A DNA stretch of 64,000 bases. Origin: Candidatus Cloacimonadota bacterium (lineage in GTDB: Bacteria > Cloacimonadota > Cloacimonadia > Cloacimonadales > Cloacimonadaceae). The notes under the pieces were generated by a model. The model saw only the letters and a program-made list of their open reading frames with translations, ran no database searches and was not told the DNA's origin. The position numbers and the translations under genes were made by a program. Below, one piece after another: positions 1-64,000 of the stretch. Within the stretch, counting starts at the first letter, position 1. Each line of letters opens with the position of its first letter. The DNA is taken from assembly GCA_020532545.1 (NCBI GenBank), contig JAJBAW010000002.1:1-64000 (forward strand), read 5' to 3'.

Positions 1-1
1 A

Positions 2-127
2 GAAGAAAAAATGTTCTGGAAATGCCTGAATTGCGGATACATCCATGAAGGCCTTACCCCACCCAAGATCTGCCCCGCTTGCGATCATCCGCAAGATTAC
101 TTTGCAATACATAAGGAAAATTACTAA
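2..127 (+). CDS. Rubrerythrin, C-terminal rubredoxin-like domain (partial)
   Basis: The reading frame is open at the left edge and ends at TAA 125-127. The visible 41 residues hold two CxxC pairs (WKCLNC and KICPAC) and end in a PQDYF stretch. This is the iron-binding rubredoxin-like tail typical of rubrerythrin, a cytoplasmic non-haem iron peroxidase of anaerobes. The diiron ferritin domain would lie outside the window. The rubredoxin gene follows 21 bases later, which fits an electron donor-acceptor pair for peroxide reduction. The family call rests on the tail only. Confidence 0.75.
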   Translation, partial: EEKMFWKCLNCGYIHEGLTPPKICPACDHPQDYFAIHKENY

Positions 128-148
128 ATAAATCCCTGGAGGATACCC

Positions 149-289
149 ATGAAAAAATGGCAATGCATCGCCTGTGGCTGGATCTTTGATCCAGCAGATT
201 ACGACAACGTTCCGTTCGAAAAAATGCCCGAAGACTTCGTTTGCCCGGAATGCGGTGTCGGAAAAGACATGTTTGAACCCCTGGACTAA
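149..289 (+). CDS. Rubredoxin
   Basis: A 46-residue protein starting at ATG 149 behind a clear GGAGG ribosome site (CTGGAGGATACCC). It has the two rubredoxin metal loops, CIACGW near residues 6-11 and CPECGVGK near 32-39, so four Cys bind one iron. The usual DPADYDN and P-x-DFVCP motifs are present. Slightly short for the family (about 52) but complete. Role: small cytoplasmic electron carrier, probably to the rubrerythrin just upstream, in an oxygen/peroxide-defence operon. Confidence 0.93.
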   Translation: MKKWQCIACGWIFDPADYDNVPFEKMPEDFVCPECGVGKDMFEPLD

Positions 290-299
290 AGCATAATCA

Positions 300-329
300 T
301 AAGCAGCCGGATAGTTTTCCGGCTGCTTA
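300..329 (+). terminator. Hairpin after rubredoxin gene
   Basis: Perfect 11-bp inverted repeat TAAGCAGCCGG / CCGGCTGCTTA with an 8-base loop, 10 bases after the rubredoxin stop. The T-run that follows is weak, so it may be a weak terminator or an mRNA-stabilising hairpin before the ferritin-like gene. Confidence 0.6.
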
Positions 330-363
330 CTTATAATCTGAACTAACAGTGTTTTGAGGAACT

Positions 364-816
364 ATGACCACTATAGAATTCAATGAAATCCTGGATTTTG
401 CCGTTGAACGCGAAAAAGACGCGGTTTCGTTTTATCGGAGTCTGCAGAATAAGGCCAAGTTTGCCGATCAAAAGCAGATGCTCAAAGAGATGGAACAAAT
501 GGAAATGGGGCATATCATGGTGATCGAAGGTATTCGTAATAAAGGCGTAAGAGAAGAGGATATCAAGCATATCCCGAATCTGAAGATCAGCGAATACCTC
601 ACCAAAGAACTGGCTGAAAGTGAGCTGACCTATCAAAGCATTCTGATCAAAGCCATGAAACGGGAAGAAAACTCCGTGAAACTCTATACGGAAATGAGCC
701 AAAAATTCCCCGATTCTGAGATCTCCACACTATTCAGGCGTCTGGCCTCCGACGAAGCCAAACACAAGCTGCACTTCGAACAGCTTTACGACGATTTTAT
801 CAGCCAGGGCAATTGA
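364..816 (+). CDS. Ferritin-like (rubrerythrin-domain) protein
   Basis: A 150-residue, all-helical protein with the repeated E...ExxH pattern of ferritin-like diiron proteins: EREKDAVSFY near residue 15, EMEQMEMGH near 42-50, KREENSVKLY near 99, and DEAKHKLHFEQLYD near 129-142. It has no rubredoxin domain. The start follows GTTTTGAGGAACT. It sits beside rubrerythrin and rubredoxin, so a role in peroxide or iron handling is likely; the exact reaction cannot be told from sequence. Its stop overlaps the tsaB start. Confidence 0.8.
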   Translation: MTTIEFNEILDFAVEREKDAVSFYRSLQNKAKFADQKQMLKEMEQMEMGHIMVIEGIRNKGVREEDIKHIPNLKISEYLTKELAESELTYQSILIKAMKREENSVKLYTEMSQKFPDSEISTLFRRLASDEAKHKLHFEQLYDDFISQGN

Positions 817-1496
817 AGCTAGCACTTGATACATCCCAAAGCTCCGGCTCCATCGCCCTTAGTGAAGCCGGAAAGCTGCTGTATAGCGCCTATTTTGACA
901 TCAGAGTAACGCATAGCGAGACACTGATGCCTGCCATCGACAGCGCTCTCAAAGTCTGCGGCAAAAGCCCTCAGGACCTGGTGGAGCTTTTGGTCTGCAT
1001 CGGTCCGGGTTCTTTTACCGGGCTCAGGATTGGTCTGGCCACAGTGAAAGGCATTGCTTATGGCCTGGGCATTCCGGTCAAAGCCTATAACTCTTTGCAA
1101 CTATCGGCTTTGCCCTGCACCATCAGCGGCAAAAATATCCTCAGTGTGATCGATGCCAGAATGAAAGAGCTTTATGCCGCCCTTTATCAGTCCGATCTTG
1201 GCATCATTCAGGCGCCCAAGGTGCTTGCGCCCATAGACATACTGCAGTGGGATCTCAAAGACGCCATCATCACCGGTAGCGGAGCCGAGATTATCCGCAA
1301 AGTTTTGGAAGCAGAAGGAATTAAGGCGGAATATGCCCCCGATTATTTCTGCACACCCAGAGCGGAGGGGCTCTTCAGCCTGGCCGCCATGTTGCCCACC
1401 CTCGGCTATGAGGGAGAAACGCTTTCCGATTTGGAGCCGCTATACCTCAGAGAGAGTACGGCTCAGGTGAAAAGACAGCAAAAGCTGTCTTCATAA
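813..1496 (+). CDS. tsaB: tRNA threonylcarbamoyladenosine biosynthesis protein TsaB
   Basis: A 227-residue protein of the ASKHA fold: N-terminal LALDTSQSSGSIAL loop, then the family signature GPGSFTGLRIGLATVKGI near residues 65-82. TsaB works with TsaD and TsaE to make t6A37 on ANN-decoding tRNAs. The start is TTG at 813-815, overlapping the upstream TGA (814-816), since no ATG lies near and homology begins at MKLALDTS. This implies translational coupling to the ferritin-like gene. tsaD and tsaE are not in the window. Confidence 0.92.
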   Translation: MKLALDTSQSSGSIALSEAGKLLYSAYFDIRVTHSETLMPAIDSALKVCGKSPQDLVELLVCIGPGSFTGLRIGLATVKGIAYGLGIPVKAYNSLQLSALPCTISGKNILSVIDARMKELYAALYQSDLGIIQAPKVLAPIDILQWDLKDAIITGSGAEIIRKVLEAEGIKAEYAPDYFCTPRAEGLFSLAAMLPTLGYEGETLSDLEPLYLRESTAQVKRQQKLSS

Positions 1497-1515
1497 TTTT
1501 GGAGAGGGCACGCAG

Positions 1516-1554
1516 AACCCTCTAAACCTTCTCAACCCTCTCAACTTTCTAAAC
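1516..1554 (+). repeat. Pyrimidine-rich about 10-bp-period tract (copy 1)
   Basis: Degenerate tandem units of the form AACCCTCTAA / ACCTTCTCAA / CCCTCTCAAC / TTTCTAAAC directly upstream of the P5C dehydrogenase start. A similar tract lies upstream of ispG (60857-60897). Confidence 0.6.
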
Positions 1555-1565
1555 AAGGAGACAAG

Positions 1566-3188
1566 ATGTTTTTCGACGTACCTGTTCCCAAAAATGAAGC
1601 TATCCTGACCTACGCCCCTGGCTCCAAAGAGCGCGAGCTCTTGCAAAAAGCCTTATCAGATATGGCCAAAGACTATTATGAAATCCCAGCCATCATCAAC
1701 GGCAAAGAAGTCTTCAGTGGCAATCTGGGAAATTGTGTGGAGCCTCATGCTCACCAGCACATTCTGGCCAAGTATCACAAAGCTGGTGAAAAAGACATCA
1801 ATGACGCTATTGGCGCAGCTAAGTGCGCCTCTTATGATTGGTGTATAATGCCTTTTTATCACCGTTCGGCTATCTTCTTAAAAGCGGCGGATCTGCTTGC
1901 TACCAAATACCGTGATGAGATGAATGCCGCCACCATGCTGGGCCAGAGCAAAAACGCTTTTCAGTCCGAAATCGATGCCGTTTGCGAATTGGTCGATTTT
2001 TGGAGATTCAATGCCTATTTTGCCCAGAAGATCTATGAAACACAGCCGCTGATCTCTCCCCGGGGAGAATGGAACTTCTCAGAATACAGGGCTTTGGAAG
2101 GCTTCATCTTTGCCATCACTCCCTTCAATTTCACCTCGATCGCGGGGAACCTGCCCTCCGCTCCTGCGCTCATGGGCAACACGGTGGTCTGGAAACCTGC
2201 CGGCACCGCAGTCTATAGCGGATATCTCATCATGAAAATCCTGCGTGAGGCCGGCCTGCCAGAGGGCGTGATCAATTTCATCCCCGGCAAAGGCTCCGAG
2301 ATCGGCAATCTCGTGATGGACTCTCCGCATCTGGCGGGCGTACACTTCACAGGCAGCACCCAGGTCTTCAACACAATCTGGAAACGCACGGCCAATAATA
2401 TCGGCCTGTACAAATCCTATCCCCGCATCGTGGGCGAAACCGGTGGCAAAGACTTTATCTTTGCGCATCCTTCAGCCGATATCGATGCCCTGGCTGTGGC
2501 CAGCGTGCGTGGAGCTTTCGAATATCAAGGCCAAAAATGCAGCGCAGCCTCCCGCATGTACATCCCGGAATCGCTCTATGAGGCCTGGCACGAGAGAGCT
2601 ATCGCCATGCTGGAAACGGTGAAAATGGGCGACGTGCAGGATTTCTCAAACTTCGTAAACGCCGTGATCGATCAGACCAGTTTTGACAATATCAAAGGCT
2701 ATATAGACTATGCCCGCGCCTCCAACGAAGCGGAAATCCTCTGGGGTGGAAACTGCGATGATTCCGAAGGCTACTACGTGCAGCCCACCCTCATCAAAAC
2801 CACGAATCCGAGGTTCAAAACCATGCAGGAAGAGATCTTCGGCCCCGTCCTCACGGTCTATGTCTATAAAGACAAAGAGTATGAGCAGACCCTGCATCTC
2901 TGCGACGAGACCTCGCCCTATGCCCTCACCGGCGCCATCTTCGCCCAGGATAGATGCGCAATCGTCCTGGCGAATGACATCCTGTATCACTCTGCCGGCA
3001 ATTTCTATATCAACGATAAGCCCACCGGAGCCGTGGTGGGACAGCAACCCTTTGGCGGCGGAAGATCCTCCGGCACAAACGACAAAGCCGGCTCCTCCAT
3101 GAATCTGCATAGATGGATCTCGGCGCGTTCGATCAAAGAGAACTTTGTACCCGCCACTAAGTATGAATATCCGTTTATGATGGAGTAG
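1566..3188 (+). CDS. Delta-1-pyrroline-5-carboxylate dehydrogenase (ALDH4A1-like)
   Basis: A 540-residue aldehyde dehydrogenase. The N-terminal segment (NEAILTYAPGSKERELLQKAL) and overall pattern match the mitochondrial/human-type P5CDH (ALDH4A1), not the PutA type. Catalytic Cys325 is in GQKCSAASR, the general-base Glu291 in VGETGGKDF; PFGGGRSSGTNDKAGS near the C-terminus is family-typical. It oxidises glutamate semialdehyde/P5C to glutamate with NAD+, a step in proline and arginine breakdown. The start follows AAGGAGACAAG. An Fe-ADH gene follows after 3 bases. No proline dehydrogenase is visible, so the substrate source is unknown. Confidence 0.9.
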   Translation: MFFDVPVPKNEAILTYAPGSKERELLQKALSDMAKDYYEIPAIINGKEVFSGNLGNCVEPHAHQHILAKYHKAGEKDINDAIGAAKCASYDWCIMPFYHRSAIFLKAADLLATKYRDEMNAATMLGQSKNAFQSEIDAVCELVDFWRFNAYFAQKIYETQPLISPRGEWNFSEYRALEGFIFAITPFNFTSIAGNLPSAPALMGNTVVWKPAGTAVYSGYLIMKILREAGLPEGVINFIPGKGSEIGNLVMDSPHLAGVHFTGSTQVFNTIWKRTANNIGLYKSYPRIVGETGGKDFIFAHPSADIDALAVASVRGAFEYQGQKCSAASRMYIPESLYEAWHERAIAMLETVKMGDVQDFSNFVNAVIDQTSFDNIKGYIDYARASNEAEILWGGNCDDSEGYYVQPTLIKTTNPRFKTMQEEIFGPVLTVYVYKDKEYEQTLHLCDETSPYALTGAIFAQDRCAIVLANDILYHSAGNFYINDKPTGAVVGQQPFGGGRSSGTNDKAGSSMNLHRWISARSIKENFVPATKYEYPFMME

Positions 3189-3191
3189 ATC

Positions 3192-4286
3192 ATGTTATAC
3201 TTACCTACCCGCATATTCATGGGCAGCAGCGCTTTGAGCCAAGCCCGTCAATATATTCGTAACCTGGGCAAGAAAGCCTTAATCGTTACTGGAAAAAGTA
3301 GCGCTCTCAAAAGTGGGGTGATGGCAGAGCTTCTGCCGCTCCTCTCAGAAGAGGGGATTGCGCATAGCGTGTTCGCTCAGGTTCGCGAGAATCCTGATCT
3401 GGGCTCTGTGATGGCAGGCAAAGATCAGCTCCTCTGCACAGGCTGTGATTTCATCATCGCCATCGGTGGCGGATCACCCTTGGACGCAGCGAAGGCGATC
3501 TCTCTGGCTGCGGCCAATATGCTTTCTGAAGACCAGCTCTATGACGAGACTTTAAGGAAGAAAAGCTACAGCATCGTGGCTATTCCCACCACGCATGGCA
3601 CCGGCTCTGAGGTCACTCAGTACAGCGTTTTGACCAATACGAAGACCAAGATCAAGGCTGGGTTTGGCAGCGATCTGATCTTCCCCAGGCTCGCCATCGT
3701 GGATGCCAGATACATGCGCAGCCTGAGCAGCACGGTGAGCCTGAATACCTCTATGGATGCTTTGTCCCACCTTTTGGAAGGGATCTACAGCACGAACAGA
3801 CAGCCGCTGCTCTTTCCGCTGATCGCGCGTGGCATCGGGCTGATCGTCCAGAATCTCGCTCTGTGCCTGAAAGAGCCGGACAATCTGCCGGCGCGGGAAG
3901 CTTTGGCGCAGGCTTCGCTATTTGGAGGAATCGCCATCGCCCATACCAGCACTACATTGCAACACGCCATTGGCTACCCTTTTACCACGGAATTTGGCGT
4001 CCCCCACGGCTTGGCAAATGCCATGTTTTTGAAGCAGATCATGAAGCTTTATACTCCGGCAATCAAGCCCGAATTGAGTTTGCTTTTCGACAAGATAGGT
4101 ATGAGTCAGGATGAATTTATGGCTTGGCTGGACGGCTTTCCCATTGGGCTAAAGGTGGATTTGAACGGCATAGACCTGGAGGCTTGGATGGCCCAGATCC
4201 TGAGTAGCAGAAACATCCAGATCTCGCCCGTGATCCCTACAGCGGACGAACTGCGGGATATCATCAAGAGCGTGCAAAAAGTCTAA
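3192..4286 (+). CDS. Iron-containing alcohol dehydrogenase
   Basis: A 364-residue group III (Fe-type) alcohol dehydrogenase. The nucleotide site GGGSPLDAAKAI is near residues 93-104, followed by THGTGSEVT. Metal ligands are visible as D and H in SMDALSHLLE, and two later His in HAIGYPF and FGVPHGLANA. It reduces or oxidises short alcohols/aldehydes with NAD(P)H; the substrate cannot be assigned. Only 3 bases separate it from P5CDH, so it may dispose of reducing equivalents made by amino-acid oxidation. A second, different Fe-ADH lies at 22990-24132. Confidence 0.88.
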   Translation: MLYLPTRIFMGSSALSQARQYIRNLGKKALIVTGKSSALKSGVMAELLPLLSEEGIAHSVFAQVRENPDLGSVMAGKDQLLCTGCDFIIAIGGGSPLDAAKAISLAAANMLSEDQLYDETLRKKSYSIVAIPTTHGTGSEVTQYSVLTNTKTKIKAGFGSDLIFPRLAIVDARYMRSLSSTVSLNTSMDALSHLLEGIYSTNRQPLLFPLIARGIGLIVQNLALCLKEPDNLPAREALAQASLFGGIAIAHTSTTLQHAIGYPFTTEFGVPHGLANAMFLKQIMKLYTPAIKPELSLLFDKIGMSQDEFMAWLDGFPIGLKVDLNGIDLEAWMAQILSSRNIQISPVIPTADELRDIIKSVQKV

Positions 4287-4297
4287 AGGAATATGCA

Positions 4298-4642
4298 ATG
4301 AAAGTAAAAGAATTTCGCACAGAACGGACCCGGCTCACCAAGCTCACCCTGGACAAAGCTAACCTGAATATCAAGCGCTTTTTTGCCCTGGACAATGCCG
4401 CTTATGATGATGGCGCAATCCCGCTCCAGTACAAGGAAATGATGGGTTTGGTGGCCTCCATGGTCCTGCGTTGTGATGATTGCATTTGCTACCACCTGGA
4501 TCAATGCAAGGCGGCCGGTGTGAATGAGACTGAGCTAAATGAAGCGATGAATATCGCACTGATAGTGGGTGGTTCGATCGTGATCCCGCATCTCAGACGG
4601 GCTATGGCATATTGGGAGGAACTGGCCGGCTTGTCGGAGTAG
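4298..4642 (+). CDS. Carboxymuconolactone decarboxylase/AhpD-like protein
   Basis: A 114-residue protein with the AhpD-core signature CDDCICYHLDQC near residues 67-78, i.e. the CxxC plus downstream His used as a redox-active site. Family members are cytoplasmic peroxidase-linked or gamma-carboxymuconolactone decarboxylases; the CxxC argues for a thiol-redox role. It follows the Fe-ADH by 11 bases with an AAGGA site, as the last gene of the rightward operon, and converges on the HAD gene with only 2 bases between stops. Confidence 0.85.
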   Translation: MKVKEFRTERTRLTKLTLDKANLNIKRFFALDNAAYDDGAIPLQYKEMMGLVASMVLRCDDCICYHLDQCKAAGVNETELNEAMNIALIVGGSIVIPHLRRAMAYWEELAGLSE

Positions 4643-4644
4643 CT

Positions 4645-5505
4645 CTACAGCTCCAGCCACTTCCACACGGCTTCGGCAAAGCCATTGGTATCGCAGGTGG
4701 CCACCGTCTCATACTTGCGGCGTAGTTCCTGGGGGGCGTTGCCTGTCACATAGGCATTGGGGCTGATTTTCAGCATGTCCAGATCGTTATAGTCATTCCC
4801 TATTACCATGATATCATCTGCTGAAGCGCCCAGTTTCCGCATCATAAAGCGCACGGCCCCGCCTTTGTTCACCCCGGGGGCAAAGATCTCGATCCACATC
4901 GTGCAATAGTCTATCGGAGAAGTAGTTCTCACTGCAGATAGGGGATAGAGTCTCTTGTAGATCTCTTTATAGATGTCTTCACGGTCCTGCGCTACCATCG
5001 CCAAAAACTGCGTTGCTTCCATGATCTCTTCCATTTTGCTGAGATCCAGCTCTTCCGCATAGCTTTTGTAATGCTCGATCCGGCGCCAAAAGTCCGCTAA
5101 TCCAGCCTTGGCCCGATAGTGCATGAGATGGGTATCCGGGACCTTGTTGTGCAGCATGTAATCCACCTCAAACTCTTCCAAAGTATCGCAGACTTTCCTC
5201 ACTTCATCGGCGTCCAGATCATGGGAATAGATGAGTTCCTTGCTATGCCAATCCAGGATTCCGGCTCCGGTGGCAAAGATGGCATAATCGAAGGGAGCGT
5301 CGTGCGGAACCACATTCTTGAGGCTGTAAAGTGATCTGCCAGTAGCCAGTATCCGGTAAATGCCGCGCCGGTGAAGCTCATCCAAAGCCTCGTGATTCGG
5401 CTCTGAGATGATGCCCGCAGAGTGCATCAGGGTACCATCCAGATCTGTAAAGCAGATCCTGGTTCGCTTTAGTTCAGGTCTGCCCGACATAAGATCTTCT
5501 CCCAT
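4645..5505 (-). CDS. Cof-type HAD-superfamily phosphatase
   Basis: A 286-residue protein with HAD motif I FTDLDGTLM near residues 18-26, motif II ILATGRSLYSL, and the C-terminal Mg-binding GNDYNDLDML typical of the Cof/YbiV IIB group, which dephosphorylates sugar phosphates and PLP. It overlaps the end of the pyridoxal kinase gene by 37 bases. Start ATG 5505 has a strong GGAGGGAG site; ATG 5490 (behind GGGAGAAG) is an alternative. Next to a vitamin-B6 kinase, a PLP phosphatase role is possible, but this is only inference. Confidence 0.85.
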   Translation of the reverse strand: MGEDLMSGRPELKRTRICFTDLDGTLMHSAGIISEPNHEALDELHRRGIYRILATGRSLYSLKNVVPHDAPFDYAIFATGAGILDWHSKELIYSHDLDADEVRKVCDTLEEFEVDYMLHNKVPDTHLMHYRAKAGLADFWRRIEHYKSYAEELDLSKMEEIMEATQFLAMVAQDREDIYKEIYKRLYPLSAVRTTSPIDYCTMWIEIFAPGVNKGGAVRFMMRKLGASADDIMVIGNDYNDLDMLKISPNAYVTGNAPQELRRKYETVATCDTNGFAEAVWKWLEL

Positions 5506-6290
5506 AAGACTCCCTCCGCGCCTGGCTGACCGGCTATTTGGCTCAGCTCAATGGCATGATATATAGATTGGGTAGCCCGGTTGATCGCCTCGTGTATATC
5601 CATAGCTTGCAGACGGTAAGCCAGCATCAGTGTGCTGAAGATATCTCCGGTTCCGGTATAAAAGCAAGGAATATAGGCACATTTGAAAAGCTCAAGTTCC
5701 GTCCCGTTGGAATAGAGCACTGCATTGTCCCACTTTTCATGCGGAACACTGGTGATTACCAGTTCTTTAGCGCCCAATTTATGAAGTCTGGCACAGAGCT
5801 CCTGCAAGCCACTATCTGTGCACTTCTGTTGACAATGAACCTCGGCCAGGAAACAGGCTTCCGTGTAGTTTGGACTGATGATATCGGCCCTGGCCACCAG
5901 CCTGCGCATGGCATGAATCATGGATTCGCCATAGCAGCTATACAGTTCGCCACTATCCGCCATCACGGGATCGATCAAAACCAGGCAATCTTTCCCGCCA
6001 AAAGTATCGATGGCATCCAGCACAATATCCACTTGCTGGGTATTTGCCAGGAACCCGCTGTAGATGGCCGAAAACTCCATCTTAAGCGCTTCCCAATGGG
6101 CAAGGCTTTCGCGCATAAAATCGTCCGTCCCCTGCATATGATAGTCCGCAAAACAGGTATTGGCCGTAAGCAAAGAGGTGGGCAGGACAGAGAGCGCCAG
6201 CCCAAAACTATAGAGGGTGGGAATGATCGCCATCAGCGAGGTATTGCCAAATCCGGAGAGGTCGTTAATAACCATTACTCTTTTATTCAT
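5469..6290 (-). CDS. pdxY: Pyridoxal/pyridoxamine kinase
   Basis: A 273-residue ribokinase-fold kinase. It opens with VINDLSGFGNTSL and has the ATP/anion-hole motif YTGTGDIFSTLML near residues 211-223, where the Asp is the catalytic base; VLIDPVMADSGELY is also family-typical. It phosphorylates B6 vitamers to supply PLP. It lies on the same strand as, and downstream of, PLP-dependent tryptophanase. The symbol is by similarity; pdxK-type specificity cannot be excluded. The gap to the upstream phosphoesterase gene is 4 bases. Confidence 0.85.
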   Translation of the reverse strand: MNKRVMVINDLSGFGNTSLMAIIPTLYSFGLALSVLPTSLLTANTCFADYHMQGTDDFMRESLAHWEALKMEFSAIYSGFLANTQQVDIVLDAIDTFGGKDCLVLIDPVMADSGELYSCYGESMIHAMRRLVARADIISPNYTEACFLAEVHCQQKCTDSGLQELCARLHKLGAKELVITSVPHEKWDNAVLYSNGTELELFKCAYIPCFYTGTGDIFSTLMLAYRLQAMDIHEAINRATQSIYHAIELSQIAGQPGAEGVLWEKILCRADLN

Positions 6291-6294
6291 GTGC

Positions 6295-7077
6295 TTATTG
6301 CTCCAGGTCTATTTGACACTCGTAGATGGACTTACCCTGCAAATCAAAGGTCTCCAGAAGCAGCTTCGTGTCCGTCTTCTGCATGATGATATAATGATGG
6401 ATCTTCTCAAAATAGAGGCTGTATGGACTGAGCGTGCCCATCTCCCTGAGGGGAGCGCCCCCACCGCCGGTGACAAAATAATGAACGCCATCCAGATACA
6501 GATGTTCAAAATCGTGATCGTGCGCACAAAAGACCGCCAGCACCTTGTGTTTCTTCAAAAGAGCAGGCAGATACAGCTCCAAACCGAGTTCCTGACCGTG
6601 ATGGCCAGAGCTGAGCACGGGATGGTGCAGCAGCAGGATTTTGGGCAGTTCATCAGCAACCAATTGCTCTTTGAACCAGTTATGTTGTACAGAGCCTGGC
6701 AAAAGATCCAGATTACTATCCAGCACGATATACTTCAGAGAGTCATGCTGCACAGTGTAATAACTCTTCTCGGAGACTACTGGAAAGTTGCTTTGAAATA
6801 GCTGTAGGTCTTTTTCATGATTGCCCCGCACGGGATAGAAGATGTCCTTCAGCGGACTGATAACATCTTTGAAGTCATCATATTCGGCCTGGGTTTGACC
6901 TTTTTGATTCTGATCTCCTGTGTGAAAGGCCAGCTCAAGCGGCAGCCCTTTTACCTGTTCGATCAGAACGCGATGCACCTCAGGATGTTTGCGGGTATCG
7001 CCATAAATAAGGATGTCTGCAGTAGCTAGCCAGATGTAGCTGACCAGAACCAAAAGGAGTGTAAGTCTTTTGATCAC
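6295..7077 (-). CDS. Secreted/anchored metallophosphoesterase
   Basis: A 260-residue calcineurin-like phosphoesterase with an N-terminal hydrophobic segment (LTLLLVLVSYIWLATA), then DILIYGDTR, RGNHEKD, LLHHPVL and CAHDHDFEH metal motifs in order. The start is read as GTG 7075-7077, overlapping the upstream UDG stop as GTGA; a longer frame to 7137 would run inside UDG and place 20 residues before the signal sequence. The membrane segment points to periplasmic action. The substrate is unknown. It is part of the tight minus-strand operon. Confidence 0.82.
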   Translation of the reverse strand: MIKRLTLLLVLVSYIWLATADILIYGDTRKHPEVHRVLIEQVKGLPLELAFHTGDQNQKGQTQAEYDDFKDVISPLKDIFYPVRGNHEKDLQLFQSNFPVVSEKSYYTVQHDSLKYIVLDSNLDLLPGSVQHNWFKEQLVADELPKILLLHHPVLSSGHHGQELGLELYLPALLKKHKVLAVFCAHDHDFEHLYLDGVHYFVTGGGGAPLREMGTLSPYSLYFEKIHHYIIMQKTDTKLLLETFDLQGKSIYECQIDLEQ

Positions 7078-7730
7078 AGCAGCTTTTCGTATTCTTTCTG
7101 AAAGGCTTGCAGGTCTTCCCAAGCCGGACGCTTCCAATTGCTATTGCGCAAAAGAGCGGCGGGATGGTAGGTCACAAAGGCAGGAATGCCCATAAATTCA
7201 TGACAGGTCTCCCGGTGCCAGGTGAGGGTATTGGTATTGCCCAAAAGGCTTTGCGCTGCCACCAATCCCATGATCAGCAGGATTTTGGGCTGGATGATCT
7301 GGATTTGCTCCACCAGATAGGGCAGGCAGGCCAGGCGTTCTTCCGTGCTGGGATTGCGGTTTTCGGGAGGGCGGCATTTCACGATATTAGCGATGTAAAT
7401 GTCTTCCCGCGAGATCTTTATGGCTTCCAGCATCTTGTCCAAAAGCTTGCCGCCAGCGCCCACAAAGGGTTTGCCGATCTTGTTTTCGCTATCCCCGGGG
7501 GCTTCACCGATGAGCATGGCGGTGCTGTTTTCATTGCCCTCGCCATAGACCAGATTGAGACGCCCTGCGGCCAGTGGGCACTTATCGCAATCTGCATACT
7601 TCCGGGCCAGTGATTCCAGCAGTGCTTTTTTATCCAGAGGAGTCAGAACTTTGGCGGGTTCGTGGTAAAGCTGCCGGATGCCGCTTTGTTTTAATAGTTC
7701 AAGGTATTGGATCAGGGCACGTCTTGACAT
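7074..7730 (-). CDS. Type-4 (Fe-S) uracil-DNA glycosylase
   Basis: A 218-residue family-4 UDG. The [4Fe-4S] ligands are the CDKC pair near residue 44 and the later Cys of VKCRPPENRNP and RLACLPYL. The active-site motif GEAPGDSENKIGKPFVG (near 73-89) and the C-terminal YHPAALLRN are complete. It removes uracil from deaminated DNA. Its ATG shares one base with the upstream stop (TAATG) and its TGA overlaps the next gene, so it is translationally coupled on both sides. Confidence 0.92.
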   Translation of the reverse strand: MSRRALIQYLELLKQSGIRQLYHEPAKVLTPLDKKALLESLARKYADCDKCPLAAGRLNLVYGEGNENSTAMLIGEAPGDSENKIGKPFVGAGGKLLDKMLEAIKISREDIYIANIVKCRPPENRNPSTEERLACLPYLVEQIQIIQPKILLIMGLVAAQSLLGNTNTLTWHRETCHEFMGIPAFVTYHPAALLRNSNWKRPAWEDLQAFQKEYEKLL

Positions 7731-8170
7731 TAGCTTTCGTCATCGTCTTCGTCAAGATCATCGTTTTCGATATCGATATCGTCGTCATCGTCTTCGTCCA
7801 GATCGGCAAAGGGATCCTTCACCACTTCTAGATTATCATAGTCTGTAAGGTCTGTGGCTTCAATCTCTTTCACGAAGCGAGCGGAGTCGTCAATGGTCTC
7901 TTCGCCAAATTCGAGCACGTCGTCGTCATCTTCATAGAGCGCGCGTTCGGCGGCCAAAATGCGTTCGGCCTCTTCCAATTCGCTGATATAATCCGGCACT
8001 TCGTTATCCGCAACGTGTTCCATCGCCATAACGGTCAGCTTTTTGGCAAACTTCTGTTTTACAAAGGTCGGGAATTGGTTGATCCGATGTGCTTCCAGCT
8101 TGGAAAGCAAGCAATACAAATAGTTGATATTGCCTTTTTCAAGGAAGTTTTCAATCTTTTCATCAATCAT
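7730..8170 (-). CDS. Omega-like (RpoZ-like) protein with hyperacidic tail
   Basis: A 146-residue protein from ATG 8170 (CAGGAG site; overlaps the gmk stop as ATGA). Residues 1-60 resemble RNA-polymerase omega: a GNINYLYCLLSK helix, a basic stretch, then KKLTVMAMEHVADNEV, like the omega ltviAleEi segment. The gmk-omega order is also classic. Residues 70-146 are extremely acidic, ending in runs of Asp/Glu (DEDDDDDIDIENDD). Omega usually ends soon after the conserved part, so the tail is odd. If not omega it is an unknown acidic protein; the call is moderate. Confidence 0.5.
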   Translation of the reverse strand: MIDEKIENFLEKGNINYLYCLLSKLEAHRINQFPTFVKQKFAKKLTVMAMEHVADNEVPDYISELEEAERILAAERALYEDDDDVLEFGEETIDDSARFVKEIEATDLTDYDNLEVVKDPFADLDEDDDDDIDIENDDLDEDDDES

Positions 8171-8796
8171 GTTTTTTTCTCCTGTTGCAGGAATCCCTGC
8201 ATGGGGTTGTGGTATCTGCATACCCGGTTTTCTTCGGCCTTGATAATGGCCATCACGTCACTTACGGCATGGTCCAGATCATCGTTTATCACCAGATAAT
8301 CATAATCTGGAATACAGTCCAGTTCTTTTTCTGCGGTGTTCAGCCTGCGCTGAATAGCCTCTTCACTATCCGTCCCTCGTTTGATCAGCCGATCCTTCAG
8401 CACATCCATCGAAGGCGGGATAATGAATATCTTCACCAGCGGCACTTTTGTGGCGCTGATCTGAGCGGCTCCCTGCACATCGATATCCATGATCACATGG
8501 TGCCCGAGGCTCAGCCGGGACTGAGTAAAGCTGATCGAGGTTCCATACCAGCTATGGCCAAAGACTTTCGCGTGTTCCAGAAAATCTCCCTGGGCAATAC
8601 GGGTTTCAAATTCAGCTTCGTTCACGAAGTGATAATGAATCCCGTTTTGCTCAGTTCCTCGCGGGGCCCGCGTGGTATAGCTCACAGAATAATCGATGCT
8701 ATCCGCCTTAGCCAGGATTTCATTCAAAATCGTGGTTTTACCTCCTCCCGAAGGGGCAGATAGGATGATCAGAAAGCTGGAGCTTCTTTTTATCAA
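8167..8796 (-). CDS. gmk: Guanylate kinase
   Basis: A 209-residue GMP kinase with P-loop SAPSGGGKTTIL near residues 13-24, the GMP-binding SVSYTTRAPRGTEQNGIHYHFV segment (about 37-58) and VIMDIDVQGAAQI. It makes GDP from GMP. No in-frame ATG lies upstream: the frame reads back to the gcvH stop 21 bases away, so TTG at 8794-8796 is the likely start. Its TGA overlaps the omega-like ATG. The gmk/omega pairing is widespread in bacteria. Confidence 0.93.
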   Translation of the reverse strand: MIKRSSSFLIILSAPSGGGKTTILNEILAKADSIDYSVSYTTRAPRGTEQNGIHYHFVNEAEFETRIAQGDFLEHAKVFGHSWYGTSISFTQSRLSLGHHVIMDIDVQGAAQISATKVPLVKIFIIPPSMDVLKDRLIKRGTDSEEAIQRRLNTAEKELDCIPDYDYLVINDDLDHAVSDVMAIIKAEENRVCRYHNPMQGFLQQEKKT

Positions 8797-8817
8797 TGTC
8801 CGGCCATTAGCCGCAAA

Positions 8818-9198
8818 TTATTCAGGTATGGCTTTCTTGTATTCTACTGCGCTTAAAAGATTGTCAAGCTCATCTTTGTCGCTCATCCGAATCTTGATCA
8901 GCCACCCATCTTCATAGGGGGATTTATTCATCAAATCCGGGCTATCTTCCAAATCTGTATTGCGCTCGACTATCTTGCCGGAAAGTGGGGAAATCATGTC
9001 TTCCACAGCTTTCACTGCTTCGATGGAGCCACAAGGCTCGCCAGCATCTACTTTCATGCCTACTTCAGGCAGCTCTACAAACACAATATCGCCCAGCTCG
9101 TGCTGTGCAAAATCAGTGATTCCGACGGTGGCGGTATCGCCTTCGACTCTCACCCATTCATGGCTTTCGGTGTAGTATAAATCTTCAATAATGTTCAT
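8818..9198 (-). CDS. gcvH: Glycine cleavage system H protein
   Basis: A 126-residue lipoyl carrier, full length, opening with YYTESHEWV. The lipoylated Lys is in GSIEAVKAVEDMISP near residues 58-72. It shuttles the aminomethyl group between GcvP, GcvT and the lipoamide dehydrogenase; none of those is nearby, so H may be used elsewhere or act as a general lipoyl carrier. The start follows CAGGAGAAAACC. It lies 21 bases ahead of gmk and 96 bases after tnaA. Confidence 0.95.
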   Translation of the reverse strand: MNIIEDLYYTESHEWVRVEGDTATVGITDFAQHELGDIVFVELPEVGMKVDAGEPCGSIEAVKAVEDMISPLSGKIVERNTDLEDSPDLMNKSPYEDGWLIKIRMSDKDELDNLLSAVEYKKAIPE

Positions 9199-9294
9199 GG
9201 TTTTCTCCTGATCTTAGTTTTGTCATCATAAGCCAAAACTGCAAGTTGCCACATTGTGTCAAGTTCAAAAGTGACAACCGCATGTCTTTTATGC

Positions 9295-10671
9295 TTAAAG
9301 CGTTTCAAATGTAGCGGTGAAGTGCCGCATAATAGGCGCTTCGTACTTTATTTTGAGTCCGCGGTAAGTCTCACGTTTGGCCCAGATTTGCTCTAATCCC
9401 CAGACCACTATGTCCATGTGATTATTGGTATATACACGACGGGGGATAGCCAGCCTGAGCAGTTCCATCTTGGGAATGCGTTCCACGCGGGTATCGGGAT
9501 CCCGGTCTGCGAGTACAGTGCCGATTTCCACTCCGCGCACTCCGGCTTCCACATACAGTGCCACACCCAAAACCTGGGCGGGATACTGCGTCTGCGGGAT
9601 CTGCGGGAAGAAGCTTTTGGCGTCCACATAGATCGCGTGTCCACCGGCTGGTTTCACGATTGGGATGCCGAGTTTGGTGATTTCGTCTCCCAGATACTTC
9701 ACCTGCGAGATGCGGGCCTGCAGATAATCAAATTCCGTGCTTTCCAGGAGGCCGGTGGCCAGGGTTTCCATATCCCGTCCGCTCATGCCACCATAGGTGA
9801 TGTAGCCTTCAAACATGATGCTGAAAGTGCAGCACTGGCGATAGATTTCTTCGCTTCTGAGGCCGATGAATCCGCCCATATTGATGATGCCGTCTTTTTT
9901 CGCACTCATGGTCATACCGTCAGCATGGCTAAACATCTCTTTCACAATCTCTTTGATGGTCTTATTCTGATAGCCATCTTCACGAGTTTTGATAAAATAG
10001 GCATTTTCGGCAAAGCGCGCAGAATCAAAGATCAAAGGAATCTTATGGTGTTTGCAGACCTTGGCCACGGCCTTGATATTGGCCATGGAAACCGGCTGTC
10101 CGCCTCCGGTATTGCAGGTGACAGTCAGAACCATAAAGGGAATCTTCTCGGCACCGTGCGCTTTGATGCAAGCTTCCAGCTTGTCGATATCGACATTACC
10201 CTTGAAAGGCAGTTCCGAATTCATGTCCGAAGCTGCGTCCACAGTGCAATCCACCGCAGTGGCATGACGAAATTCGATGTGCCCTTTGGTGGTATCAAAA
10301 TGTGCATTGCCGGGGACGATGTCGTGGGCTTTCAACATCACCGAAAACAGGACATTTTCTGCAGCTCTGCCCTGATGAGTGGGCATCACAAATTCGAAGC
10401 CCAAAAGCTCCTGGATCGTCTTTTTCATGCGCAAAAAGCTGCGGCTTCCGGCATAACTCTCGTCGCCCATCATGAGGGCAGACCACTGTCTATCGCTCAT
10501 GGCGTTGGTTCCGGAATCTGTGATCAGGTCGATATACACGTCTTCCGCATCGAGGCTGAAGAGGTTGTATTGGGCCGCTTTGATCTTGGCTTCGCGCTGC
10601 TCTTTGTTCAGGATTTTCAGGGGCTCCACCATTTTGATGCGCCAGGGTTCTGCATAAGGCATCTTGTTCAT
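9295..10671 (-). CDS. tnaA: Tryptophanase
   Basis: A 458-residue PLP beta-eliminating lyase. The PLP lysine is in MSAKKDGIINMGG (second K, residue 259). Tryptophanase is favoured over tyrosine phenol-lyase by VEIGTVLADRDPDTR and by His in the C-terminal RHFTATFE (phenol-lyases have RFFTA). Reaction: tryptophan to indole, pyruvate and ammonia. The start follows TGGAGAAAAC. No TnaC-like leader peptide was recognised upstream. It is likely a catabolic gene for amino-acid fermentation, with a pyridoxal kinase downstream on the same strand. Confidence 0.9.
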   Translation of the reverse strand: MNKMPYAEPWRIKMVEPLKILNKEQREAKIKAAQYNLFSLDAEDVYIDLITDSGTNAMSDRQWSALMMGDESYAGSRSFLRMKKTIQELLGFEFVMPTHQGRAAENVLFSVMLKAHDIVPGNAHFDTTKGHIEFRHATAVDCTVDAASDMNSELPFKGNVDIDKLEACIKAHGAEKIPFMVLTVTCNTGGGQPVSMANIKAVAKVCKHHKIPLIFDSARFAENAYFIKTREDGYQNKTIKEIVKEMFSHADGMTMSAKKDGIINMGGFIGLRSEEIYRQCCTFSIMFEGYITYGGMSGRDMETLATGLLESTEFDYLQARISQVKYLGDEITKLGIPIVKPAGGHAIYVDAKSFFPQIPQTQYPAQVLGVALYVEAGVRGVEIGTVLADRDPDTRVERIPKMELLRLAIPRRVYTNNHMDIVVWGLEQIWAKRETYRGLKIKYEAPIMRHFTATFETL

Positions 10672-10852
10672 GTTTTCTCCATATATCTTATTTTTATCGT
10701 TTCACAAAGTATTTTGAGTTTAAAAACAAAATCCAGCACAGGCTATTTGTGTCAAATCTTTTCTGCTTCTGGCACCTGCGGCGCGCCTGGAGACGATTCC
10801 ATTCTTGCAAGCCTGGGTTTGCATTTGGGCAAGAAGCAAAGCCACGATAACT

Positions 10853-10873
10853 GGATTGGATGCGTCTCGCGTC
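10853..10873 (+). repeat. Dispersed 21-bp motif, copy 1
   Basis: GGATTGGATGCGTCTCGCGT + C. The inverted copy at 12512-12532 is identical and a diverged copy lies at 59708-59728. All three are intergenic; this one lies 8 bases before the tRNA fragment. Confidence 0.7.
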
Positions 10874-10881
10874 GACTGAGA

Positions 10882-10931
10882 ACTGCTTCGTAATCAGTAG
10901 GTCGGGGGTTCGACTCCCCCATTTAGCTCCA
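10882..10931 (+). pseudogene. 3' half of tRNA-Thr(CGU)
   Basis: This 50-base stretch reads as the anticodon arm (ACTGC-TTCGTAA-TCAGT, anticodon CGT), variable loop, perfect T arm (GGGGG-TTCGACT-CCCCC) and 3' acceptor strand ATTTAGC-T-CCA with encoded CCA. The matching 5' acceptor GCTAAAT and the D arm are absent; unrelated sequence holding the 21-bp motif precedes it. A lone tRNA 3' half is what site-specific integration at a tRNA gene leaves behind. No intact copy or integrase is in the window. Confidence 0.75.
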
Positions 10932-11054
10932 GCGTTACAGCGGTTTGCCCAAAAGTCCGTAGGACATATATAGGACAAACCGCTGATTGTTTTAAGCAGA
11001 ATATATCCCCCGAAGAGGAAAACAATATATCTGCTTTGTGTTTTATATGATCTA
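10932..11054. other. Inverted repeat plus direct-repeat copy 1
   Basis: CAGCGGTTTG (near 10938) and CAAACCGCTG (near 10976) pair as an inverted repeat. From 10953 to 11017 the sequence (AAGTCCGTAGGACA, AAACCGCTGAT, TTTTAAGCA, CCCCCGAAGAGG) is repeated at 12254-12312 beyond the Sel1 gene. No coding sequence was seen. Confidence 0.6.
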
Positions 11055-11912
11055 TCAATTATGCTCGGTAAACCACTTCCGGGCTCTGGCCTGTAGCTGT
11101 TCCTGCTGTTGTTTGCTTAATTGTTTGGCTGCAATCTCACGGTTATCTTTGGCCATATCAATTCCATTTGCAGAAGCAATTAAAAACCAGAAATACGCTT
11201 CACTGTAATCTAAGATAACGCCTTCTCCAGTACCATAACATAATCCTAAATTAGTCTGCGCAAATGCAATTCCCTGCTCTGCCGCCAGGCGAAACCATCT
11301 GACCGCTTCCTTTTTGTCCTGAACAATGCCCTCGCCATTGTAGTAGCACAGACCCAAATTGTATTGCGCATAAGCATAGCCCTGCTCTGCCGCCAGACGA
11401 TACCATCTGACCGCTTCCTTTTTGTCCTGAACAATGCCATCGCCATTGTTGTAGCAATTACCCAAATTGAATTGCGCATCAGTGAGTCCCTGCTCTGCCG
11501 CCAGGCGATACCATCTGACCGCTTCCTTTTTGTCCTGAACAATGCCCTCGCCATTGTTGTAGCGCACACCCAAATTGAATTGCGCTTCAGCAAGGCCCTG
11601 CTCTGCTGCCAGGCGATACCATCTGACCGCTTCCTTTTTGTTCTGAACAATGCCCTCGCCATTGTTGTAGCGCACACCCAAATTGAATTGTGCTTCAGCA
11701 AGGCCCTGCTCTGCTGCCAGGCGATACCATCTGACCGCTTCTTTTGTGTCCTGAACAATGCCCTCGCCATTGGCGTAGCACAGACCCAAATAGAATTGTG
11801 CTTCAGCATCGCCTTTTTTCGCCGCTTGCAGCAGAGATTCGCTATAAACTACTTTACTGCAGAGCGTTCCCATCATTAAAAGGATGATCAAAATAAGCCC
11901 TAAGTTACGCAT
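11055..11912 (-). CDS. Sel1-repeat protein, secreted
   Basis: A 285-residue protein with a signal peptide (LGLILIILLMMGTLCSKVVYS), then six 36-residue Sel1/TPR-like repeats of the form AEAQFNLGxxYNNGEGIVQDKKEAVRWYRLAAEQG, and a last variant repeat ending in EAYFWFLIASANG. The central DNA repeats are 108 bp and nearly identical (for example the GACCGCTTC positions recur at 11301, 11409, 11517, 11625 and 11733), so copy number is probably unstable. Sel1 repeats bind partner proteins; the partner is unknown. It is flanked by direct repeats and lies next to the tRNA scar. Confidence 0.85.
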   Translation of the reverse strand: MRNLGLILIILLMMGTLCSKVVYSESLLQAAKKGDAEAQFYLGLCYANGEGIVQDTKEAVRWYRLAAEQGLAEAQFNLGVRYNNGEGIVQNKKEAVRWYRLAAEQGLAEAQFNLGVRYNNGEGIVQDKKEAVRWYRLAAEQGLTDAQFNLGNCYNNGDGIVQDKKEAVRWYRLAAEQGYAYAQYNLGLCYYNGEGIVQDKKEAVRWFRLAAEQGIAFAQTNLGLCYGTGEGVILDYSEAYFWFLIASANGIDMAKDNREIAAKQLSKQQQEQLQARARKWFTEHN

Positions 11913-12253
11913 ATAAAACCTCCAAGGTGTTTTTTTCTAAAGATTAGCTGGTCAGGATTTATGTCAAGTTGAAAGTTGCAAATATCATAAAAATACCATG
12001 GTGTATCAGGCATCACTTTTGTGATGATGGGAACAATCTGTGGGAGAGATGGCGATCCATAATGCAAGTTTCGTTGAACAAAATAGATATCTCCGTATGC
12101 TGATCAATATTCGGAATCAAGTTAACGGTTTTAGCCGTCCCATGTCTCTTTATCCTTGATCGAGCCAATGGCGTTTTCCTTGTCTTGCAGTTAATCACAG
12201 CAATGGATTAGATTTAATAAATAGCAAGCTTTTTAGTCACTATCATATTATAG

Positions 12254-12312
12254 AAAGTCTGTAGGACAAACCGCTGATATTTTTAAGCAAAAAATACCCC
12301 TCCGAAGAGGGG
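12254..12312 (+). repeat. Direct-repeat copy 2 with terminator-like hairpin
   Basis: Matches 10953-11017: AAGTCTGTAGGACA, AAACCGCTGAT, TTTTAAGCA, then CCCCTCCGAAGAGGGG at its end, a stable hairpin with a CGAA loop followed by TTTAAATT. The two copies flank the Sel1 gene in the same orientation about 1.3 kb apart. Confidence 0.65.
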
Positions 12313-12511
12313 TTTAAATTACAGATTTTTTCTTAAACTAACCGATACTATGTTCTTTAAGAAGGCTTAGTTTTTAATAATTTTCTGTACCATACTTACT
12401 AATGGCTGAGCCTGTAATTCTGCATATTCGCAGCTGGAACAGCTCAGTCTCTTAAACTCCAGTAAAGCTTATAGGATATGCTTCCTTTTGTAAAGGCCTG
12501 TGGTCTTACTG

Positions 12512-12532
12512 GACGCGAGACGCATCCAATCC
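12512..12532 (-). repeat. Dispersed 21-bp motif, copy 2 (inverted)
   Basis: Reverse complement of 10853-10873 with no mismatch across the 21 bases. Confidence 0.7.
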
Positions 12533-12566
12533 TGTAGCGCTGTCACTCACATTTCCAGACTTACAG

Positions 12567-12661
12567 AGTCCTTCCTGCATAGGATGACGTGTAGATGTCG
12601 TGTAGATAAGAGTATTTTTTCCTGCTATCTACACATCATCTACACGACAACGAACGGGGAT
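12567..12661 (+). repeat. Dispersed hairpin repeat A, copy 1
   Basis: About 95 bp opening with AGTCCTTCCTGCATAG. CGTGTAGATG...GTGTAGATAA pairs with CTATCTACACATCATCTACACG to form a long stem around a T-rich loop. A homologous copy lies inverted at 44433-44525. Confidence 0.7.
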
Positions 12662-12850
12662 GGAAGCAGTCTGGCAGCAGCAGGTCTAAGCTAAAAGTCT
12701 GTCAGCTTGGGGCATATTAGCTTGAAATAAGGAGATGGTGGTACTGGCTGATTCTTCAGACAGGTACCAAACATGAGCTGACCAGAGCTTTCGAGTTTAC
12801 TCGTGTCGGATATCTTGCTAAGTCTAAGGCCAAAGCGTTCTGCGGCAGTG

Positions 12851-14455
12851 CTATGTGGATATCCCCGGAACCGCGCTGGCATTGCCATCCCTGATCGCGT
12901 TATACATCGGACTCATGATCTCCACCCCCGCTTCGGCGAAATTATCAAGGATGTTTTTATGCAATTCCGTGTAAGTCAAAATTTGGGTATTCGGCCTATC
13001 CGTATAGGCACAAAGTTGGTATTCCACACAGTGATCCATGAGCCTCAAAATATTGACATAGGGCGACTTCTGTGTGTTGACACCATCGCTTTTCAGCGCT
13101 GCTGAGATCAGGAGTTCATAGACCTTTTGCCAAGGCACGTCATAACGGACGCTGAGCTCGGTATGCAGGACCAGGTTGCCTTCGCGGGCATAGGAAGAGT
13201 AGTCCATGATATTGCCCGAGAGTACGATAGCATTGGGGATGGTAACCTCTTCATTTTTTATCGTTTTTATGCGCACCACCAGCAATGAGGTCTCCAGCAG
13301 GGTTCCTTTTTTGTCGCCAATGCGCACAAAATCCCCTATCCTGTAGGCCCGCATATAGGTCAGGATGATCCCCGCAATGATATTGGCGATGGCCGAAGAA
13401 GAGCCCAGGGATACGATCACACCCACAAAAATCGAGATACCTTGAAAAGCCGGTGAACTGGAGCCGGGCAGATAGGGGAAGATCACCACCACCGTGAAGA
13501 ACATGATCAGGAATTTCACGATTTGATAGGTGGAATCAGCCCATTCCGGATAGAAATTCGAAAAGCGCAGATTGCCTTGTTCGATCTCATCAAAGATATA
13601 GCGTAAGAACTTGAGTAAGTAGCGGGTTACGATTACCACCACGATGATGAAAAAGAGGCTGGGCAGATAGTTCAAAACCGCTTGACCCACTCCCATCACT
13701 GGATTCATGATATAAGCCTGCAAGCGCTGGCCGATTTCGTGAGTGGCGGGAATCACCAAAAGTACGAAATACAGCGTAAAATAGAATAATAAAGCCAGCA
13801 AGATAAAGCGCACCAAGGCGATAATGGTTCTGGCCGCCCTGCAGAATTGATCGGTAGAAAGTAACTTGATGCCTCTGAAGGTAAAGCCTTCTGGATTTGC
13901 CGTTTTCACAGCTATGATCAGGCTTTGCAGATATTTGATCATCTTGCTGAGCATCCGGAAGATAAAGATGCTGATGCCCAGAATCAGCAATACAAATAAG
14001 ACAGTTTTTACGATCAGGATGATGCTCTGCCGCATACTCAGATGGATAAAAAGCGGGATAAACTCATCTGCGATCAGGTCATAATAGCCTTCCGCGATCT
14101 CGGGCAAAGGTTTTTGCAAAGCCAGCGAATCCGCTATACCCGCGGTGAGAATGGTCTTGTCTCCATAACGGACATCGTATTGACCATCCTGACCATAGAC
14201 GTGCAAACTGTCCCGATAAAGGCGCTTGTTTTCAGAAAGCTTTTCCAGCCTTTTGCTGATGATGTCGGAACGTTCCAGGGCCGAGAAACTGCCCAGGCCG
14301 CTGTAAACATAAAAGATAACCTTATCTTTATATACCACAGGAGATTTCAGTATGAGGCTGTCCTGCTCTACATGCTCGAAAATATTCCTGGCTGCCAAAG
14401 AGGCTGAGAGGACAAGCAAGAGGCTGAACAACAGCAAAAGTCTGAATCCTTTCAT
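12851..14455 (-). CDS. Mechanosensitive ion channel, MscS family
   Basis: A 534-residue inner-membrane protein: signal sequence (LLLLFSLLLVLSASLA), an extra periplasmic domain of about 100 residues, several membrane helices (around 135-165, 210-240, 260-290, 310-330), then the MscS pore/beta domain (GSSSAIANIIAGIILTYMRAYRIGDFVRIGDKKGTLLE, near 350-390, and VTIPNAIVLSGNIMDYS). It opens under membrane tension as a safety valve. It is larger than E. coli MscS (286). Its ATG overlaps the upstream DPD-like gene stop as ATGA. Confidence 0.9.
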   Translation of the reverse strand: MKGFRLLLLFSLLLVLSASLAARNIFEHVEQDSLILKSPVVYKDKVIFYVYSGLGSFSALERSDIISKRLEKLSENKRLYRDSLHVYGQDGQYDVRYGDKTILTAGIADSLALQKPLPEIAEGYYDLIADEFIPLFIHLSMRQSIILIVKTVLFVLLILGISIFIFRMLSKMIKYLQSLIIAVKTANPEGFTFRGIKLLSTDQFCRAARTIIALVRFILLALLFYFTLYFVLLVIPATHEIGQRLQAYIMNPVMGVGQAVLNYLPSLFFIIVVVIVTRYLLKFLRYIFDEIEQGNLRFSNFYPEWADSTYQIVKFLIMFFTVVVIFPYLPGSSSPAFQGISIFVGVIVSLGSSSAIANIIAGIILTYMRAYRIGDFVRIGDKKGTLLETSLLVVRIKTIKNEEVTIPNAIVLSGNIMDYSSYAREGNLVLHTELSVRYDVPWQKVYELLISAALKSDGVNTQKSPYVNILRLMDHCVEYQLCAYTDRPNTQILTYTELHKNILDNFAEAGVEIMSPMYNAIRDGNASAVPGIST

Positions 14456-16902
14456 CTTAATTCCTGTTTATTATCTATCATTTCCAGGGCGTTTGTCCAG
14501 CAAAGTTGCACGCACAGGCTGCAGCCCATGCACTTCTCTTCATCGATGTTGGGGTAGCCTTCCTCGTCCAGCACGATGGCCAGATAGGGGCAACGGGTGC
14601 AATTGCCGCAGTTTACACAGAGATCCTTGATTAGAGATGAATGCTTGTATTTGGGAGGGATATCCATGAAATCTGTGACAGGATGGGGCTGAGTAATGCC
14701 AATCAATTCTGCTACGCTGCCGATTTTGCGCGCTTGCAAGAGGTGGCTGAATCCGCTTTCTAGCTGATCAATGATGCCGTAGCCATAGCGTTCTACCACA
14801 GTGCAAAACTGTACGTTACCAGCGCCCAGAGCCAGGAAATTGGCGGCGTCATGGTGATTCATCGCTCCGCCATTTCCAGAGATAAATACGCCCATGCTGC
14901 CGGCCCTGGCCAGGCTGAGATAGCTGATGGGCAGTACGCCCTCTCCACTCATGCCGGCAATGATGCCTTGGTCCCAAGGGCCGTCTGAGGCTCTGAAACC
15001 CAGGGCGGGGAAGGTATTGGCCAGGGTGACGCCGGCTTTCTTGCCGGGATAGCGGTCAAAGACTGCTTTCACCGCAGCGATAATGGGATAGATCGCGGTC
15101 ACGGCTCCGGTGAGCTTGAAGAGTTTGGGGATCTCGGGATCGGAAATCTGCATCACCCAATCGATGATCTTGGCAGTGAGGACGGGGTCTTGAGCCACAA
15201 TGTCGCCATGGGTGCCATCTCCGCCCTGAGGGCAGGAAAGCGAGTATTCGATACCCATGGCTCCGGCTGCTTCCAGCTTTTTGGTGTTGGATTGCCAGCC
15301 GGCTTTGTCCTCAGCGTCATTTCCGCTTACGGGGCCACCGGTGGAAGCCATAGTCAGGCGATCCGGGAACTCCTTGATCAGACGGGCTACTTCCTCGCAA
15401 ACCCGGTCTATGGGGTGCTCGGAGACGTTGTCACAATTTGCGAAAGTCCTGTTGCCCTCACCCCAGACAAACATGTATTCGCTGGGGATGTGAATAGGCA
15501 GGTTATCGAATGAGGTCTTCATGATTCCGCCTGCCCAGCCGGCTTCGTAAGCCAGTTTCATCTGTTCATAACCATCGGATGGAGGGGCTGCGGAAAGGAT
15601 GAAGGGAGAGCGCATTTTGTGGCCAAAGAAGTCACAAGTGATCGGGACTGGCAGGCGTTTCCAGCCTGGAACCGCGCAGATGCTTTTGGTGGGTTGGGAG
15701 GGCTCGGCAAATTCCTTTGACCTCAGTGCAGCATCCACTTTGAAAGCCATGTTTTTGCCGGCTGCAACCGCTTGTACCACAGTGCTGGGGCCATTGATCA
15801 TGTCACCACAGCTATAGATGCCATCGCCTTCGATTTTGAAAGCAGGACTGCAACCCACGGATATTACCACGAGATCGAAAGGACGGTATTGCTCCGTGGA
15901 GCCTTCTTCGTCCTTGATTTGGGAAGGGTGAAACTCTGTATTGGCAGGCAGATAGACGGGACGAGTTCTGATGCCCACGGTCCTCTCGCCTTCGTTCACG
16001 ATCTCGACAATGCGGGTGCGATGGCTGAAAAGTATTTTGTGTTCCAGCAGGATGCCCTTTTCACGCAAGGTAAGCGGCAGTTCGCCAAAGGTTTCCAGGG
16101 TAAACATTTCCACGTGCGCAGCGCCGGATCTGGCAATCGTCAAAGCTTGATCTACTGCGATCGCTCCACCCACCAGTGCTACTCGCTTGCCTTTAAAGAG
16201 GAAGCAACTGGAGTTTTTGAGGATTTCCAGGCCGTAAATGGCTTTGTCATCCCCGGGGATATTCAGGTGGATGGGCTGATTGAGTCCGCCAGCCACGATC
16301 ACGGCTTTATAGCCTTCTTTCAGCAGGGCTTTGGGGTCCAGGACCTGCTGCTGGTGATGCACGATGTGAAAGCTTTCGCTAACCCACATGAGATCAGACA
16401 TCAGCATACCGCGGTCCAGCCGATCCTCCGGGATCAAGGCAGCTTGGCCGCCCAGGCTATCGGGATCGAAGATTTCGGGGTTGTAAGACAATTGACGCAG
16501 GGTCACCGCCGCACCGATGGCAGCGGGTCCACCACCCACAATGGCGATTTTATCCAGAGTGGCATCGGGCAGATCAAACTCTGGGGACATCCCCAATTCG
16601 CGGGCCTTCTTGATGATGGTGGCCTGCACAGAGGGAATCTGGATGGGAGCATCGAACTTCTCTTTCAGACAGGCCGCTACGCAATGATGATCCGGACAGA
16701 CATCACCACAGATGCCGCCCAAAGGATTGGAGGCCAGGATGATACCTGCCGCGCGCTTAAAATCCGAGGGTTGGCCACCAGCGGCAGCCATCATAAAATC
16801 CGCCGGCGAACAATCGCAGGGACAGGCAGTCTTACAGGGTTTGGTGGCGCAGTACTCGCAGCGCCTGATCTCGCTCATCAGTTGGGCGTCGGTCAAATAC
16901 AT
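14452..16902 (-). CDS. Dihydropyrimidine dehydrogenase-like PreT-PreA fusion oxidoreductase
   Basis: An 816-residue fusion. Residues 1-100 carry Fe-S cysteines (CEYCATKPCKTAC at 15-27; CGDVCPDHHCVAAC). FAD/NAD sites follow (AIVGGGPAAIGAAVTL near 123; VALVGGAIAVDQAL near 245). From about 420 to 720 is an FMN TIM-barrel with the active-site loop YSLSCPQGGDGTHG, where Cys is the expected acid. The C-terminus has two ferredoxin clusters (CVNCGNCTRC, CMGCSLCVQLC). The order matches dihydropyrimidine dehydrogenase, which reduces uracil/thymine, but it is shorter than the mammalian enzyme, so another substrate is possible. Confidence 0.85.
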   Translation of the reverse strand: MYLTDAQLMSEIRRCEYCATKPCKTACPCDCSPADFMMAAAGGQPSDFKRAAGIILASNPLGGICGDVCPDHHCVAACLKEKFDAPIQIPSVQATIIKKARELGMSPEFDLPDATLDKIAIVGGGPAAIGAAVTLRQLSYNPEIFDPDSLGGQAALIPEDRLDRGMLMSDLMWVSESFHIVHHQQQVLDPKALLKEGYKAVIVAGGLNQPIHLNIPGDDKAIYGLEILKNSSCFLFKGKRVALVGGAIAVDQALTIARSGAAHVEMFTLETFGELPLTLREKGILLEHKILFSHRTRIVEIVNEGERTVGIRTRPVYLPANTEFHPSQIKDEEGSTEQYRPFDLVVISVGCSPAFKIEGDGIYSCGDMINGPSTVVQAVAAGKNMAFKVDAALRSKEFAEPSQPTKSICAVPGWKRLPVPITCDFFGHKMRSPFILSAAPPSDGYEQMKLAYEAGWAGGIMKTSFDNLPIHIPSEYMFVWGEGNRTFANCDNVSEHPIDRVCEEVARLIKEFPDRLTMASTGGPVSGNDAEDKAGWQSNTKKLEAAGAMGIEYSLSCPQGGDGTHGDIVAQDPVLTAKIIDWVMQISDPEIPKLFKLTGAVTAIYPIIAAVKAVFDRYPGKKAGVTLANTFPALGFRASDGPWDQGIIAGMSGEGVLPISYLSLARAGSMGVFISGNGGAMNHHDAANFLALGAGNVQFCTVVERYGYGIIDQLESGFSHLLQARKIGSVAELIGITQPHPVTDFMDIPPKYKHSSLIKDLCVNCGNCTRCPYLAIVLDEEGYPNIDEEKCMGCSLCVQLCWTNALEMIDNKQELR

Positions 16903-16963
16903 ATCTAGCTCCTTCTCGTCCCTCGGGCATTTTAAGACAAGTGTGGTAATGATCTGTGTCTGG

Positions 16964-18037
16964 TTACTTTATGGTTCCCAGTCTCTGCTGTTGATAGCTC
17001 TTATCCTGGATGTGTTTCCACCACTGGCGGTTGTCCAGATACCAGGCTACGGTCTTGCGGATGCCGGTATCAAAAGTCTCTTTGGGCTTCCAACCCAGTT
17101 CGCGCTCGATCTTGCTGGCATCGATGGCATAACGCAGGTCGTGGCCGGGGCGATCGGTAACATAGGTGATCAGTTCTTTATAGCTTTTGAGCTTTGCGGA
17201 GGGCTCCATTTCATCGAGAATCTCGCAGATAATGCCCACGATATCGATGTTCTTGATCTCGTTGTGCCCACCGATGTTATAGGTTTCACCGGTTCTACCG
17301 CGTTTGATGATGGTATTGATGGCTTCGCAGTGGTCATCCACATAGAGCCAATCCCGCACGTTCAGGCCTTTGCCATATACGGGGAGAGGCTTGTGCTCCA
17401 GGCAGTTGAGGATCATCAGAGGGATCAGCTTTTCGGGGAACTGAAAGCCCCCGTAGTTATTGGAGCAATTTGAGATGGTCACAGGCAGGCCAAAGGTGCG
17501 CTGCCAGGCTCTCAGGAGATGGTCACTCGCCGCTTTGGAGGCGGAGTAGGGAGAGGAGGGATCGTATGGAGTTTCCTCTGTAAACAGGCCTGTATCGCCC
17601 AGCGAGCCATAGACTTCATCGGTGGAGACATGATGAAAGCGGAAGGCTTGCTTTTCTTGTTCAGACAGGGTGCGGTACAAGTCCATTGCTGCAGCAAGCA
17701 GGGTGGCTGTGCCCATCACGTTCGTCTGCACAAATTGCAGAGGGCCGTCGATGGAGCGATCCACATGGGATTCGGCTGCGAAATTGACGACAGTATCGGG
17801 CTGAAAGTCCTTGAAGATGCGGTTTACTTGGGGCACATCGCAGATATCGGCATGCTCAAAGAAGTAGCGGTCACGGCCATATTTGGCATCGATCGCCTCT
17901 AAAGACTCCAGGTTTCCGGCATAGGTTAAAGCGTCGAGATTCAGCACTTTGCCCTTGAATGTAGGATCAGCAAAAAGCTTATTAATGTAGTTTGCGCCGA
18001 TGAATCCGGCTCCTCCAGTAACTAATATCTTGTTCAT
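16964..18037 (-). CDS. rfbB: dTDP-glucose 4,6-dehydratase
   Basis: A 357-residue extended short-chain dehydrogenase. NAD site [14 protein letters not shown] is at the N-terminus, then [10 protein letters not shown] (catalytic Asp/Glu region), [15 protein letters not shown] (catalytic Tyr and Lys) and [15 protein letters not shown]. It converts dTDP-glucose to the 4-keto-6-deoxy sugar for surface polysaccharide. The other rhamnose-pathway genes are not here. It follows parB by 3 bases, an unusual neighbour for a sugar gene. The start follows TGAGGTGAATT. Confidence 0.93.
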
Positions 18038-18040
18038 AAT

Positions 18041-18889
18041 TCACCTCAGTTTATCTAATATTATTTTAATCTGTTCGAGCTCCTCAGGGCTTTTGTATTC
18101 CAGGGTGATCTTGCCTTTGCCCTTGTGTTCACGCACGCTTACTTTGCCGGGGAAGATGGAGCCGAGCTGCTGCTCAAAACTCCGGGTAAGAGGGTTCTTC
18201 CTGGGCTCTTCTTCGCCTGTTTGAAGGCTGTCCACATAGGTCTTGGCTTTTTCTTCGGCCTGGCGCACGCTGAATTTGTATTTGATGATGTGGCGCGCAA
18301 AGAGGATCTGGTATTCCGGCTGCACCATTAGCACGGCTCTGGCGTGTCCGGCGGTAAGTTCTTCCGAGGCCACCAGTTCGATCACATCATCCGGCAGTTT
18401 GAGCAGGCGCAGACTGTTTGTGATGGTGGCGCGGTCTTTGGCCATGGTACTTGCGATCTGAGCATGGGTGAGGCCGAAATCCTGTGCCAAAGCCTGATAG
18501 GCCAGAGCTTCTTCTATGGGCCCGAGATCCTCACGCTGGATGTTCTCCACGATCGCCAGTTGTAGCTGTTCCTTTTTGGAGACAGAGCGGATCACCACCG
18601 GCACCGCGGTCAGTCCGGCGAGTTTAGCCGCCTCCAGTCTGCGTTCTCCGGCGATGAGTTCATAGTCTGTGCCCTCGCTTTTGGTAACGATGAGGGGCTG
18701 GATGATGCCATTTTCCAGGATGGATTCCGCCAGCTCTTTGAGGCGGTCCGGATCAAACTTCAGGCGCGGTTGATAGCGGTTTGGCTTGATCCTGCCTATG
18801 GGCAGAGTGCCGATTCCGGCTTTGATATTCTCGTCTTTATCCCCGTCCGGAATCAGGGCAGAAAGTCCACGGCCAAGATGTTCGTTCAT
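18041..18889 (-). CDS. parB: Chromosome-partitioning protein ParB/Spo0J
   Basis: A 282-residue protein with the N-terminal CTP/DNA-clamp domain (NRYQPRLKFDPDRLKEL near 36-52, IIQPLIV, LIAGERRLEAAKLAG near 76-90), the central HTH (LTHAQIASTMAKDRATITNSLRLL, about 140-163) and a C-terminal dimer region. ParB loads on parS and helps segregate the origin region. The order rsmG-parA-parB is the conserved near-origin arrangement. I found no consensus parS (TGTTTCACGTGAAACA) in the window. Confidence 0.95.
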   Translation of the reverse strand: MNEHLGRGLSALIPDGDKDENIKAGIGTLPIGRIKPNRYQPRLKFDPDRLKELAESILENGIIQPLIVTKSEGTDYELIAGERRLEAAKLAGLTAVPVVIRSVSKKEQLQLAIVENIQREDLGPIEEALAYQALAQDFGLTHAQIASTMAKDRATITNSLRLLKLPDDVIELVASEELTAGHARAVLMVQPEYQILFARHIIKYKFSVRQAEEKAKTYVDSLQTGEEEPRKNPLTRSFEQQLGSIFPGKVSVREHKGKGKITLEYKSPEELEQIKIILDKLR

Positions 18890-18901
18890 CTCATATCCTC
18901 T

Positions 18902-19666
18902 TTATTTATAACGCTCAATCACTTCATTGGCCAGATTCAAATAGCTCATCGCGCCGGGAGAGCGGATGTCGTACAAAAAGATAGGTTTACCAAAGCTGGG
19001 CGCTTCGGTGAGCTTGATATTGCGGGGGATCACACTGCGAAAGACCTTTTCTTTGAAATAGCGATGCACCTCTTTGGCCACTTGCATGGAGAGATTCACG
19101 CGTTTGTCAAACATCGTGAGCAGGATGCCCAGGATATTGAGCCCGGGATTCAGGTTTTTTTGGATGAGGCGGATGGTGGTAAGCAATTGGCTTACTCCTT
19201 CCAGGGCATAGTATTCGCACTGGATAGGTACGATCACATCGGTGGAAGCGGTCATCGCATTCACAGTCAAAAGCCCCAAGGAAGGCGGGCAATCTATCAA
19301 GATATAATCCCAGTCGTTTTGGATGCTCTGCAAGGCTTCCTTGAGCTTATGCTCGCGCGCAAACTCATGCACGAGTTCGATTTCCGCACCGGTGAGATCT
19401 ATATTTCCCGGCACACAATACAGGTTCTGCGTATCGGTGGGCAGGATGCAATCCGTGAGCGGAACCCTGCCGATCAGAGCGTCGTAGATCTGCAGTTTTA
19501 TCTTGGATTTATCGATCCCCACTCCTGTGGTAGCATTGCCCTGAGGGTCAAAATCGATGAGCAGGGTGCGCTTTTCCAGGATCGCCAAAGCCGCCGCCAG
19601 GTTCACCGTGGTCGTAGTCTTACCCACTCCACCTTTTTGGTTTACAATCGTTATTATTTTTGCCAT
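18902..19666 (-). CDS. parA: Chromosome-partitioning ATPase ParA/Soj
   Basis: A 254-residue Walker-type ParA. The deviant P-loop NQKGGVGKTTTTVNLA is at residues 8-23, LIDFDPQGNATTGVG near 36-50 and DYILIDCPPSLG near 118-129. It binds DNA non-specifically with ATP and moves the ParB-parS complex. It is 12 bases ahead of parB and 25 bases after rsmG, within one minus-strand operon. Confidence 0.95.
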   Translation of the reverse strand: MAKIITIVNQKGGVGKTTTTVNLAAALAILEKRTLLIDFDPQGNATTGVGIDKSKIKLQIYDALIGRVPLTDCILPTDTQNLYCVPGNIDLTGAEIELVHEFAREHKLKEALQSIQNDWDYILIDCPPSLGLLTVNAMTASTDVIVPIQCEYYALEGVSQLLTTIRLIQKNLNPGLNILGILLTMFDKRVNLSMQVAKEVHRYFKEKVFRSVIPRNIKLTEAPSFGKPIFLYDIRSPGAMSYLNLANEVIERYK

Positions 19667-19691
19667 CTTATATCTTTTAAAGTCCTTCTTT

Positions 19692-20333
19692 TTAACGTTT
19701 CATCAGATCGCGCTGTGCTATTTTGACCAGCCGTCTTTGCCCCAAAATATCGTCTGTGCGCAGCAGAATTTCCTCATAGCGGATATCCTTCAGATCGTCC
19801 AGCGTGCGGGATTTGTACATCACCAGATGTCCGGAAGGCTTCAGCAGCCTGCGCAGGGGTGAATAGTACCGCTCCTGCAAGGGCACCGCCCGGCATAGAA
19901 TGAGATCAAAGCTCGGACGCCGTGGCGTGAAGGCATAATCCTCCAAGCGGGAACATTCCACACTGATCTTTGGCAAAGACAAGGCTTGAACAATGTCCGT
20001 CAGCGCTTTGGTCTTTTTGTTGATGCTGTCGAGCAGCACCATCTCACACTCTGGAACCACCAGTTTGATGGGAATGCCTGGCAGACCGCCGCCCGAACCG
20101 AAGTCCAGCACAGTTTTGTCTATAAAATCCACACATTCTATAATGAGTAAGCTGTCAAGGAAATGCTGAACCCAGTAGTTATCCGGGTGCATTTTGCGTG
20201 AGATCAGATTCACATCGCGATTTTGGGCCACCAAAAGCTTGTGATAGTGTTCAAATTGTCCCATCAAACGTGGGATGTCGGGCAGGTTTAGCTGGGTAAG
20301 ATAGTCTTCAAATAATTGTTTTTCTTGGATCAT
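19692..20333 (-). CDS. rsmG: 16S rRNA (guanine-527-N7)-methyltransferase
   Basis: A 213-residue SAM methyltransferase (GidB). The SAM loop is DFGSGGGLPGIPIKLV near residues 76-91; RMHPDNYWVQHFLDSLL and ILCRAVPL are family motifs. It makes m7G527 in the decoding centre. Its ATG overlaps the upstream AGND-repeat gene stop as ATGA, so the two are co-translated. Confidence 0.95.
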   Translation of the reverse strand: MIQEKQLFEDYLTQLNLPDIPRLMGQFEHYHKLLVAQNRDVNLISRKMHPDNYWVQHFLDSLLIIECVDFIDKTVLDFGSGGGLPGIPIKLVVPECEMVLLDSINKKTKALTDIVQALSLPKISVECSRLEDYAFTPRRPSFDLILCRAVPLQERYYSPLRRLLKPSGHLVMYKSRTLDDLKDIRYEEILLRTDDILGQRRLVKIAQRDLMKR

Positions 20334-22792
20334 GGTTTTTCCTTTGGCAGATTACGGATTAAGGCCTGAATCAGGAAGGATTCGTCAGTACGAAAGGATT
20401 CAAGCGCTATCTTTGCGGCCTCACTGCTGTGCATACTCAGGGCGCGAACCACGAGAAAGCGGAGGCGTTCATTATCTTGATTTTGGTGAGCTTGTAGAAG
20501 CTCGAGACTACGGGGATCATCCAGATTTCCCAAGACCGAAATGCAGGTGGCGAGGTATCTTTCTGCCCCCAGATGCTGCTCGATATACGGCAGCAGACGC
20601 AGGTCCTTTTCGCCGGCCAATAGCGAGATGGCGGTCTTGGCTTTGAGTGAATCGGGATCATTTACGTGAGTGAGCAGAAGGTCTCTGAAGTCTGTATTGG
20701 CCGTGGTGAAAGCTTCCAGAGTCCGGTATTCGAGGCCGGAATTGTTGGCCAGTTTGTGTTCCAGGATGTAGGGTGCGGCTTCCTGAGGACGCTCGTTTAA
20801 GATCTGGCGGGCAGCGCGAACTCTATCCACACTGGAGCCCACTTCCCATTCAGAAGCAGCCGCAAAGATCTCCTTGATGGGCGCGTCATTAGCAGGAGCG
20901 GGATCTTGTTCGTATTTGACCTCTTCTTTCTGCTCGGGCAAGGCATTTAGTTCGAGGTCCTGACCCATGCCGTATTTACCCTTGTTCCAGGAGCTGTTAT
21001 TCTCTATATCTTCAGCAGGATAGCTATCCTCACCGCCGGCATCCAAAAAGAGTCCGATGCCCCCGGTATTGCGCGAGAAATTGGCGCTGCCATAGTTTTG
21101 GGCATTCTTGCGTTCATAGCGGTCGTTTCCGGACTTATCCACAAAGACGCCCAGGGAGTTTGTGAGGCCCACGCCACCTCCACCTTCGATGGAGTAAGCA
21201 TCATTGCCGGCAGAATCGATGAGCATGCCAAAACTCCAGTCGTGGCCAGCTCCCTGACCGGGTCCGTGACGGCTGTAATAAGCATCATCACCCGCGTTGT
21301 CATAGAGAATGCCGGAGGCCATGTGAATTCCGGAACCCTGGGGATAGTAAATCGCATTATAGACGTCGTTTCCGCCTTCATCGATCAACACTCCGGTGCT
21401 GTACCAATAGCCCACGCCCTGTGCATACACTCCGCCCAGATATTTGTCGTTGCCAGCCTGATCGTAGATAAAGCCCAGTCCGCCAGCCAGATAAGGACGC
21501 ATGCCATAGCCCATGCCCTGCCCCATAGTGCGGTAGTCATTGGGCATAAGAGGTGCATGTAAGTATTTGCCACCCAGATAGTAAGTGTCAGCACCTGCAT
21601 AATCCGCCAAAACCCCGACCCCATAAGTGGAGCCAAAAGCCTGAGCACAAGCATGAGCGCTGTAAGCATCGTTTCCGGCTTCATCGATGAGCAAGCTGAG
21701 TCCAGCTATTCCTGCGCCCTGAGAGAAGAGTCCCCCTCGGTAAGTGTCATCTCCACTTGCGTCTATGTGCATTTGCACACCCAGAACCGCGGCCATGGAA
21801 AAGTCTCCCAATTGATAAATGTCGTCACCCTGAAGATCGCTGGAAAGTGCAATTCCCCGAAAAGCGAAGAAGCAAGGCTCCTGAGAGCGATAGACATCAT
21901 CGCCCTGATGATCGATATGCAGCAGAAAAGGATGATTCCGTCCGGTAGATAATCCCAACTCATAGATATCGTTCCCAGCCGGCTCGATGAGCAGGCATAC
22001 CGGCATATCTTGCAAGGCTTTAATAGTTGATGGGCTATAGTGATCAGTCCCCTTGCTGCCGATGATCATGAGGCCGTATTTGCTCTTGTATAGTGTAGCT
22101 TTTTTACGCAAAGGACGGTAGCCCGAGATCTGGATATATAAGGCGCGCATAGACATCATGGCCTGACCCAGACGGGCAAAATCCAGCTTTTCTAAAAGAG
22201 GGATATAGTATTCGATATCAATCTCTTCCAGAAAGGGGAGCTTATTCTTCTCAAGATACTTGCGATAGTCTGCTTCGTTCTCACTCTCGCTCATTACCAA
22301 AAACAAGAAAGCGGACAAGCTATCGGCCTCAGAAGCTGAAAGACCGGCAAAACTGGCCTCAAAATCTTCAGAGAACTTATCATAAGCCGCTTCCACATGG
22401 CGAAATAGCGCTTTAGGATTCTTGAAGTCCAGCACTTTGGCCGTCTTTATCGCAGGATCAAGCTCCCAAGCCACACCCGCAAAATGCCTGAGCATCGCGT
22501 CCCAATCCTTTACAGCCATCAGCTCACGGAGCTCTTCAAGCTGCGGGTTTGCTCCCAAACCTTTTTGCAGAATATTCATGTGCCACTTCGTTTTAGCTTT
22601 CGTATAGGGGTCCCAATCCCGATAAAACTCCGTATGGCCCAGGTTCAGATCCTGCTCCGCCAAAAGACTGGACAGTGCATCCATTTCCTGAGCAGATAGA
22701 ATCTCGCCGGCATTCAAAAACCCTGCGCTCAGCAAGATCGCCAGCGCAAAAAGTACGTATAACCCATGGCTAAGGGGATGATAAAGCTTCAT
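20330..22792 (-). CDS. Secreted AGND-repeat protein with C-terminal HEAT repeats
   Basis: An 820-residue protein, function unknown. A signal peptide (LYVLFALAILLSAGFLNAG) is followed by a helical domain to about 265. From about 270 to 600 there are twelve units ending in a G(N/D)DxY core (AGNDIY, QGDDVY, SGDDTY, AGNDAY, AGADTY, GGNDVY and so on), with LIDxAGND and GQGxG between them, recalling calcium-binding or beta-helical repeats. A Glu/Lys-rich linker follows, then HEAT-like helices (about 675-815). Export implies a periplasmic or surface role, yet it heads an operon with rsmG-parA-parB. Confidence 0.7.
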   Translation of the reverse strand: MKLYHPLSHGLYVLFALAILLSAGFLNAGEILSAQEMDALSSLLAEQDLNLGHTEFYRDWDPYTKAKTKWHMNILQKGLGANPQLEELRELMAVKDWDAMLRHFAGVAWELDPAIKTAKVLDFKNPKALFRHVEAAYDKFSEDFEASFAGLSASEADSLSAFLFLVMSESENEADYRKYLEKNKLPFLEEIDIEYYIPLLEKLDFARLGQAMMSMRALYIQISGYRPLRKKATLYKSKYGLMIIGSKGTDHYSPSTIKALQDMPVCLLIEPAGNDIYELGLSTGRNHPFLLHIDHQGDDVYRSQEPCFFAFRGIALSSDLQGDDIYQLGDFSMAAVLGVQMHIDASGDDTYRGGLFSQGAGIAGLSLLIDEAGNDAYSAHACAQAFGSTYGVGVLADYAGADTYYLGGKYLHAPLMPNDYRTMGQGMGYGMRPYLAGGLGFIYDQAGNDKYLGGVYAQGVGYWYSTGVLIDEGGNDVYNAIYYPQGSGIHMASGILYDNAGDDAYYSRHGPGQGAGHDWSFGMLIDSAGNDAYSIEGGGGVGLTNSLGVFVDKSGNDRYERKNAQNYGSANFSRNTGGIGLFLDAGGEDSYPAEDIENNSSWNKGKYGMGQDLELNALPEQKEEVKYEQDPAPANDAPIKEIFAAASEWEVGSSVDRVRAARQILNERPQEAAPYILEHKLANNSGLEYRTLEAFTTANTDFRDLLLTHVNDPDSLKAKTAISLLAGEKDLRLLPYIEQHLGAERYLATCISVLGNLDDPRSLELLQAHQNQDNERLRFLVVRALSMHSSEAAKIALESFRTDESFLIQALIRNLPKEKP

Positions 22793-22874
22793 TTAATCCT
22801 CATAGGGTAAAGTTAAAATAAGGGGTATTTATTGTCAATTGATTATTAGGCTTTTGGCTTTTTCGGGCCAGAAT

Positions 22875-22950
22875 CCCAGTGTGGGCTTCGGCGAGTACTT
22901 TCGAAAAGAGCGGAACACTGGGGTCCAAAGACCTTAATGCTCCGCTCTTT
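22875..22950. ncRNA. Pseudoknot-forming intergenic element
   Basis: Two perfect stems interleave: CCCAGTGT (22875-22882) with ACACTGGG (22915-22922), and AAAGAGCGGA (22905-22914) with TCCGCTCTTT (22941-22950). Stem 2's first arm abuts stem 1's second arm, the layout of an H-type pseudoknot. A small GGTC-CAAA-GACC hairpin sits inside. It lies between the Fe-ADH 3' end and the AGND gene 5' end, so it could act as a 3' structure or leader; strand is uncertain. Confidence 0.4.
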
Positions 22951-22989
22951 AGCACCTGTGGGACATCCCTCGATTTTGTAGATTATCCC

Positions 22990-24132
22990 TTAGTAAGCCA
23001 GCATCAAAAGCGAACGCACGTCGTCTTTGCTCAGCTTAAATATTCCGCCGATAGTGGGTGTAACCATGATCATTTCCAAAATCTGGTCCAATTCATCCGG
23101 TTTGATGCTGAGATCCCGCAGGGAGGTCGCCAGCCCCCAGCTTTGCAATTTGCTGCGGAAAGCTCGCACCGCCAGAGACACATTATCTTCATTCCAGACA
23201 CATTTTGCCCAGCGCAGAAAGCGGGAAGGCTCTCTTTCGCTGAGGTACTCTATCCAGGCTGGCAAAATCGCCGCCAGCCCTTCTCCATGCGAGATTTCGG
23301 GATGCAAGGCAGAAAATGCGTGATCGATGTCATGACAGCTCCAATCCCCGCCTTTCATGCCCACTCCGGACAGCCCATTGAGGGCCAAAGTACTGCCCCA
23401 GGCCAGATTGGCCCGGGCATTGTAATCCCGCGGATCTTTTTGCAAAAGGTCTGTCATTTCGGTGATCGTGCGCAGGAGAGCTTCGTTGATAGTTAGTGTC
23501 GTGATCGGCTTTTCATTGGCAAAATAGAATTCCAGAATGTGAGAAATGGCATCCATGGCTCCATTGGCAGTTTGCTTGAAGGGCAAAGTGTTTTGGAAGG
23601 AAGGATCTATGATGCTGAGCCGGGGGTAGATAAACGGCGATGAAACAGACCATTTCTGGCAGGTATCTATATTTGTGATCATGGCCTCGCTATTCATTTC
23701 GCTGCCCGATCCGGAGACGGTGAGCACGGTGTAGATGGGCAGAGCTTGCTTGATCATCTCCTTGCGAATAAAGGCGTTCCAGATATCTTTCAGATACAGG
23801 CCTGCAGCCACGGCCTTGGCGGTATCGATCACAGAACCACCGCCCACAGCGAGCACAGCCTGGGCGCCATATTCCTTGGCATGAGCGATGATTTCGCAGG
23901 TCTTGGGCAGCCTGGGGTTCGCTTCCACGCCCCAGGATTCCGTATATTTTATACCGGCTTTTTCCAGGCTGTCGATCACCTGATCATAGGCGCCATTTTT
24001 GCGGATGGAGCCTTTACCGGCGATCAGAATACACTTTTGGATGCCGTCTTTGTGCATCTGAGCGCCCAAATGGGTGGTCTGGTTTTTACCAAACATGATT
24101 TTGGTGGGATTGTGAAAAGTAAAAGATTCCAT
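22990..24132 (-). CDS. Iron-containing alcohol (butanol-type) dehydrogenase
   Basis: A 380-residue Fe-ADH of the YqhD/butanol-dehydrogenase branch. It opens with FTFHNPTKIMFGKNQ, has GGGSVIDTAKAVAAG near residues 97-111, and metal ligands D and H in GAMDAISHILE plus two His in HAFSALHPEISHGEGL. It reduces aldehydes to alcohols with NAD(P)H. The start follows AAGGAGTTTTA. It is only distantly like the Fe-ADH at 3192-4286 (different length and motifs). It probably forms one unit with the beta-barrel gene 13 bases downstream's opposite end (24146). Confidence 0.88.
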   Translation of the reverse strand: MESFTFHNPTKIMFGKNQTTHLGAQMHKDGIQKCILIAGKGSIRKNGAYDQVIDSLEKAGIKYTESWGVEANPRLPKTCEIIAHAKEYGAQAVLAVGGGSVIDTAKAVAAGLYLKDIWNAFIRKEMIKQALPIYTVLTVSGSGSEMNSEAMITNIDTCQKWSVSSPFIYPRLSIIDPSFQNTLPFKQTANGAMDAISHILEFYFANEKPITTLTINEALLRTITEMTDLLQKDPRDYNARANLAWGSTLALNGLSGVGMKGGDWSCHDIDHAFSALHPEISHGEGLAAILPAWIEYLSEREPSRFLRWAKCVWNEDNVSLAVRAFRSKLQSWGLATSLRDLSIKPDELDQILEMIMVTPTIGGIFKLSKDDVRSLLMLAY

Positions 24133-24145
24133 TAAAACTCCTTGT

Positions 24146-24889
24146 TTATAGCTTGATGCTAAATCCTAGGGTAGCATAGTGAAAGGCTGAGAAAGTATAG
24201 ACCTGATCGATATCGCTGCCACCCTCCAGGAGGCGGTATCCAGCTCTGAAATTCACTTGGTCGTTGATCATGAAATCCAGCCCCAGATATACGTCTTCCG
24301 CCCTGCCATAAGGAGAGGCCAGGCCTTCTGCTTCCAGCACCAGCTCCAGCTCTTCCATGAGGTGATATCCTGCATTCAGGCTGAGGAGCGGCACAAATCC
24401 GGTATTGGTTTTGCTGGATTTTTTGTTTGCAGATTCCATCGTGACTTCGGCATCGCGAATCTTGCCTGAGATGCCCACGGATTTGATCACAAACAGCGGT
24501 TTGGGAAAGAAATACCTGTATTGCAAACGGTATGAATCAAAGCGAAACAGCACATCTACTTGCTCTCCGGCAAGATAAGTTTCGCCTTCATAGATGATGT
24601 CACTGGGCAAAGTGCCGGACGGTTTTACACGCAGTGGTGCTGCCAGCACAGAGATCTGATGGCGGGGATGGGGCCGATAGTGCACTTGCAATCTGCTGGC
24701 GAAGACGGGATCACTGGTCAGATCCTTCGTCAAAGAAAGCAGAGGGCTGGGATTGTCTTTATTGGGGCTGCGGACGTCGTTGTATGCGGAAAATGCCGCT
24801 CCCAGTTCGGTCTCAATTCTCAAATTCAACTGTCCCCATAAACCACTGGCCAGGATGATGATAGTTAGCAGTAAAAGACTGCGTTTCAT
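24146..24889 (-). CDS. Outer-membrane beta-barrel protein
   Basis: A 247-residue protein from ATG 24889 behind TTGAGGTAAAT; a longer frame to 24988 adds 33 residues before the signal peptide and is not used. The signal is SLLLLTIIILASGLWGQ; the mature part is alternating amphipathic strands (LQVHYRPHPRHQISVLAAPL, YRLQYRYFFP, VNFRAGYRLLEGGSD) and ends in a strand with C-terminal aliphatic/aromatic residues. Likely an outer-membrane barrel of unknown role. It lies 13 bases ahead of the Fe-ADH start. Confidence 0.65.
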   Translation of the reverse strand: MKRSLLLLTIIILASGLWGQLNLRIETELGAAFSAYNDVRSPNKDNPSPLLSLTKDLTSDPVFASRLQVHYRPHPRHQISVLAAPLRVKPSGTLPSDIIYEGETYLAGEQVDVLFRFDSYRLQYRYFFPKPLFVIKSVGISGKIRDAEVTMESANKKSSKTNTGFVPLLSLNAGYHLMEELELVLEAEGLASPYGRAEDVYLGLDFMINDQVNFRAGYRLLEGGSDIDQVYTFSAFHYATLGFSIKL

Positions 24890-24982
24890 ATTTACCTCAA
24901 AGTATTCTTGGATTTTATAATATAATAAGCCGAAGTATCTTTTTGGCAAGTTCAAGCCTCGCCGGAGTCCCGGACTTGGCTT

Positions 24983-25044
24983 TAACATGCCTTAGACTCG
25001 AGATCACTCGAGGGCTCGAGTCAGCTCGAAGCGAAAACATGTTA
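24983..25044. repeat. CTCGAG-core palindrome, copy 1
   Basis: Imperfect palindrome with outer arms TTAACATG / CATGTTAA and several CTCGAG cores (ACTCGAGATCACTCGAG ... CTCGAGTCAGCTCGAA). Related palindromes lie at 34524-34601 and 56916-56988. The 443-bp gap 24890-25332 holds nothing else I could identify. Confidence 0.65.
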
Positions 25045-25332
25045 ATGACATGTGCATGGCTCAGGGGTTGAGCCCGGATGCCCCCTACTATTATATAGGG
25101 AGAAGGTGAGTGGACAGGATCGTGCATAAATTACGAGAAAACCGGATTGTCAACTTCGTGCACAGCAGAGTAAAGCTAAACAAAGCATGAGATTAGCGAT
25201 CCTTAAAAATCCGTCTGATCCGCAGAATCGGTGTAACTATTCATTTTTTGAGCGCTGCGCAAAACTTCACTTGACAGCGAGACCCAGCGTGACAGAGTAG
25301 TTTTAGTTTTTTAAAGACTCAAGGAGCGGTAT

Positions 25333-26226
25333 ATGAAAAAGTACCTCGGCATCGATATCGGTGCTTCCAGTTTCAAGTATGGTGTGGGGATAAGTAAACT
25401 AGGTTTACAATGTTTTGACACCATCTGGTTCAAGGAAAAAAGTCTTTCGGCTTTTCAAGAGATCACGGCTGAAATCCTGGATCGCGTACAAGATCAAGAT
25501 ATTTCCGGCATCGGCATTGGCAGTCCGGGCACCATCAGCAGGCCCGAAGGCAAGATCGTGGGGCTCAATCCCAATCTGCCTTTTTTCTCCGGTCTTTCGC
25601 CCAAGGAGCTGATCCCCAAGGGCTTTGAGCTGCCGGTCCTGGTAGATAACGACGCCAATCTCATGGCTCTGGCGGAAGCAAATCTGCATAATAGCTCCTA
25701 TACGGTGGGCATCACGGTGGGTAGCGGAATCGGCTGTGGAATCGTGCTGGGCGGCAACGTGTATCACGGAGCGCATGGTTTTGCCTCGGAGGCGGGACAT
25801 TGCATCATGATCTCCGGTGGCGAAAAATGCAGTTGCGGCCAAAATGGCTGCCTCGAAGCTTACAGTTCTGTGGATGGCCTCAGACGGCGTTTGGAAAGAC
25901 GGGGCTTGCCCTATCACGATCTGAGCCTGCCCCAACTGATCGCACTGAGGGCCAATGAAAAAGAACTGGATAGGATTATCTGCGAAGGTGAGGACATCCT
26001 GATCAGAGCTGTGGCAAATCTGGCTACGCTGCTGGATCCGCAAATTGTGGTTTTGGGAGGCGGAGCCATGGAGCTGGGTTTGTATGACATCAATAGGATC
26101 AAAGAGGCAGTCCCACCATATCTTCCTGAGGCGCATAGACAGAGATTTCGCTGCGCACTGGCCGGCTATGGCAATCGGGCCGGAGTGATGGGCGCCATCA
26201 TCATGTGTGAGAGAAATACATTATAG
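25333..26226 (+). CDS. ROK-family sugar kinase (glucokinase-like)
   Basis: A 297-residue ROK kinase. ATP loop GIDIGASSFKYGVG is near residues 5-18, VLVDNDANLMALAEA near 115-129, then GHCIMISGGEKCSCGQNGCLEAYSS with the ROK zinc motif (CxCGxxGCxE). VVLGGGAMELG is near the C-terminus. It phosphorylates glucose or a related sugar. There is no N-terminal HTH, so it is an enzyme and not a ROK repressor. The start follows AAGGAGCGGTAT. It probably stands alone; the next gene follows after 49 bases. Confidence 0.88.
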   Translation: MKKYLGIDIGASSFKYGVGISKLGLQCFDTIWFKEKSLSAFQEITAEILDRVQDQDISGIGIGSPGTISRPEGKIVGLNPNLPFFSGLSPKELIPKGFELPVLVDNDANLMALAEANLHNSSYTVGITVGSGIGCGIVLGGNVYHGAHGFASEAGHCIMISGGEKCSCGQNGCLEAYSSVDGLRRRLERRGLPYHDLSLPQLIALRANEKELDRIICEGEDILIRAVANLATLLDPQIVVLGGGAMELGLYDINRIKEAVPPYLPEAHRQRFRCALAGYGNRAGVMGAIIMCERNTL

Positions 26227-26275
26227 GAACGGAACTTGCATATACTTAAGTCAACTAACTATATGAGAGGTTAAG

Positions 26276-26629
26276 ATGAATAAGAGAACAATGATTATCG
26301 CTGGTCTGATGCTGCTTTTTGCGATAGGCTTGATGGCCCAAAAAACTACAGAGAATCTACGCATTTTTGATATAAGCCCCAATCCCATGGAAAAACACTG
26401 CAATATCACTTTGGGATTTGACAATGAGACTTATATCACCCTGGTTATCATGAACAGTGAGGAAGAGGTGATAAAAACTATCTATTCCGGCACCGTTTAC
26501 AAAGACATGAATTTCACCTGGGAGCGTGATGACGCCGCTGGACGCTATGCTCCAAGTGGTACCTACCATGTGGTGGTCAATTATCAGAGCCGCTACACCT
26601 CCACAAAGAAGACCCTGATTCTGAAATAA
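26276..26629 (+). CDS. Small secreted protein made of a FlgD/Por-like Ig domain
   Basis: A 117-residue protein: signal peptide (MIIAGLMLLFAIGLMAQ), then a single Ig-like unit with the sorting-domain pattern DISPNPMEKHCNITLGF, ITLVIMNSEEEVIKTIY, FTWERDDAAGRYAPSGTYHVVV. Such units are usually the last 80-90 residues of large secreted proteins, as at 47864-53523; here it is the whole mature protein. Function unknown. The start follows GAGAGGTTAAG, and a terminator follows. Confidence 0.75.
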   Translation: MNKRTMIIAGLMLLFAIGLMAQKTTENLRIFDISPNPMEKHCNITLGFDNETYITLVIMNSEEEVIKTIYSGTVYKDMNFTWERDDAAGRYAPSGTYHVVVNYQSRYTSTKKTLILK

Positions 26630-26664
26630 GAGCAGCTTTACAATATTTATGACAAGCAAACGCG

Positions 26665-26697
26665 AAAAAAAGTCCGTTATGGGCTTTTTTTCTTTTT
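26665..26697 (+). terminator. Rho-independent terminator
   Basis: AAAAAAAGTCC-GTTAT-GGGCTTTTTTT followed by CTTTTTTT, 36 bases after the sorting-domain gene. The long A/T flanks suggest it works in both directions. Confidence 0.8.
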
Positions 26698-26844
26698 TTA
26701 GAGCGATTCTGGGCGATGAATCTGGCGCTGGATTCGCCGACGAGGTGATAAATCTGAGTCCTTTTCAAGAAAACCTCCAACTTTCGTGAATCTTCTTGAC
26801 AAAATTGTGCCCTCCTGAAAGACTAAATTCATCTGGATAGATAT

Positions 26845-27198
26845 ATGAATTATAACTTAGAGCACACTCGGCAAATGAACAGTGGCTTCACAGCAGATTC
26901 CTCGCTGCGGGCTACGGCATTATATGCCCTGGGCTCTCACCAAGACATCAAAGCTGAATGCTATAGCGCCCAAAGCTACCCTGACGATCTGGTAAATCCG
27001 GATGCTCTCTATGAGAACTATTCCGCTTTGGGCCATGCACATTGGCTGCTTGCCAGGCTTCAGGAAGGGAACAAAGATTCCCGACAGGCTGTGGCAGATT
27101 ATATTTGTGCCAATGGCATCTTTTCACACTTTGAAAACGCAGAAATGATTGCCAGGACAGACGCTGCATTAAGGCGTCTGGAAGGAGAACAACCATGA
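26845..27198 (+). CDS. Hypothetical 117-residue cytoplasmic protein
   Basis: Not recognised. The sequence is helical with TPR-like spacing (ALYENYSALGHAHWLLARLQEGNKDSRQAVADYICANGIF near residues 50-90) and no signal peptide or membrane segment. Its TGA overlaps the fabI ATG (ATGA), which supports it being a real, co-translated gene. The ribosome site is weak. It heads the cluster fabI-amidohydrolase-tldE-tldD. It could be a small adaptor. Confidence 0.6.
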   Translation: MNYNLEHTRQMNSGFTADSSLRATALYALGSHQDIKAECYSAQSYPDDLVNPDALYENYSALGHAHWLLARLQEGNKDSRQAVADYICANGIFSHFENAEMIARTDAALRRLEGEQP

Positions 27199-27959
27199 AC
27201 ATGACAGGAAAAAAAGCCCTGATATTGGGCATTGCAAATAAACACAGTATCGCCTATGGCATCGCGCTGGCACTCAAAGCGCAAGGCGTGGAACTGGCGA
27301 TTAGTTATGCCGGAGCCGCTCTGGCCAAAAGGGTGCATCCCATCGCGGAAGAGCTGGGCGTAGATCAGGTCTTTGAATGTGATCTGAGCAAAGATAACGA
27401 CATCAAGAATATGATCAGCGTGCTGGCTGAAGAATGGGATAAGATAGATTACATCGTGCACAGCGTGGCCTATGCGCCCATCAGTGATCTGAACCTGCCC
27501 TTTCAACACGTGAGCCGGCATGGCTTTCTCACGGCAATGGACGTCTCGGTGTATTCCTTGATAGCCGTGGTGCGGGAAGCGGAAATGCTGCTGAAGCCAG
27601 GCTCTGCGGTGATTACCATGACCTATTACGGTGCCCAGAAAGTGGTGCCAAATTATGGCGTGATGGGCATCGCCAAAGCCGCTCTGGAAGCCTCCGTGCG
27701 CTATCTGGCACACAGCATGGGCGAAAAAGGAGTGAGGGTGAATGCCATCTCAGCAGGACCGATCCGCACGCTTTCTTCAGCCGCGATAGGTGGAGTGGCT
27801 CAACTCCAGCGCCGCATCGAGAAATCGGCCCCCTTAGCCCGCAATATTGAACAGGAGGATATAGCCAAAACCGCTTTATACCTGCTTTCGGATCTCGCCT
27901 CTGGTGTTACCGGAGACGTCTTATTCGTGGATGCAGGTATCTCGATAATGGCATACTGA
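27195..27959 (+). CDS. fabI: Enoyl-[acyl-carrier-protein] reductase FabI
   Basis: A 254-residue divergent SDR. The NAD loop is GIANKHSIAYGIALAL near residues 12-27; the FabI-type catalytic Tyr-x6-Lys is in YGVMGIAK, after TYYGAQKVVPN; VNAISAGPIRTLSSAAIGG and SGVTGDVLFVDAGISIM follow. It catalyses the last reduction in each fatty-acid elongation cycle. AAGGAGAACAACC precedes ATG 27195; an in-frame ATG 27201 is an alternative. Confidence 0.95.
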   Translation: MNMTGKKALILGIANKHSIAYGIALALKAQGVELAISYAGAALAKRVHPIAEELGVDQVFECDLSKDNDIKNMISVLAEEWDKIDYIVHSVAYAPISDLNLPFQHVSRHGFLTAMDVSVYSLIAVVREAEMLLKPGSAVITMTYYGAQKVVPNYGVMGIAKAALEASVRYLAHSMGEKGVRVNAISAGPIRTLSSAAIGGVAQLQRRIEKSAPLARNIEQEDIAKTALYLLSDLASGVTGDVLFVDAGISIMAY

Positions 27960-27961
27960 AT

Positions 27962-29221
27962 ATGAAACTCTTTGTAAACGCCTCCCTACCCACCAGTTCC
28001 ACCGCTTTGAAGCGGGTGAACATACTTTTTGACGAAAAGATCAGGAAGATTTCTGTCGATGAGATCGAGACCGAAGAAGAGCTCGAAATCATCGACCTCA
28101 AAGGCAGAATCCTACTTCCGGGAGCCATCGATATCCACAGTCACATTCTGGGCAAGAAAAAGACCCTGCCGCAGGATCTGGCCAAAGCCACAAAGTCCGC
28201 CCTCAAAGGAGGATGGACCACTTTGGCAGAGATGAGCTATCATAGCGATGCGCCCATCTTCGACATCAGCGACCTCAAAAAGAGCATCGCCGCCCTGAAG
28301 GGTAACGCCTATACCGATATAGCGTTGTGGGCAAATGTGGACGTCACAAACTATCCTTACTTTGCCGAAAGCGCTCAGGAACTCTGGGCCAAAGGCGTGG
28401 TGGGCATCGCTTTGATGACCCCTACTCCCAATGAGAATATCCCCCAAATGGACTTCACCGAGATCATGGACCTCTTTATGGATATCTATGAAAGCGACAC
28501 GGAATTCGCCTTCCAGGGCTATGATGTGGATAACCATGATTTCTATACCTTTGACTCCCAAAGAGATGGGATCAAGAAGATCCTGCGGCGTATGCAGGAA
28601 AACCCCATCCACATCCCCCGGGTTTCTTCATACCTCACGATAGAGTTTATCAACACCATATCCAAACGCAGCGACATCTCCTTTGCCATCAATATGATGG
28701 ACATGATGGGCTGGCTGCAACCGGAAGCTTTTAGCACACCTTGGGCCTGCGATTTTCACGAGCATAATGACCTGCTCTATGAACTGCTGCGCACCAAGAA
28801 GCTGTATCTGCTTTCCAATAGCTGCACCGAGATACCGGCGGACGATGAGCTTTTTGCCGGCAATTCTCCGGAGCTGATGGAATACAGCTACCTCTGGGTG
28901 CTCTCAGAGCTCTGGAAAGCCCGCAAGATCCCACTTTCGACCTGCATCAAGATGACCAGCGAAAATCCCGCCAAACGCCTGGGGATCTATCCTCAGAAAG
29001 GGCGCATTGATGCCGGATCAGATGCCGACTTTGTGGTTTACAACCCCGAAACAACTACTACTATTACCACCCCCAAGGGCGTAGAGCTCGAACTGGGTGG
29101 GGCCATCGAATCCGTGTGGCTCAGAGGCACGAAGCAGGATCCCGATACCCCAGCCCATGGGGAATTTGTCAGCCGTACAAATAGTCCCAAACGCAGGCAC
29201 AACAAGAGCTCCTGGGTTTAG
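27962..29221 (+). CDS. Dihydroorotase/allantoinase-like amidohydrolase
   Basis: A 419-residue amidohydrolase. GRILLPGAIDIHSH near residues 49-62 supplies the first metal HxH; SALKGGWTTLAEM and the C-terminal MTSENPAKRLGIYPQKGRIDAGSDADFVVYNP are family-typical. The later metal His and Asp of true dihydroorotase are not obvious to me, so it may be a diverged or non-pyrimidine member. It starts 2 bases after the fabI stop, so it is co-transcribed with it. Confidence 0.75.
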   Translation: MKLFVNASLPTSSTALKRVNILFDEKIRKISVDEIETEEELEIIDLKGRILLPGAIDIHSHILGKKKTLPQDLAKATKSALKGGWTTLAEMSYHSDAPIFDISDLKKSIAALKGNAYTDIALWANVDVTNYPYFAESAQELWAKGVVGIALMTPTPNENIPQMDFTEIMDLFMDIYESDTEFAFQGYDVDNHDFYTFDSQRDGIKKILRRMQENPIHIPRVSSYLTIEFINTISKRSDISFAINMMDMMGWLQPEAFSTPWACDFHEHNDLLYELLRTKKLYLLSNSCTEIPADDELFAGNSPELMEYSYLWVLSELWKARKIPLSTCIKMTSENPAKRLGIYPQKGRIDAGSDADFVVYNPETTTTITTPKGVELELGGAIESVWLRGTKQDPDTPAHGEFVSRTNSPKRRHNKSSWV

Positions 29222-29257
29222 AGACTGAAACACCAAGATCACACAAAGGACAAATAT

Positions 29258-30586
29258 ATGAACGAACAACTCAAGTACCTGAAATCCGCCCTAGATCAGC
29301 ATCCAGAGCTGAAATATGTCTTGACTTTCGGGGAGTGGCAGACCGACTTTCTGCGCTTTTACCAAAGCCAGACCAATTACAACATCTCCAAGGACAGCAG
29401 CAGCCTGAATGCGACCCTGTATAAAGGGAAGAAGTCCTGCAGCTTCAATATCGATCATCCCGATACACAGAAGATCGATGAAGCCCTGAAGACCGCTGTC
29501 GATATGATAGATACCATGCCCGAAGACCCCGATTTTGTGGATGTGGAGGATGATCTCACCCTGGCAGAGCCGCGCCAGATCGTAAACAACATCGAGGCCC
29601 TGGGTCTGGACGAAAAGACCCGCATCCTGGGTGATCTCGCAAAGCGCGCAGCCAAGTATGACTTTGAGCTTTACGGCACCTTTATCTGCAATTACCAGAC
29701 CACGCATCTGCTCAATAGCAAGGGCCTGGACAAAACCAGCACCCAGTCTCCGATCTATCTGGAGGTGAAGGCTGTGCACAAAGATAGCCAGGTCACGGTG
29801 CTGGAAACTTTCGGTGGCGATGATTTCAAGTATTTCGACGAAGCCGCCTTTGGCAAGAGCTTGCTCACCAAGGTCGCCCTCGCTCAAAACCCGGTGGTGG
29901 ACGTAGATCCCGGCGAATATGAAGTAATCCTGGCACCTCGTTGCGTAGCCGAATTTGCCCAATATCTCTCCTATGGGATGAGGGCTGGCTCTGTGGACAG
30001 CCACAACAGCTTCTTTGAAGGCAAGCTGGACGAGCAGCTTTTTCCCCCTTCCTTCAGCCTCACGGACGATCCCACCGATCCCCAGATGATCCGCCTGGAT
30101 TATGGAGATCAGGGGCATATCTACAGACCTCTGAAGCTCATTGAGAACGGCTATTTCCGTGCCTTTATGTGCGGACAGTATTTTCACCACAAGCTGGGTC
30201 TGCCCAAAAACGGCAATACCGGTGAATGCCTGAAAGTCGACGCCGGAAATGCAAAGCTGGAAGACATGATAAAATCCGTAAAGAAAGGCCTTTACATCTC
30301 CAGTCTGCACTATATGAACTTCATCAATGCCCGCGAGACTTCGCTGACCGGGCTTACCAGAGACGGCACCTTCCTGATCGAAGACGGGAAGATCACCAAA
30401 GTGGTAAACAACCTGCGTTTTACAGAGCGGATCTCCGAAATCTTTGCAAACGTGATAGAATTCGAAGAGACTGCCCATACCATCCCCTTTTCCGATAACT
30501 ACGGGGAATTCAGCGTGAACTCTTCCAGAGCGCCCCATGCCCGGATCAAGGACTTCAATATCACCTCTTCCACCAGGACAATATAG
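29258..30586 (+). CDS. tldE: TldE/PmbA-family metalloprotease partner
   Basis: A 442-residue TldD/PmbA-fold protein without HExxxH, as expected for the TldE subunit. Typical segments are EYEVILAPRCVAEFAQYLSYGM near residues 225-250, HNSFFEGKLDEQLF near 248-262, and ETSLTGLTRDGTFLIEDGKI near 362-381. With TldD it forms a heterodimeric peptidase that processes modified peptides and unfolded short proteins. TldD follows after 10 bases. Confidence 0.85.
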   Translation: MNEQLKYLKSALDQHPELKYVLTFGEWQTDFLRFYQSQTNYNISKDSSSLNATLYKGKKSCSFNIDHPDTQKIDEALKTAVDMIDTMPEDPDFVDVEDDLTLAEPRQIVNNIEALGLDEKTRILGDLAKRAAKYDFELYGTFICNYQTTHLLNSKGLDKTSTQSPIYLEVKAVHKDSQVTVLETFGGDDFKYFDEAAFGKSLLTKVALAQNPVVDVDPGEYEVILAPRCVAEFAQYLSYGMRAGSVDSHNSFFEGKLDEQLFPPSFSLTDDPTDPQMIRLDYGDQGHIYRPLKLIENGYFRAFMCGQYFHHKLGLPKNGNTGECLKVDAGNAKLEDMIKSVKKGLYISSLHYMNFINARETSLTGLTRDGTFLIEDGKITKVVNNLRFTERISEIFANVIEFEETAHTIPFSDNYGEFSVNSSRAPHARIKDFNITSSTRTI

Positions 30587-30596
30587 GAACTAAATT

Positions 30597-32036
30597 ATGA
30601 AGCAAAAGATAAAAAACATCATCAACAAACTGGCCGCCCCGGACGTGAGCTTTGCCGATGTCCGCATTACTATTACAGATTACGAGAGCATCTTTTTCAT
30701 GAACGCCAATCTCAGAGATTACAGCAGTAGCAAAGGCTCCGTCGCCATCGGCATCAGAGTCTTGATCGATGGCTGTTTTGGCTTTGCCGGCTCCAAGGAC
30801 CTCAGTGATTCCAACATAGAAAAGCTGATCTCCAAGGCCCGTGCCAACGCCATTCATGGCGCCAAATTCCAAAAGGAAAAGCTCACTTTTCCCTCCCTGC
30901 CAGCCATCACCGGCGAATACGAACACAAGCCTGAAATCGACCCCTTCGCCATGCCCAAAGCCGAAAAGCTGGAGTATCTGCAGGGCCTGGCTACCAGCAT
31001 CAAACCCGCCGGCAAGATCGTGCATTCCTATACAGCAGCGGAGTTTGAGCGTCAGGAAAAGTATTATGCCAATAGCGAAGGTAGCTTCAATCACATGATC
31101 GTCACCAATACCTTGCCCATGATGATGGTGGTCGCTTCCGATGGCAAACATACCCAATCCCGCACCTGGCCTGGACACATGAGTGCTGGTCGCGCCGGAT
31201 TTGAGCTCTTTTATCAGCAGAAGTTTGAAGATAATGCCGAACTCATCATCAAGGAAGCCACCGATCTGCTCACCGCCGATGTCATCACCGAAGAAAAGGC
31301 TGATATCATCATCGGTGCCGGTCACCTGGCTCTGCAATTGCACGAATCCGTGGGCCATGCCACCGAAGCAGACCGCATCTTTGGCCAGGAAATCTCCTAC
31401 GCCGGCAAGACCTTTGTGAAGCCTTCCATGCTGGGGAACTTCAAATACGGCTCTGATATCCTGAATATATATAGCGATAGCACCGATCCCAAAGGTATGG
31501 GCTACAGCCCTATGGATGATGAAGGTGTGCCCGGACGCCGGGTGGATATCATCAAAAACGGCATCCTCATGGACCAGCAGACTTCACGCCATATCGCCCA
31601 CAAACTGGGGCTGGAACCTTCCTCAAATATGAAGGCCTCCTTTGCCGATGATTTCCCCCTGGTGAGGATGACCAATCTTTGCATCGCTCCCGGAAAAGGC
31701 AGCTTAGCTGAACTGATCGCCAGCACCGAACGCGGTTACTTTCTGGACTTCACCAAGACCTGGAGCATCGATGACAACCGTAATAACTTCCAATTCACCA
31801 CCGAGATCGGCTACAAGATCCGGGATGGTAGAATCGTGGGAATAGTAAAAGAACCCACTTACTTTGGCATCACTCCGGAATTCTGGAATGCCTGCGACGC
31901 CATTTGCGGTGAAGAGGAATGGGCCTACCACTCCACTTTCCATTGCGGAAAAGGCGAGCCCGGACAGGTCATGCGTTTGTCTCATGGTGTGGCTCCGGCC
32001 CGCTTCAGAGACGTCAATGTCAGCGTAAAAATGTAG
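30597..32036 (+). CDS. tldD: TldD metalloprotease
   Basis: A 479-residue protein with the zinc motif HESVGH at residues 249-254, preceded by IIIGAGHLALQL and followed by ATEADRIFG; the C-terminal DGRIVGIVKEPTY is also typical. It is the catalytic subunit of the TldD/TldE peptidase. It is the last gene of the operon begun at 26845, before a strong bidirectional terminator. Confidence 0.92.
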   Translation: MKQKIKNIINKLAAPDVSFADVRITITDYESIFFMNANLRDYSSSKGSVAIGIRVLIDGCFGFAGSKDLSDSNIEKLISKARANAIHGAKFQKEKLTFPSLPAITGEYEHKPEIDPFAMPKAEKLEYLQGLATSIKPAGKIVHSYTAAEFERQEKYYANSEGSFNHMIVTNTLPMMMVVASDGKHTQSRTWPGHMSAGRAGFELFYQQKFEDNAELIIKEATDLLTADVITEEKADIIIGAGHLALQLHESVGHATEADRIFGQEISYAGKTFVKPSMLGNFKYGSDILNIYSDSTDPKGMGYSPMDDEGVPGRRVDIIKNGILMDQQTSRHIAHKLGLEPSSNMKASFADDFPLVRMTNLCIAPGKGSLAELIASTERGYFLDFTKTWSIDDNRNNFQFTTEIGYKIRDGRIVGIVKEPTYFGITPEFWNACDAICGEEEWAYHSTFHCGKGEPGQVMRLSHGVAPARFRDVNVSVKM

Positions 32037-32054
32037 CTTTCAAAGCAAAACAAT

Positions 32055-32100
32055 GGCCCTGAGGCAGCAGCATCTATTTTGCTGCCTCAGGGCCTTATTT
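32055..32100. terminator. Strong bidirectional terminator
   Basis: Perfect 15-bp stem GGCCCTGAGGCAGCA / TGCTGCCTCAGGGCC with a 10-base loop, then TTATTT. It separates convergent tldD and the sensor kinase gene. Confidence 0.9.
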
Positions 32101-32119
32101 ATATCACGCTAAACTGCTC

Positions 32120-34330
32120 TCAATCTGCAAAATACGGCAGGCTAAAATAGAAGGTACTGCCCTCTCCCAAGCTGCTTTCTGCCCAGATGTCTCCATCATG
32201 CCGCAGGATGATCTTTTTGGTCAAAGCCAGCCCGATGCCGGTTCCCTCAAATTCTTCTGCGGAATGTAGCCTTTTGAAAGGGTCAAAGACCTTATCCTGT
32301 TGAGCGGAATCAAAGCCCACCCCACTGTCTTGCACAGAGTAGATCACCTCGTCGCCCTTGAGTTCGCAACCGATGTGAAGCTGGTGCGTGGAAGCCGGGA
32401 TGCTGAATTTCACTGCGTTTTCGATGAAGTTTTTCCACACCAGTTCGATCAAGGTGGCATCCCCCTGAGTGCTCAGCAGAGCATCCCCGGTCACCGTAAA
32501 GTCCTCCGGCACATAGTTGAGCTGTCTTTGGACTAGCGCCCTCATATCCAGCCTTTCCTTATGAAGCGCTTTGTTATCCGCCTGAGTGAGCTTCAAAAGT
32601 TCAGTAATCACCTTGTTCATATGCGCAGCCCGGTCGTTGATGGCATACAGGATATCTTTGCCTCTGTCTCCCAATTGCGCTGCAAAATCCTCTTCCAAAG
32701 CCTTGGTATAAGCGCTGATTCTCTTGAGCGGAACCTGCAAACCTTCTGCCACAGAGTAAGAGAAAGATTCCAATTCCTGCATGGTATGTTTGAGATGATT
32801 GGTGCGCAGATCCACCTGTTTTTCCAGGTCCAGGGCATGTTCCTCGATCTGTTTGATCAGTCCCATTTGATGCAAAACGATCGCCAATTGATTGGCAAAT
32901 TCCTGACCCTCTTCGATGTGCTCCGGGCCAAATGCATCCTTTTTATTTGAACAAAACCACAGGAAGCCCACGAGTTCATTTTGTACTATAACGGCATTGT
33001 ACATAAAGGATTGCATGCCTTCTTTGATCAAAGCCGAACGAATCGGCATGTTCTTTGCTTCGCTGATAGTGGAGGCATCCGGGACCACCATGTTTCTGGT
33101 GTTTACTAGCTGGGCGCAAAATTCCATATCGTAGGGGAAATGATCTTTGGTATTCAGATAGCGATGCCTGAGTTCCGGCTTGTGCAAAGCCATGATCTGG
33201 ATAGCCTCGCCCTGGATTGAATTTACCAACAGTACGCTGAAGGGAATCAAGGCCTGCAGCTTGTTCATGGCGATGTTGCAAACCTGTTCAAAAGGCAAGT
33301 TTTCCAGCACGATTCTGTCCAGCTCCCGCAGGATCTCAAGGCGGACGGCATAACGGTTCTTTTGCTCTTCACTGCTCATGCGCTCTGTGATGTCTCTCAT
33401 CGCAGCGAGCATCTGAATATCCTGCCCTGCGCCGCTGATTATCGTGCTGTTGATTTCCACCGTTCTTGCTTGTCTTTGTGCATTCCAAACCTGTGCTTGA
33501 TACATTCTGGCTCCTTCAAGCCCTTCTATGCGTGCTTTGGCATACTTTTCCAGCACCAGCCGGGATTCGGGCAAAATGTACTCCTTAATCTTCGCTCTAT
33601 CACCGGAAAGAGGTACTTTGCCAAAGAAATTTTGAGCCATTTTATTGGAATAACTGATATTACCTGCAACATCGTGCAGCACAATCATATCCTTGGTGGA
33701 TTCTGCCAAAAGACGGTATTCTTGCTCGCTTTTTTCCAGCGCTTGTTTTTCATCATAACGCAAGGTCCTGCGCATCAGGATCTTCCCCATCAACACAGTA
33801 GCCAGAGGGTAGATCACAAGCACCGGAATTGCTGCTGCGTGGATCATCGCCCATCTGATTTCTTTGGGTAGCATAAGCATCAAAAGAACCATTGAGAGAT
33901 GGTTCACCACGCCCAATTGATACAGCCCCATAGAGGTATAAGGCAGGTCTCTGCGCTGGTGATAGTTGCGCCACAAAAGCCCAAATAAAATAGAGCTGAT
34001 CACGGTGCTTACCCCCACATAGACTCCGCCTCCACCCACCAAAATCCGGTAAGTGACGGCTATCAGCCCACCGATGAGGGCCGGAATGACTCCAAAAAAC
34101 AACGCTGCCACACTGAAGAGAATGGTCCGGGCATCGATTACCGTGCCCGAATTCAGCTTCCAGGGACCGATCATAACTGCCAGACCGATCATGCCTATGA
34201 TGATGCCGGTAATGATTTTTGCAAATGCCCTGTTGTCAAATTTGTGCGTAATCATCATGTCATACGCGATAGACAGAGCTAAGAGCAGTGCGGCATTGTA
34301 AATCAGTTTTTCGAAAATATCAAGAATCAT
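32120..34330 (-). CDS. LytS-type (5TMR-LYT) sensor kinase with PAS and GAF, phospho-His replaced
   Basis: A 736-residue membrane protein from ATG 34330 (GAGGTAGCC site; a frame to 34366 lacks one). Residues 1-190 are 5TMR-LYT membrane helices (ILFSVAALFFGVIPALIGGLIAV). A PAS (about 200-320) and a GAF (about 335-490) follow, then a coiled coil and the HisKA region. There the motif reads SYSVAEGLQVPLKRI, where relatives have a SxDLRxPL pattern carrying the phosphorylated His after VS; the position is Glu529. The ATPase N box (NFIENAVKF), DSGVGFD and GTGIGLALTKK are intact. It has no response-regulator neighbour. Confidence 0.85.
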   Translation of the reverse strand: MILDIFEKLIYNAALLLALSIAYDMMITHKFDNRAFAKIITGIIIGMIGLAVMIGPWKLNSGTVIDARTILFSVAALFFGVIPALIGGLIAVTYRILVGGGGVYVGVSTVISSILFGLLWRNYHQRRDLPYTSMGLYQLGVVNHLSMVLLMLMLPKEIRWAMIHAAAIPVLVIYPLATVLMGKILMRRTLRYDEKQALEKSEQEYRLLAESTKDMIVLHDVAGNISYSNKMAQNFFGKVPLSGDRAKIKEYILPESRLVLEKYAKARIEGLEGARMYQAQVWNAQRQARTVEINSTIISGAGQDIQMLAAMRDITERMSSEEQKNRYAVRLEILRELDRIVLENLPFEQVCNIAMNKLQALIPFSVLLVNSIQGEAIQIMALHKPELRHRYLNTKDHFPYDMEFCAQLVNTRNMVVPDASTISEAKNMPIRSALIKEGMQSFMYNAVIVQNELVGFLWFCSNKKDAFGPEHIEEGQEFANQLAIVLHQMGLIKQIEEHALDLEKQVDLRTNHLKHTMQELESFSYSVAEGLQVPLKRISAYTKALEEDFAAQLGDRGKDILYAINDRAAHMNKVITELLKLTQADNKALHKERLDMRALVQRQLNYVPEDFTVTGDALLSTQGDATLIELVWKNFIENAVKFSIPASTHQLHIGCELKGDEVIYSVQDSGVGFDSAQQDKVFDPFKRLHSAEEFEGTGIGLALTKKIILRHDGDIWAESSLGEGSTFYFSLPYFAD

Positions 34331-34523
34331 GGCTACCTCGTGGCTTACAGTTTTCCGATTATCCAAGTAGATATACTTAAAGAATCAACATATCTCAAAC
34401 AGGATATTGATGTCAAGAAAGATTTCTGGTCATTTATGCGAAACAAGCAGATTCCAAGCTGTTTCTGCCGCTGCCAGCACGGATTACGCCGGCTAAAAGC
34501 ATGGTTCTTGCCCGATCTTTGCA

Positions 34524-34601
34524 CTTGCTTTTGACGTAGTTTGAACGCGGGTTGACTCGAGATTCTGAGTCAACTCGCGTTCAAACTTCGTTAAAAGCAA
34601 G
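34524..34601. repeat. CTCGA-core palindrome, copy 2
   Basis: Nearly perfect 35-bp arms (CTTGCTTTTGACGTAGTTTG... and ...CAAACTTCGTTAAAAGCAAG) around GAGATTCT. About 33 of 35 positions pair. It is intergenic between the sensor kinase and the repressor. Confidence 0.75.
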
Positions 34602-34661
34602 CCTAGGACTCCAGTGTGCAAGCTCGGTCAGCAAAGACATAGCAATATGTAAGTAGTGCTA

Positions 34662-34713
34662 AGAGCCTGTTGTGATGCTCTAAATAGGTGACGATCACCT
34701 ATCGACAGGCCTC
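34662..34713. other. Nested dyad ATAGGTGA-CGA-TCACCTAT
   Basis: A perfect 8-bp inner palindrome (34684-34702) inside an outer GCCTGT (34665-34670) / ACAGGC (34705-34710) pairing. It could be a protein site or an RNA structure. It lies in the 556-bp gap before the repressor gene. Confidence 0.45.
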
Positions 34714-34806
34714 TGAGAGTGCTTTCTTGCTCCTGTTGCAAACAGCTTTTCGCTTGAACTATTTCTAATAGCATCAGACTTATTTTGCAGAATCGCATTA
34801 TTTATC

Positions 34807-34834
34807 TTGACAGCATAAGCCTCGCTCATACAGT
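34807..34834 (+). promoter_or_regulatory. Sigma-70-like promoter of the XRE/S24 gene
   Basis: TTGACA (34807-34812), 16-base spacer, TACAGT (34829-34834), just before the dyad operator and 53 bases before the start codon. Confidence 0.5.
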
Positions 34835-34837
34835 GAC

Positions 34838-34866
34838 TTTGTAGTAAGCAATTATTAAACTACAAA
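34838..34866. promoter_or_regulatory. Dyad operator TTTGTAGT-N13-ACTACAAA
   Basis: Perfect 8-bp inverted repeat spaced by 13 bases, starting 4 bases after the putative -10 and ending 20 bases before the repressor ATG. This fits autoregulation by the dimeric XRE/S24 repressor. Confidence 0.5.
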
Positions 34867-34886
34867 TACATAACAGGAGTAAGGCT

Positions 34887-35612
34887 ATGATTGGCAAAAG
34901 ACTTCGTATCCTACGTAAAGAATTAGGAAAGCGGCAAAGTGACATGGCCAAAGATCTTGGCCTCAATGCCTCGGCCATCTCGCAAATGGAATCCGGCAAG
35001 ATCAGACCATCAATAGAGAGTCTGCTGGAAATGTGGAAGATATACAAGTTAGATCTGCACTGGATGCTCACCGGTGAAGGCGAAATGTTCTGTGAATCCA
35101 GAAATCAATTGGCGATTCACAAACACAAAAGCTGGGACACCCTGCAAAAGATGCTCAATAAGAGCCTGGAAGATATCGCGAAGACCAAGATGGACCTGGT
35201 GGATAGCTCTGTGATCGACCTCCGGGTGGAGGGCGAGATAGCAGCCGGAAATCCGGTGGAAAGTCGTCCCTATTTTACCGATACCATCTCCATCCGCAAA
35301 GGGCAGCTCAAGGGCGATCCCAATCAGTTCATCAGTTTGCGGGTGAATGGCCGCAGCATGGAACCCTCTCTGCACCATAACGATGTGGTGATTATCTCCA
35401 AGTGCAGCGACTGGAAAAAGCTCTCAGGAAAAATCTGCGCCGTGCGCATAGATGGTGCCATCACCTTGAAAATGATGACCCTGGATCAGAATACGCAGAC
35501 CGTGGTGCTGCTGCCGATCAATGAGGATTTCGATCCCATCCTGGTCAAAGCGAACGAGCACAACGATCTTACTCTGATCGGTAATCTGGCGTCTTTGTAT
35601 CGGAAGTATTAA
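34887..35612 (+). CDS. XRE-S24 self-cleaving repressor (LexA/cI-like)
   Basis: A 241-residue regulator. The N-terminal XRE HTH (LRILRKELGKRQSDMAKDLG ... SAISQMESGKIRPS) covers residues 5-60. The C-terminal S24 peptidase has Ser157 in GRSMEPS and Lys195 in ITLKMM, and a LexA-like Ala-Gly cleavage site in EIAAGNPVE near 120. It likely represses genes until cleaved during DNA damage or stress. No phage genes are adjacent. A promoter and dyad precede it; GGAG sits in ACAGGAGTAAGGCT before the ATG. Confidence 0.88.
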   Translation: MIGKRLRILRKELGKRQSDMAKDLGLNASAISQMESGKIRPSIESLLEMWKIYKLDLHWMLTGEGEMFCESRNQLAIHKHKSWDTLQKMLNKSLEDIAKTKMDLVDSSVIDLRVEGEIAAGNPVESRPYFTDTISIRKGQLKGDPNQFISLRVNGRSMEPSLHHNDVVIISKCSDWKKLSGKICAVRIDGAITLKMMTLDQNTQTVVLLPINEDFDPILVKANEHNDLTLIGNLASLYRKY

Positions 35613-35826
35613 GGGAATCTAATACACATAGCAGCCAGGCGTTTAAGCCTGTTTTGCGGAGGGTATTGTCTGGGACAGAGGACAGGTCTGCCTCTTTATG
35701 GATACAAATAGTTGCAAATCTCCACGAGAGCAGGTCTCTATCCCTGTTTAGGGGATTTATCTTGACCAAATGAGCCATAGCAAAAAGCTCGTGAACTAAG
35801 AAAATAACATAATATTTGGAGTGTAA

Positions 35827-37383
35827 ATGCTTAAACTCGATTTAGATAACAATCTGGTAAGTCGCGCCAGAGCAGCCGCTACAAAGATCAGTTCAGACTT
35901 TGACTGGCTGTTCAATGGCTACAGTTCTGTCACCATTGAGCGCACGGTTTTACGGCTGATGGGCATCGATGGAGCTACCGAAGACGGCAAGCCTCTGCCC
36001 AATCTGCTGGTTGATCAATTGCAGAGCGCGGGTGCCTTGCACAAAGGCGCCGCAATCTGGGTGGCTAATGCCATGCATCACAAGTCGCTGACTGCTCAAG
36101 AAGTGGCAGATAGCGTTACCCGTGGAGAGCTTCAGCTCACGGCATTGCCTCTGGCAGAACCTGGGGTGCTCTATAACCTGCTTTCCGCTTTAAGTGAAAA
36201 GATGTTGGGGCAGATCAAAGCGCAAAAAGCGCAACGGGAAGGATATTTTGAGAAATACGGACCCCGCCGGAAGCCCGCCATCTATGTGATCGTGGCCACC
36301 GGGAATATCTATGAAGACCTCACTCAGGCCAGAGCCGCAGCCCGTGAAGGCGCGGACATCATCGCCGTGATCCGCTCCACCGCTCAATCGCTGCTGGATT
36401 ATGTGCCCTATGGCGCTACACTGGTAGGTTTTGGCGGAACTTATGCCACTCAGGAAAACTTTCGCATCATGCGCAAAGGACTGGATGAAGTCTCTGAAGA
36501 ATTGGGGCGCTATATCAGTCTAACGAACTACGCTTCAGGTCTTTGCATGCCGGAGATCGCCGCGATGGGAGCCATCGAAAGGCTGGATCTCATGCTCAAC
36601 GATGCCATGTACGGTATCCTCTTTCGGGATATCAACCCCAAACGCACCCTTTTGGACCAATACTTTGCCCGTATGATCAATGCCTTTGCCGGCATCGAGA
36701 TTCAGACCGGAGAGGACAATTATCTCACCACTTCAGATGCCATCGAAAAGGCCTATACGGTGACCGCCTCCCAATTGCTCAATGAAAGCTTTGCCCTCAA
36801 AAGCGGCGTAAAGCCTGATAAAATGGGGCTGGGACATGCCTATGAAATCGATCCTGAAAAGGAAAACAGCTTTACCTACGAACTGGCTCATGCCATGCTC
36901 ACCAGGCAGCTTTTCCCCGATGCACCGGTCAAATATATGCCGCCCACCAAGTTTGCCAGCGGGAATATCTACAAAACCCATCTCATGGACGCGATGTTCA
37001 ACTTTGTGGGGCAACTCACCGGACAAGGCGTGCAACTTTTGGGCATGATGACCGAGGCTATCCACACTCCGCATCTGGTGGATCGCTCGCTCGCCATCGA
37101 AAATGCAGAATACATCTTCCGCGCCGTCAAGGACTTGGGAGACAGCCTGCAGCTCAGCCCGGATAGTTTTATCAACCGCCGGGCAAATTCGGTGCTGCTG
37201 GAAGCTACGGAATTCCTGGAGAAAGTGGCCGCTGAAGGAATGTTCTCTGCCATGGCTGCTGGCGATTTTGCCGAAATCAAGCGTCCGGAAAATGGCGGTA
37301 AGGGCTTGGATGGCGTCTTTGAGCGCGATCCTGATTACTTCAATCCCTTTATGGAGCAAATGAAAAAGGAGCTGGGACTATGA
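35827..37383 (+). CDS. kamD: Lysine 5,6-aminomutase alpha subunit
   Basis: A 518-residue protein of the KamD family, full length, with the TIM-barrel segments RKPAIYVIVATGNIYEDLTQARAA, ADIIAVIRSTAQSLLDYVPYG and FGGTYATQENFRIMRKGLDE. With KamE and B12/PLP it moves the terminal amino group of D-lysine or beta-lysine in clostridial-type lysine fermentation. Its stop overlaps the kamE start. The other pathway genes (kamA, kdd, kce, kal) are absent here. No cobalamin or lysine riboswitch was recognised in the 214-bp gap upstream. Confidence 0.93.
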   Translation: MLKLDLDNNLVSRARAAATKISSDFDWLFNGYSSVTIERTVLRLMGIDGATEDGKPLPNLLVDQLQSAGALHKGAAIWVANAMHHKSLTAQEVADSVTRGELQLTALPLAEPGVLYNLLSALSEKMLGQIKAQKAQREGYFEKYGPRRKPAIYVIVATGNIYEDLTQARAAAREGADIIAVIRSTAQSLLDYVPYGATLVGFGGTYATQENFRIMRKGLDEVSEELGRYISLTNYASGLCMPEIAAMGAIERLDLMLNDAMYGILFRDINPKRTLLDQYFARMINAFAGIEIQTGEDNYLTTSDAIEKAYTVTASQLLNESFALKSGVKPDKMGLGHAYEIDPEKENSFTYELAHAMLTRQLFPDAPVKYMPPTKFASGNIYKTHLMDAMFNFVGQLTGQGVQLLGMMTEAIHTPHLVDRSLAIENAEYIFRAVKDLGDSLQLSPDSFINRRANSVLLEATEFLEKVAAEGMFSAMAAGDFAEIKRPENGGKGLDGVFERDPDYFNPFMEQMKKELGL

Positions 37384-38113
37384 CTCACATTGTAAAACCT
37401 TATGGCGACACCTTAAACGACGGCAAAGTCCAGCTTTCCTTTGCCCTACCCGTCCTGACCGATGCCCACGGCAAAGAAGCGGCCCGCGTGCTGATCCTTT
37501 CCATGGGTTTTGATGAAGCCGAAATCACCTGTATGCGCGATCTGGGCGAAGGCTTTACGCATTTCATCGCCTATGCCAGCACTTCCGCAAGTGTCGATAC
37601 CTCCAAGATCAAGGTCAAAGTGGTGGAGACTCCGGTGATGGAAATGGAAGAGACCGATCTGTATATAGCAGAGCATCTTGGGCGTGAAATCACGATCGTG
37701 GGTGCTTGCATCGAAAGCGATGCGCACACGGTAGGTATCGATGCCATCATGAATATGAAGGGCTACAATCACCGGTTTGGACTGGAGCGCTATCAAAGCT
37801 TTAACGCCGTAAACATGGGCGCACAAGTGGCTTCGGAAGATCTTCTGGCCAAAGCGCGCGAACTTTCTGCAGACGTGATCCTGGTCTCGCAGGTGGTTAC
37901 TCAGAAGAATATCCATATCCAAAACCTCACCCGCCTCATCGAACTCGCCGAAGCTGAAGGGCTCAGAGACAAGATGCTCTTCATCTGCGGAGGACCCCGG
38001 ATTTCGCATGAATTGGCCATAGAATTGGGCTACGATGCCGGCTTTGGCACAGGCACCTATTCCACAGATGTGGCATCATATATCGCCATCACTTTGAGCA
38101 AGAAGCAGGCTGA

Positions 38114-38117
<4 letters not shown>
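37380..38117 (+). CDS. kamE: Lysine 5,6-aminomutase beta subunit (B12-binding)
   Basis: A 245-residue subunit with the base-off cobalamin motif DxHxxG (SDAHTVG, D114-H116-G119) and the PLP-linked Lys127 in MNMKGY. The Rossmann part (VILVSQVVTQKNIHIQNLTRLIEL) follows. It carries adenosylcobalamin and PLP for the aminomutase. It is coupled to kamD by overlap on the left and to rseP (ATGA) on the right. Confidence 0.94.
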
Positions 38118-40532
<2,415 letters not shown>

Positions 40533-40546
40533 AGAGCCTATCTGGA

Positions 40547-41902
40547 ATGAATAAAGCTAAGTTATATTGGCTGCTGGTTTTTGCCTTAAGCTTTGCCCTC
40601 CTCGTGGCAGAAGAAGCTCCGCGCAATCTGGCCCTCACAGAAAATCCTCCCTTGGTCCCCATCGAAATGAAACGCCCGGGCTATTGGATCTCCAGGCATG
40701 CCAGTCCAGACAGCATCATGATGGATGCCGCCGCCATTGCAGCTTTCAATACCCAGGTTGTGCGCAAAGGTGGGGTCTCACAACTGGGTGAACAGCCGCT
40801 TTCCATGAATGAAAAGAGCCTCAACAAGGCCATCGACGAATGCTACACCATGATCCGCAATACCGGCAAATTCGATGCCCAGGGAACCCATCTCCAGAAG
40901 AGCTTTTGGAAGGAGCTGGAAACCACGCTCAACAAAGGCGCCATCAAACCCCGCAATCCATCCCGCTTTGGCTTCCCCATCCGCTTTAGCAATCAGCGCC
41001 TGGCCCCCTACTCAGGCATCATCAGCTCCGACTATCTGGATAATGAATTTGACGCCCTGCAAAATAGCGGCTACGACATCGCGGAACCCCTGATCATCAG
41101 GCATGAATCCACCGATGGAAAGTGGTATTTTGCTAACGGTCGCACTTCTATGGGCTGGTTTTTGAAAGAAGACATCGCGCTGATGGATTGGGAGAGCTGG
41201 CTGCGCTATCAGCAAAGCCGGGATTTCATCGTCACCACCAGTGACAAGAGTGATCTGTATCGGGATGCAGCCCGCACGGACTTCTGGGGACTGATCCGGA
41301 TGGGAAACCGCTTGCCGTGGGTCTCCGAAACTGCTGATTGCTATGAAGTTTTGCTGCCAGGAGCTGAGGGCAAGACTGTCTTTATCTCAAAAAAGGATGC
41401 TCATTACGGATATCTCCCCTATACTGCCAGAAACGTCTATGAACTTGGCCTGGGCGCTCTCAATGCACCCTACGGCTGGGGAGATCTCAATGCAGAATAC
41501 GATTGCTCCGGCCTGATCAAGCAAGTCTATCAATGCATGGGCATCTATCTCCCGCGCAATGGCAGTGCGCAATATGCAGTTGGCTCTGCGATACATGTAT
41601 TTGATGGCACAGAAGAGGCCCTGCAAAAAGAAGAAATCATCGCCCAAATCGCCATCCCGGCCGCTACTATGCTGAGATTCCCGGGGCATATCATGTTATA
41701 TCTGGGCTCGGTGGATGGCAAAAGCTATGTCCTGCAAGCAATCTGGGGAGTCAGAATCCCTGCTGTGGACGGCCAGGACAAGGATCAGGTGATCGCTGCA
41801 AACCGTACCCTGGTAAGCGATTTGTCCCTGGGACAGTACAGCAAAAAAGGCAGTCTGCTCCACAGAATCACCAGCCTTTCCCGGATTATGTATGATAAAT
41901 AA
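40547..41902 (+). CDS. Secreted NlpC/P60 (C40) peptidase with SH3-like domains
   Basis: A 451-residue protein from ATG 40547 with signal peptide LYWLLVFALSFALLVAEE (a TTG at 40529 is less likely). The middle part has SH3b-like segments. The C40 domain has the catalytic Cys in GWGDLNAEYDCSGLIKQVY (about 320-338) and His in PGHIMLYLGSV (about 387-397). It cleaves peptide stems in cell-wall turnover, in the periplasm. The layout resembles the YkfC-like enzymes of Bacteroidetes. Confidence 0.87.
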   Translation: MNKAKLYWLLVFALSFALLVAEEAPRNLALTENPPLVPIEMKRPGYWISRHASPDSIMMDAAAIAAFNTQVVRKGGVSQLGEQPLSMNEKSLNKAIDECYTMIRNTGKFDAQGTHLQKSFWKELETTLNKGAIKPRNPSRFGFPIRFSNQRLAPYSGIISSDYLDNEFDALQNSGYDIAEPLIIRHESTDGKWYFANGRTSMGWFLKEDIALMDWESWLRYQQSRDFIVTTSDKSDLYRDAARTDFWGLIRMGNRLPWVSETADCYEVLLPGAEGKTVFISKKDAHYGYLPYTARNVYELGLGALNAPYGWGDLNAEYDCSGLIKQVYQCMGIYLPRNGSAQYAVGSAIHVFDGTEEALQKEEIIAQIAIPAATMLRFPGHIMLYLGSVDGKSYVLQAIWGVRIPAVDGQDKDQVIAANRTLVSDLSLGQYSKKGSLLHRITSLSRIMYDK

Positions 41903-41912
41903 GGAGTCTTTG

Positions 41913-42764
41913 ATGTACAAACGTATTGCCCTTACCGTGGTAGTTTTCCTGCTCGTGATTGCGGCACTTTTGGGGATAAAATCGCCCCGGACCCATATCC
42001 TCGAGACCGATAGAGTGCTAGAAGCTTCCGGCATCGCCCACAGCTTGATTAATGAGAATGTACTCTATACCCACAACGATTCTGGTAATAAACCCTCTGT
42101 CTTTGCGATCGATACCGATGGCAAACTGCTGGCAGAAATCGTGATTGAGGGGGCCACAAACCGGGATTGGGAAGACATCGCCACAGCCATCGATCCCCTA
42201 GACGGCAAAGCCTATATCTACATCGGTGAGATCGGTGATAATAGCGCAAGACACCCTTCAGTCAAGGTTTACCGAGCCCCCGAGCCCAGCCTTAGCAAGG
42301 CGGATTCCATCTATCATGTCAGTGCGATCCAGACCTACAGCATCGTCTATGAAGATGGGCCACGAGACGCAGAAGCGCTATTTATCGAGCCTAAAACCGG
42401 TGATATCTATATCATCAGTAAACGCGAGGAACGTGTAGGCATCTACCAGGTCTCATACCCACCATCCACCCTGAAAGTGAATACGGCTAAGAAGCTGGGC
42501 ACCATGAACATGAGTTGGGTAACTGCTGCGGATATCAGCCCCGATGGCAAGTACATTCTGGTCAAGAATTACCCCGGCATCAGACGCTATAAAAAAGGCA
42601 CGCGACGCAGTGTGCAAAAAGCTCTTTCCGGCAAAGGCAAAAGCCTGCCTTACAGCCTTGAGGCACAGGGAGAAGCAGTGTGCTTCGGGCCGAAGGGCAA
42701 GGGCTATTACACCCTCAGTGAAGCCAGTGGTGATGCACCGCAGATCCTTTATTATTATAAGTAA
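41913..42764 (+). CDS. Exported beta-propeller-like protein, unknown function
   Basis: A 283-residue protein from ATG 41913 (AAGGAG-TCTTTG site). One N-terminal membrane segment (IALTVVVFLLVIAALLG) then repeated strands: VLYTHNDSGNKPSVFAIDTDG, NRDWEDIATAIDPLDGKAYIYIGEIGDN, and DAEALFIEPKTGDIYIISKR. The HNDSGN and DWEDIA motifs are seen in exported propeller/esterase-like proteins of unknown role. It is likely periplasmic and anchored, co-transcribed with the C40 peptidase. Confidence 0.6.
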   Translation: MYKRIALTVVVFLLVIAALLGIKSPRTHILETDRVLEASGIAHSLINENVLYTHNDSGNKPSVFAIDTDGKLLAEIVIEGATNRDWEDIATAIDPLDGKAYIYIGEIGDNSARHPSVKVYRAPEPSLSKADSIYHVSAIQTYSIVYEDGPRDAEALFIEPKTGDIYIISKREERVGIYQVSYPPSTLKVNTAKKLGTMNMSWVTAADISPDGKYILVKNYPGIRRYKKGTRRSVQKALSGKGKSLPYSLEAQGEAVCFGPKGKGYYTLSEASGDAPQILYYYK

Positions 42765-42782
42765 TTAGCGAATAAAAAGCCT

Positions 42783-42931
42783 AATCTGTGTGATCCGTGA
42801 GATCTGTGAGAGACTCTTTTCTCAAGCTCTGAAACCAGTCTAAACTCCTGCTAAAGCTATAGCATACACCGGCTAAAGCCAGCGTTACGGTTACGCCAAT
42901 CCGCGTAATCCGCGTGATCTGCGTGAGATTC
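42783..42931. repeat. Two 10-bp-period tracts
   Basis: AATCTGTGTG / ATCCGTGAGA / TCTGTGAGAG (42783-42812) and AATCCGCGTA / ATCCGCGTGA / TCTGCGTGAG (42898-42927), separated by unrelated sequence. Both have a 10-base period. No gene was seen. Confidence 0.55.
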
Positions 42932-42943
42932 TCTTCACGAACT

Positions 42944-44332
42944 CTAGTCTCGCTTTCCCACTCGAACTCTCCAACCAAAGACCCGGCTCATGGTATAAGC
43001 CAGAGCCTTCCTGAGCGGCACCGAGCGATATTCACGCACCAGTGCAAGAGGGATAAAGGCTCCCCAACGCGCCAAAGCCCCCACGCCAAAGACCACTTGC
43101 TCCGGATCCAGCACCCGAATGCCTATATCCAGGCTCCCGGGATAAAAGATACCGCTAGCCAGGGTGGAACTCATCATAAATACCCCTACCACCGCCGCAT
43201 AGATACCGCTATAAGCCTGCTCCCTGCGTTTGGGTGCGATCGAGAGCACAAAGTTGGTGGTGATGATCCCAGCTCCGGCCCACATGAATCCTGAGGATAT
43301 GCCTTCGAACCAGAGGATTGAGTGATTCTGCGCACTCATAAACAGCCAAAACAGCGGATTCAAGCCCCCCAAAAATACGCAGATCTTCATGGCAGTTTTA
43401 TTGCCAAAACGGTCGATGAATTTACCCCAAAAGCCAAAGGACAAGAGCGAGGTACCCATGTGCAAGGTATTGTAAAGCTGCACCTCAAAGAGCCCCATCT
43501 GTAGATTCTTCAGCATAAAAGGACCCCAAAAGGGACTGCCAATTCCGGTGGCCAACATCCACCAGGAGCCGAAGATCAAAAGCAGCCGGAAGTTCTTATT
43601 CTGAAAAGGCTCACGGAAGACTTGGGCAAGGCTTTGATCTGAATTATGTGCCCGCTTCCGCTCCGGCTGCAGAGCCAAAAAGGACAGGCCAATAATCCCC
43701 ACAATAGAGGCAAAAACATAGACAAAAGCCAGGAACAGTGCCTGATTCTGGGGGACAAAAAAGCCCTCTGCACCCAGACGGGCAATATAGCTCTGCCCTC
43801 TTTCACCAGCTTCAAAGAGATCCACATGATAGCTGACCACATAGCTCACGACGAGGCCGATGACAAGCAGAAATTGATTGCGCCGCGAGAAGAATCTACC
43901 CCGGATGCGCAGCGGAATCAGATCGCTGACCCAGGCAATCCAGATATTAGCTCCCGTGGCCTGAAAACCCGCGCTGAAAAAGAGCAGGGTCAGCATGAAC
44001 CAAATCCCCTTCTGGTGAGAAGGGAAGAGCAGCGCCAGTCCCAAAAACAGGGTCAGAAAACGTCCAACAAAGGTAATCCAGATGCAGAGCCATTTCCGCT
44101 GGGAAACATGATGCGAAAACGCCACTCCCAGAGGCTGCCAGATCGCGGAGATTTGACCGATAGCAGACAAAAAGCTGTATTGCAGAGGACTCGCACCCAT
44201 CAAAACCATCAGTTTGGTGATGAAGCTGCTGCCGATCTGAGCCAGATTGCCATAAACCTGGGCAAAGGCTCCTTCCGTGATGGAACTGCGATACACCCGC
44301 CGGATCAGGCTACCGCGCTTTTTCTCTGACAT
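42944..44332 (-). CDS. MFS transporter
   Basis: A 462-residue integral membrane protein with about twelve hydrophobic segments (for example ILFSAGFQATGANIWIAWVSDLI, FLLVIGLVVSYVVSYHV, LAFVYVFASIVGIIGLSFLAL) and the loop RGRFFSRRNQ between helices, typical of the major facilitator family. The substrate is unknown. The start follows AAGGAAGTCAG. It is convergent with the exported gene on its left and divergent from the AbiE operon. Confidence 0.8.
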   Translation of the reverse strand: MSEKKRGSLIRRVYRSSITEGAFAQVYGNLAQIGSSFITKLMVLMGASPLQYSFLSAIGQISAIWQPLGVAFSHHVSQRKWLCIWITFVGRFLTLFLGLALLFPSHQKGIWFMLTLLFFSAGFQATGANIWIAWVSDLIPLRIRGRFFSRRNQFLLVIGLVVSYVVSYHVDLFEAGERGQSYIARLGAEGFFVPQNQALFLAFVYVFASIVGIIGLSFLALQPERKRAHNSDQSLAQVFREPFQNKNFRLLLIFGSWWMLATGIGSPFWGPFMLKNLQMGLFEVQLYNTLHMGTSLLSFGFWGKFIDRFGNKTAMKICVFLGGLNPLFWLFMSAQNHSILWFEGISSGFMWAGAGIITTNFVLSIAPKRREQAYSGIYAAVVGVFMMSSTLASGIFYPGSLDIGIRVLDPEQVVFGVGALARWGAFIPLALVREYRSVPLRKALAYTMSRVFGWRVRVGKRD

Positions 44333-44432
44333 CTGACTTCCTTATCCTATCATTTCTGATATCCTATGCTCAAAACAGCGGGTTTCTGTCCATACTTTTT
44401 TCTTCGAATACGCTTCTGCTTAGATTAGTCTA

Positions 44433-44525
44433 CCCTGTTCGATGTCGTGTAGATGACGCGTAGATAGTAGTAATAAATCCTCTTATCTACATGTCATATT
44501 CACGACAAGCTATCCAGGAAGGACT
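44433..44525 (-). repeat. Dispersed hairpin repeat A, copy 2
   Basis: The inverted counterpart of 12567-12661. On the minus strand it opens AGTCCTTCCTGGATAG and contains TGTAGATAAGAG, CTATCTACGCGTCATCTAC and CACGACATCGAAC; most positions match copy 1. It lies 150 bp before the AbiE operon. Confidence 0.7.
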
Positions 44526-44640
44526 TTGCAAGCCAAACTAAATCCGTCCTATCCCTGTGACCATTAATCCTAAGTCTCACCCAAACTTGCAAATGAGCAG
44601 CATCTGTCAGGGCAGGCCGAAAAAAGCTTGACATAAAGCC

Positions 44641-44667
44641 AGCATGTTGACAAACTGTCCACATGCT
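44641..44667. promoter_or_regulatory. AbiE operator-like inverted repeat
   Basis: AGCATGTTGACA-AAC-TGTCCACATGCT, 11 of 12 bases paired, ending just before the GGAGGT ribosome site. A TTGACA at 44628-44633 lies 8 bases upstream. AbiEi antitoxins are known to repress their own operon through inverted repeats, which fits this site. Confidence 0.6.
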
Positions 44668-44676
44668 GGAGGTAAG

Positions 44677-45291
44677 ATGATAGCAGAATTAATGAAAGTG
44701 ACTAAACAACCTTTTGATTACCAATATCTTTGCGGTTTGCTGAAAGATTTTAAGCACCCCCGTAATAAAATATCCAGCCTGATCAGCTCTGGAGAGTTAA
44801 TTCCCCTCAAACGGGGCTTGTATATATTGAGCGAGCAATACAACCAGCAAGTAATACCAGAAGTGATTGCGAATGCGCTATATGGCCCCTCCTATATCTC
44901 GAGCGATTATGCCTTGGCCTACTACGGCATGATACCGGAGCGCGCCTATAACATCAGCTCTGTTACAACCGGCAGAAAGAAGCTATATCATACCAAGGTT
45001 GGCACTTATAGTTATCGATCCCTGAAGCTTTCCTATTACCAAATAGCTTACCATATCCAAAACAAAGAGGGCACAAACTTCCTGATTGCCACGCCGGAAA
45101 AGGCACTGTGCGACAAACTTTATTATTATCCTGTTCAACCAGGAATTGCAGAGCTTGATCAAGCTCTCAGCGAAGATTTGCGTATTGATCACATTGCCTT
45201 GCAAAGTCTAAAGGGCAGTCTGATTATGAAGATTGCTAAGACCGCAAATTCCACCAATCTCAATCTCTTAAGTAAAATGGTAAAACAATGA
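44677..45291 (+). CDS. Type IV toxin-antitoxin AbiEi-family antitoxin
   Basis: A 204-residue protein from ATG 44677 (GGAGGTAAG site; an upstream frame to 44644 would run through the operator). N-terminal winged HTH (NKISSLISSGELIPLKRGLYIL near residues 33-55), then the AbiEi core: VIANALYGPSYISSDYALAYYGMIPE, SVTTGRKK, and IATPEKALCDKLYYYP. It represses the operon and counters the AbiEii nucleotidyltransferase. Its stop overlaps the toxin start by 4 bases. The pair is a phage-defence or stabilising module. Confidence 0.85.
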   Translation: MIAELMKVTKQPFDYQYLCGLLKDFKHPRNKISSLISSGELIPLKRGLYILSEQYNQQVIPEVIANALYGPSYISSDYALAYYGMIPERAYNISSVTTGRKKLYHTKVGTYSYRSLKLSYYQIAYHIQNKEGTNFLIATPEKALCDKLYYYPVQPGIAELDQALSEDLRIDHIALQSLKGSLIMKIAKTANSTNLNLLSKMVKQ

Positions 45292-46160
45292 TAAAGAATC
45301 AAGCCCTTACAACGCTTATAGAACGCCTTTCGCCAAAGACCACGGCAGAATATAAACAGGCCCTGCTGGTCGCTATGCAGGAGATTTCTCTATTAGGCTT
45401 GTGGCGCAGCGGTTTCTTTGAGTATGCTGCTTTTTATGGTGGAACTGCGCTCAGTTTGTTTCACAGCCTTGACCGCTTCTCAGAAGACCTGGATTTTTCC
45501 TTGCTGAGGCCCCTGCCGGAATTCTCGCTAAGCGCTTTTCTGGCCGGAGTTCGCCAGGAGCTAAGAGCGTGGGGCATAGATGCAGATCTTGCTATGGTGC
45601 AGAAGACAAGCGGCAGCATACAAACAGCTAATATCAAGGCTAATACCCGGTCTATAATGGCTTCTATTTCGCTTCCTGCCAATATGTTGAAAGGGTTTCA
45701 CAGTGATGAGATAAGCCATGTGAAGTTTGAGCTAGACCCCTATCCACCCTGTAGTTTCGCCACTGAGATGAAGTTCTTGCTGTCTCCCATACCCTTCACT
45801 GTTAAGCTTATGAGCCCCCCTGATCTCTATGCGGGGAAAATGCATGCGCTTCTGGCACGTAACTGGCAGAATCGCGTTAAGGGCCGGGATTGGTATGATT
45901 TTATCTGGTTTGTAAAGCATAAGATTCCGCTAAATCTACCTCACCTCGAGGCACGTTTGAAGCAGAGCGGCCATCTGGATTATGAAGCTACATTAACGGT
46001 AAGTCAATTCTCCATAATCTTGCAAAAACGCATAAGAACAGTAGATTATGAGCAGGCAAAGCAGGATGTCTTAGCCTTTATCTTGGATCCACGTCAGTTG
46101 GAAAACTGGTCAGAGGAGCTCTTTGCTCAGCTTGCAGAGCTAATAACCTTCCAAGAGTAA
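45288..46160 (+). CDS. AbiEii-family nucleotidyltransferase toxin
   Basis: A 290-residue protein of the DNA polymerase beta-like nucleotidyltransferase family. The active site GGTALSLFHSLDRFSEDLDFSLL is near residues 49-71, with both catalytic Asp. The C-terminal motif AGKMHALLARNWQNRVKGRDWYDFIWFV (near 180-207) is typical of AbiEii/JHP933 proteins, which modify tRNA or other targets to arrest growth. It is translationally coupled to the AbiEi gene. Confidence 0.9.
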   Translation: MIKNQALTTLIERLSPKTTAEYKQALLVAMQEISLLGLWRSGFFEYAAFYGGTALSLFHSLDRFSEDLDFSLLRPLPEFSLSAFLAGVRQELRAWGIDADLAMVQKTSGSIQTANIKANTRSIMASISLPANMLKGFHSDEISHVKFELDPYPPCSFATEMKFLLSPIPFTVKLMSPPDLYAGKMHALLARNWQNRVKGRDWYDFIWFVKHKIPLNLPHLEARLKQSGHLDYEATLTVSQFSIILQKRIRTVDYEQAKQDVLAFILDPRQLENWSEELFAQLAELITFQE

Positions 46161-46483
46161 TTATATAGTATCAAGTAATTCACCAAATCGTATCAATTTA
46201 GTTGCAAACGCCTGTTTTCATGTCGGCAGAGCCGCACAATCTTCGCAAACCCTCTAAACACATACAAGATAATCCGTGTAAATCCGTTCGCTCCGTACAA
46301 TCCCTGAGACCATCAAATAGGAGCTATTCCAGATAATGGTCAAAAAGTTCTTGACAAGCAGATCGGCCTGGGTTTAACTGACACCAGATAGCTTATTAAC
46401 TAATATCAAAGAACTTAATAAAACAATAATGAGCAATATCAGCTCTTTAACCAAGACCCAGAAACGGGAAGAAAGGAAAGAAT
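46161..46483 (+). promoter_or_regulatory. 323-bp leader with promoter and AT-rich dyad
   Basis: Holds TTGACA (46351-46356), 17-base spacer, TTAACT (46374-46379), then TTATTAA (46393-46399) and TTAATAA (46415-46421) as an inverted repeat, before the HTH-M29 gene. A further stretch of 10-base-period sequence (AATCCGTGTAAATCCG) is near 46270. No gene was seen. Confidence 0.4.
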
Positions 46484-47851
46484 ATGATAAAAAATGTAAA
46501 AATAGTCTCAGAGCATGCACAAGTGATGGAACTCGCCAATGAACTCAAGTTTGAAATGCTGAAAGAATTGATCCGCTCCGCCGCCACCTGTCAGCAACTG
46601 GCCACAGCTTTTGGGGAAAGTAAACAAAAAGTGCATTACCACCTGAACAAACTGCTGGAAGCCGACTTGATCAAACTGGTGGAAGATACCCACGCCAACG
46701 GCAAAGAAGTTTACTATCGTGCCACTGCCAAGAATTTCGTCTTGGATTTTGCCCTGGGAGAGCATCTGAGCGAAGGCACCATCAATGGCCGGGGTGTGAT
46801 TCAGAGCATCCTGGAAAGCGAATACAGATTGCCTCTTTCCGCGATCGCTGCCCGTCTTTTGAAGGATTCGTTGAAGCTGAAAGCGCGCCAAAAACTGCTC
46901 ATAGTTACCGGAAAATACAATCTGCCTTTGGTAGAAAAGATCCTTTTGGAAGCCGGCCGCATGAGCATCCGCAGCACCGTGATCTATCAGGATGCCGAGC
47001 TACTGAGAGCCAAGTTTGAAGAATATTCTCTGCCGGCTTTCAATGCGGATTACGAGCACTTTAACCGTCTGCTGAAAAGCAGCGACGTCTATCTCAACCT
47101 CAATGGAGAAGCCCGCAATGTCCAGCTGCTTGATAAGGACAAGATAAAACTGAGAATCGGCCATTTTGCCAAAAGCGGGCAGATCATCCAGCAGAAGAAA
47201 ATCCGGGTAGCGATGATGCCGGGGCTGCTGCGAGACACTTTATCGGATAAATCCATCGAGAGTGAGCTGCAATTCTGGAAAGCTTTGGATATAGATTATG
47301 AACAGCTCAGCAAAGACACCATCGAAGTCTGTGCCAAATACCAGGACAAGGAATATCTGGAGCTAAGCGGCCAGGATACGCGTCTACGCTTTGGTGTGCA
47401 GAGCATCTTCGCCGAGACCGGCTCCTTCACGAACCATCCCTCCCAGAGCCCGGTGATCAACTATCCCGGCGGTGAAGTCCTGATGGTTCCGGTCCCCTTC
47501 AGCATGAATGGAGAAATCAAGGGCGATGTGGCTTATGCCTTTGGTGAACAGATCCAGGAGCCCCACCTTGTCATCAAAAACAACGAAATTAAATCCTTTT
47601 CGGCCAAAAGCAACAAAGAGCTCCTGGCCAAAGCTATTATTTCCGGAGGCCTGGACGGACGCAAGATAGCCCTCATCTGCCTGGGCACAAATCCCAATGT
47701 CTCTTTGGGAAATATAGATCTGTCTTACAAACAAAAATCCCACGGTTTGCTCTCGGTATATTGGGGAAACAACCGTTCTCTGGGCGGCACTGTAGCCGGC
47801 AATACAGAGTGGTTTTTGCAGATCGATAAATTCAAACTAAAAACATATTAA
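46484..47851 (+). CDS. ArsR-type HTH fused to a degenerate M29 aminopeptidase-like domain
   Basis: A 455-residue fusion. Residues 15-85 form an ArsR/HTH-20 winged helix (LKELIRSAATCQQLATAFGESKQKVHYHLNKLLEADLI). From about 130 the sequence follows the M29 aminopeptidase fold: LIVTGKYNLPLVEKIL, INYPGGEVLMVPV near 325-337 with Glu331, IALICLGTNPNVSLGNI near 395-411, and VYWGNNRSLGG. Where M29 enzymes have metal-binding His (HIAFG and a later HxD) this protein has LSVYWG and EWF. It is probably a sensor-regulator, not an enzyme. It starts after AAGAAAGGAAAG and is 12 bases ahead of a secreted-protein gene. Confidence 0.65.
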   Translation: MIKNVKIVSEHAQVMELANELKFEMLKELIRSAATCQQLATAFGESKQKVHYHLNKLLEADLIKLVEDTHANGKEVYYRATAKNFVLDFALGEHLSEGTINGRGVIQSILESEYRLPLSAIAARLLKDSLKLKARQKLLIVTGKYNLPLVEKILLEAGRMSIRSTVIYQDAELLRAKFEEYSLPAFNADYEHFNRLLKSSDVYLNLNGEARNVQLLDKDKIKLRIGHFAKSGQIIQQKKIRVAMMPGLLRDTLSDKSIESELQFWKALDIDYEQLSKDTIEVCAKYQDKEYLELSGQDTRLRFGVQSIFAETGSFTNHPSQSPVINYPGGEVLMVPVPFSMNGEIKGDVAYAFGEQIQEPHLVIKNNEIKSFSAKSNKELLAKAIISGGLDGRKIALICLGTNPNVSLGNIDLSYKQKSHGLLSVYWGNNRSLGGTVAGNTEWFLQIDKFKLKTY

Positions 47852-47863
47852 ACCGAGGTAAAA

Positions 47864-50800
47864 ATGAAAACGAGAATACTCACAATATTCCTTCTCGTAT
47901 GCGCGGGGCTGCTTTTGGCCCAATGGCATATAGAAGAAGGCTTTGAAGGTAGCCCGAATCTGCCCGCAGGGTGGACTACTCACGACGACGGCGATGGCAG
48001 CATCTGGCGCGTGATCGCAAACAATCCCCATAGCGGCAGCCAGGCTGCTTTTGTGGATAACTATCTGCCAAATCAGAATCATGACTGGCTGGTTTTGCCA
48101 CAGATCACTGTGAATGCAGGCGATTATCTGGAATTCTACACCCGTGCCTGGTACGGCACCGAAAATCTGAAAGTGTATGTCTCCACCAGCGGAACTCAAA
48201 TCAACAATTTCAATACAATGCTGCTGCATATGCAAAACCTGAATACCACATATCAGATGGGAACAGTCTCTCTGGATAGCTATGCCGGGCAGAATATCTA
48301 CCTGGCTTTCTATTGGGAATGCGATACTTACGGCATCTTGATCGATGATGTGAAGGTGGGACAGATTCCCACGGTGACTCCGGAGCTCAATCTGCCTGAG
48401 ACGATTAGCTTTTATCAAAGCGACGTGCTGCAGATGGATTTTAGCCCCTATATCGTGGTGACAGATCCAGCCTCAGCCAGCCTCAGCGTGAGCGGAAATA
48501 CCAATATCACAGTGAACATCTCCGGACTTAACGTAGCCTTCAGCGCTCCGGACTATGCCGGCACCGAAGAGCTGACCTTCACCCTGCTGGACACAGAAAG
48601 CAACCAGACTGCGACGGATATGATCTCCGTGAGCGTTCTGGCAGATCCCACGGCTGATCTATATGTAGCCCAGGTCATCTCTCCCCGTTATCATGAATTT
48701 GTGGGCCTTCCCTTCACCCCCCAGATTATGGTGGGCAATGCTGGCACGACTGTTTTCAGTGGCAGCATAGAGATCGTACTGAACGTCTCAAATCAAATAG
48801 AGGAGAGCCTTCATGTCGATACTGCTATTATAGATACAGAAATTCTACCCAACGAAAGCGTCGCCGTCAGTTTTGGCCTGAGCTATACACCGGTGCAGGT
48901 GGGGACGCTCAATTACAGCTTCCACATCCTCACCCAGGATGACAATCCCGATAACAACAGTTTTACCTTTGTCAGTGAAGCGGTGATCCGCGAAAGCAGC
49001 GGCGGACCGGATGGTTTTGGCTATCGCTATATAGATAGCAATGAACCCCTGGGGCCGGAGTATGACTGGATCGAGATCAGCGAGACTGGCACTTCCACCA
49101 TCATGTATGGTGTGAATGCTTTCCATGGCGATGATAACTTCAGCGAGCCCATCCCCCTGGGTTTTGATTTCCCCTTCTATGGTAGTACTTACTCCAGCGC
49201 TTATGTGGATATCAACGGTGAAATCCTGCTGGCAGACAATAGCTGGTACACCAATTTCCCCGGTTCCGGCTGGGGCGGAGATGGTAATATGTTCAACTAT
49301 ATGTACCCTATTCCGGGCTATACGCAAATGCCAGGTTTGATCGCGGTCTATTGGGATGATCTGGAAGCAGATGAGGGCACGGGTGATGTGTATTTCCAGA
49401 GCTTCGGCACTGCGCCAGAGCGTTATACAATCTTTCAGTGGAATGATTTGAGATTCAGAGCCGGCACGGGAGCCCAGCAGCTCTTGAAGTTCCAGCTAAT
49501 CATGCATGAAAATGGTGATCTCAAGATGCAATATCACACTGTAGCCACCGGACAGACCGGCGCTACTGTCCCGCATGACCATGGACGTAGCTCCACCATC
49601 GCAATTCAAAATGCTGCGGCTGATGCGGGCCTGTGCTACTTGAGAGAGATCGTGCAAGGTAATACATATATCGGAGTAGAACCTGCCGGAAACCTGCTGC
49701 ACGATAGCCTGGCCATCCTCTTCTACGGTGGTGAGGATACCCAAGCCCCCATCATCACCCACAAAGCTGCGGGAAATACCTTCTCGCAGGACATCCTGCT
49801 CACAGCCCGCATCATCGATATGAGTGAGATCGCACAAGCCACTATGTATTTCGATCCGGGTACGGGATGGCAGTCCATGGAACATACAGGAATAGAGCAG
49901 AATGACTACAGCTTTGCCGTGTCTGATCTGCCTCAAGGCGGTAGCTTCAAATACTACTTCCAGGCAGTGGATGCCGAAGGCAATCTGAGCCGCTTGCCTG
50001 CAGGAGCTCCAGATGAGCACTATAGCTTCCAGATTTTACCCACTGCAGATGCTCAGGTGCTGATCGCCTATAGTGGCATTCAGGATTATCAGCGCATCGA
50101 ATTGCCCGTCTATGAGGCACTCCTGCAAGAGCTTCAGATCGGCTATGATGTCTATAACTGGGAAGAGTACGATGAGTACGCTATCGATCCCCAATATGCA
50201 GGCGTGCTGGCCTATGCGAATACAGGCTCCGTGAATGACAAGATGAAGTATTTTGCCGGTGTTTTGACAGACTATTTGGATCTGGGAACAGTTCAGAGTC
50301 CCAAAAACCTCTGGTTCTCCTCCGATGGTTTGGCCTCTTCTCAACATGGTCAGAGCAATTCCAGCCCCGTCCGCCGGCTGATGAGTGGCTATTTCCGCAC
50401 GTCTTATGTTGCCACCGGATTTGGCGGCGGCACAAACGGTCTGGGTGGCCCCGACAATTTCAGCTATGAACACGGCACCATCAAGGCTTTGCCGGGAACT
50501 CCGGTGGGCACTGTAAACCAGGAATACCCAGTCTATGCGAATTCCCCGGATTGCATCTTCCCCAATGACGCTGCCGGATCCCCATATTATGATGGTGTGC
50601 CTTATCCTGAGATTGGCGCAAACTACGTCTATGCCTTTGAAGATGGCCCCATCAATGGAGATGCCTATCTGTATCATGGCGTAGCCGCTACCACTGTGGA
50701 TACACCAGTCTACCGGACTATGTATTTCAGCTTTGATTTCTCTCAACTGACTAATGCTGCTCATCAACAGGAATGGATGGATGATCTGATGAGCTGGTGG

Positions 50801-51121
50801 AATATCGTCCCCATCAGCACTTCCGATGCATTCGCTCCGAGCCTCAGCAGCGGCTTGGACAGCATCTATCCGAACCCCTTCAACCCAAGTACCTCCGTTC
50901 GTTACAATATAGCAAGGGCCGAAAAGGTATCCTTGAACATATATAACCTCAGAGGACAAAAAGTAAAAACCCTAATCAACGAAAGTAAAACCGCAGGAGC
51001 ACACACCGTAAGCTGGGATGGCACAGATGAAGCCGGAAACCCCGTAGCCAGCGGAGTCTATTATCTGCGCCTGCAAACTGATACTGCGCGTGAAACACGC
51101 AAACTAACCATGATCAAATAA
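47864..51121 (+). CDS. Large secreted protein with anchor-J domain and C-terminal Por-like sorting domain
   Basis: A 1085-residue protein with signal peptide (ILTIFLLVCAGLLLAQ), a choice-of-anchor-J/MAM-like domain (HIEEGFEGSPNLPAGWTTHDDGDGS), Ig-like regions (to about 370), a jelly-roll segment with FPFYGSTYSSAYVDINGEI near 440, and a region (VLIAYSGIQDYQRIELPVYE, about 730-980) like N-terminal-cleaved polysaccharide/amide hydrolases. It ends in a FlgD/type-A sorting domain (SIYPNPFNPSTSVRYNI ... GVYYLRLQTD ... KLTMIK). Such domains send proteins to the surface in FCB bacteria. The substrate is unknown. Confidence 0.75.
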   Translation: MKTRILTIFLLVCAGLLLAQWHIEEGFEGSPNLPAGWTTHDDGDGSIWRVIANNPHSGSQAAFVDNYLPNQNHDWLVLPQITVNAGDYLEFYTRAWYGTENLKVYVSTSGTQINNFNTMLLHMQNLNTTYQMGTVSLDSYAGQNIYLAFYWECDTYGILIDDVKVGQIPTVTPELNLPETISFYQSDVLQMDFSPYIVVTDPASASLSVSGNTNITVNISGLNVAFSAPDYAGTEELTFTLLDTESNQTATDMISVSVLADPTADLYVAQVISPRYHEFVGLPFTPQIMVGNAGTTVFSGSIEIVLNVSNQIEESLHVDTAIIDTEILPNESVAVSFGLSYTPVQVGTLNYSFHILTQDDNPDNNSFTFVSEAVIRESSGGPDGFGYRYIDSNEPLGPEYDWIEISETGTSTIMYGVNAFHGDDNFSEPIPLGFDFPFYGSTYSSAYVDINGEILLADNSWYTNFPGSGWGGDGNMFNYMYPIPGYTQMPGLIAVYWDDLEADEGTGDVYFQSFGTAPERYTIFQWNDLRFRAGTGAQQLLKFQLIMHENGDLKMQYHTVATGQTGATVPHDHGRSSTIAIQNAAADAGLCYLREIVQGNTYIGVEPAGNLLHDSLAILFYGGEDTQAPIITHKAAGNTFSQDILLTARIIDMSEIAQATMYFDPGTGWQSMEHTGIEQNDYSFAVSDLPQGGSFKYYFQAVDAEGNLSRLPAGAPDEHYSFQILPTADAQVLIAYSGIQDYQRIELPVYEALLQELQIGYDVYNWEEYDEYAIDPQYAGVLAYANTGSVNDKMKYFAGVLTDYLDLGTVQSPKNLWFSSDGLASSQHGQSNSSPVRRLMSGYFRTSYVATGFGGGTNGLGGPDNFSYEHGTIKALPGTPVGTVNQEYPVYANSPDCIFPNDAAGSPYYDGVPYPEIGANYVYAFEDGPINGDAYLYHGVAATTVDTPVYRTMYFSFDFSQLTNAAHQQEWMDDLMSWWNIVPISTSDAFAPSLSSGLDSIYPNPFNPSTSVRYNIARAEKVSLNIYNLRGQKVKTLINESKTAGAHTVSWDGTDEAGNPVASGVYYLRLQTDTARETRKLTMIK

Positions 51122-51132
51122 GGGAGAGAACC

Positions 51133-53523
51133 ATGAAAAGAACTATCGTCCTTGTCTTTAGCCTCCTGCTCAGCATCACTTTACTCAGTGCGGGTGATTT
51201 CATCATCGGCACCGGTGATGATGATACTAATCAATTGCCAGTCTATGGCTATGCCAATTACGGCTGGAGCAAATTCTTCTACAACAATGCAGAAATGACG
51301 GCCGCGGGCTTTACCACAGCCCAAAGCATCGAGAAAATCGCCTTTTATGTAGATACAGAAACCACTGACTACGTAATGGACAATCAACAGGTGTATATGG
51401 GCTATTTCTATGATAGCGAAGCCAACACATCCTACCAGAACCCAGTCAATCATACCCTGGTTTACTCCGGCTCGATCTCCTGGAATGGGCCCGGATGGAT
51501 GGAGATAATATTGGACACGCCCTATACCTGGGACCCCACCCCTGGCTGGAATCTGGAAATCCTCTGGGAAAATCATGATGGCAGCAGGATAGCCGGACCT
51601 CCCAAATTCCTGACTTCTGATACAGCTCACTACAGTTCTGCCTATAAAACAAACAGTGGCTCCTTTCCCACCAGCAGCGGTTCCCGCAAAAAGTACCACC
51701 CTGATATCTGGTTTAGCACTCCACCTACAGAGCCACCCACTCCTGCCGTAGCACTGGCTCCTGCCCATGAGGCTATAGATGTACAGATCGATACCCAGTT
51801 GCGCTGGCAACACACCGGTGGTTCACCATATCAGTATCTGCTCTGGTTCGGTACAGACAATCCTCCTTCTAATATCGCAAACGGCCTTGTCCTGACAAAC
51901 ACCAGCTACAACCCCGCTGAGTATTTGCAATATAATACCACCTACTATTGGAAAGTGATTCCCCAAAATAACATTGCTCCGGCCATGAACTGCCCGGTCT
52001 GGAGCTTCACCACCATGGCAGATCCAGCTATCGCTACATTCCCTCATCTGGAAAGCTTTGATGGCGATTTCCTGCCCGCAGGATGGGAATCCTACTCTGG
52101 CACGCTGGCAGACCCCTCCAATATGGGGGTGAGTGGCTCCACCGGATGGGCGCAAAAGAATTGGCTCAATATCGCTGGCGACGACAAAGCTGCGAGCATC
52201 AACAATTGGGGGCCTATCAGCGGCTATCTCATCTCCCCACTATTCAATATCCCTTCCGAGGACTATGTTCTAAAGATCGATGCCGCTCTCCTCAAAACTA
52301 ATCAAACCCCAGATGGCACCCCGCCCTTGCAGACCAATACCGATGACCAATTTGCCATCCTCATCGGTGATGGCTTCACCTGGAGTATTGCCAATATCGT
52401 CCGTGAATACAACAACAGCGGCTCGGAATATCTCCTGCACGATATCCCTGTAGATGGTGAAACCATCACCATCCCGCTCACCGGACATACAGGGCATGTG
52501 CGTTTTGCCTTCTTTTCCGGCTCCCTTGAGCTAAACGATGACAATGACTTCATGCTAAACAACTTCTTCGTGGGTGTGCCATCAGCAGAAGCTGACATCC
52601 CTGAAGGCGTGAATACACTCATTGGAGATGCTGGCGACAGCGTTATCATCACCGGTGGCGATGCCAACCTCAATCCGGAAGGCGTGATTCCCGAGTGGCC
52701 TAATGGAAACATGGTTATATCCGGCAATTATTATCTGGAACTCCTTGGCACCGGCCCCTGGACAGTGGTCTTCACTACCGCAGCTCCCTGGGGTGCATAT
52801 TACAGTGGTGGCGTATGGAATCCCGTGGAAAACCTTGCTGGCACCATCACCTTCAATATTCCAGTTCGCGGATCAAAAGATTTGGGCGTCCCTATCGTTC
52901 TTGGCGATGCAGATCCCACCCTTCCTGTAGAACTCAGTAGCTTTAACGCAGTGCTTACTGCCCAGAGCTTTGTGAAACTCAGTTGGGTCAGTGAATCTGA
53001 GACCAATTTGCTGGGCTACAGAGTATATCGGAATGATACTGATGAGCTCGAAAGCGCCATCCTGATGACTCCTGTGATGATTCAGGCCACCAACACTTCC
53101 AGCACTCAGAGCTACAGCCTGGAAGATTACGAAGTAAGTATGAATAATACCTACTACTATTGGTTGGAAGCTGCAGACTATGCTCACAGCTCTTTCTTCG
53201 GTCCGCAGTTCGTGGAAGTCACCGGTGAAGGTATCCCCCAGCTCCCCACTCAGACCACCATGAGAAGCGCATACCCAAATCCTTTCAAAGCAAACACCAA
53301 TACCAATATTGAAGTTTCTGTGAAAGAAGGGGACAATGGCACTGTAACAATCTATAACATCGTTGGCCAGGCAGTCAAAAGCTTCCCAGTCAAAGAAGGT
53401 ATGAACAATCTGCAATGGAACGGCAGAGACAGTAAAGGTAGTTTCTGCGGAAGCGGTGTTTACTTCTACAAACTCAGCACCACGTCCCAAAACATGACCA
53501 GAAAAATGATTATCATGAGATAG
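51133..53523 (+). CDS. Secreted paralogue A with Fn3/anchor-J domains and Por-like sorting domain
   Basis: A 796-residue protein: signal peptide (IVLVFSLLLSITLLSAG), a domain with QLPVYGYANYGWSKFFYNNAEMT, an Fn3 unit (LAPAHEAIDVQIDTQLRWQHTGGSPYQYLLWFGTDNPP, about 215-255), a choice-of-anchor-J domain (ATFPHLESFDGDFLPAGWESYSG, about 295-480), further beta domains, and the C-terminal sorting domain (SAYPNPFKANTNTNIEV ... IYNIVGQAVKSF ... TRKMIIMR). It is a near-duplicate of 53595-55262. Surface-attached, function unknown; 11 bases after the preceding secreted gene. Confidence 0.75.
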   Translation: MKRTIVLVFSLLLSITLLSAGDFIIGTGDDDTNQLPVYGYANYGWSKFFYNNAEMTAAGFTTAQSIEKIAFYVDTETTDYVMDNQQVYMGYFYDSEANTSYQNPVNHTLVYSGSISWNGPGWMEIILDTPYTWDPTPGWNLEILWENHDGSRIAGPPKFLTSDTAHYSSAYKTNSGSFPTSSGSRKKYHPDIWFSTPPTEPPTPAVALAPAHEAIDVQIDTQLRWQHTGGSPYQYLLWFGTDNPPSNIANGLVLTNTSYNPAEYLQYNTTYYWKVIPQNNIAPAMNCPVWSFTTMADPAIATFPHLESFDGDFLPAGWESYSGTLADPSNMGVSGSTGWAQKNWLNIAGDDKAASINNWGPISGYLISPLFNIPSEDYVLKIDAALLKTNQTPDGTPPLQTNTDDQFAILIGDGFTWSIANIVREYNNSGSEYLLHDIPVDGETITIPLTGHTGHVRFAFFSGSLELNDDNDFMLNNFFVGVPSAEADIPEGVNTLIGDAGDSVIITGGDANLNPEGVIPEWPNGNMVISGNYYLELLGTGPWTVVFTTAAPWGAYYSGGVWNPVENLAGTITFNIPVRGSKDLGVPIVLGDADPTLPVELSSFNAVLTAQSFVKLSWVSESETNLLGYRVYRNDTDELESAILMTPVMIQATNTSSTQSYSLEDYEVSMNNTYYYWLEAADYAHSSFFGPQFVEVTGEGIPQLPTQTTMRSAYPNPFKANTNTNIEVSVKEGDNGTVTIYNIVGQAVKSFPVKEGMNNLQWNGRDSKGSFCGSGVYFYKLSTTSQNMTRKMIIMR

Positions 53524-53541
53524 TAGCACAATTCAAATATC

Positions 53542-53569
53542 AGAGCCGCAGGGAAATACCTGCGGCTCT
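53542..53569 (+). terminator. Hairpin between paralogues
   Basis: AGAGCCGCAGG-GAAATA-CCTGCGGCTCT, perfect 11-bp stem, followed by TTAACCCTTGTC. It could end or attenuate transcription between the two paralogues. Confidence 0.6.
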
Positions 53570-53594
53570 TAACCCTTGTCTAAAAGGAGAAAAC

Positions 53595-55262
53595 ATGCAA
53601 AAGACTTTACTACTAATCTTTACCCTGCTGCTAAGCATCACCTTGCTTAGTGCAGGTGACTTCATCATCAACAGTAATGATCGTGCCCAAAATCAGCTGC
53701 CAGTCTATGGCTATGCCAATTACGGCTGGAGCAAATTCTTCTACAACAATGCAGAAATGACGGCCGCGGGCTTTACCACAGCCCAAAGCATTGAGAAAAT
53801 ATCCTTTTATGTGGACACTGAAACCACTGACTATGTAATGGACAATCAACTGCTGTACATGGGCTATTTCTATGATAGCTCATGCACTACGTCTTACCAA
53901 AACCCAGCCTATCACACTCTGGTTTACTCCGGCACGGTCACGTGGACAGGTCCCGGCTGGGTGGAGATCGTATTGGACACTCCTTATACCTGGGATCCTA
54001 CCCTGGGCTGGAATCTGGAAATCCTCTGGGAAAACCGTGACGGCAGTAAGCTCGGCGGGCCTCCCAAATTCCGCACTACTGATACAGACTACTACAGTTC
54101 CGCCTATAAGACTAATGATCCCTCCTTCCCCACAAGCACAGGTACTCGCAAAAAGTACCACCCCGATATCTGGTTTGCCTCTGCTGCTACCGAGCCGCCC
54201 ACCCCCGCTGAAGCGCTGAAACCTCTCCATGAAGCTATAGATGTGGATATCACCACAAACCTGCGCTGGCAACACACCGGAGGTTCTCCATACGAATACC
54301 GGCTCTGGTTTGGCACAGACAATCCCCCTTCCAATCTCGAAAGCGCTCTGGTGACCACCGCTACCAGCTATACCCCCGCTGAACGTCTGCAGTATGGTAC
54401 CACCTATTATTGGAGAGTGGTCCCTCAAAATAACATTGCTCCGGCCCTGAACTGCCCGGTCTGGAGCTTCACCACCATGGCAGACCCTGCCATCGCCACC
54501 TTCCCGCATCTGGAAAGCTTCGATGGAGCCTTCCCTCCCACAGGATGGGAGCTGTACTCCGGCACGCTTTCGGACCCCTCAGACATGGGTTTGAGCGGAT
54601 CCAGCCGCTGGGAACAGAAGAACTGGCTCAATATCTCTGGAGCAGATAAAGCAGCAGGCATCAATATCTGGGGATCCATGAGCGGTTATATGATCTCCCC
54701 ATTCTTTAATATCCCTTCCGATGATTATGTCCTACGGTTCGATGCCGCTCTGTTGAAATATGGCCAAACTCCGGATGGAGTCCCACCCTTGCAGACTAAT
54801 ACCGATGATCAATTCGCCATCCTCATCGGTGATGGCTTTAGCTGGTCACCTGCCAATATCGTAAGAGAATACAACAACAACGGCTCTGAGTATGTCTTGC
54901 ACTCTATCCCCGTAGATGGCGAAACCATCACCATCCCATTCACAGGGCATACAGGGCACCTGCGCATTGCCTTCTTTGCCGGTTCTCTTGAAGGTAACGA
55001 CGACAACGACTTCATGCTGAACGACTTCTTCGTTGGCATACCATCAGCGCAGCTTGGGGCTCCTGTGGCCAGCATCTCCACAGATGCCAGCACTGGACTA
55101 CCTCTTTTGAGCTGGGATGCGGTACCCGCTGCCAACGTATATCACCTATACAAAAGCAATGATCCTACTATGGATTACCTACATTTCGATAGCACGAGCG
55201 AGACCAATTACCTTTTGGATCCCGCAGAAGAGAAAGCATTTTTCAAAATCACGGCAGAGTAA
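53595..55262 (+). CDS. Secreted paralogue B lacking the sorting domain
   Basis: A 555-residue protein nearly identical to paralogue A for about 480 residues: signal peptide, QLPVYGYANYGWSKFFYNNA domain, Fn3, anchor-J domain. It then switches to a short Fn3-like tail (SWDAVPAANVYHLYKSNDPT) ending EKAFFKITAE. The FlgD/Por-like domain at the end of paralogue A is absent, so it should be released or sorted differently. DNA is identical over about 90 bp (51239-51329 versus 53701-53791), suggesting recent duplication or conversion. Confidence 0.75.
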   Translation: MQKTLLLIFTLLLSITLLSAGDFIINSNDRAQNQLPVYGYANYGWSKFFYNNAEMTAAGFTTAQSIEKISFYVDTETTDYVMDNQLLYMGYFYDSSCTTSYQNPAYHTLVYSGTVTWTGPGWVEIVLDTPYTWDPTLGWNLEILWENRDGSKLGGPPKFRTTDTDYYSSAYKTNDPSFPTSTGTRKKYHPDIWFASAATEPPTPAEALKPLHEAIDVDITTNLRWQHTGGSPYEYRLWFGTDNPPSNLESALVTTATSYTPAERLQYGTTYYWRVVPQNNIAPALNCPVWSFTTMADPAIATFPHLESFDGAFPPTGWELYSGTLSDPSDMGLSGSSRWEQKNWLNISGADKAAGINIWGSMSGYMISPFFNIPSDDYVLRFDAALLKYGQTPDGVPPLQTNTDDQFAILIGDGFSWSPANIVREYNNNGSEYVLHSIPVDGETITIPFTGHTGHLRIAFFAGSLEGNDDNDFMLNDFFVGIPSAQLGAPVASISTDASTGLPLLSWDAVPAANVYHLYKSNDPTMDYLHFDSTSETNYLLDPAEEKAFFKITAE

Positions 55263-55310
55263 GCCATACTCTGATGCACCTTAACTTATAGTAATAATAT
55301 CGCAGATTAC

Positions 55311-55338
55311 GAGGCGCTCTGAGAGCGCCTCTTTTTTT
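55311..55338 (+). terminator. Rho-independent terminator
   Basis: GAGGCGCTC-TGA-GAGCGCCTC followed by TTTTTTT, 48 bases after the paralogue B stop; ends the secretome operon. Confidence 0.92.
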
Positions 55339-55400
55339 GATCACAAAAAAGGACAAAACCCAGATCAAGGCTTTGTCCAATGAGGCTGCGTTAATGCTGA

Positions 55401-55934
55401 CTATTCGTTGAAGAAGTATTGTAGCCCGATATGAAAACCCAGGTATCTGGTTTCATTGCTTCTGCCTGAGCCCCCACCATAATTTCCAATCCCCATCAGA
55501 TAGCCCGCTCCCAGATCCAGATAGGCATGGGGTATCAAAGACACCAGATAGCCCGCTTTGGGGTTTAGAAACATTCCCGAAGACGTGCCATTCCAATGTG
55601 ATCCTCTAACACTTGAGGATTGATGCTGAAAATCGATGCCGGCATAAAAGTTCTTCCAATAGTATTTCGTGCCGATACCTACGCCCACGATAGATGTACT
55701 AACATCGCCTTGACTCTGAGAGATAAACTTAAAGATCAGGTCTAAAGAACTGTTATCCAGGATAAAGACTCCCAATTCGGGCTGAAGGGTAATGGTCGTT
55801 AAAGTTTCAGCATCTGAACTTGCTTTGGCGGAAGAAAACGATGCTGTGCCGCCCAGATAGTTGGTGCCTTTGGAGAAGGCAAAGACAGAGCAGACGACAG
55901 TAAGGGAAAGGATGATCAAAGCTACTTTTTTCAT
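55401..55934 (-). CDS. Small outer-membrane beta-barrel protein 1
   Basis: A 177-residue protein: signal peptide (VALIILSLTVVCSVFAFS), then an OmpX/OmpA-like eight-strand pattern: LGGTASFSSAKASSDAETLTTITLQPELGVFI, YYWKNFYAGIDFQHQSS, PKAGYLVSL, and a terminal aromatic strand IGLQYFFNE. It is a clear paralogue of the next gene (shared GTxxLGGxAxFxSxKAxSDA and GIGxxYxWxNFYxGxD patterns). Function unknown. The start follows AAGGAGTTAAGCC. Confidence 0.75.
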   Translation of the reverse strand: MKKVALIILSLTVVCSVFAFSKGTNYLGGTASFSSAKASSDAETLTTITLQPELGVFILDNSSLDLIFKFISQSQGDVSTSIVGVGIGTKYYWKNFYAGIDFQHQSSSVRGSHWNGTSSGMFLNPKAGYLVSLIPHAYLDLGAGYLMGIGNYGGGSGRSNETRYLGFHIGLQYFFNE

Positions 55935-56057
55935 GGCTTAACTCCTTGGTGAAATAATGAAACCTTTAAAGCCAATAAGATTGTTTTTGTCAAGTATTAC
56001 TTCGAATGTTTTGTGTTATTCGTTTATTTAAGTCATATATGTAGATTGGGCAAAAGA

Positions 56058-56087
56058 AACAGCCCCCTCCCTGGGGAGAGGGCTGTT
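56058..56087 (-). terminator. Terminator after beta-barrel 2
   Basis: On the minus strand AACAGCCC ... GGGCTGTT with a partly paired interior, followed by TCTTTTG. It ends the 56103-56621 gene. Confidence 0.75.
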
Positions 56088-56102
56088 ATTTCAAGTCAAG
56101 AA

Positions 56103-56621
56103 TTAGTTAAACAGGTCTGACAAGAAGACTTGGAGACCCACGCCAAGATGTAAGACAGATTGTTCATTACTTCCAGAGCCGTCTCCGCCGTAGTCGCCAA
56201 AGCCCATTTGGTATTTCAGGCCCAGATCGACAAAGACGTTTTCAGCCAAGGGCATCATATAACCAAGTTTTGGTACAAGGTACATGGATGTTACGGTATT
56301 TGAGCCCCAAGCCTGAGACATGTAATCAAGCTCAAGTCCGCCATAGAAATTATTGTAGAAATAGCGACCACCGATACCAATACCGAGGTCTGTATCACCA
56401 TCGTAGCTCATGATGTTAAGATTCATATCTACACTGAGATTATCCATCACAAAATAACCGACGATCGGATTGAGGTAAAATACGGTAATGGCATCAGCAT
56501 CTGAATTTGCTTTTTGAGATTCAAATGCAGCGCTGCCGCCGAGGTTAATCGTTCCTTGATCGAACGCGAAAGCTGCCACAACGAAGAGCAGCGAGACAAG
56601 AATTAATAATCCTTTTTTCAT
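56103..56621 (-). CDS. Small outer-membrane beta-barrel protein 2
   Basis: A 172-residue paralogue of the 55401-55934 protein. Signal peptide (LLILVSLLFVVAAFAF), then strands INLGGSAAFESQKANSDADAITVFYLNPIVGYFV, IGIGGRYFYNNFYGGLELDYMSQAWG, and a terminal VLHLGVGLQVFLSDLFN. The most conserved part is the first strand and the GSGSNE/GRSNE loop before the last strand. The two genes are separated by a terminator and are likely transcribed apart. Confidence 0.78.
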   Translation of the reverse strand: MKKGLLILVSLLFVVAAFAFDQGTINLGGSAAFESQKANSDADAITVFYLNPIVGYFVMDNLSVDMNLNIMSYDGDTDLGIGIGGRYFYNNFYGGLELDYMSQAWGSNTVTSMYLVPKLGYMMPLAENVFVDLGLKYQMGFGDYGGDGSGSNEQSVLHLGVGLQVFLSDLFN

Positions 56622-56915
56622 GGTATTTTCTCCTAAGTTCTATTTATATACTTAAGATAATGGATTCTGAGGCCATTGTCAAGATATATTTGTTAAAATG
56701 ACACAATATCCCAACTTTCAAAATAAGTAAATCTGCTAAAGCCATGTAATATATGTATGTTATGAATATCATGAAATTATGAGCGTCATACGGGTAAAAT
56801 AGCTAAGATTCTGTGGATAAAAAAGTTTAGCGTGTGTCTGAAGGCAAGAACCCCGCAGATTGCTCTCCAAATCGCCCATAATGCCCTGGACACCGGTCTC
56901 TTTCCCCTCCAACTT

Positions 56916-56988
56916 GCCTTTAAGGCGTCTTCGACTCGAGATGACTCGAAATTCCAAGTCATCTCGAGTCGAAGACATATTAAAAGCG
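56916..56988. repeat. CTCGAG-core palindrome, copy 3
   Basis: Arms GTCTTCGACTCGAGATGACT / AGTCATCTCGAGTCGAAGAC are perfect, extended outward by GCCTTTAA / TTAAAAGC. The 685-bp gap 56622-57306 also holds one DnaA-box-like TGTGGATAA (56812-56820) and the hppA promoter. Confidence 0.75.
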
Positions 56989-57214
56989 TGATCAAGGGGC
57001 AGGGATGTTGCGCGGCTGGCCAGAGGCAGGAGATCTGAGCAATAAATACGGAGATTCGACACCGGAAGAAACGCGTTTAAACTGGCAAAACAGCTTCTTC
57101 AAAAAAGGGAATTGACCGGAAACCTACTCCCAGTGACCTGCAGCCTTGCCTGTGGCGATAAACGGACAAGTGGCAGAATTTCCACAAGAAAAGCCGTTCT
57201 GCCCAAAAAAGGCA

Positions 57215-57243
57215 TTGACAAAATCTTCTCTTTCATTTATGTA
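57215..57243 (+). promoter_or_regulatory. Sigma-70-like promoter of hppA
   Basis: TTGACA (57215-57220), 17-base spacer, TATGTA (57238-57243), 64 bases before the hppA start. Confidence 0.5.
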
Positions 57244-57306
57244 TGAAAATACGTGGAAGAATTTGTCCCACCTTGACTTAATCCAGCAATATACGTGGAG
57301 GTATAT

Positions 57307-59649
57307 ATGCCGTTTATGCCACCGATATGGTATTTGGCCCCTTTTGGAGCGATCTTGGCGCTTTGTTTTGCTTTTTTCTTTTATAGGAATGTCCGGGCAC
57401 ATGATCCAGGGAATGCCCGTATGCAGGAAATCGCCGGCTATGTGCGTGAAGGCGCTTATGCTTACCTCTGGCAGCAATACAAAGGTGTAGGGATATTCTT
57501 TGCAGTAGCCCTGACTATCTTTTTGTATTTGGCTTATGGTCTGAAAGTGATGGATCCCATGATCCCCTGGGGCTTTTTCAGTGGAGGATTCATGAGTGCG
57601 CTGGCCGGTTTCATCGGCATGAATACAGCCACCATGGCATCCAGCCGCACTGCCCAGGCCTGTTCCAAAAGCCTGAATAAGGGCCTCAAAGTGGCCTTCA
57701 GGGCCGGAGCCGTGATGGGACTCACCGTCGTTGGTCTGGCTTTGATCGATATGTCCGCCTGGTTTTATATCCTGAACGCCATCGGCTATCCTCTGGAAAA
57801 GATCGCCGTGGTGATGCTTTCCTTTGGCATGGGCGCCAGTACACAAGCGCTGTTTGCCCGTCTGGGTGGAGGTATCTATACCAAAGCCGCTGATGTGGGT
57901 GCAGATCTGGTGGGCAAAGTGGAAGCAGGTATTCCCGAAGACGATCCGCGCAATCCCGCTACCATTGCCGATAACGTTGGCGACAACGTGGGTGACGTAG
58001 CTGGTATGGGTGCAGACCTCTATGAATCTTATGCCGGGAGCATCCTGGCCACCGCCGCCTTGGGTATGAGTGCGGTCTTGCAAATGTCTGTGCATAGTCC
58101 TGCTATGCATGACTATATGTTCAATTTCATCTCGGCCCCTTTGATCCTGGCCGGAATCGGCGCACTACTCTCCATCTTCGGCATCTTCATCGTCTCCACC
58201 AAAGAAAATGCCGGCATGAAAGAGCTGATGCTCGCACTGAACAAAAGCGTTTATCTGAGCTCTTTCTTGATCGCAGTGGCTTCCTTCTTTGTCTGCAGAG
58301 CCTTGCTGCCCCCGGATATGTATCTGGGCATCTTTATGTCCTCCGTGGTGGGACTGGTGGCCGGAATTTTGATCGGCCATACCACCGAACTTTGGACTTC
58401 GCATTCCTATTCCGCCACGCGCAATATAGTGAAACAAGGTGAATATGGCTCTGCCACCGTGATCCTGGAAGGGATCAGTGTGGGTATGCTTTCCACGGCC
58501 ATGCCGGTGCTCATCATTGCTACTTCCATCATCACTGCCTTTGTGCTTTCCGGTGGATTTCAACACGTGGAATTGGGACTATACGGCATCGGTTTTGGCG
58601 CGGTGGGCATGCTGGCCACTTTGGGTGTAACCCTGGCTATGGATGCCTTTGGCCCCATTGCCGATAACGCTGGTGGCAACGCTCAGATGTCCTATCTACC
58701 CAAAGAAGTGCGCGAACGCACAGACACCCTGGATGCCGTGGGAAATACCACTGCGGCGATCGGAAAAGGCTTTGCCATCGGCTCTGCTGCACTTACTGCC
58801 ATGGCGCTTTTGGCTGCCTATCTGGAAAAAGTGCGGGATGGACTGATCATGCTGGATCACAAACTCGGCATCGTGGCCACCCTGGATATCAACTATGGTA
58901 CAGTCAGCGAAACAGTGGAAGTCTCCAAGGCCAGCCTCGGCCAGTTTATATCCTATTACCAGGTTAATCCGCTCAACCCCAAATTTTTACTCGGCATCTT
59001 CATCGGTGCCATGGTGGTCTATGTCTTCTCGGCACTCACCATCAAGGCTGTGGGTAAAGCAGCCGGACTCATGGTAAAAGAGGTGCGCAGGCAATTTACC
59101 ACCATGCCAGGCATCCTGCAAGGCATCACCAAGCCGGATTATGCCCGCTGCGTGAAGATCTCCACTGTGGGAGCCCAACAGCAGATGATTCTGCCTTCCA
59201 TCATCGGCATCCTGACCCCCGTGATAGTAGGTCTCGTCTTTGGCGTGGCCGGAGTATTGGGCCTCTTGATTGGCGGCCTCACCACCGGTTTTGTAACTGC
59301 CGTGTTTATGAACAATGCTGGCGGCGCTTGGGATAATGCCAAGAAATATGTAGAGACAGGCGAAGCCGGAGGCCCCGGTTCTGCCGTGCACAAAGCCACC
59401 ATCGTGGGCGATACGGTAGGCGATCCTTTCAAAGATACAGCCGGGCCCTGCATCAATATTCTGATCAAACTGATGAGCATGGTCTCCATCGTCTTTGGCG
59501 GCTTTATAGTGGCATACTCACCCAGGATTGAAGCGCTGTACACGCCCAAACCTCCGGTGATCGCAGAAGTGCAGGTGATAGAGCAAAGTCCTGTGGAAGA
59601 TGGTGTAGAGATCATCGAAACTGAGGATAGTATAATAATCGTAAAATAA
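57307..59649 (+). CDS. hppA: Membrane-bound pyrophosphatase, K+-dependent, probably Na+-pumping
   Basis: A 780-residue membrane protein with about 16 helices, from ATG 57307 behind GGAGGTATAT. PPi/Mg sites: YTKAADVGADLVGKVEAGIPEDDPRNPATIADNVGDNVGD near 190-230, DAFGPIADNAGGNAQM near 450, and the C-terminal DNAKKYVE ... GDTVGDPFKDTAGP. GNTTAAIGKG has Ala where K+-independent enzymes have Lys, so it should need K+. GADLYESYAGSI resembles the Na+-translocating subfamily. It couples PPi hydrolysis to ion export; Na+ versus mixed Na+/H+ pumping cannot be settled here. Confidence 0.92.
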   Translation: MPFMPPIWYLAPFGAILALCFAFFFYRNVRAHDPGNARMQEIAGYVREGAYAYLWQQYKGVGIFFAVALTIFLYLAYGLKVMDPMIPWGFFSGGFMSALAGFIGMNTATMASSRTAQACSKSLNKGLKVAFRAGAVMGLTVVGLALIDMSAWFYILNAIGYPLEKIAVVMLSFGMGASTQALFARLGGGIYTKAADVGADLVGKVEAGIPEDDPRNPATIADNVGDNVGDVAGMGADLYESYAGSILATAALGMSAVLQMSVHSPAMHDYMFNFISAPLILAGIGALLSIFGIFIVSTKENAGMKELMLALNKSVYLSSFLIAVASFFVCRALLPPDMYLGIFMSSVVGLVAGILIGHTTELWTSHSYSATRNIVKQGEYGSATVILEGISVGMLSTAMPVLIIATSIITAFVLSGGFQHVELGLYGIGFGAVGMLATLGVTLAMDAFGPIADNAGGNAQMSYLPKEVRERTDTLDAVGNTTAAIGKGFAIGSAALTAMALLAAYLEKVRDGLIMLDHKLGIVATLDINYGTVSETVEVSKASLGQFISYYQVNPLNPKFLLGIFIGAMVVYVFSALTIKAVGKAAGLMVKEVRRQFTTMPGILQGITKPDYARCVKISTVGAQQQMILPSIIGILTPVIVGLVFGVAGVLGLLIGGLTTGFVTAVFMNNAGGAWDNAKKYVETGEAGGPGSAVHKATIVGDTVGDPFKDTAGPCINILIKLMSMVSIVFGGFIVAYSPRIEALYTPKPPVIAEVQVIEQSPVEDGVEIIETEDSIIIVK

Positions 59650-59671
59650 TCATTTAGACTGATATATCATT

Positions 59672-59704
59672 AAGACCCGGATCAGCAGTCCGGGTCTTTC
59701 TTTT
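59672..59704 (+). terminator. Rho-independent terminator of hppA
   Basis: AAGACCCGGA-TCAGCAG-TCCGGGTCTT then TCTTTT, 23 bases after the stop. Confidence 0.88.
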
Positions 59705-60050
59705 GCTGGATTCGATACGTCTCGTGTCGAACAAGGCTGGAGGCCTTGATAACAGGGGAGTAGGCCACAAAAGAAGAGAGCGGGTCTGACAGCAAGGGAA
59801 TAAGGCTGAAAAGTGAGCACGTACCGTGCTCTTGCAGACGGGACGTCTGCAATCCAGCAGACTGCTCGTTTCTGCTTGGGAAGGCTGAAGGACAAAACAA
59901 AAAGCACCTTAAAATCAAGCTCTGATAAAACGTGGAAAGTAAAGCGTGGTAAGAGGTTTTGTAGGCGGAACGGGAATCCGCCACTACGGGGAACCCTCTC
60001 TCTAAACTAGGGGATTTTTAATATGGAGGAAAGCCTGTGGATTTTTGCAC
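59705..60050. other. Gene-free region with stacked hairpins and the 21-bp motif
   Basis: Copy 3 of the 21-bp motif (GGATTCGATACGTCTCGTGT + C, 59708-59728). Then hairpins GAGCAC-GTACC-GTGCTC (59815-59831), GCAGACG-GGA-CGTCTGC (59834-59850) and GGCGGA-ACGGGAA-TCCGCC (59963-59981). A short frame through it is not convincing as a gene. It could hold a small RNA; no known family was recognised. Confidence 0.5.
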
Positions 60051-60077
60051 TTGACAAATCTTGCAAGCAAGCATAAT
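60051..60077 (+). promoter_or_regulatory. Sigma-70-like promoter of the beta-barrel gene
   Basis: TTGACA (60051-60056) and CATAAT (60072-60077), 15-base spacer, about 100 bases before the start codon at 60176. Confidence 0.45.
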
Positions 60078-60175
60078 TGGGAGATCTTGGGATTGATGCT
60101 GTGCGCCTTAAGAGCAATTGAGCTACTGGGCAGGGCATCATGAAGAGGAAATATCACAATAAAGAAGGAACGAAT

Positions 60176-60748
60176 ATGAAACGGATGATCTTATTAGTAA
60201 TTGCAATGATTATGGTGGCCTGCGTAGCTTATGCACAGCCAATTTACGGGCTAAAGGCCGGATTGAACTATGCGAATATAGACGAAGGGAACTTGGATTC
60301 CAAGCTGGCTTTCCATGCCGGTGGCTTTATGCAATACACGGTTGATCAATTCTATCTTGTTCAGCTAGAACTGCTTTACAGCAGGAAGGGAGCCGAGAAA
60401 ACAATTGACTACACATACGATTATCTGGATTTGTCCCTGCAAGCGAAATACAGCTATGCTATGGACACAGTGAAAATCCAACCCTATATTGGTGGGGAAG
60501 CTGGATATTTATTGGCTGCAAATGTGGAATTGGACAGCTCTGATAGATCGATAGAACTTGATGTGAAAGATGATGCCAATTCAGTAGTCTGGGGCTTAGT
60601 TTTTGGCACTGATGTGGTTCTGGCAGAGCATTTTGTCTTGGGAGTCCGCTATGATCTTGGCCTTACCAACATAATGAAGGACGTAGAAGATCACGAAGTT
60701 GAAGGCAAATTCCGCACCTGGATGTTTAGCCTGGGATACCAATTCTAA
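60176..60748 (+). CDS. Porin-family outer-membrane beta-barrel protein
   Basis: A 190-residue protein from ATG 60176 (GAAGGAACGAAT site; a frame from 60140 adds 12 residues before the signal). Signal peptide MILLVIAMIMVACVAYAQ, then an OMP beta-barrel pattern: PIYGLKAGLNYANID, FHAGGFMQYTVDQFYLVQLELLYSRKGAEK, LSLQAKYSYAMDTVKIQPYIGGEAGYLL and a C-terminal RTWMFSLGYQF strand ending in Phe, the usual barrel-assembly signal. Function unknown. Confidence 0.82.
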   Translation: MKRMILLVIAMIMVACVAYAQPIYGLKAGLNYANIDEGNLDSKLAFHAGGFMQYTVDQFYLVQLELLYSRKGAEKTIDYTYDYLDLSLQAKYSYAMDTVKIQPYIGGEAGYLLAANVELDSSDRSIELDVKDDANSVVWGLVFGTDVVLAEHFVLGVRYDLGLTNIMKDVEDHEVEGKFRTWMFSLGYQF

Positions 60749-60770
60749 AAGCTTTTGCTTGATTATTCAG

Positions 60771-60803
60771 AACCGCAGGTTGTTTGCAACCTGCGGTTTT
60801 CTT
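60771..60803 (+). terminator. Rho-independent terminator
   Basis: AACCGCAGGTTG-TTTG-CAACCTGCGGTT then TTCTTTG, 23 bases after the barrel gene. Confidence 0.88.
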
Positions 60804-60856
60804 TGTGATGGAGGGTTTAGTGAGGTGTATTGCAGGCTCGGTAAGCACTACGGGAA

Positions 60857-60897
60857 AACCTTCTAAACTCTCTCAACCCTCTAAACCTCCTAAACCT
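60857..60897 (+). repeat. Pyrimidine-rich about 10-bp-period tract (copy 2)
   Basis: AACCTTCTAAA / CTCTCTCAACC / CTCTAAACCTCCTAAAC upstream of ispG, like 1516-1554. It would encode low-complexity Lys/Pro/Ser if read through, which argues for the downstream ispG start. Confidence 0.6.
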
Positions 60898-60942
60898 AAA
60901 ACTTCGATTGACAAATCTCCCTTACCAAAAGAGCTTGCTCTT

Positions 60943-61998
60943 ATGAATGAGATTATCCGCAAACCTACCCGTCCTATGCACTTGGGTGAAGTCCAGATCG
61001 GTGGCACTGCCCCCGTATCCATCCAAAGTATGCTTTCTGTGAAGACCAGCGATCTGCCCAGGGCCTCTCAGCAGATCCGGCAGCTCGTCTCCGCAGGCTG
61101 TGAGATTATCCGCTTTTCGGTGATGGATCTCGAAGATGCACAGGCGATTAAGCCTTTGAAAGAGATCGCCGGCGTCCCCTTGGTGGCAGACATCCATTTT
61201 GATCACAAGCTGGCCATTGCCGCCATCGAAAACGGCATTGATGGCCTACGGATCAACCCCGGCAATATCGGCTCCAAACAAGGTGTAGCCAGCCTGGTCT
61301 CTGCCGCCAAAGAGCGCATGATCCCCATCCGCATCGGAGTCAATAGCGGCTCGCTGCCCAAAGACCTTCTGGCGAAATACGGACACGGACAGCAGGCTAT
61401 GGTGGAAGCGGCGCTTTCTCATGTCAAGATTCTGGAGGACCTGGGCTATTATGAGATCAAGATTTCGGCCAAAGCCTCCAATGTCCCGCTCATGTTAGCC
61501 TGTTACAGAGAGCTTTCCCGCCGCTGCCAATACCCCTTGCATCTGGGCGTCACCGAAGCTGGCACCCTGCTCTCGGGCAGCATCAAAAGCGCCATCGGCC
61601 TGGGCATCCTCCTGGAAGAAGGCATCGGCGATACCATCCGCGTCTCGCTGACAGATGATCCCGTCAAAGAGGTCTATGTAGCCCGCCAAATCCTGGTGGA
61701 TCTGGGCCTGCGGAAAGGGCTGAACATCGTGTCTTGCCCCACCTGCGGACGCACCCGCATCGATCTCATTTCGCTGGCAAAACAGGTGGATGAGGCGCTG
61801 CAAGAATTTGCCAACAGGGAACTTACCATCGCTGTGATGGGTTGCGTTGTAAATGGCCCGGGTGAAGCCAGAGAAGCGGATTTTGGCATCGCCGGCGGCA
61901 ACAAAGAAGGACTGCTCTTTGCCAAAGGCGAGATCGTAGCCAAACTGCCGGAAGCAGAGCTGCTCCCCGCTCTGATCAAGCTGATCCGCGAAGCCTGA
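60943..61998 (+). CDS. ispG: 4-hydroxy-3-methylbut-2-en-1-yl diphosphate synthase
   Basis: A 351-residue IspG (GcpE), the normal bacterial length. It opens RKPTRPMHLGEVQIGGTAPVSIQSML. The [4Fe-4S] cysteines are in CPTCGRTRIDL near residue 266 and MGCVVNGPGEAREADFGIAGG near 305. It makes HMBPP in the MEP isoprenoid pathway. Start ATG 60943 is chosen because the upstream frame runs through a repeat tract. It lacks a good ribosome site; a palindrome AAGAGC-TT-GCTCTT abuts the ATG. Confidence 0.93.
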   Translation: MNEIIRKPTRPMHLGEVQIGGTAPVSIQSMLSVKTSDLPRASQQIRQLVSAGCEIIRFSVMDLEDAQAIKPLKEIAGVPLVADIHFDHKLAIAAIENGIDGLRINPGNIGSKQGVASLVSAAKERMIPIRIGVNSGSLPKDLLAKYGHGQQAMVEAALSHVKILEDLGYYEIKISAKASNVPLMLACYRELSRRCQYPLHLGVTEAGTLLSGSIKSAIGLGILLEEGIGDTIRVSLTDDPVKEVYVARQILVDLGLRKGLNIVSCPTCGRTRIDLISLAKQVDEALQEFANRELTIAVMGCVVNGPGEAREADFGIAGGNKEGLLFAKGEIVAKLPEAELLPALIKLIREA

Positions 61999-62002
61999 AG
62001 CT

Positions 62003-62524
62003 ATGCTACTCAAGATATTCCTCACTTTCCTGAAGATCGGAGCCTTCACCATCGGAGGCGGTTATGCCATGATTCCGATGATCAAACGTGAGGTCTGTGA
62101 ACGCCAGGGCTGGATCAGCGAAGAGGAATTTCTGGATGGCATCGCTGCTGCCCAGACCTGTCCCGGACCTATTGCCGTGAATATCAGCATCTATGCCGGA
62201 TATCATGTGCGCGGCAAGATCGGCATGCTGGTAGCGGTTTTGGGCACGATCCTGCCTTCCACAATCTCGATATTGGCCATCGCTATGCTCTTTCAGCGTT
62301 ATGCAGAGCAAGCGCTGGTGCAACGGGCTTTCACAGCGCTCAAGCCTGCCGTGGTCGCCCTCATCGCCGTCCCCTTGATCAACATGGCCCAAAAGAGCGG
62401 CATGACTCTGAAAAACGCCTGGTTCCCGCTCGCCATCGCCATCCTGGTGGGGCTGCTGCATATCACCCCCGTCTATCTGATCCTGATCACCATCCTCTAT
62501 GCCATCTGGGAATCGCGCCGATGA
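62003..62524 (+). CDS. Chromate transporter half-protein 1
   Basis: A 173-residue CHR-domain protein, about 5-6 helices. It opens IFLTFLKIGAFTIGGGYAMIPMIKREVCERQGWISEEEFLDGIAAAQTCPGPIAVNIS, the CHR signature with GGGYAM and PGP. Such short ChrA proteins work as pairs of opposite topology. The native substrate is uncertain despite the family name. It is 4 bases after ispG and overlaps the partner gene by 4 bases. Confidence 0.9.
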   Translation: MLLKIFLTFLKIGAFTIGGGYAMIPMIKREVCERQGWISEEEFLDGIAAAQTCPGPIAVNISIYAGYHVRGKIGMLVAVLGTILPSTISILAIAMLFQRYAEQALVQRAFTALKPAVVALIAVPLINMAQKSGMTLKNAWFPLAIAILVGLLHITPVYLILITILYAIWESRR

Positions 62525-63045
62525 TCTATCTCAATATGATCTTCACCTTCTTCAAGATCGGGCTTTTCAGCTTTGGCGGCGGCTATGCTATTCTGGCGAT
62601 GATCCAGCAGGAAGTTGTGCTCAAAAACGCCTGGATTACGGAAGCGGAATTCGTGGAGATTGTAGCTATTTCACAGATGACGCCCGGGCCAATAGCCATC
62701 AACGCCGCTACCTTCATCGGTTATAAAAAAGCCGGTATCGGAGGCTCTCTGCTCTGCACCTTGGGTGTGATTCTACCCTCTCTTTTGATCATGTTTGCCA
62801 TCACGGTGAGCTACCTGAAGCTGAAGAAATTGCCGTGGTTTCAGCAGATCTTCAAACGCCTGAGACTGCTGTCCGTAGGGCTGATCGCTGCGGCTTTGGT
62901 CATGATTTTGGGACATGCTGTCAAGGATTGGTACTCGGTAGGCATCTTCGTTTCCTGCTTTTTGGCAACCTGGATCTTCAAGCTCAGCCCTTTTATGATG
63001 CTGATCGTCGCGGCCATCTTTGGCATGGTATTTGGCATAGTCTAA
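62521..63045 (+). CDS. Chromate transporter half-protein 2
   Basis: A 174-residue partner with the same CHR signature: FTFFKIGLFSFGGGYAILAMIQQEVVLKNAWITEAEFVEIVAISQMTPGPIAINAATFIGYK. It has a PGP motif and a hydrophobic C-terminus. It starts at the ATGA overlap with half 1, so the two are produced together. Confidence 0.9.
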   Translation: MIYLNMIFTFFKIGLFSFGGGYAILAMIQQEVVLKNAWITEAEFVEIVAISQMTPGPIAINAATFIGYKKAGIGGSLLCTLGVILPSLLIMFAITVSYLKLKKLPWFQQIFKRLRLLSVGLIAAALVMILGHAVKDWYSVGIFVSCFLATWIFKLSPFMMLIVAAIFGMVFGIV

Positions 63046-63047
63046 AA

Positions 63048-63073
63048 GGAGGGCCCGGAAATCCAGGCCCTCC
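63048..63073. terminator. Hairpin between convergent genes
   Basis: GGAGGGCC-CGGAAATCCA-GGCCCTCC, perfect 8-bp stem, no T-run. It lies between the chromate-transporter pair and the convergent secreted protein. Confidence 0.55.
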
Positions 63074-63098
63074 ACTTACTAAGGATCTATCTTCTGGT

Positions 63099-64000
63099 TT
63101 AGGGCGCCACCACCGCTACCTTATAGAAGGCGCGGGGGCTTGTAGAAGCTCCCACCCAGTACATGTTATTGGTGCTGGCTTTCAGGGTGAAGGTTCCATC
63201 CGGCGTATCACTGGAATAGATCTTGAACTGGGTGTAGGCCCCGGCATAGGTCCACCAAAGCCGGATGCTATTGGGCGCCTGTGTTTCGATATGAAGATCC
63301 GTGATGGTTGGCACAGTTCCGGTACCCCAGGATATCCTGTTATAGGTATCCATTTCATAGGCAGCACCGCTAAAATCACCACTGAAGTTCGTCAGGGTCA
63401 CCGTTCCTTGATCCAAAGTCTTGTTCACATTGGCGGATCCGTAGAGACCTACATATGGGAAGGAGGCATGGTCGATGACGACATTTTGGGCATTGTTTAT
63501 GGTTAGCAGTTTACTGGCATAGGCCAAATTGCGGAATGTGCAATAGTTGAAAGAGCGGATAGGATCCACCAGTGCTCCGTCTTTGACGTTCACTCCATTA
63601 CTGCTCATATATTCGAATCTGGTATACTCTGCGCTGATGGTGCCTCCGCTTTCCACGTTGAATCCATAGCTGCCGTCTATTCCTCTGCGGGTCAGCAGAA
63701 TTTCCCCAAGCTCTGTGCCAGTTGCATAAAATAGCCCGCCACTGTAGATGGAGATGTTTTTGCCACCGTCTATTCTCAGCGCCGAATTCGAGGAAAGATA
63801 GAGGCTGCCATGGACAGCGATGTTGCCACCTGCCGTCACAGAGTGACCATCGGTGTACAAGACTCCGTAGGTGATGGTGAAATTGCCGGAGATATAGATG
63901 TCATCCTGCAGATAGACCGTGTCTGTATTGTTATCTTTCTGGATATAGTAATTCGTCAGGTAGTTGCTAGCCGTTACCTGGAGGGTAGGGGCACCCGTAC
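63099..64000 (-). CDS. Large secreted/surface protein, C-terminal part (partial)
   Basis: The frame is open at the right edge, so the N-terminus lies outside. About 300 residues are visible. They begin as parallel-beta-helix-like strands (LYLSSNSALRIDGGKNISIYSGGLFYATG, GFNVESGGTISAEYTRFEYMSSNGVNV, FRNLAYASKLLTINNAQNVVIDH) and end in an Fn3-like domain (SIRLWWTYAGAYTQFKIYSSDTPDGTFTLKAS), last residues FYKVAVVAP. No FlgD/Por domain is present at the end. It is likely an adhesin or surface polysaccharide-acting protein; function not assignable. Confidence 0.7.
   Translation of the reverse strand, partial: TGAPTLQVTASNYLTNYYIQKDNNTDTVYLQDDIYISGNFTITYGVLYTDGHSVTAGGNIAVHGSLYLSSNSALRIDGGKNISIYSGGLFYATGTELGEILLTRRGIDGSYGFNVESGGTISAEYTRFEYMSSNGVNVKDGALVDPIRSFNYCTFRNLAYASKLLTINNAQNVVIDHASFPYVGLYGSANVNKTLDQGTVTLTNFSGDFSGAAYEMDTYNRISWGTGTVPTITDLHIETQAPNSIRLWWTYAGAYTQFKIYSSDTPDGTFTLKASTNNMYWVGASTSPRAFYKVAVVAP

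Follow-up and report, generated by a model that had tools for sequence, protein, structure and literature searches.

A lone tRNA-Thr(CGU) 3' half at the left end of a segment inserted into a REP pair of a Cloacimonadota genome

Results

The window, by which we mean the whole stretch of 64,000 nucleotides that was analysed, belongs to contig C83 of the source genome (G000), a draft in 154 contigs; the closest relative compared is hereafter G007. Ordinary genes fill positions 542-10772, which are collinear with G007:C118 at 89%, and collinearity resumes from 22990 onward. In between, synteny and an outgroup junction identify an inversion of about 10 kb relative to G007 (12858-22844): in G007, G009 and G004 the MscS gene lies next to the gene at 22990 and converges with it, and since the outgroups G004 and G009 share G007's junction, the inversion is derived in G000. 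At the left breakpoint of this inversion lies an insert, and the REP pair that hosts it stands upstream of a gene for a beta-eliminating lyase (tryptophanase-like). In the G007 sequence inspected at the insert's place there is no REP pair to be seen, a comparison that is blurred by the inversion. Elsewhere on C83 a segmental duplication runs past the window's end, with 60904-68197 and 68460-73520 both matching G007:C118:58241-65601.

Positions 10890-10931 of the forward strand are identical, from the anticodon loop to the CCA, to the 3' half of the intact tRNA-Thr(CGU) at G000:C59:34333-34408, the one intact copy in this genome, on a contig other than that of the lone half. A previous interpretation made from the letters of the window (hereafter the sequence-only reading) had claimed such a lone 3' half and proposed a search for the matching intact gene; both are borne out. 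It had given the fragment as 10853-10931, of which the tRNA part stands from about 10887 or 10890, given that the TTC at 10887-10889 is common to the tRNA and a REP repeat; the rest, 10851-10889, is REP. Likewise, the arms it described as intact are tRNA-identical from 10890 up to the CCA, and the 5' strand of the anticodon arm is repeat DNA that resembles the tRNA by chance, for which reason C is found at 10886 where the tRNA has A and the arm is not fully intact as tRNA.

Within the window no tRNA was called by ARAGORN, nor by Rfam at the gathering threshold. A whole-genome search with the Rfam tRNA model (RF00005) gave the lone half 25.7 bits, under the cut-off of 29 bits; a second sub-threshold match in G000, of 21.7 bits, lies at C59:87553-87636. 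A survey of tRNA-Thr(CGU) copies in 49 family genomes, 46 of which had a match at E 1e-8, showed a lone half spanning tRNA positions 26-77 at this site only. The idea that the fragment is a dispersed repeat, occurring at many loci, is therefore rejected for the tRNA part and true for its left neighbour, the REP. The same survey showed the G002 tRNA-Thr(CGU) (L018, G002:C57:28360-28621) as two overlapping partial copies flanking a run of N, which is probably a scaffold gap or alternatively an unresolved insertion.

The place of the missing tRNA 5' half is occupied by a REP repeat at 10851-10889 (CTGGATTGG...GAGAACTGCTTC). That the 5' half has been replaced was correctly noticed before; the replacement, taken at the time for unrelated sequence, is the left half of a high-copy REP pair on the forward strand, composed of the hairpin unit GGATTGGATGCGTCTCGCGTC and the spacer GACTGAGAACTGCTTC, cut by the insert, as determined by matches in its own genome, unit alignment and hairpin folding. 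The unit folds as a hairpin and is arranged in inverted pairs with the spacer GACTGAGAACTGCTTCCTTTTGTAAAGGCC... between the units. Of the 68 matches listed in G000 for query 10780-11010, 65 are REP matches (the three others being the window itself, the intact tRNA and flank B2, described below), a copy number that is a lower bound with 40 of the 84 candidates scored. Among 12 genus genomes, only G000 and G007 gave matches to GGATTGGATGCGTCTCGCGTC. High copy number, inverted hairpin units and RAYT association are all found: a Y1 transposase (RAYT-like) gene at G000:C57:1214-1402 lies amid REP copies at 158, 328, 554, 1560 and 1775, and it is on the structure together with this gene among the copies on C57 that the label REP pair is given. 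G007 carries the repeat with no PF01797 match. Copies of GGATTGGATGCGTCTCGCGTC are also found in tandem arrays of various periods, including the region G000:C57:1-1860. Others adjoin the tmRNA gene of G000, just downstream (L007, G000:C86:53122-53670), and on G007:C110 (L088) REP copies lie beside a matching stretch that resembles a tmRNA end.

The REP pair of the window is interrupted. Its left half ends with ...GAACTGCTTC at 10889 and its right half starts with TGCTTCCTTTTG at 12479, 1.59 kb apart; the latter (12479-12535, forward strand) comprises the spacer CTTTTGTAAAGGCC and the inverted hairpin unit, and several independent repeat matches begin at exactly 12479 (query position 567). Uninterrupted REP pairs were found at seven distinct places among the loci examined, five in G007 and two in G000. 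Since the pair resumes at 12479 and is uninterrupted elsewhere, 10890-12478 is an insert, of 1,589 bp, with a GC content of 0.43 versus 0.50 for the window and without a counterpart here in G007. It is bounded by a direct repeat of six bases, TGCTTC, at 10884-10889 and, by junction comparison, at 12479-12484, both on the forward strand; in a simulation that placed random window pieces into the REP pair, the chance of an overlap of six or more was approximately 0.0012.

From left to right the insert contains the tRNA half, flank B1 (10932-11040, forward strand), a Sel1-repeat protein gene (11055-11912, reverse strand) and flank B2 (12251-12310, forward strand). B1, recognised by its match to the native flank of G007, consists of the tRNA 3' trailer with a terminator-like hairpin (arms 10938-10950 and 10973-10985), and B2 is a partial direct repeat of B1 (80% identity; 88% over 48 positions). 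The Sel1 protein, the insert's cargo, has 285 residues and six repeats (Pfam Sel1, E 9.6e-70), and matches its closest G007 protein at 62% over residues 19-166, about half its length. Apart from itself and the similarity of B2 to B1, 11913-12478 has no match in G000 or G007, and in these two genomes the insert occurs once. Sel1 is the only open reading frame that stands out: the insert contains no transposase and no integrase, nor are its ends joined by terminal inverted repeats. The three integrase matches of G000 are on C8, C27 and C117; two look like counterparts of the two of G007, and the third, extra gene (C117:17579-17905) is cut by a contig end.

The intact tRNA-Thr(CGU) sits between the same genes in G000 and G007, and is single in the latter, where its native 3' flank is of the B type. 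B1 and this flank share 57 of 60 positions, within an alignment of 166 bases at 89%, as compared with 37 of 60 for the native flank of G000 (flank A). Within the two genomes flank B is found only at the window copies and the G007 native locus, and flank A has no other copy. As a control, 40 G000 tRNAs were compared and 13 were dropped (eight without a partner, two without a usable flank, two mispaired Met and one Leu cut by a contig end), which left 27 pairs including Thr(CGU). Among the 26 others, 23 have at least 50 identical positions in the 60-base flank, an identity that is inflated where control flanks run into the next clustered tRNA; those below are Gly-CCC (9), Ser-CGA (26) and Phe (37). 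A flank change at a native tRNA locus hence has a base rate of about one in nine. Since the B1 match falls within the range of orthologous flanks, the window flank looks orthologous to the native flank of G007, and flank A is the odd one. An origin of flank B by recent import from a G007-like strain was considered and is not needed, the divergence being that of ordinary orthologous tRNA flanks. The remainder of the insert gave two short words by eye at the G007 tRNA locus, which is not significant (p 0.64).

REP gives way to tRNA within the anticodon loop (TTC|GTAA), from where identity continues to the CCA. A perfect 7-3-7 inverted repeat is formed by the anticodon stem-loop, and the switch is at its centre. 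Left of the switch, REP AACTGCTTC and tRNA AACTGATTC match at eight of nine positions (AACTGnTTC); 9-mers that match the tRNA as well as the REP does are found at 3 of 63,991 positions on that strand of the window, a figure that shares the TTC with the TGCTTC estimate, so that the two are not independent. By eye, the right arm of the target REP shows little resemblance to the tRNA. No other insertion of the same kind was found, which leaves one instance. A scan of a viral collection returned no contig with the tRNA 3' end searched for, and a scan of genome contigs returned two matches only, both native loci (G007's contig and HGW-Cloacimonetes-1).

Discussion

A lone tRNA 3' half is the expected form of the distal end of an island, and the sequence-only reading had accordingly placed the body of an element to its left. 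This fails, because the DNA to the left is syntenic with G007 (542-10772, at 89%); the inserted DNA is on the right, at 10890-12478. It is therefore more likely that the half arrived as one end of the inserted segment than that it is an island's displaced distal end. The accompanying proposal of an integrase-made, att-like scar stands in part: an attachment-type reading fits best and the break is at a usual crossover subsite, while an integrase is lacking and the half is likelier a carried end.

The anatomy of the locus is explained; the mechanism of insertion is probable and unproved. We tentatively prefer tRNA-type site-specific recombination, which may well have delivered the segment to a secondary site in the REP that resembles the tRNA. 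The segment would have lain in, or been excised from, the tRNA-Thr(CGU) locus, with an inferred crossover in the anticodon loop, and would have integrated anew at a secondary site, where AACTGCTTC is similar to the AACTGATTC of the tRNA. A 1.59-kb segment with the tRNA 3' half and trailer at its left end would thus have been inserted into a REP pair, giving as product REP-left, the tRNA 3' half and the segment through to its end, then REP-right, and a TGCTTC at each end. The G000 native gene, with flank A, could then be the emptied site, and flank B of G007 the trace of an occupied one. That A is an emptied site is not established, because A and B are equally similar to the G008 flank (score 13 each).

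The crossover position agrees with known systems. The anticodon loop, along with the T loop and the T/acceptor junction, is a position expected for such crossovers; it is one usual subsite of tRNA-targeting integrases, for which such attP sites are common, and Islander reports an anticodon-centred attP for 2,083 islands and a 3' tDNA fragment for 3,760 (PMC4383910). The insert shares with the tyrosine-integrase tRNA islands described there a tRNA 3' fragment starting at the anticodon loop and a direct repeat at the ends; it differs in that it has no integrase, does not have an intact tRNA at one end and a displaced half at the other, and is hosted by a REP instead of a tRNA gene. The use of secondary sites by islands is documented for SGI1 (PMC2297512), where the site likewise resembles the primary one in part only; for SGI1 this was shown by transfer experiments, whereas here it is deduced from sequence, with no recombinase gene.

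Since the insert contains no integrase, microhomology-mediated insertion stays a serious rival to site-specific recombination, and it is quite possible, if less probable, that no site-specific enzyme took part. A broken or copied piece of chromosome (tRNA 3' half, trailer and Sel1) would have been joined into a break in the REP through repair synthesis and a short stretch of homology (AACTG-TTC), and such breaks may be favoured by REP hairpins. The missing recombinase, the inversion breakpoint in the same intergenic region and the microhomology at the left joint all suit such a course, and a changed native flank is not exceptional given the differences in 3 of the 26 other usable pairs. It nevertheless requires coincidence three times over: for a break precisely within the anticodon loop, for a six-base repeat at the two ends and for the flank change at the native locus.

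The presence of TGCTTC at both ends could also be read as a 6-bp target duplication left by a transposon-like insertion into the REP pair, and REPs are known targets of insertion sequences, as documented for ISPpu9 (PMC8450116). As in ISPpu9 the REP is the target, but the insert here has neither transposase nor IS ends, no terminal inverted repeats are seen, it is single, and the similarity of tRNA and target at the joint would be due to chance, which makes this origin improbable. Very improbable is the view that the half is the displaced attR-type (distal) end of a genomic island that once extended to the left: for all that the lone half has the expected form, collinearity with G007 reaches 10772, unless a past island was cleanly lost, and the interrupted REP pair shows that DNA was inserted to the right. 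A misassembly that falsely joined the tRNA 3' half or the REP, both of them repeated sequences in a draft of 154 contigs, is likewise very improbable, as the REP/tRNA joint shares only TTC exactly (eight of nine positions if one mismatch is allowed), which is not long enough for a k-mer join, and on both C83 and C59 the two arms share synteny with a single G007 contig, an arrangement that a swap of partners would break.

Returning to site-specific recombination, because the insert lacks its own integrase and a paired intact tRNA on the same stretch we do not file it as an integrated island, though it may work like one; the lone half and the intact tRNA are on C83 and C59 and do not bound one element, in a draft where linkage on a larger scale is possible. 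The whole locus resembles a worn scar left by an ordinary mobile-DNA event. It illustrates that an insert can carry a lone tRNA half as one of its ends, so that the element gets sought on the wrong side, and that an interrupted repeat reveals the true side of the inserted DNA. If the site-specific reading is true, REP spacers that resemble the anticodon stem are secondary landing sites. A more far-reaching version, which we consider speculative and rather unlikely, is that a small cassette without integrase (tRNA-Thr 3' half, trailer and Sel1) was moved in trans between the anticodon-loop site of the tRNA and a REP spacer mimicking the anticodon stem, and that in Cloacimonadota REP arrays would thereby offer tRNA-targeting mobile DNA a reserve of landing sites.

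REP families are present in several phyla (PMC3733652). The literature matches listed for REP name neither Cloacimonetes nor Cloacimonadota, and we make no claim of an undescribed repeat. Like the REP/REPIN/BIME systems with RAYT described there (PMC3733652), the repeat consists of inverted pairs of short palindromic hairpins at high copy, with a RAYT-like gene flanked by copies in G000; in contrast to these systems, the REP pair is here a target only and the insert is not a REP. Another interspersed hairpin repeat, of about 100 bases, is found in the window at approximately 12552-12672 and at 44433-44532, and has dozens of matches in G000 and G007.

Follow-up and report, generated by a model that had tools for sequence, protein, structure and literature searches.

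The window analysed here is a stretch of 64,000 nucleotides from a Candidatus Cloacimonadota bacterium, and its forward strand carries a four-gene unit in which the gene for a 455-aa predicted regulator is followed by three genes for secreted proteins (Table 1). A first-pass annotation, made by a model from the sequence alone, had described this layout and was right about it: the regulator ORF ends with its stop at 47851, and a gap of 12 bases separates it from the 1085-aa ORF, whose ATG lies at 47864. All three downstream products are secreted proteins, the first two with sorting tails of the type IX secretion system (T9SS).

Table 1. Features of the regulator and cargo unit, in positions of the window
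Feature	Position	Strand	Basis or remark
Predicted operator GTCAAAAAGTTCTTGAC, dyad GTC-N11-GAC	46339..46355	+	Conserved in relatives (sequence comparison)
-35-like TTGACA over right half of operator	46351..46356	+	Sequence; most f1 relatives have it at the same place
HTH-pseudo-M29 regulator, 455 aa	46484..47851	+	Intact ORF, Pfam, profile-profile comparison, Foldseek
Winged helix-turn-helix, residues 17-66 of regulator	46532..46681	+	Pfam HTH_20, E 2.5e-11
M29-fold domain without metal site, residues ~116-455 of regulator	46829..47848	+	hhalign, Foldseek, ligand table
1085-aa T9SS cargo with signal peptide, gingipain-adhesin-like domain at residues 23-129, and C-terminal sorting tail	47864..51121	+	Profile matches, 44/46 linkage
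Secreted 796-aa T9SS-tail protein	51133..53523	+	Apparent tandem duplicate of next gene; not seen in relatives examined
Secreted 555-aa protein, third cargo	53595..55262	+	Common in family f1
Terminator-like hairpin closing the four-gene unit	55311..55331	+	Consensus match alone; such matches in the region are near the shuffle mean

The sorting tail of the 1085-aa cargo is recognised by both TIGR04183 (42.1 bits against a cut-off of 23) and PF18962 (32.4 against 27), and its choice-of-anchor-J/gingipain-adhesin-like domain by NF038128 (E 1.6e-23) and PDB 3m1h (E 5.9e-9). Profile searches detected no peptidase domain in this cargo, and its AlphaFold2 model (pLDDT 57) was too poor for a fold search. 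We also considered it as a C25 peptidase and rejected the idea; there is no C25 match, and hhalign against C25 cargos aligns the adhesin/MAM-like part only. The 796-aa and 555-aa proteins are closely related over their N-terminal ~490 residues and differ at their C-termini, the former ending in a T9SS tail and the latter having no detected tail. The translocon component SprA is encoded in this genome (G000:C4; 487 bits summed in frame, cut-off 200) and was found in 71 of 71 good genomes, so that the T9SS is present. Rfam elements were absent from the window at gathering thresholds.

Two further gene pairs flank the unit. Directly upstream, at 44644-46160, is an AbiEi/AbiEii-like type IV toxin-antitoxin pair (AbiEii E 4.9e-32), and among the relatives examined L002 alone has, at that position, two ORFs that match the pair in their lengths and their overlap. 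On the minus strand at 55401-56621, two consecutive genes for small proteins of secreted or outer-membrane type (177 and 172 aa) converge on the terminator-like hairpins of the operon.

A winged helix fused to an M29 fold without its metal site

The regulator combines an ArsR-type winged helix with an M29-aminopeptidase fold in one 455-aa protein, both segments lying in a single frame as the first-pass annotation had read them. Pfam HTH_20 scores above its cut-off (Table 1), which places the N-terminal domain among winged helices of the HTH_20/HTH_5 type; HTH_5 itself falls just below its cut-off (21.6 bits against 22), and the curated ArsR/SmtB metalloregulator profile NF033788 reaches 29.5 bits against a cut-off of 55. 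The annotation had asked for a profile search and a structure prediction against M29, and both bear out the fold. PF02073 gives 36.7 bits (cut-off 27), and hhalign of 18 regulator relatives against 12 stand-alone M29 proteins gives a probability of 100 and E 1.5e-39 over 343 columns. The AlphaFold2 model, built from 10 aligned sequences (pLDDT 79.9, pTM 0.71; confidence is low at the N-terminus and in the linker that follows the HTH), has AmpT (2ayi, E 2.3e-18) and PepS as its best Foldseek matches, followed by NicX, AmpS, CgnE, and CgnB.

The HTH-M29 fusion is an old family. The closest named match to the regulator is a 93% identical protein in a Cloacimonadota MAG, and matches occur in 64 of the 125 Cloacimonadota genomes searched, a few of these being fragments or M29 proteins without an HTH. 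We distinguish a core group of 47 relatives (44-93% identity), a divergent group of ~478-aa proteins in family f13, and a group in a second phylum, where 16 of 20 genomes carry the fusion and which supplies 15 relatives. Across 387 genomes from many phyla, the matches examined outside Cloacimonadota were either M29 proteins in which no HTH was detected or HTH proteins on their own, except in G334, which belongs to that second phylum. In a tree of the M29 domain each of the three regulator groups is monophyletic, and a single common origin is possible (p-AU 0.21).

Compared with the M29 aminopeptidases AmpT (2ayi), AmpS (1zjc), and PepS (4icr), the fold is common over ~340 residues and PGGE, GTN, and the C-terminal strands align; the regulator differs by its added N-terminal HTH and by the loss of four of the five metal ligands, and we expect no stand-alone enzyme role for it. 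We take the AmpT ligands to be E250, E316, H345, H376, and D378, with the numbers of the first three verified by counting. In the hhalign-based alignment these correspond to E331, L397, S424, E442, and F444 of the regulator, so that E331 alone is kept, as had been proposed from the sequence. Across the core group, Glu is found at the position of E331 in 45 of 47 relatives and at that of E442 in 46 of 47, and the other three columns almost always hold non-ligand residues. None of the five ligands is kept in the divergent group (L/M, S, S/T, I/V, Q) or in the second phylum (K, G, T/A, S, G), and each is kept in 10-11 of the 12 stand-alone M29 proteins. The canonical centre is thus absent in all three regulator groups, through different substitutions. 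Near the columns of the former ligands, conservation exceeds the average of the domain only weakly (shift p 0.10 in the core group, 0.11 in the divergent group, and 0.03 in the second phylum).

A metal-independent or new catalytic activity may nevertheless exist in the M29-like domain, which would then make the protein, like PutA or NadR, a regulator and an enzyme at once, with changed chemistry. The near invariance of E331 and E442 in the core group fits such a role, and NicX shows that an M29-like fold can switch chemistry; however, the retained residues differ by group and two of the three groups keep no ligand, and we regard an enzyme here as very unlikely. In its M29 fold and disrupted metal site the regulator resembles CgnE.

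Other M29 proteins were seen in the course of these comparisons. The same genome encodes a 678-aa protein with a C-terminal M29 domain (L090 3773-5809, G000:C85) that is widespread in Cloacimonadota; its motifs GEV, GEF, H, and HLD appear by eye to be kept, and its N-terminal half has no Pfam match. A 354-aa stand-alone M29-like protein (L103 2822-3886, G058) has no HTH and apparently also lacks the metal ligands.

Linkage of regulator and cargo

The gene-order survey that the first-pass annotation had called for shows the cargo linkage to be kept across Cloacimonadota and present in the second phylum. An ortholog of the ~1,050-1,090-aa cargo lies directly 3' of the core regulator in 44 of the 46 cases with downstream sequence, mostly after a gap of 2-17 nt. 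The two exceptions are L069, with the cargo directly upstream of the regulator, and L070, where a different T9SS-tail gene comes first and a cargo fragment lies further downstream. Full-length cargo orthologs are found in genomes with the regulator and otherwise only in G018, G026 (whose contig begins about 200 nt upstream of the cargo), and G027, all of genus g7, in which the regulator was not found. G018 retains a deletion scar (L167 443-589) in which ~28 codons from the start of the regulator gene and ~18 from its end survive, with intact cargo genes and a decayed operator. Two paralogous regulator-cargo pairs occur in G108 and G115, every regulator beside its own cargo.

The partners differ between groups. 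In the second phylum, secreted proteins with the same tail type follow the regulator in most sufficiently long contigs, and over the ~300 C-terminal residues before the tail they share homology with the window cargo (hhalign probability 98.7, E 2.8e-16). In the divergent clade (f13), C25 peptidases with a C25 propeptide account for every one of the nine complete downstream cargos and for five of the ten other neighbouring cargos. An HLGH motif and one Cys, presumably the catalytic residues, are invariant in the downstream set. C25 (gingipain-family) genes stand on both sides of the divergent regulator in L088, L093, L094, and L099. The surface degradation suggested for this system at first reading is therefore borne out as a link to proteolysis in the divergent clade, with its C25 partners, and not in the window operon, where the cargo is adhesin-like with no peptidase domain detected.

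The predicted operator

The first-pass annotation had assigned promoter-like and dyad sequences to 46351-46421 and singled out a TTATTAA dyad for a DNA-binding test. That dyad, TTATTAA...TTAATAA at about 46393-46421, is not conserved in relatives; the element that is conserved, at 46339-46355, overlaps the assigned interval only in part. The upstream regions of eight relatives have one block in common, GTCAAAAAGTTCTTGACA, and the remainder has diverged to 55% mean identity. Among the 46 testable upstream regions of the core group, the exact GTC-N11-GAC is present in 37 and a GTA variant in seven more, giving GT[C/A]-N11-GAC in 44. Four-base dyads of the element were observed in 23-25 regions, compared with 0-0.2 expected. 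Part of the dyad is a -35 box, so that some of its conservation is promoter conservation. The GTC-N11-GAC dyad was not found upstream of the divergent or second-phylum regulator genes.

Genome-wide scans were pattern searches. In the window genome the operator dyad is unique at up to two mismatches. The f1-type pattern RGTCAAAAANNTCTTGACWA, with at most one mismatch, gave 37 matches in 125 genomes and the reversed control pattern 14. All 18 exact matches lie directly upstream of a regulator, and six more, with one mismatch, are at regulators; four precede the gene of a 914-973-aa secreted protein (in G001, G004, G009, and G003) that is 45-52% identical to the 796-aa and 555-aa products of the operon, three of these sites having the same sequence before orthologous genes in genus g2, and the remaining nine matches are scattered. 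The f10 form, TTGGTC-N11-GACCAA, gave 13 matches, 11 of them at regulators, and its control one. Exact f10-type sites without an adjoining known regulator were noted at G101:C72:106-128 and G059:C258:7962-7984. Where the regulator has been lost and the cargo kept, the dyad is broken in G018 (GTA...GGC) and missing from G026 and G027, which still retain TTGACA.

Linkage could reflect descent alone, the cluster having been conserved without any regulatory connection. The core members do form one clade, so the cluster counts are not independent; however, the dyad is kept within diverging flanking DNA, stands in genus g2 before a cargo gene of that family that is not linked to the regulator, and was lost along with the regulator, and the same gene layout recurs in the second phylum. 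We give hardly any credence to descent without regulation. Linkage and operator conservation both support the proposal, made at first reading, of a non-catalytic M29 fold and HTH dedicated to a secreted-protein operon, and the outcomes that had been named as speaking against it did not appear: the M29 fold is present, the ligands are not all conserved, and homologues are both fused and linked to secreted proteins.

The placement of the dyad bears on the mode of action. In f1 the dyad overlaps the -35 box with its right half-site, and the -10 hexamers are weak; in f10 a separate TTGACA lies mostly upstream, and the dyad is found in the -35/-10 interval or covers the -10. Both positions would suit a repressor, and because the dyad overlaps the promoter, repression is the likely mode. 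The regulator could instead be an activator whose dyad recruits RNA polymerase at the -35 box once a ligand is bound. The f1 arrangement, with a dyad ending at the -35 box and weak -10 hexamers as in activated promoters, is consistent with activation, but the f10 dyad occupies a repressor position, and G026 and G027 keep TTGACA and not the dyad, as if the promoter works alone. We consider an activator unlikely.

A proposed mechanism and its relation to known systems

Comparison among relatives establishes the fusion, the fold, the ligand loss, the linkage, the operator conservation, and the joint loss of regulator and operator, and the predicted control of the adjoining T9SS-cargo genes by the regulator is well supported. 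We propose an autorepressor of T9SS-cargo genes with a dead aminopeptidase pocket as ligand sensor, and we consider this model as a whole fairly probable. It would be a one-component transcription factor in which a winged helix is joined to an M29 fold that, without its two-metal catalytic centre, serves as the sensor domain. A dimer would bind the GTC-N11-GAC dyad over its own promoter and block RNA polymerase, thereby controlling the regulator itself and the type IX-secreted surface proteins, and in genus g2 it would probably also act in trans on a further secreted gene. Its affinity for DNA would change once a small ligand occupied the former substrate cleft; a peptide or an amino acid is the most plausible candidate.

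HTH regulators that use an enzyme fold as sensor are already known. MocR/PdxR-type regulators, like the HTH-M29 regulator, have an HTH fused to a recruited enzyme fold, which in MocR is that of an aminotransferase; the family and targets are different. The winged helix is common to the regulator and the ArsR/SmtB regulators, including PH1932 (1uly), and members of that family bind a palindromic site overlapping the promoter, a pattern with which the predicted dyad at the regulator's own promoter agrees. In contrast to them, the regulator has a 340-residue pseudo-peptidase as effector domain and scores below the NCBIfam metalloregulator cut-off. What is new here is the predicted GT[C/A]-N11-GAC dyad before the core genes, overlapping the promoter.

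The best precedent, by analogy, for ligand binding of this kind is CgnE, which has an M29 fold, holds no bound metal, and binds the peptide CgnA (PMC10070186). CgnE and CgnB of crocagin biosynthesis (6zsu, 6zsv) have the M29 fold without aminopeptidase activity; they differ from the regulator in having no DNA-binding domain and in their proposed role, which is RiPP precursor presentation and not regulation (PMC10070186). The M29-like domain might alternatively sense the cargo itself (for example its signal peptide, its C-terminal tail, or the nascent chain) and so couple transcription to secretion. The near one-to-one pairing of regulator and cargo, seen also in the paralogous pairs of G108 and G115, agrees with this, as does CgnE, a dead M29 fold that binds a specific gene-encoded peptide (PMC10070186), and in Porphyromonas gingivalis the C-terminal-domain cargo PorA is reported to affect PorXY-SigP signalling (PMC7712824). 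However, the signal peptide and sorting tail are the only parts common to all partner cargos, and many other proteins that have no regulator gene nearby carry such tails, which makes cargo sensing improbable in our view, and we retain a small ligand as the preferred reading.

Transcriptional control is tied to type IX secretion in Porphyromonas as well, where PorX/PorY are reported to act with SigP (PMC4800418) and PorA to feed into that control (PMC7712824). As described there, PorX/PorY-SigP is a two-component system with a sigma factor acting on the secretion machinery genes, whereas the HTH-M29 protein would be a one-component regulator beside each cargo. In the literature searched we found neither an HTH-M29 regulator, where absence is not proof, nor a regulator dedicated to single T9SS cargos. 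More tentatively, and with some doubt, we suggest a general class of one-component regulators in the cytoplasm, every member paired with a T9SS cargo gene of its own. The dead M29 domain would read peptides from extracellular proteolysis or parts of the cargo and switch the cargo on or off; the class would span two phyla or more and include adhesin-type as well as C25 cargos.

In the little-known Cloacimonadota, then, a DNA-binding protein built on a dead peptidase almost always adjoins, and probably controls, genes for large surface-exported proteins. The secretion system, which is known chiefly from the bacteria of gum disease, would thereby have a type of switch not described before. The finding offers a concrete predicted operator and binding domain that are open to testing in a phylum that has received little study, and a way to approach how these bacteria may time the deployment of their surface proteins and C25 peptidases.
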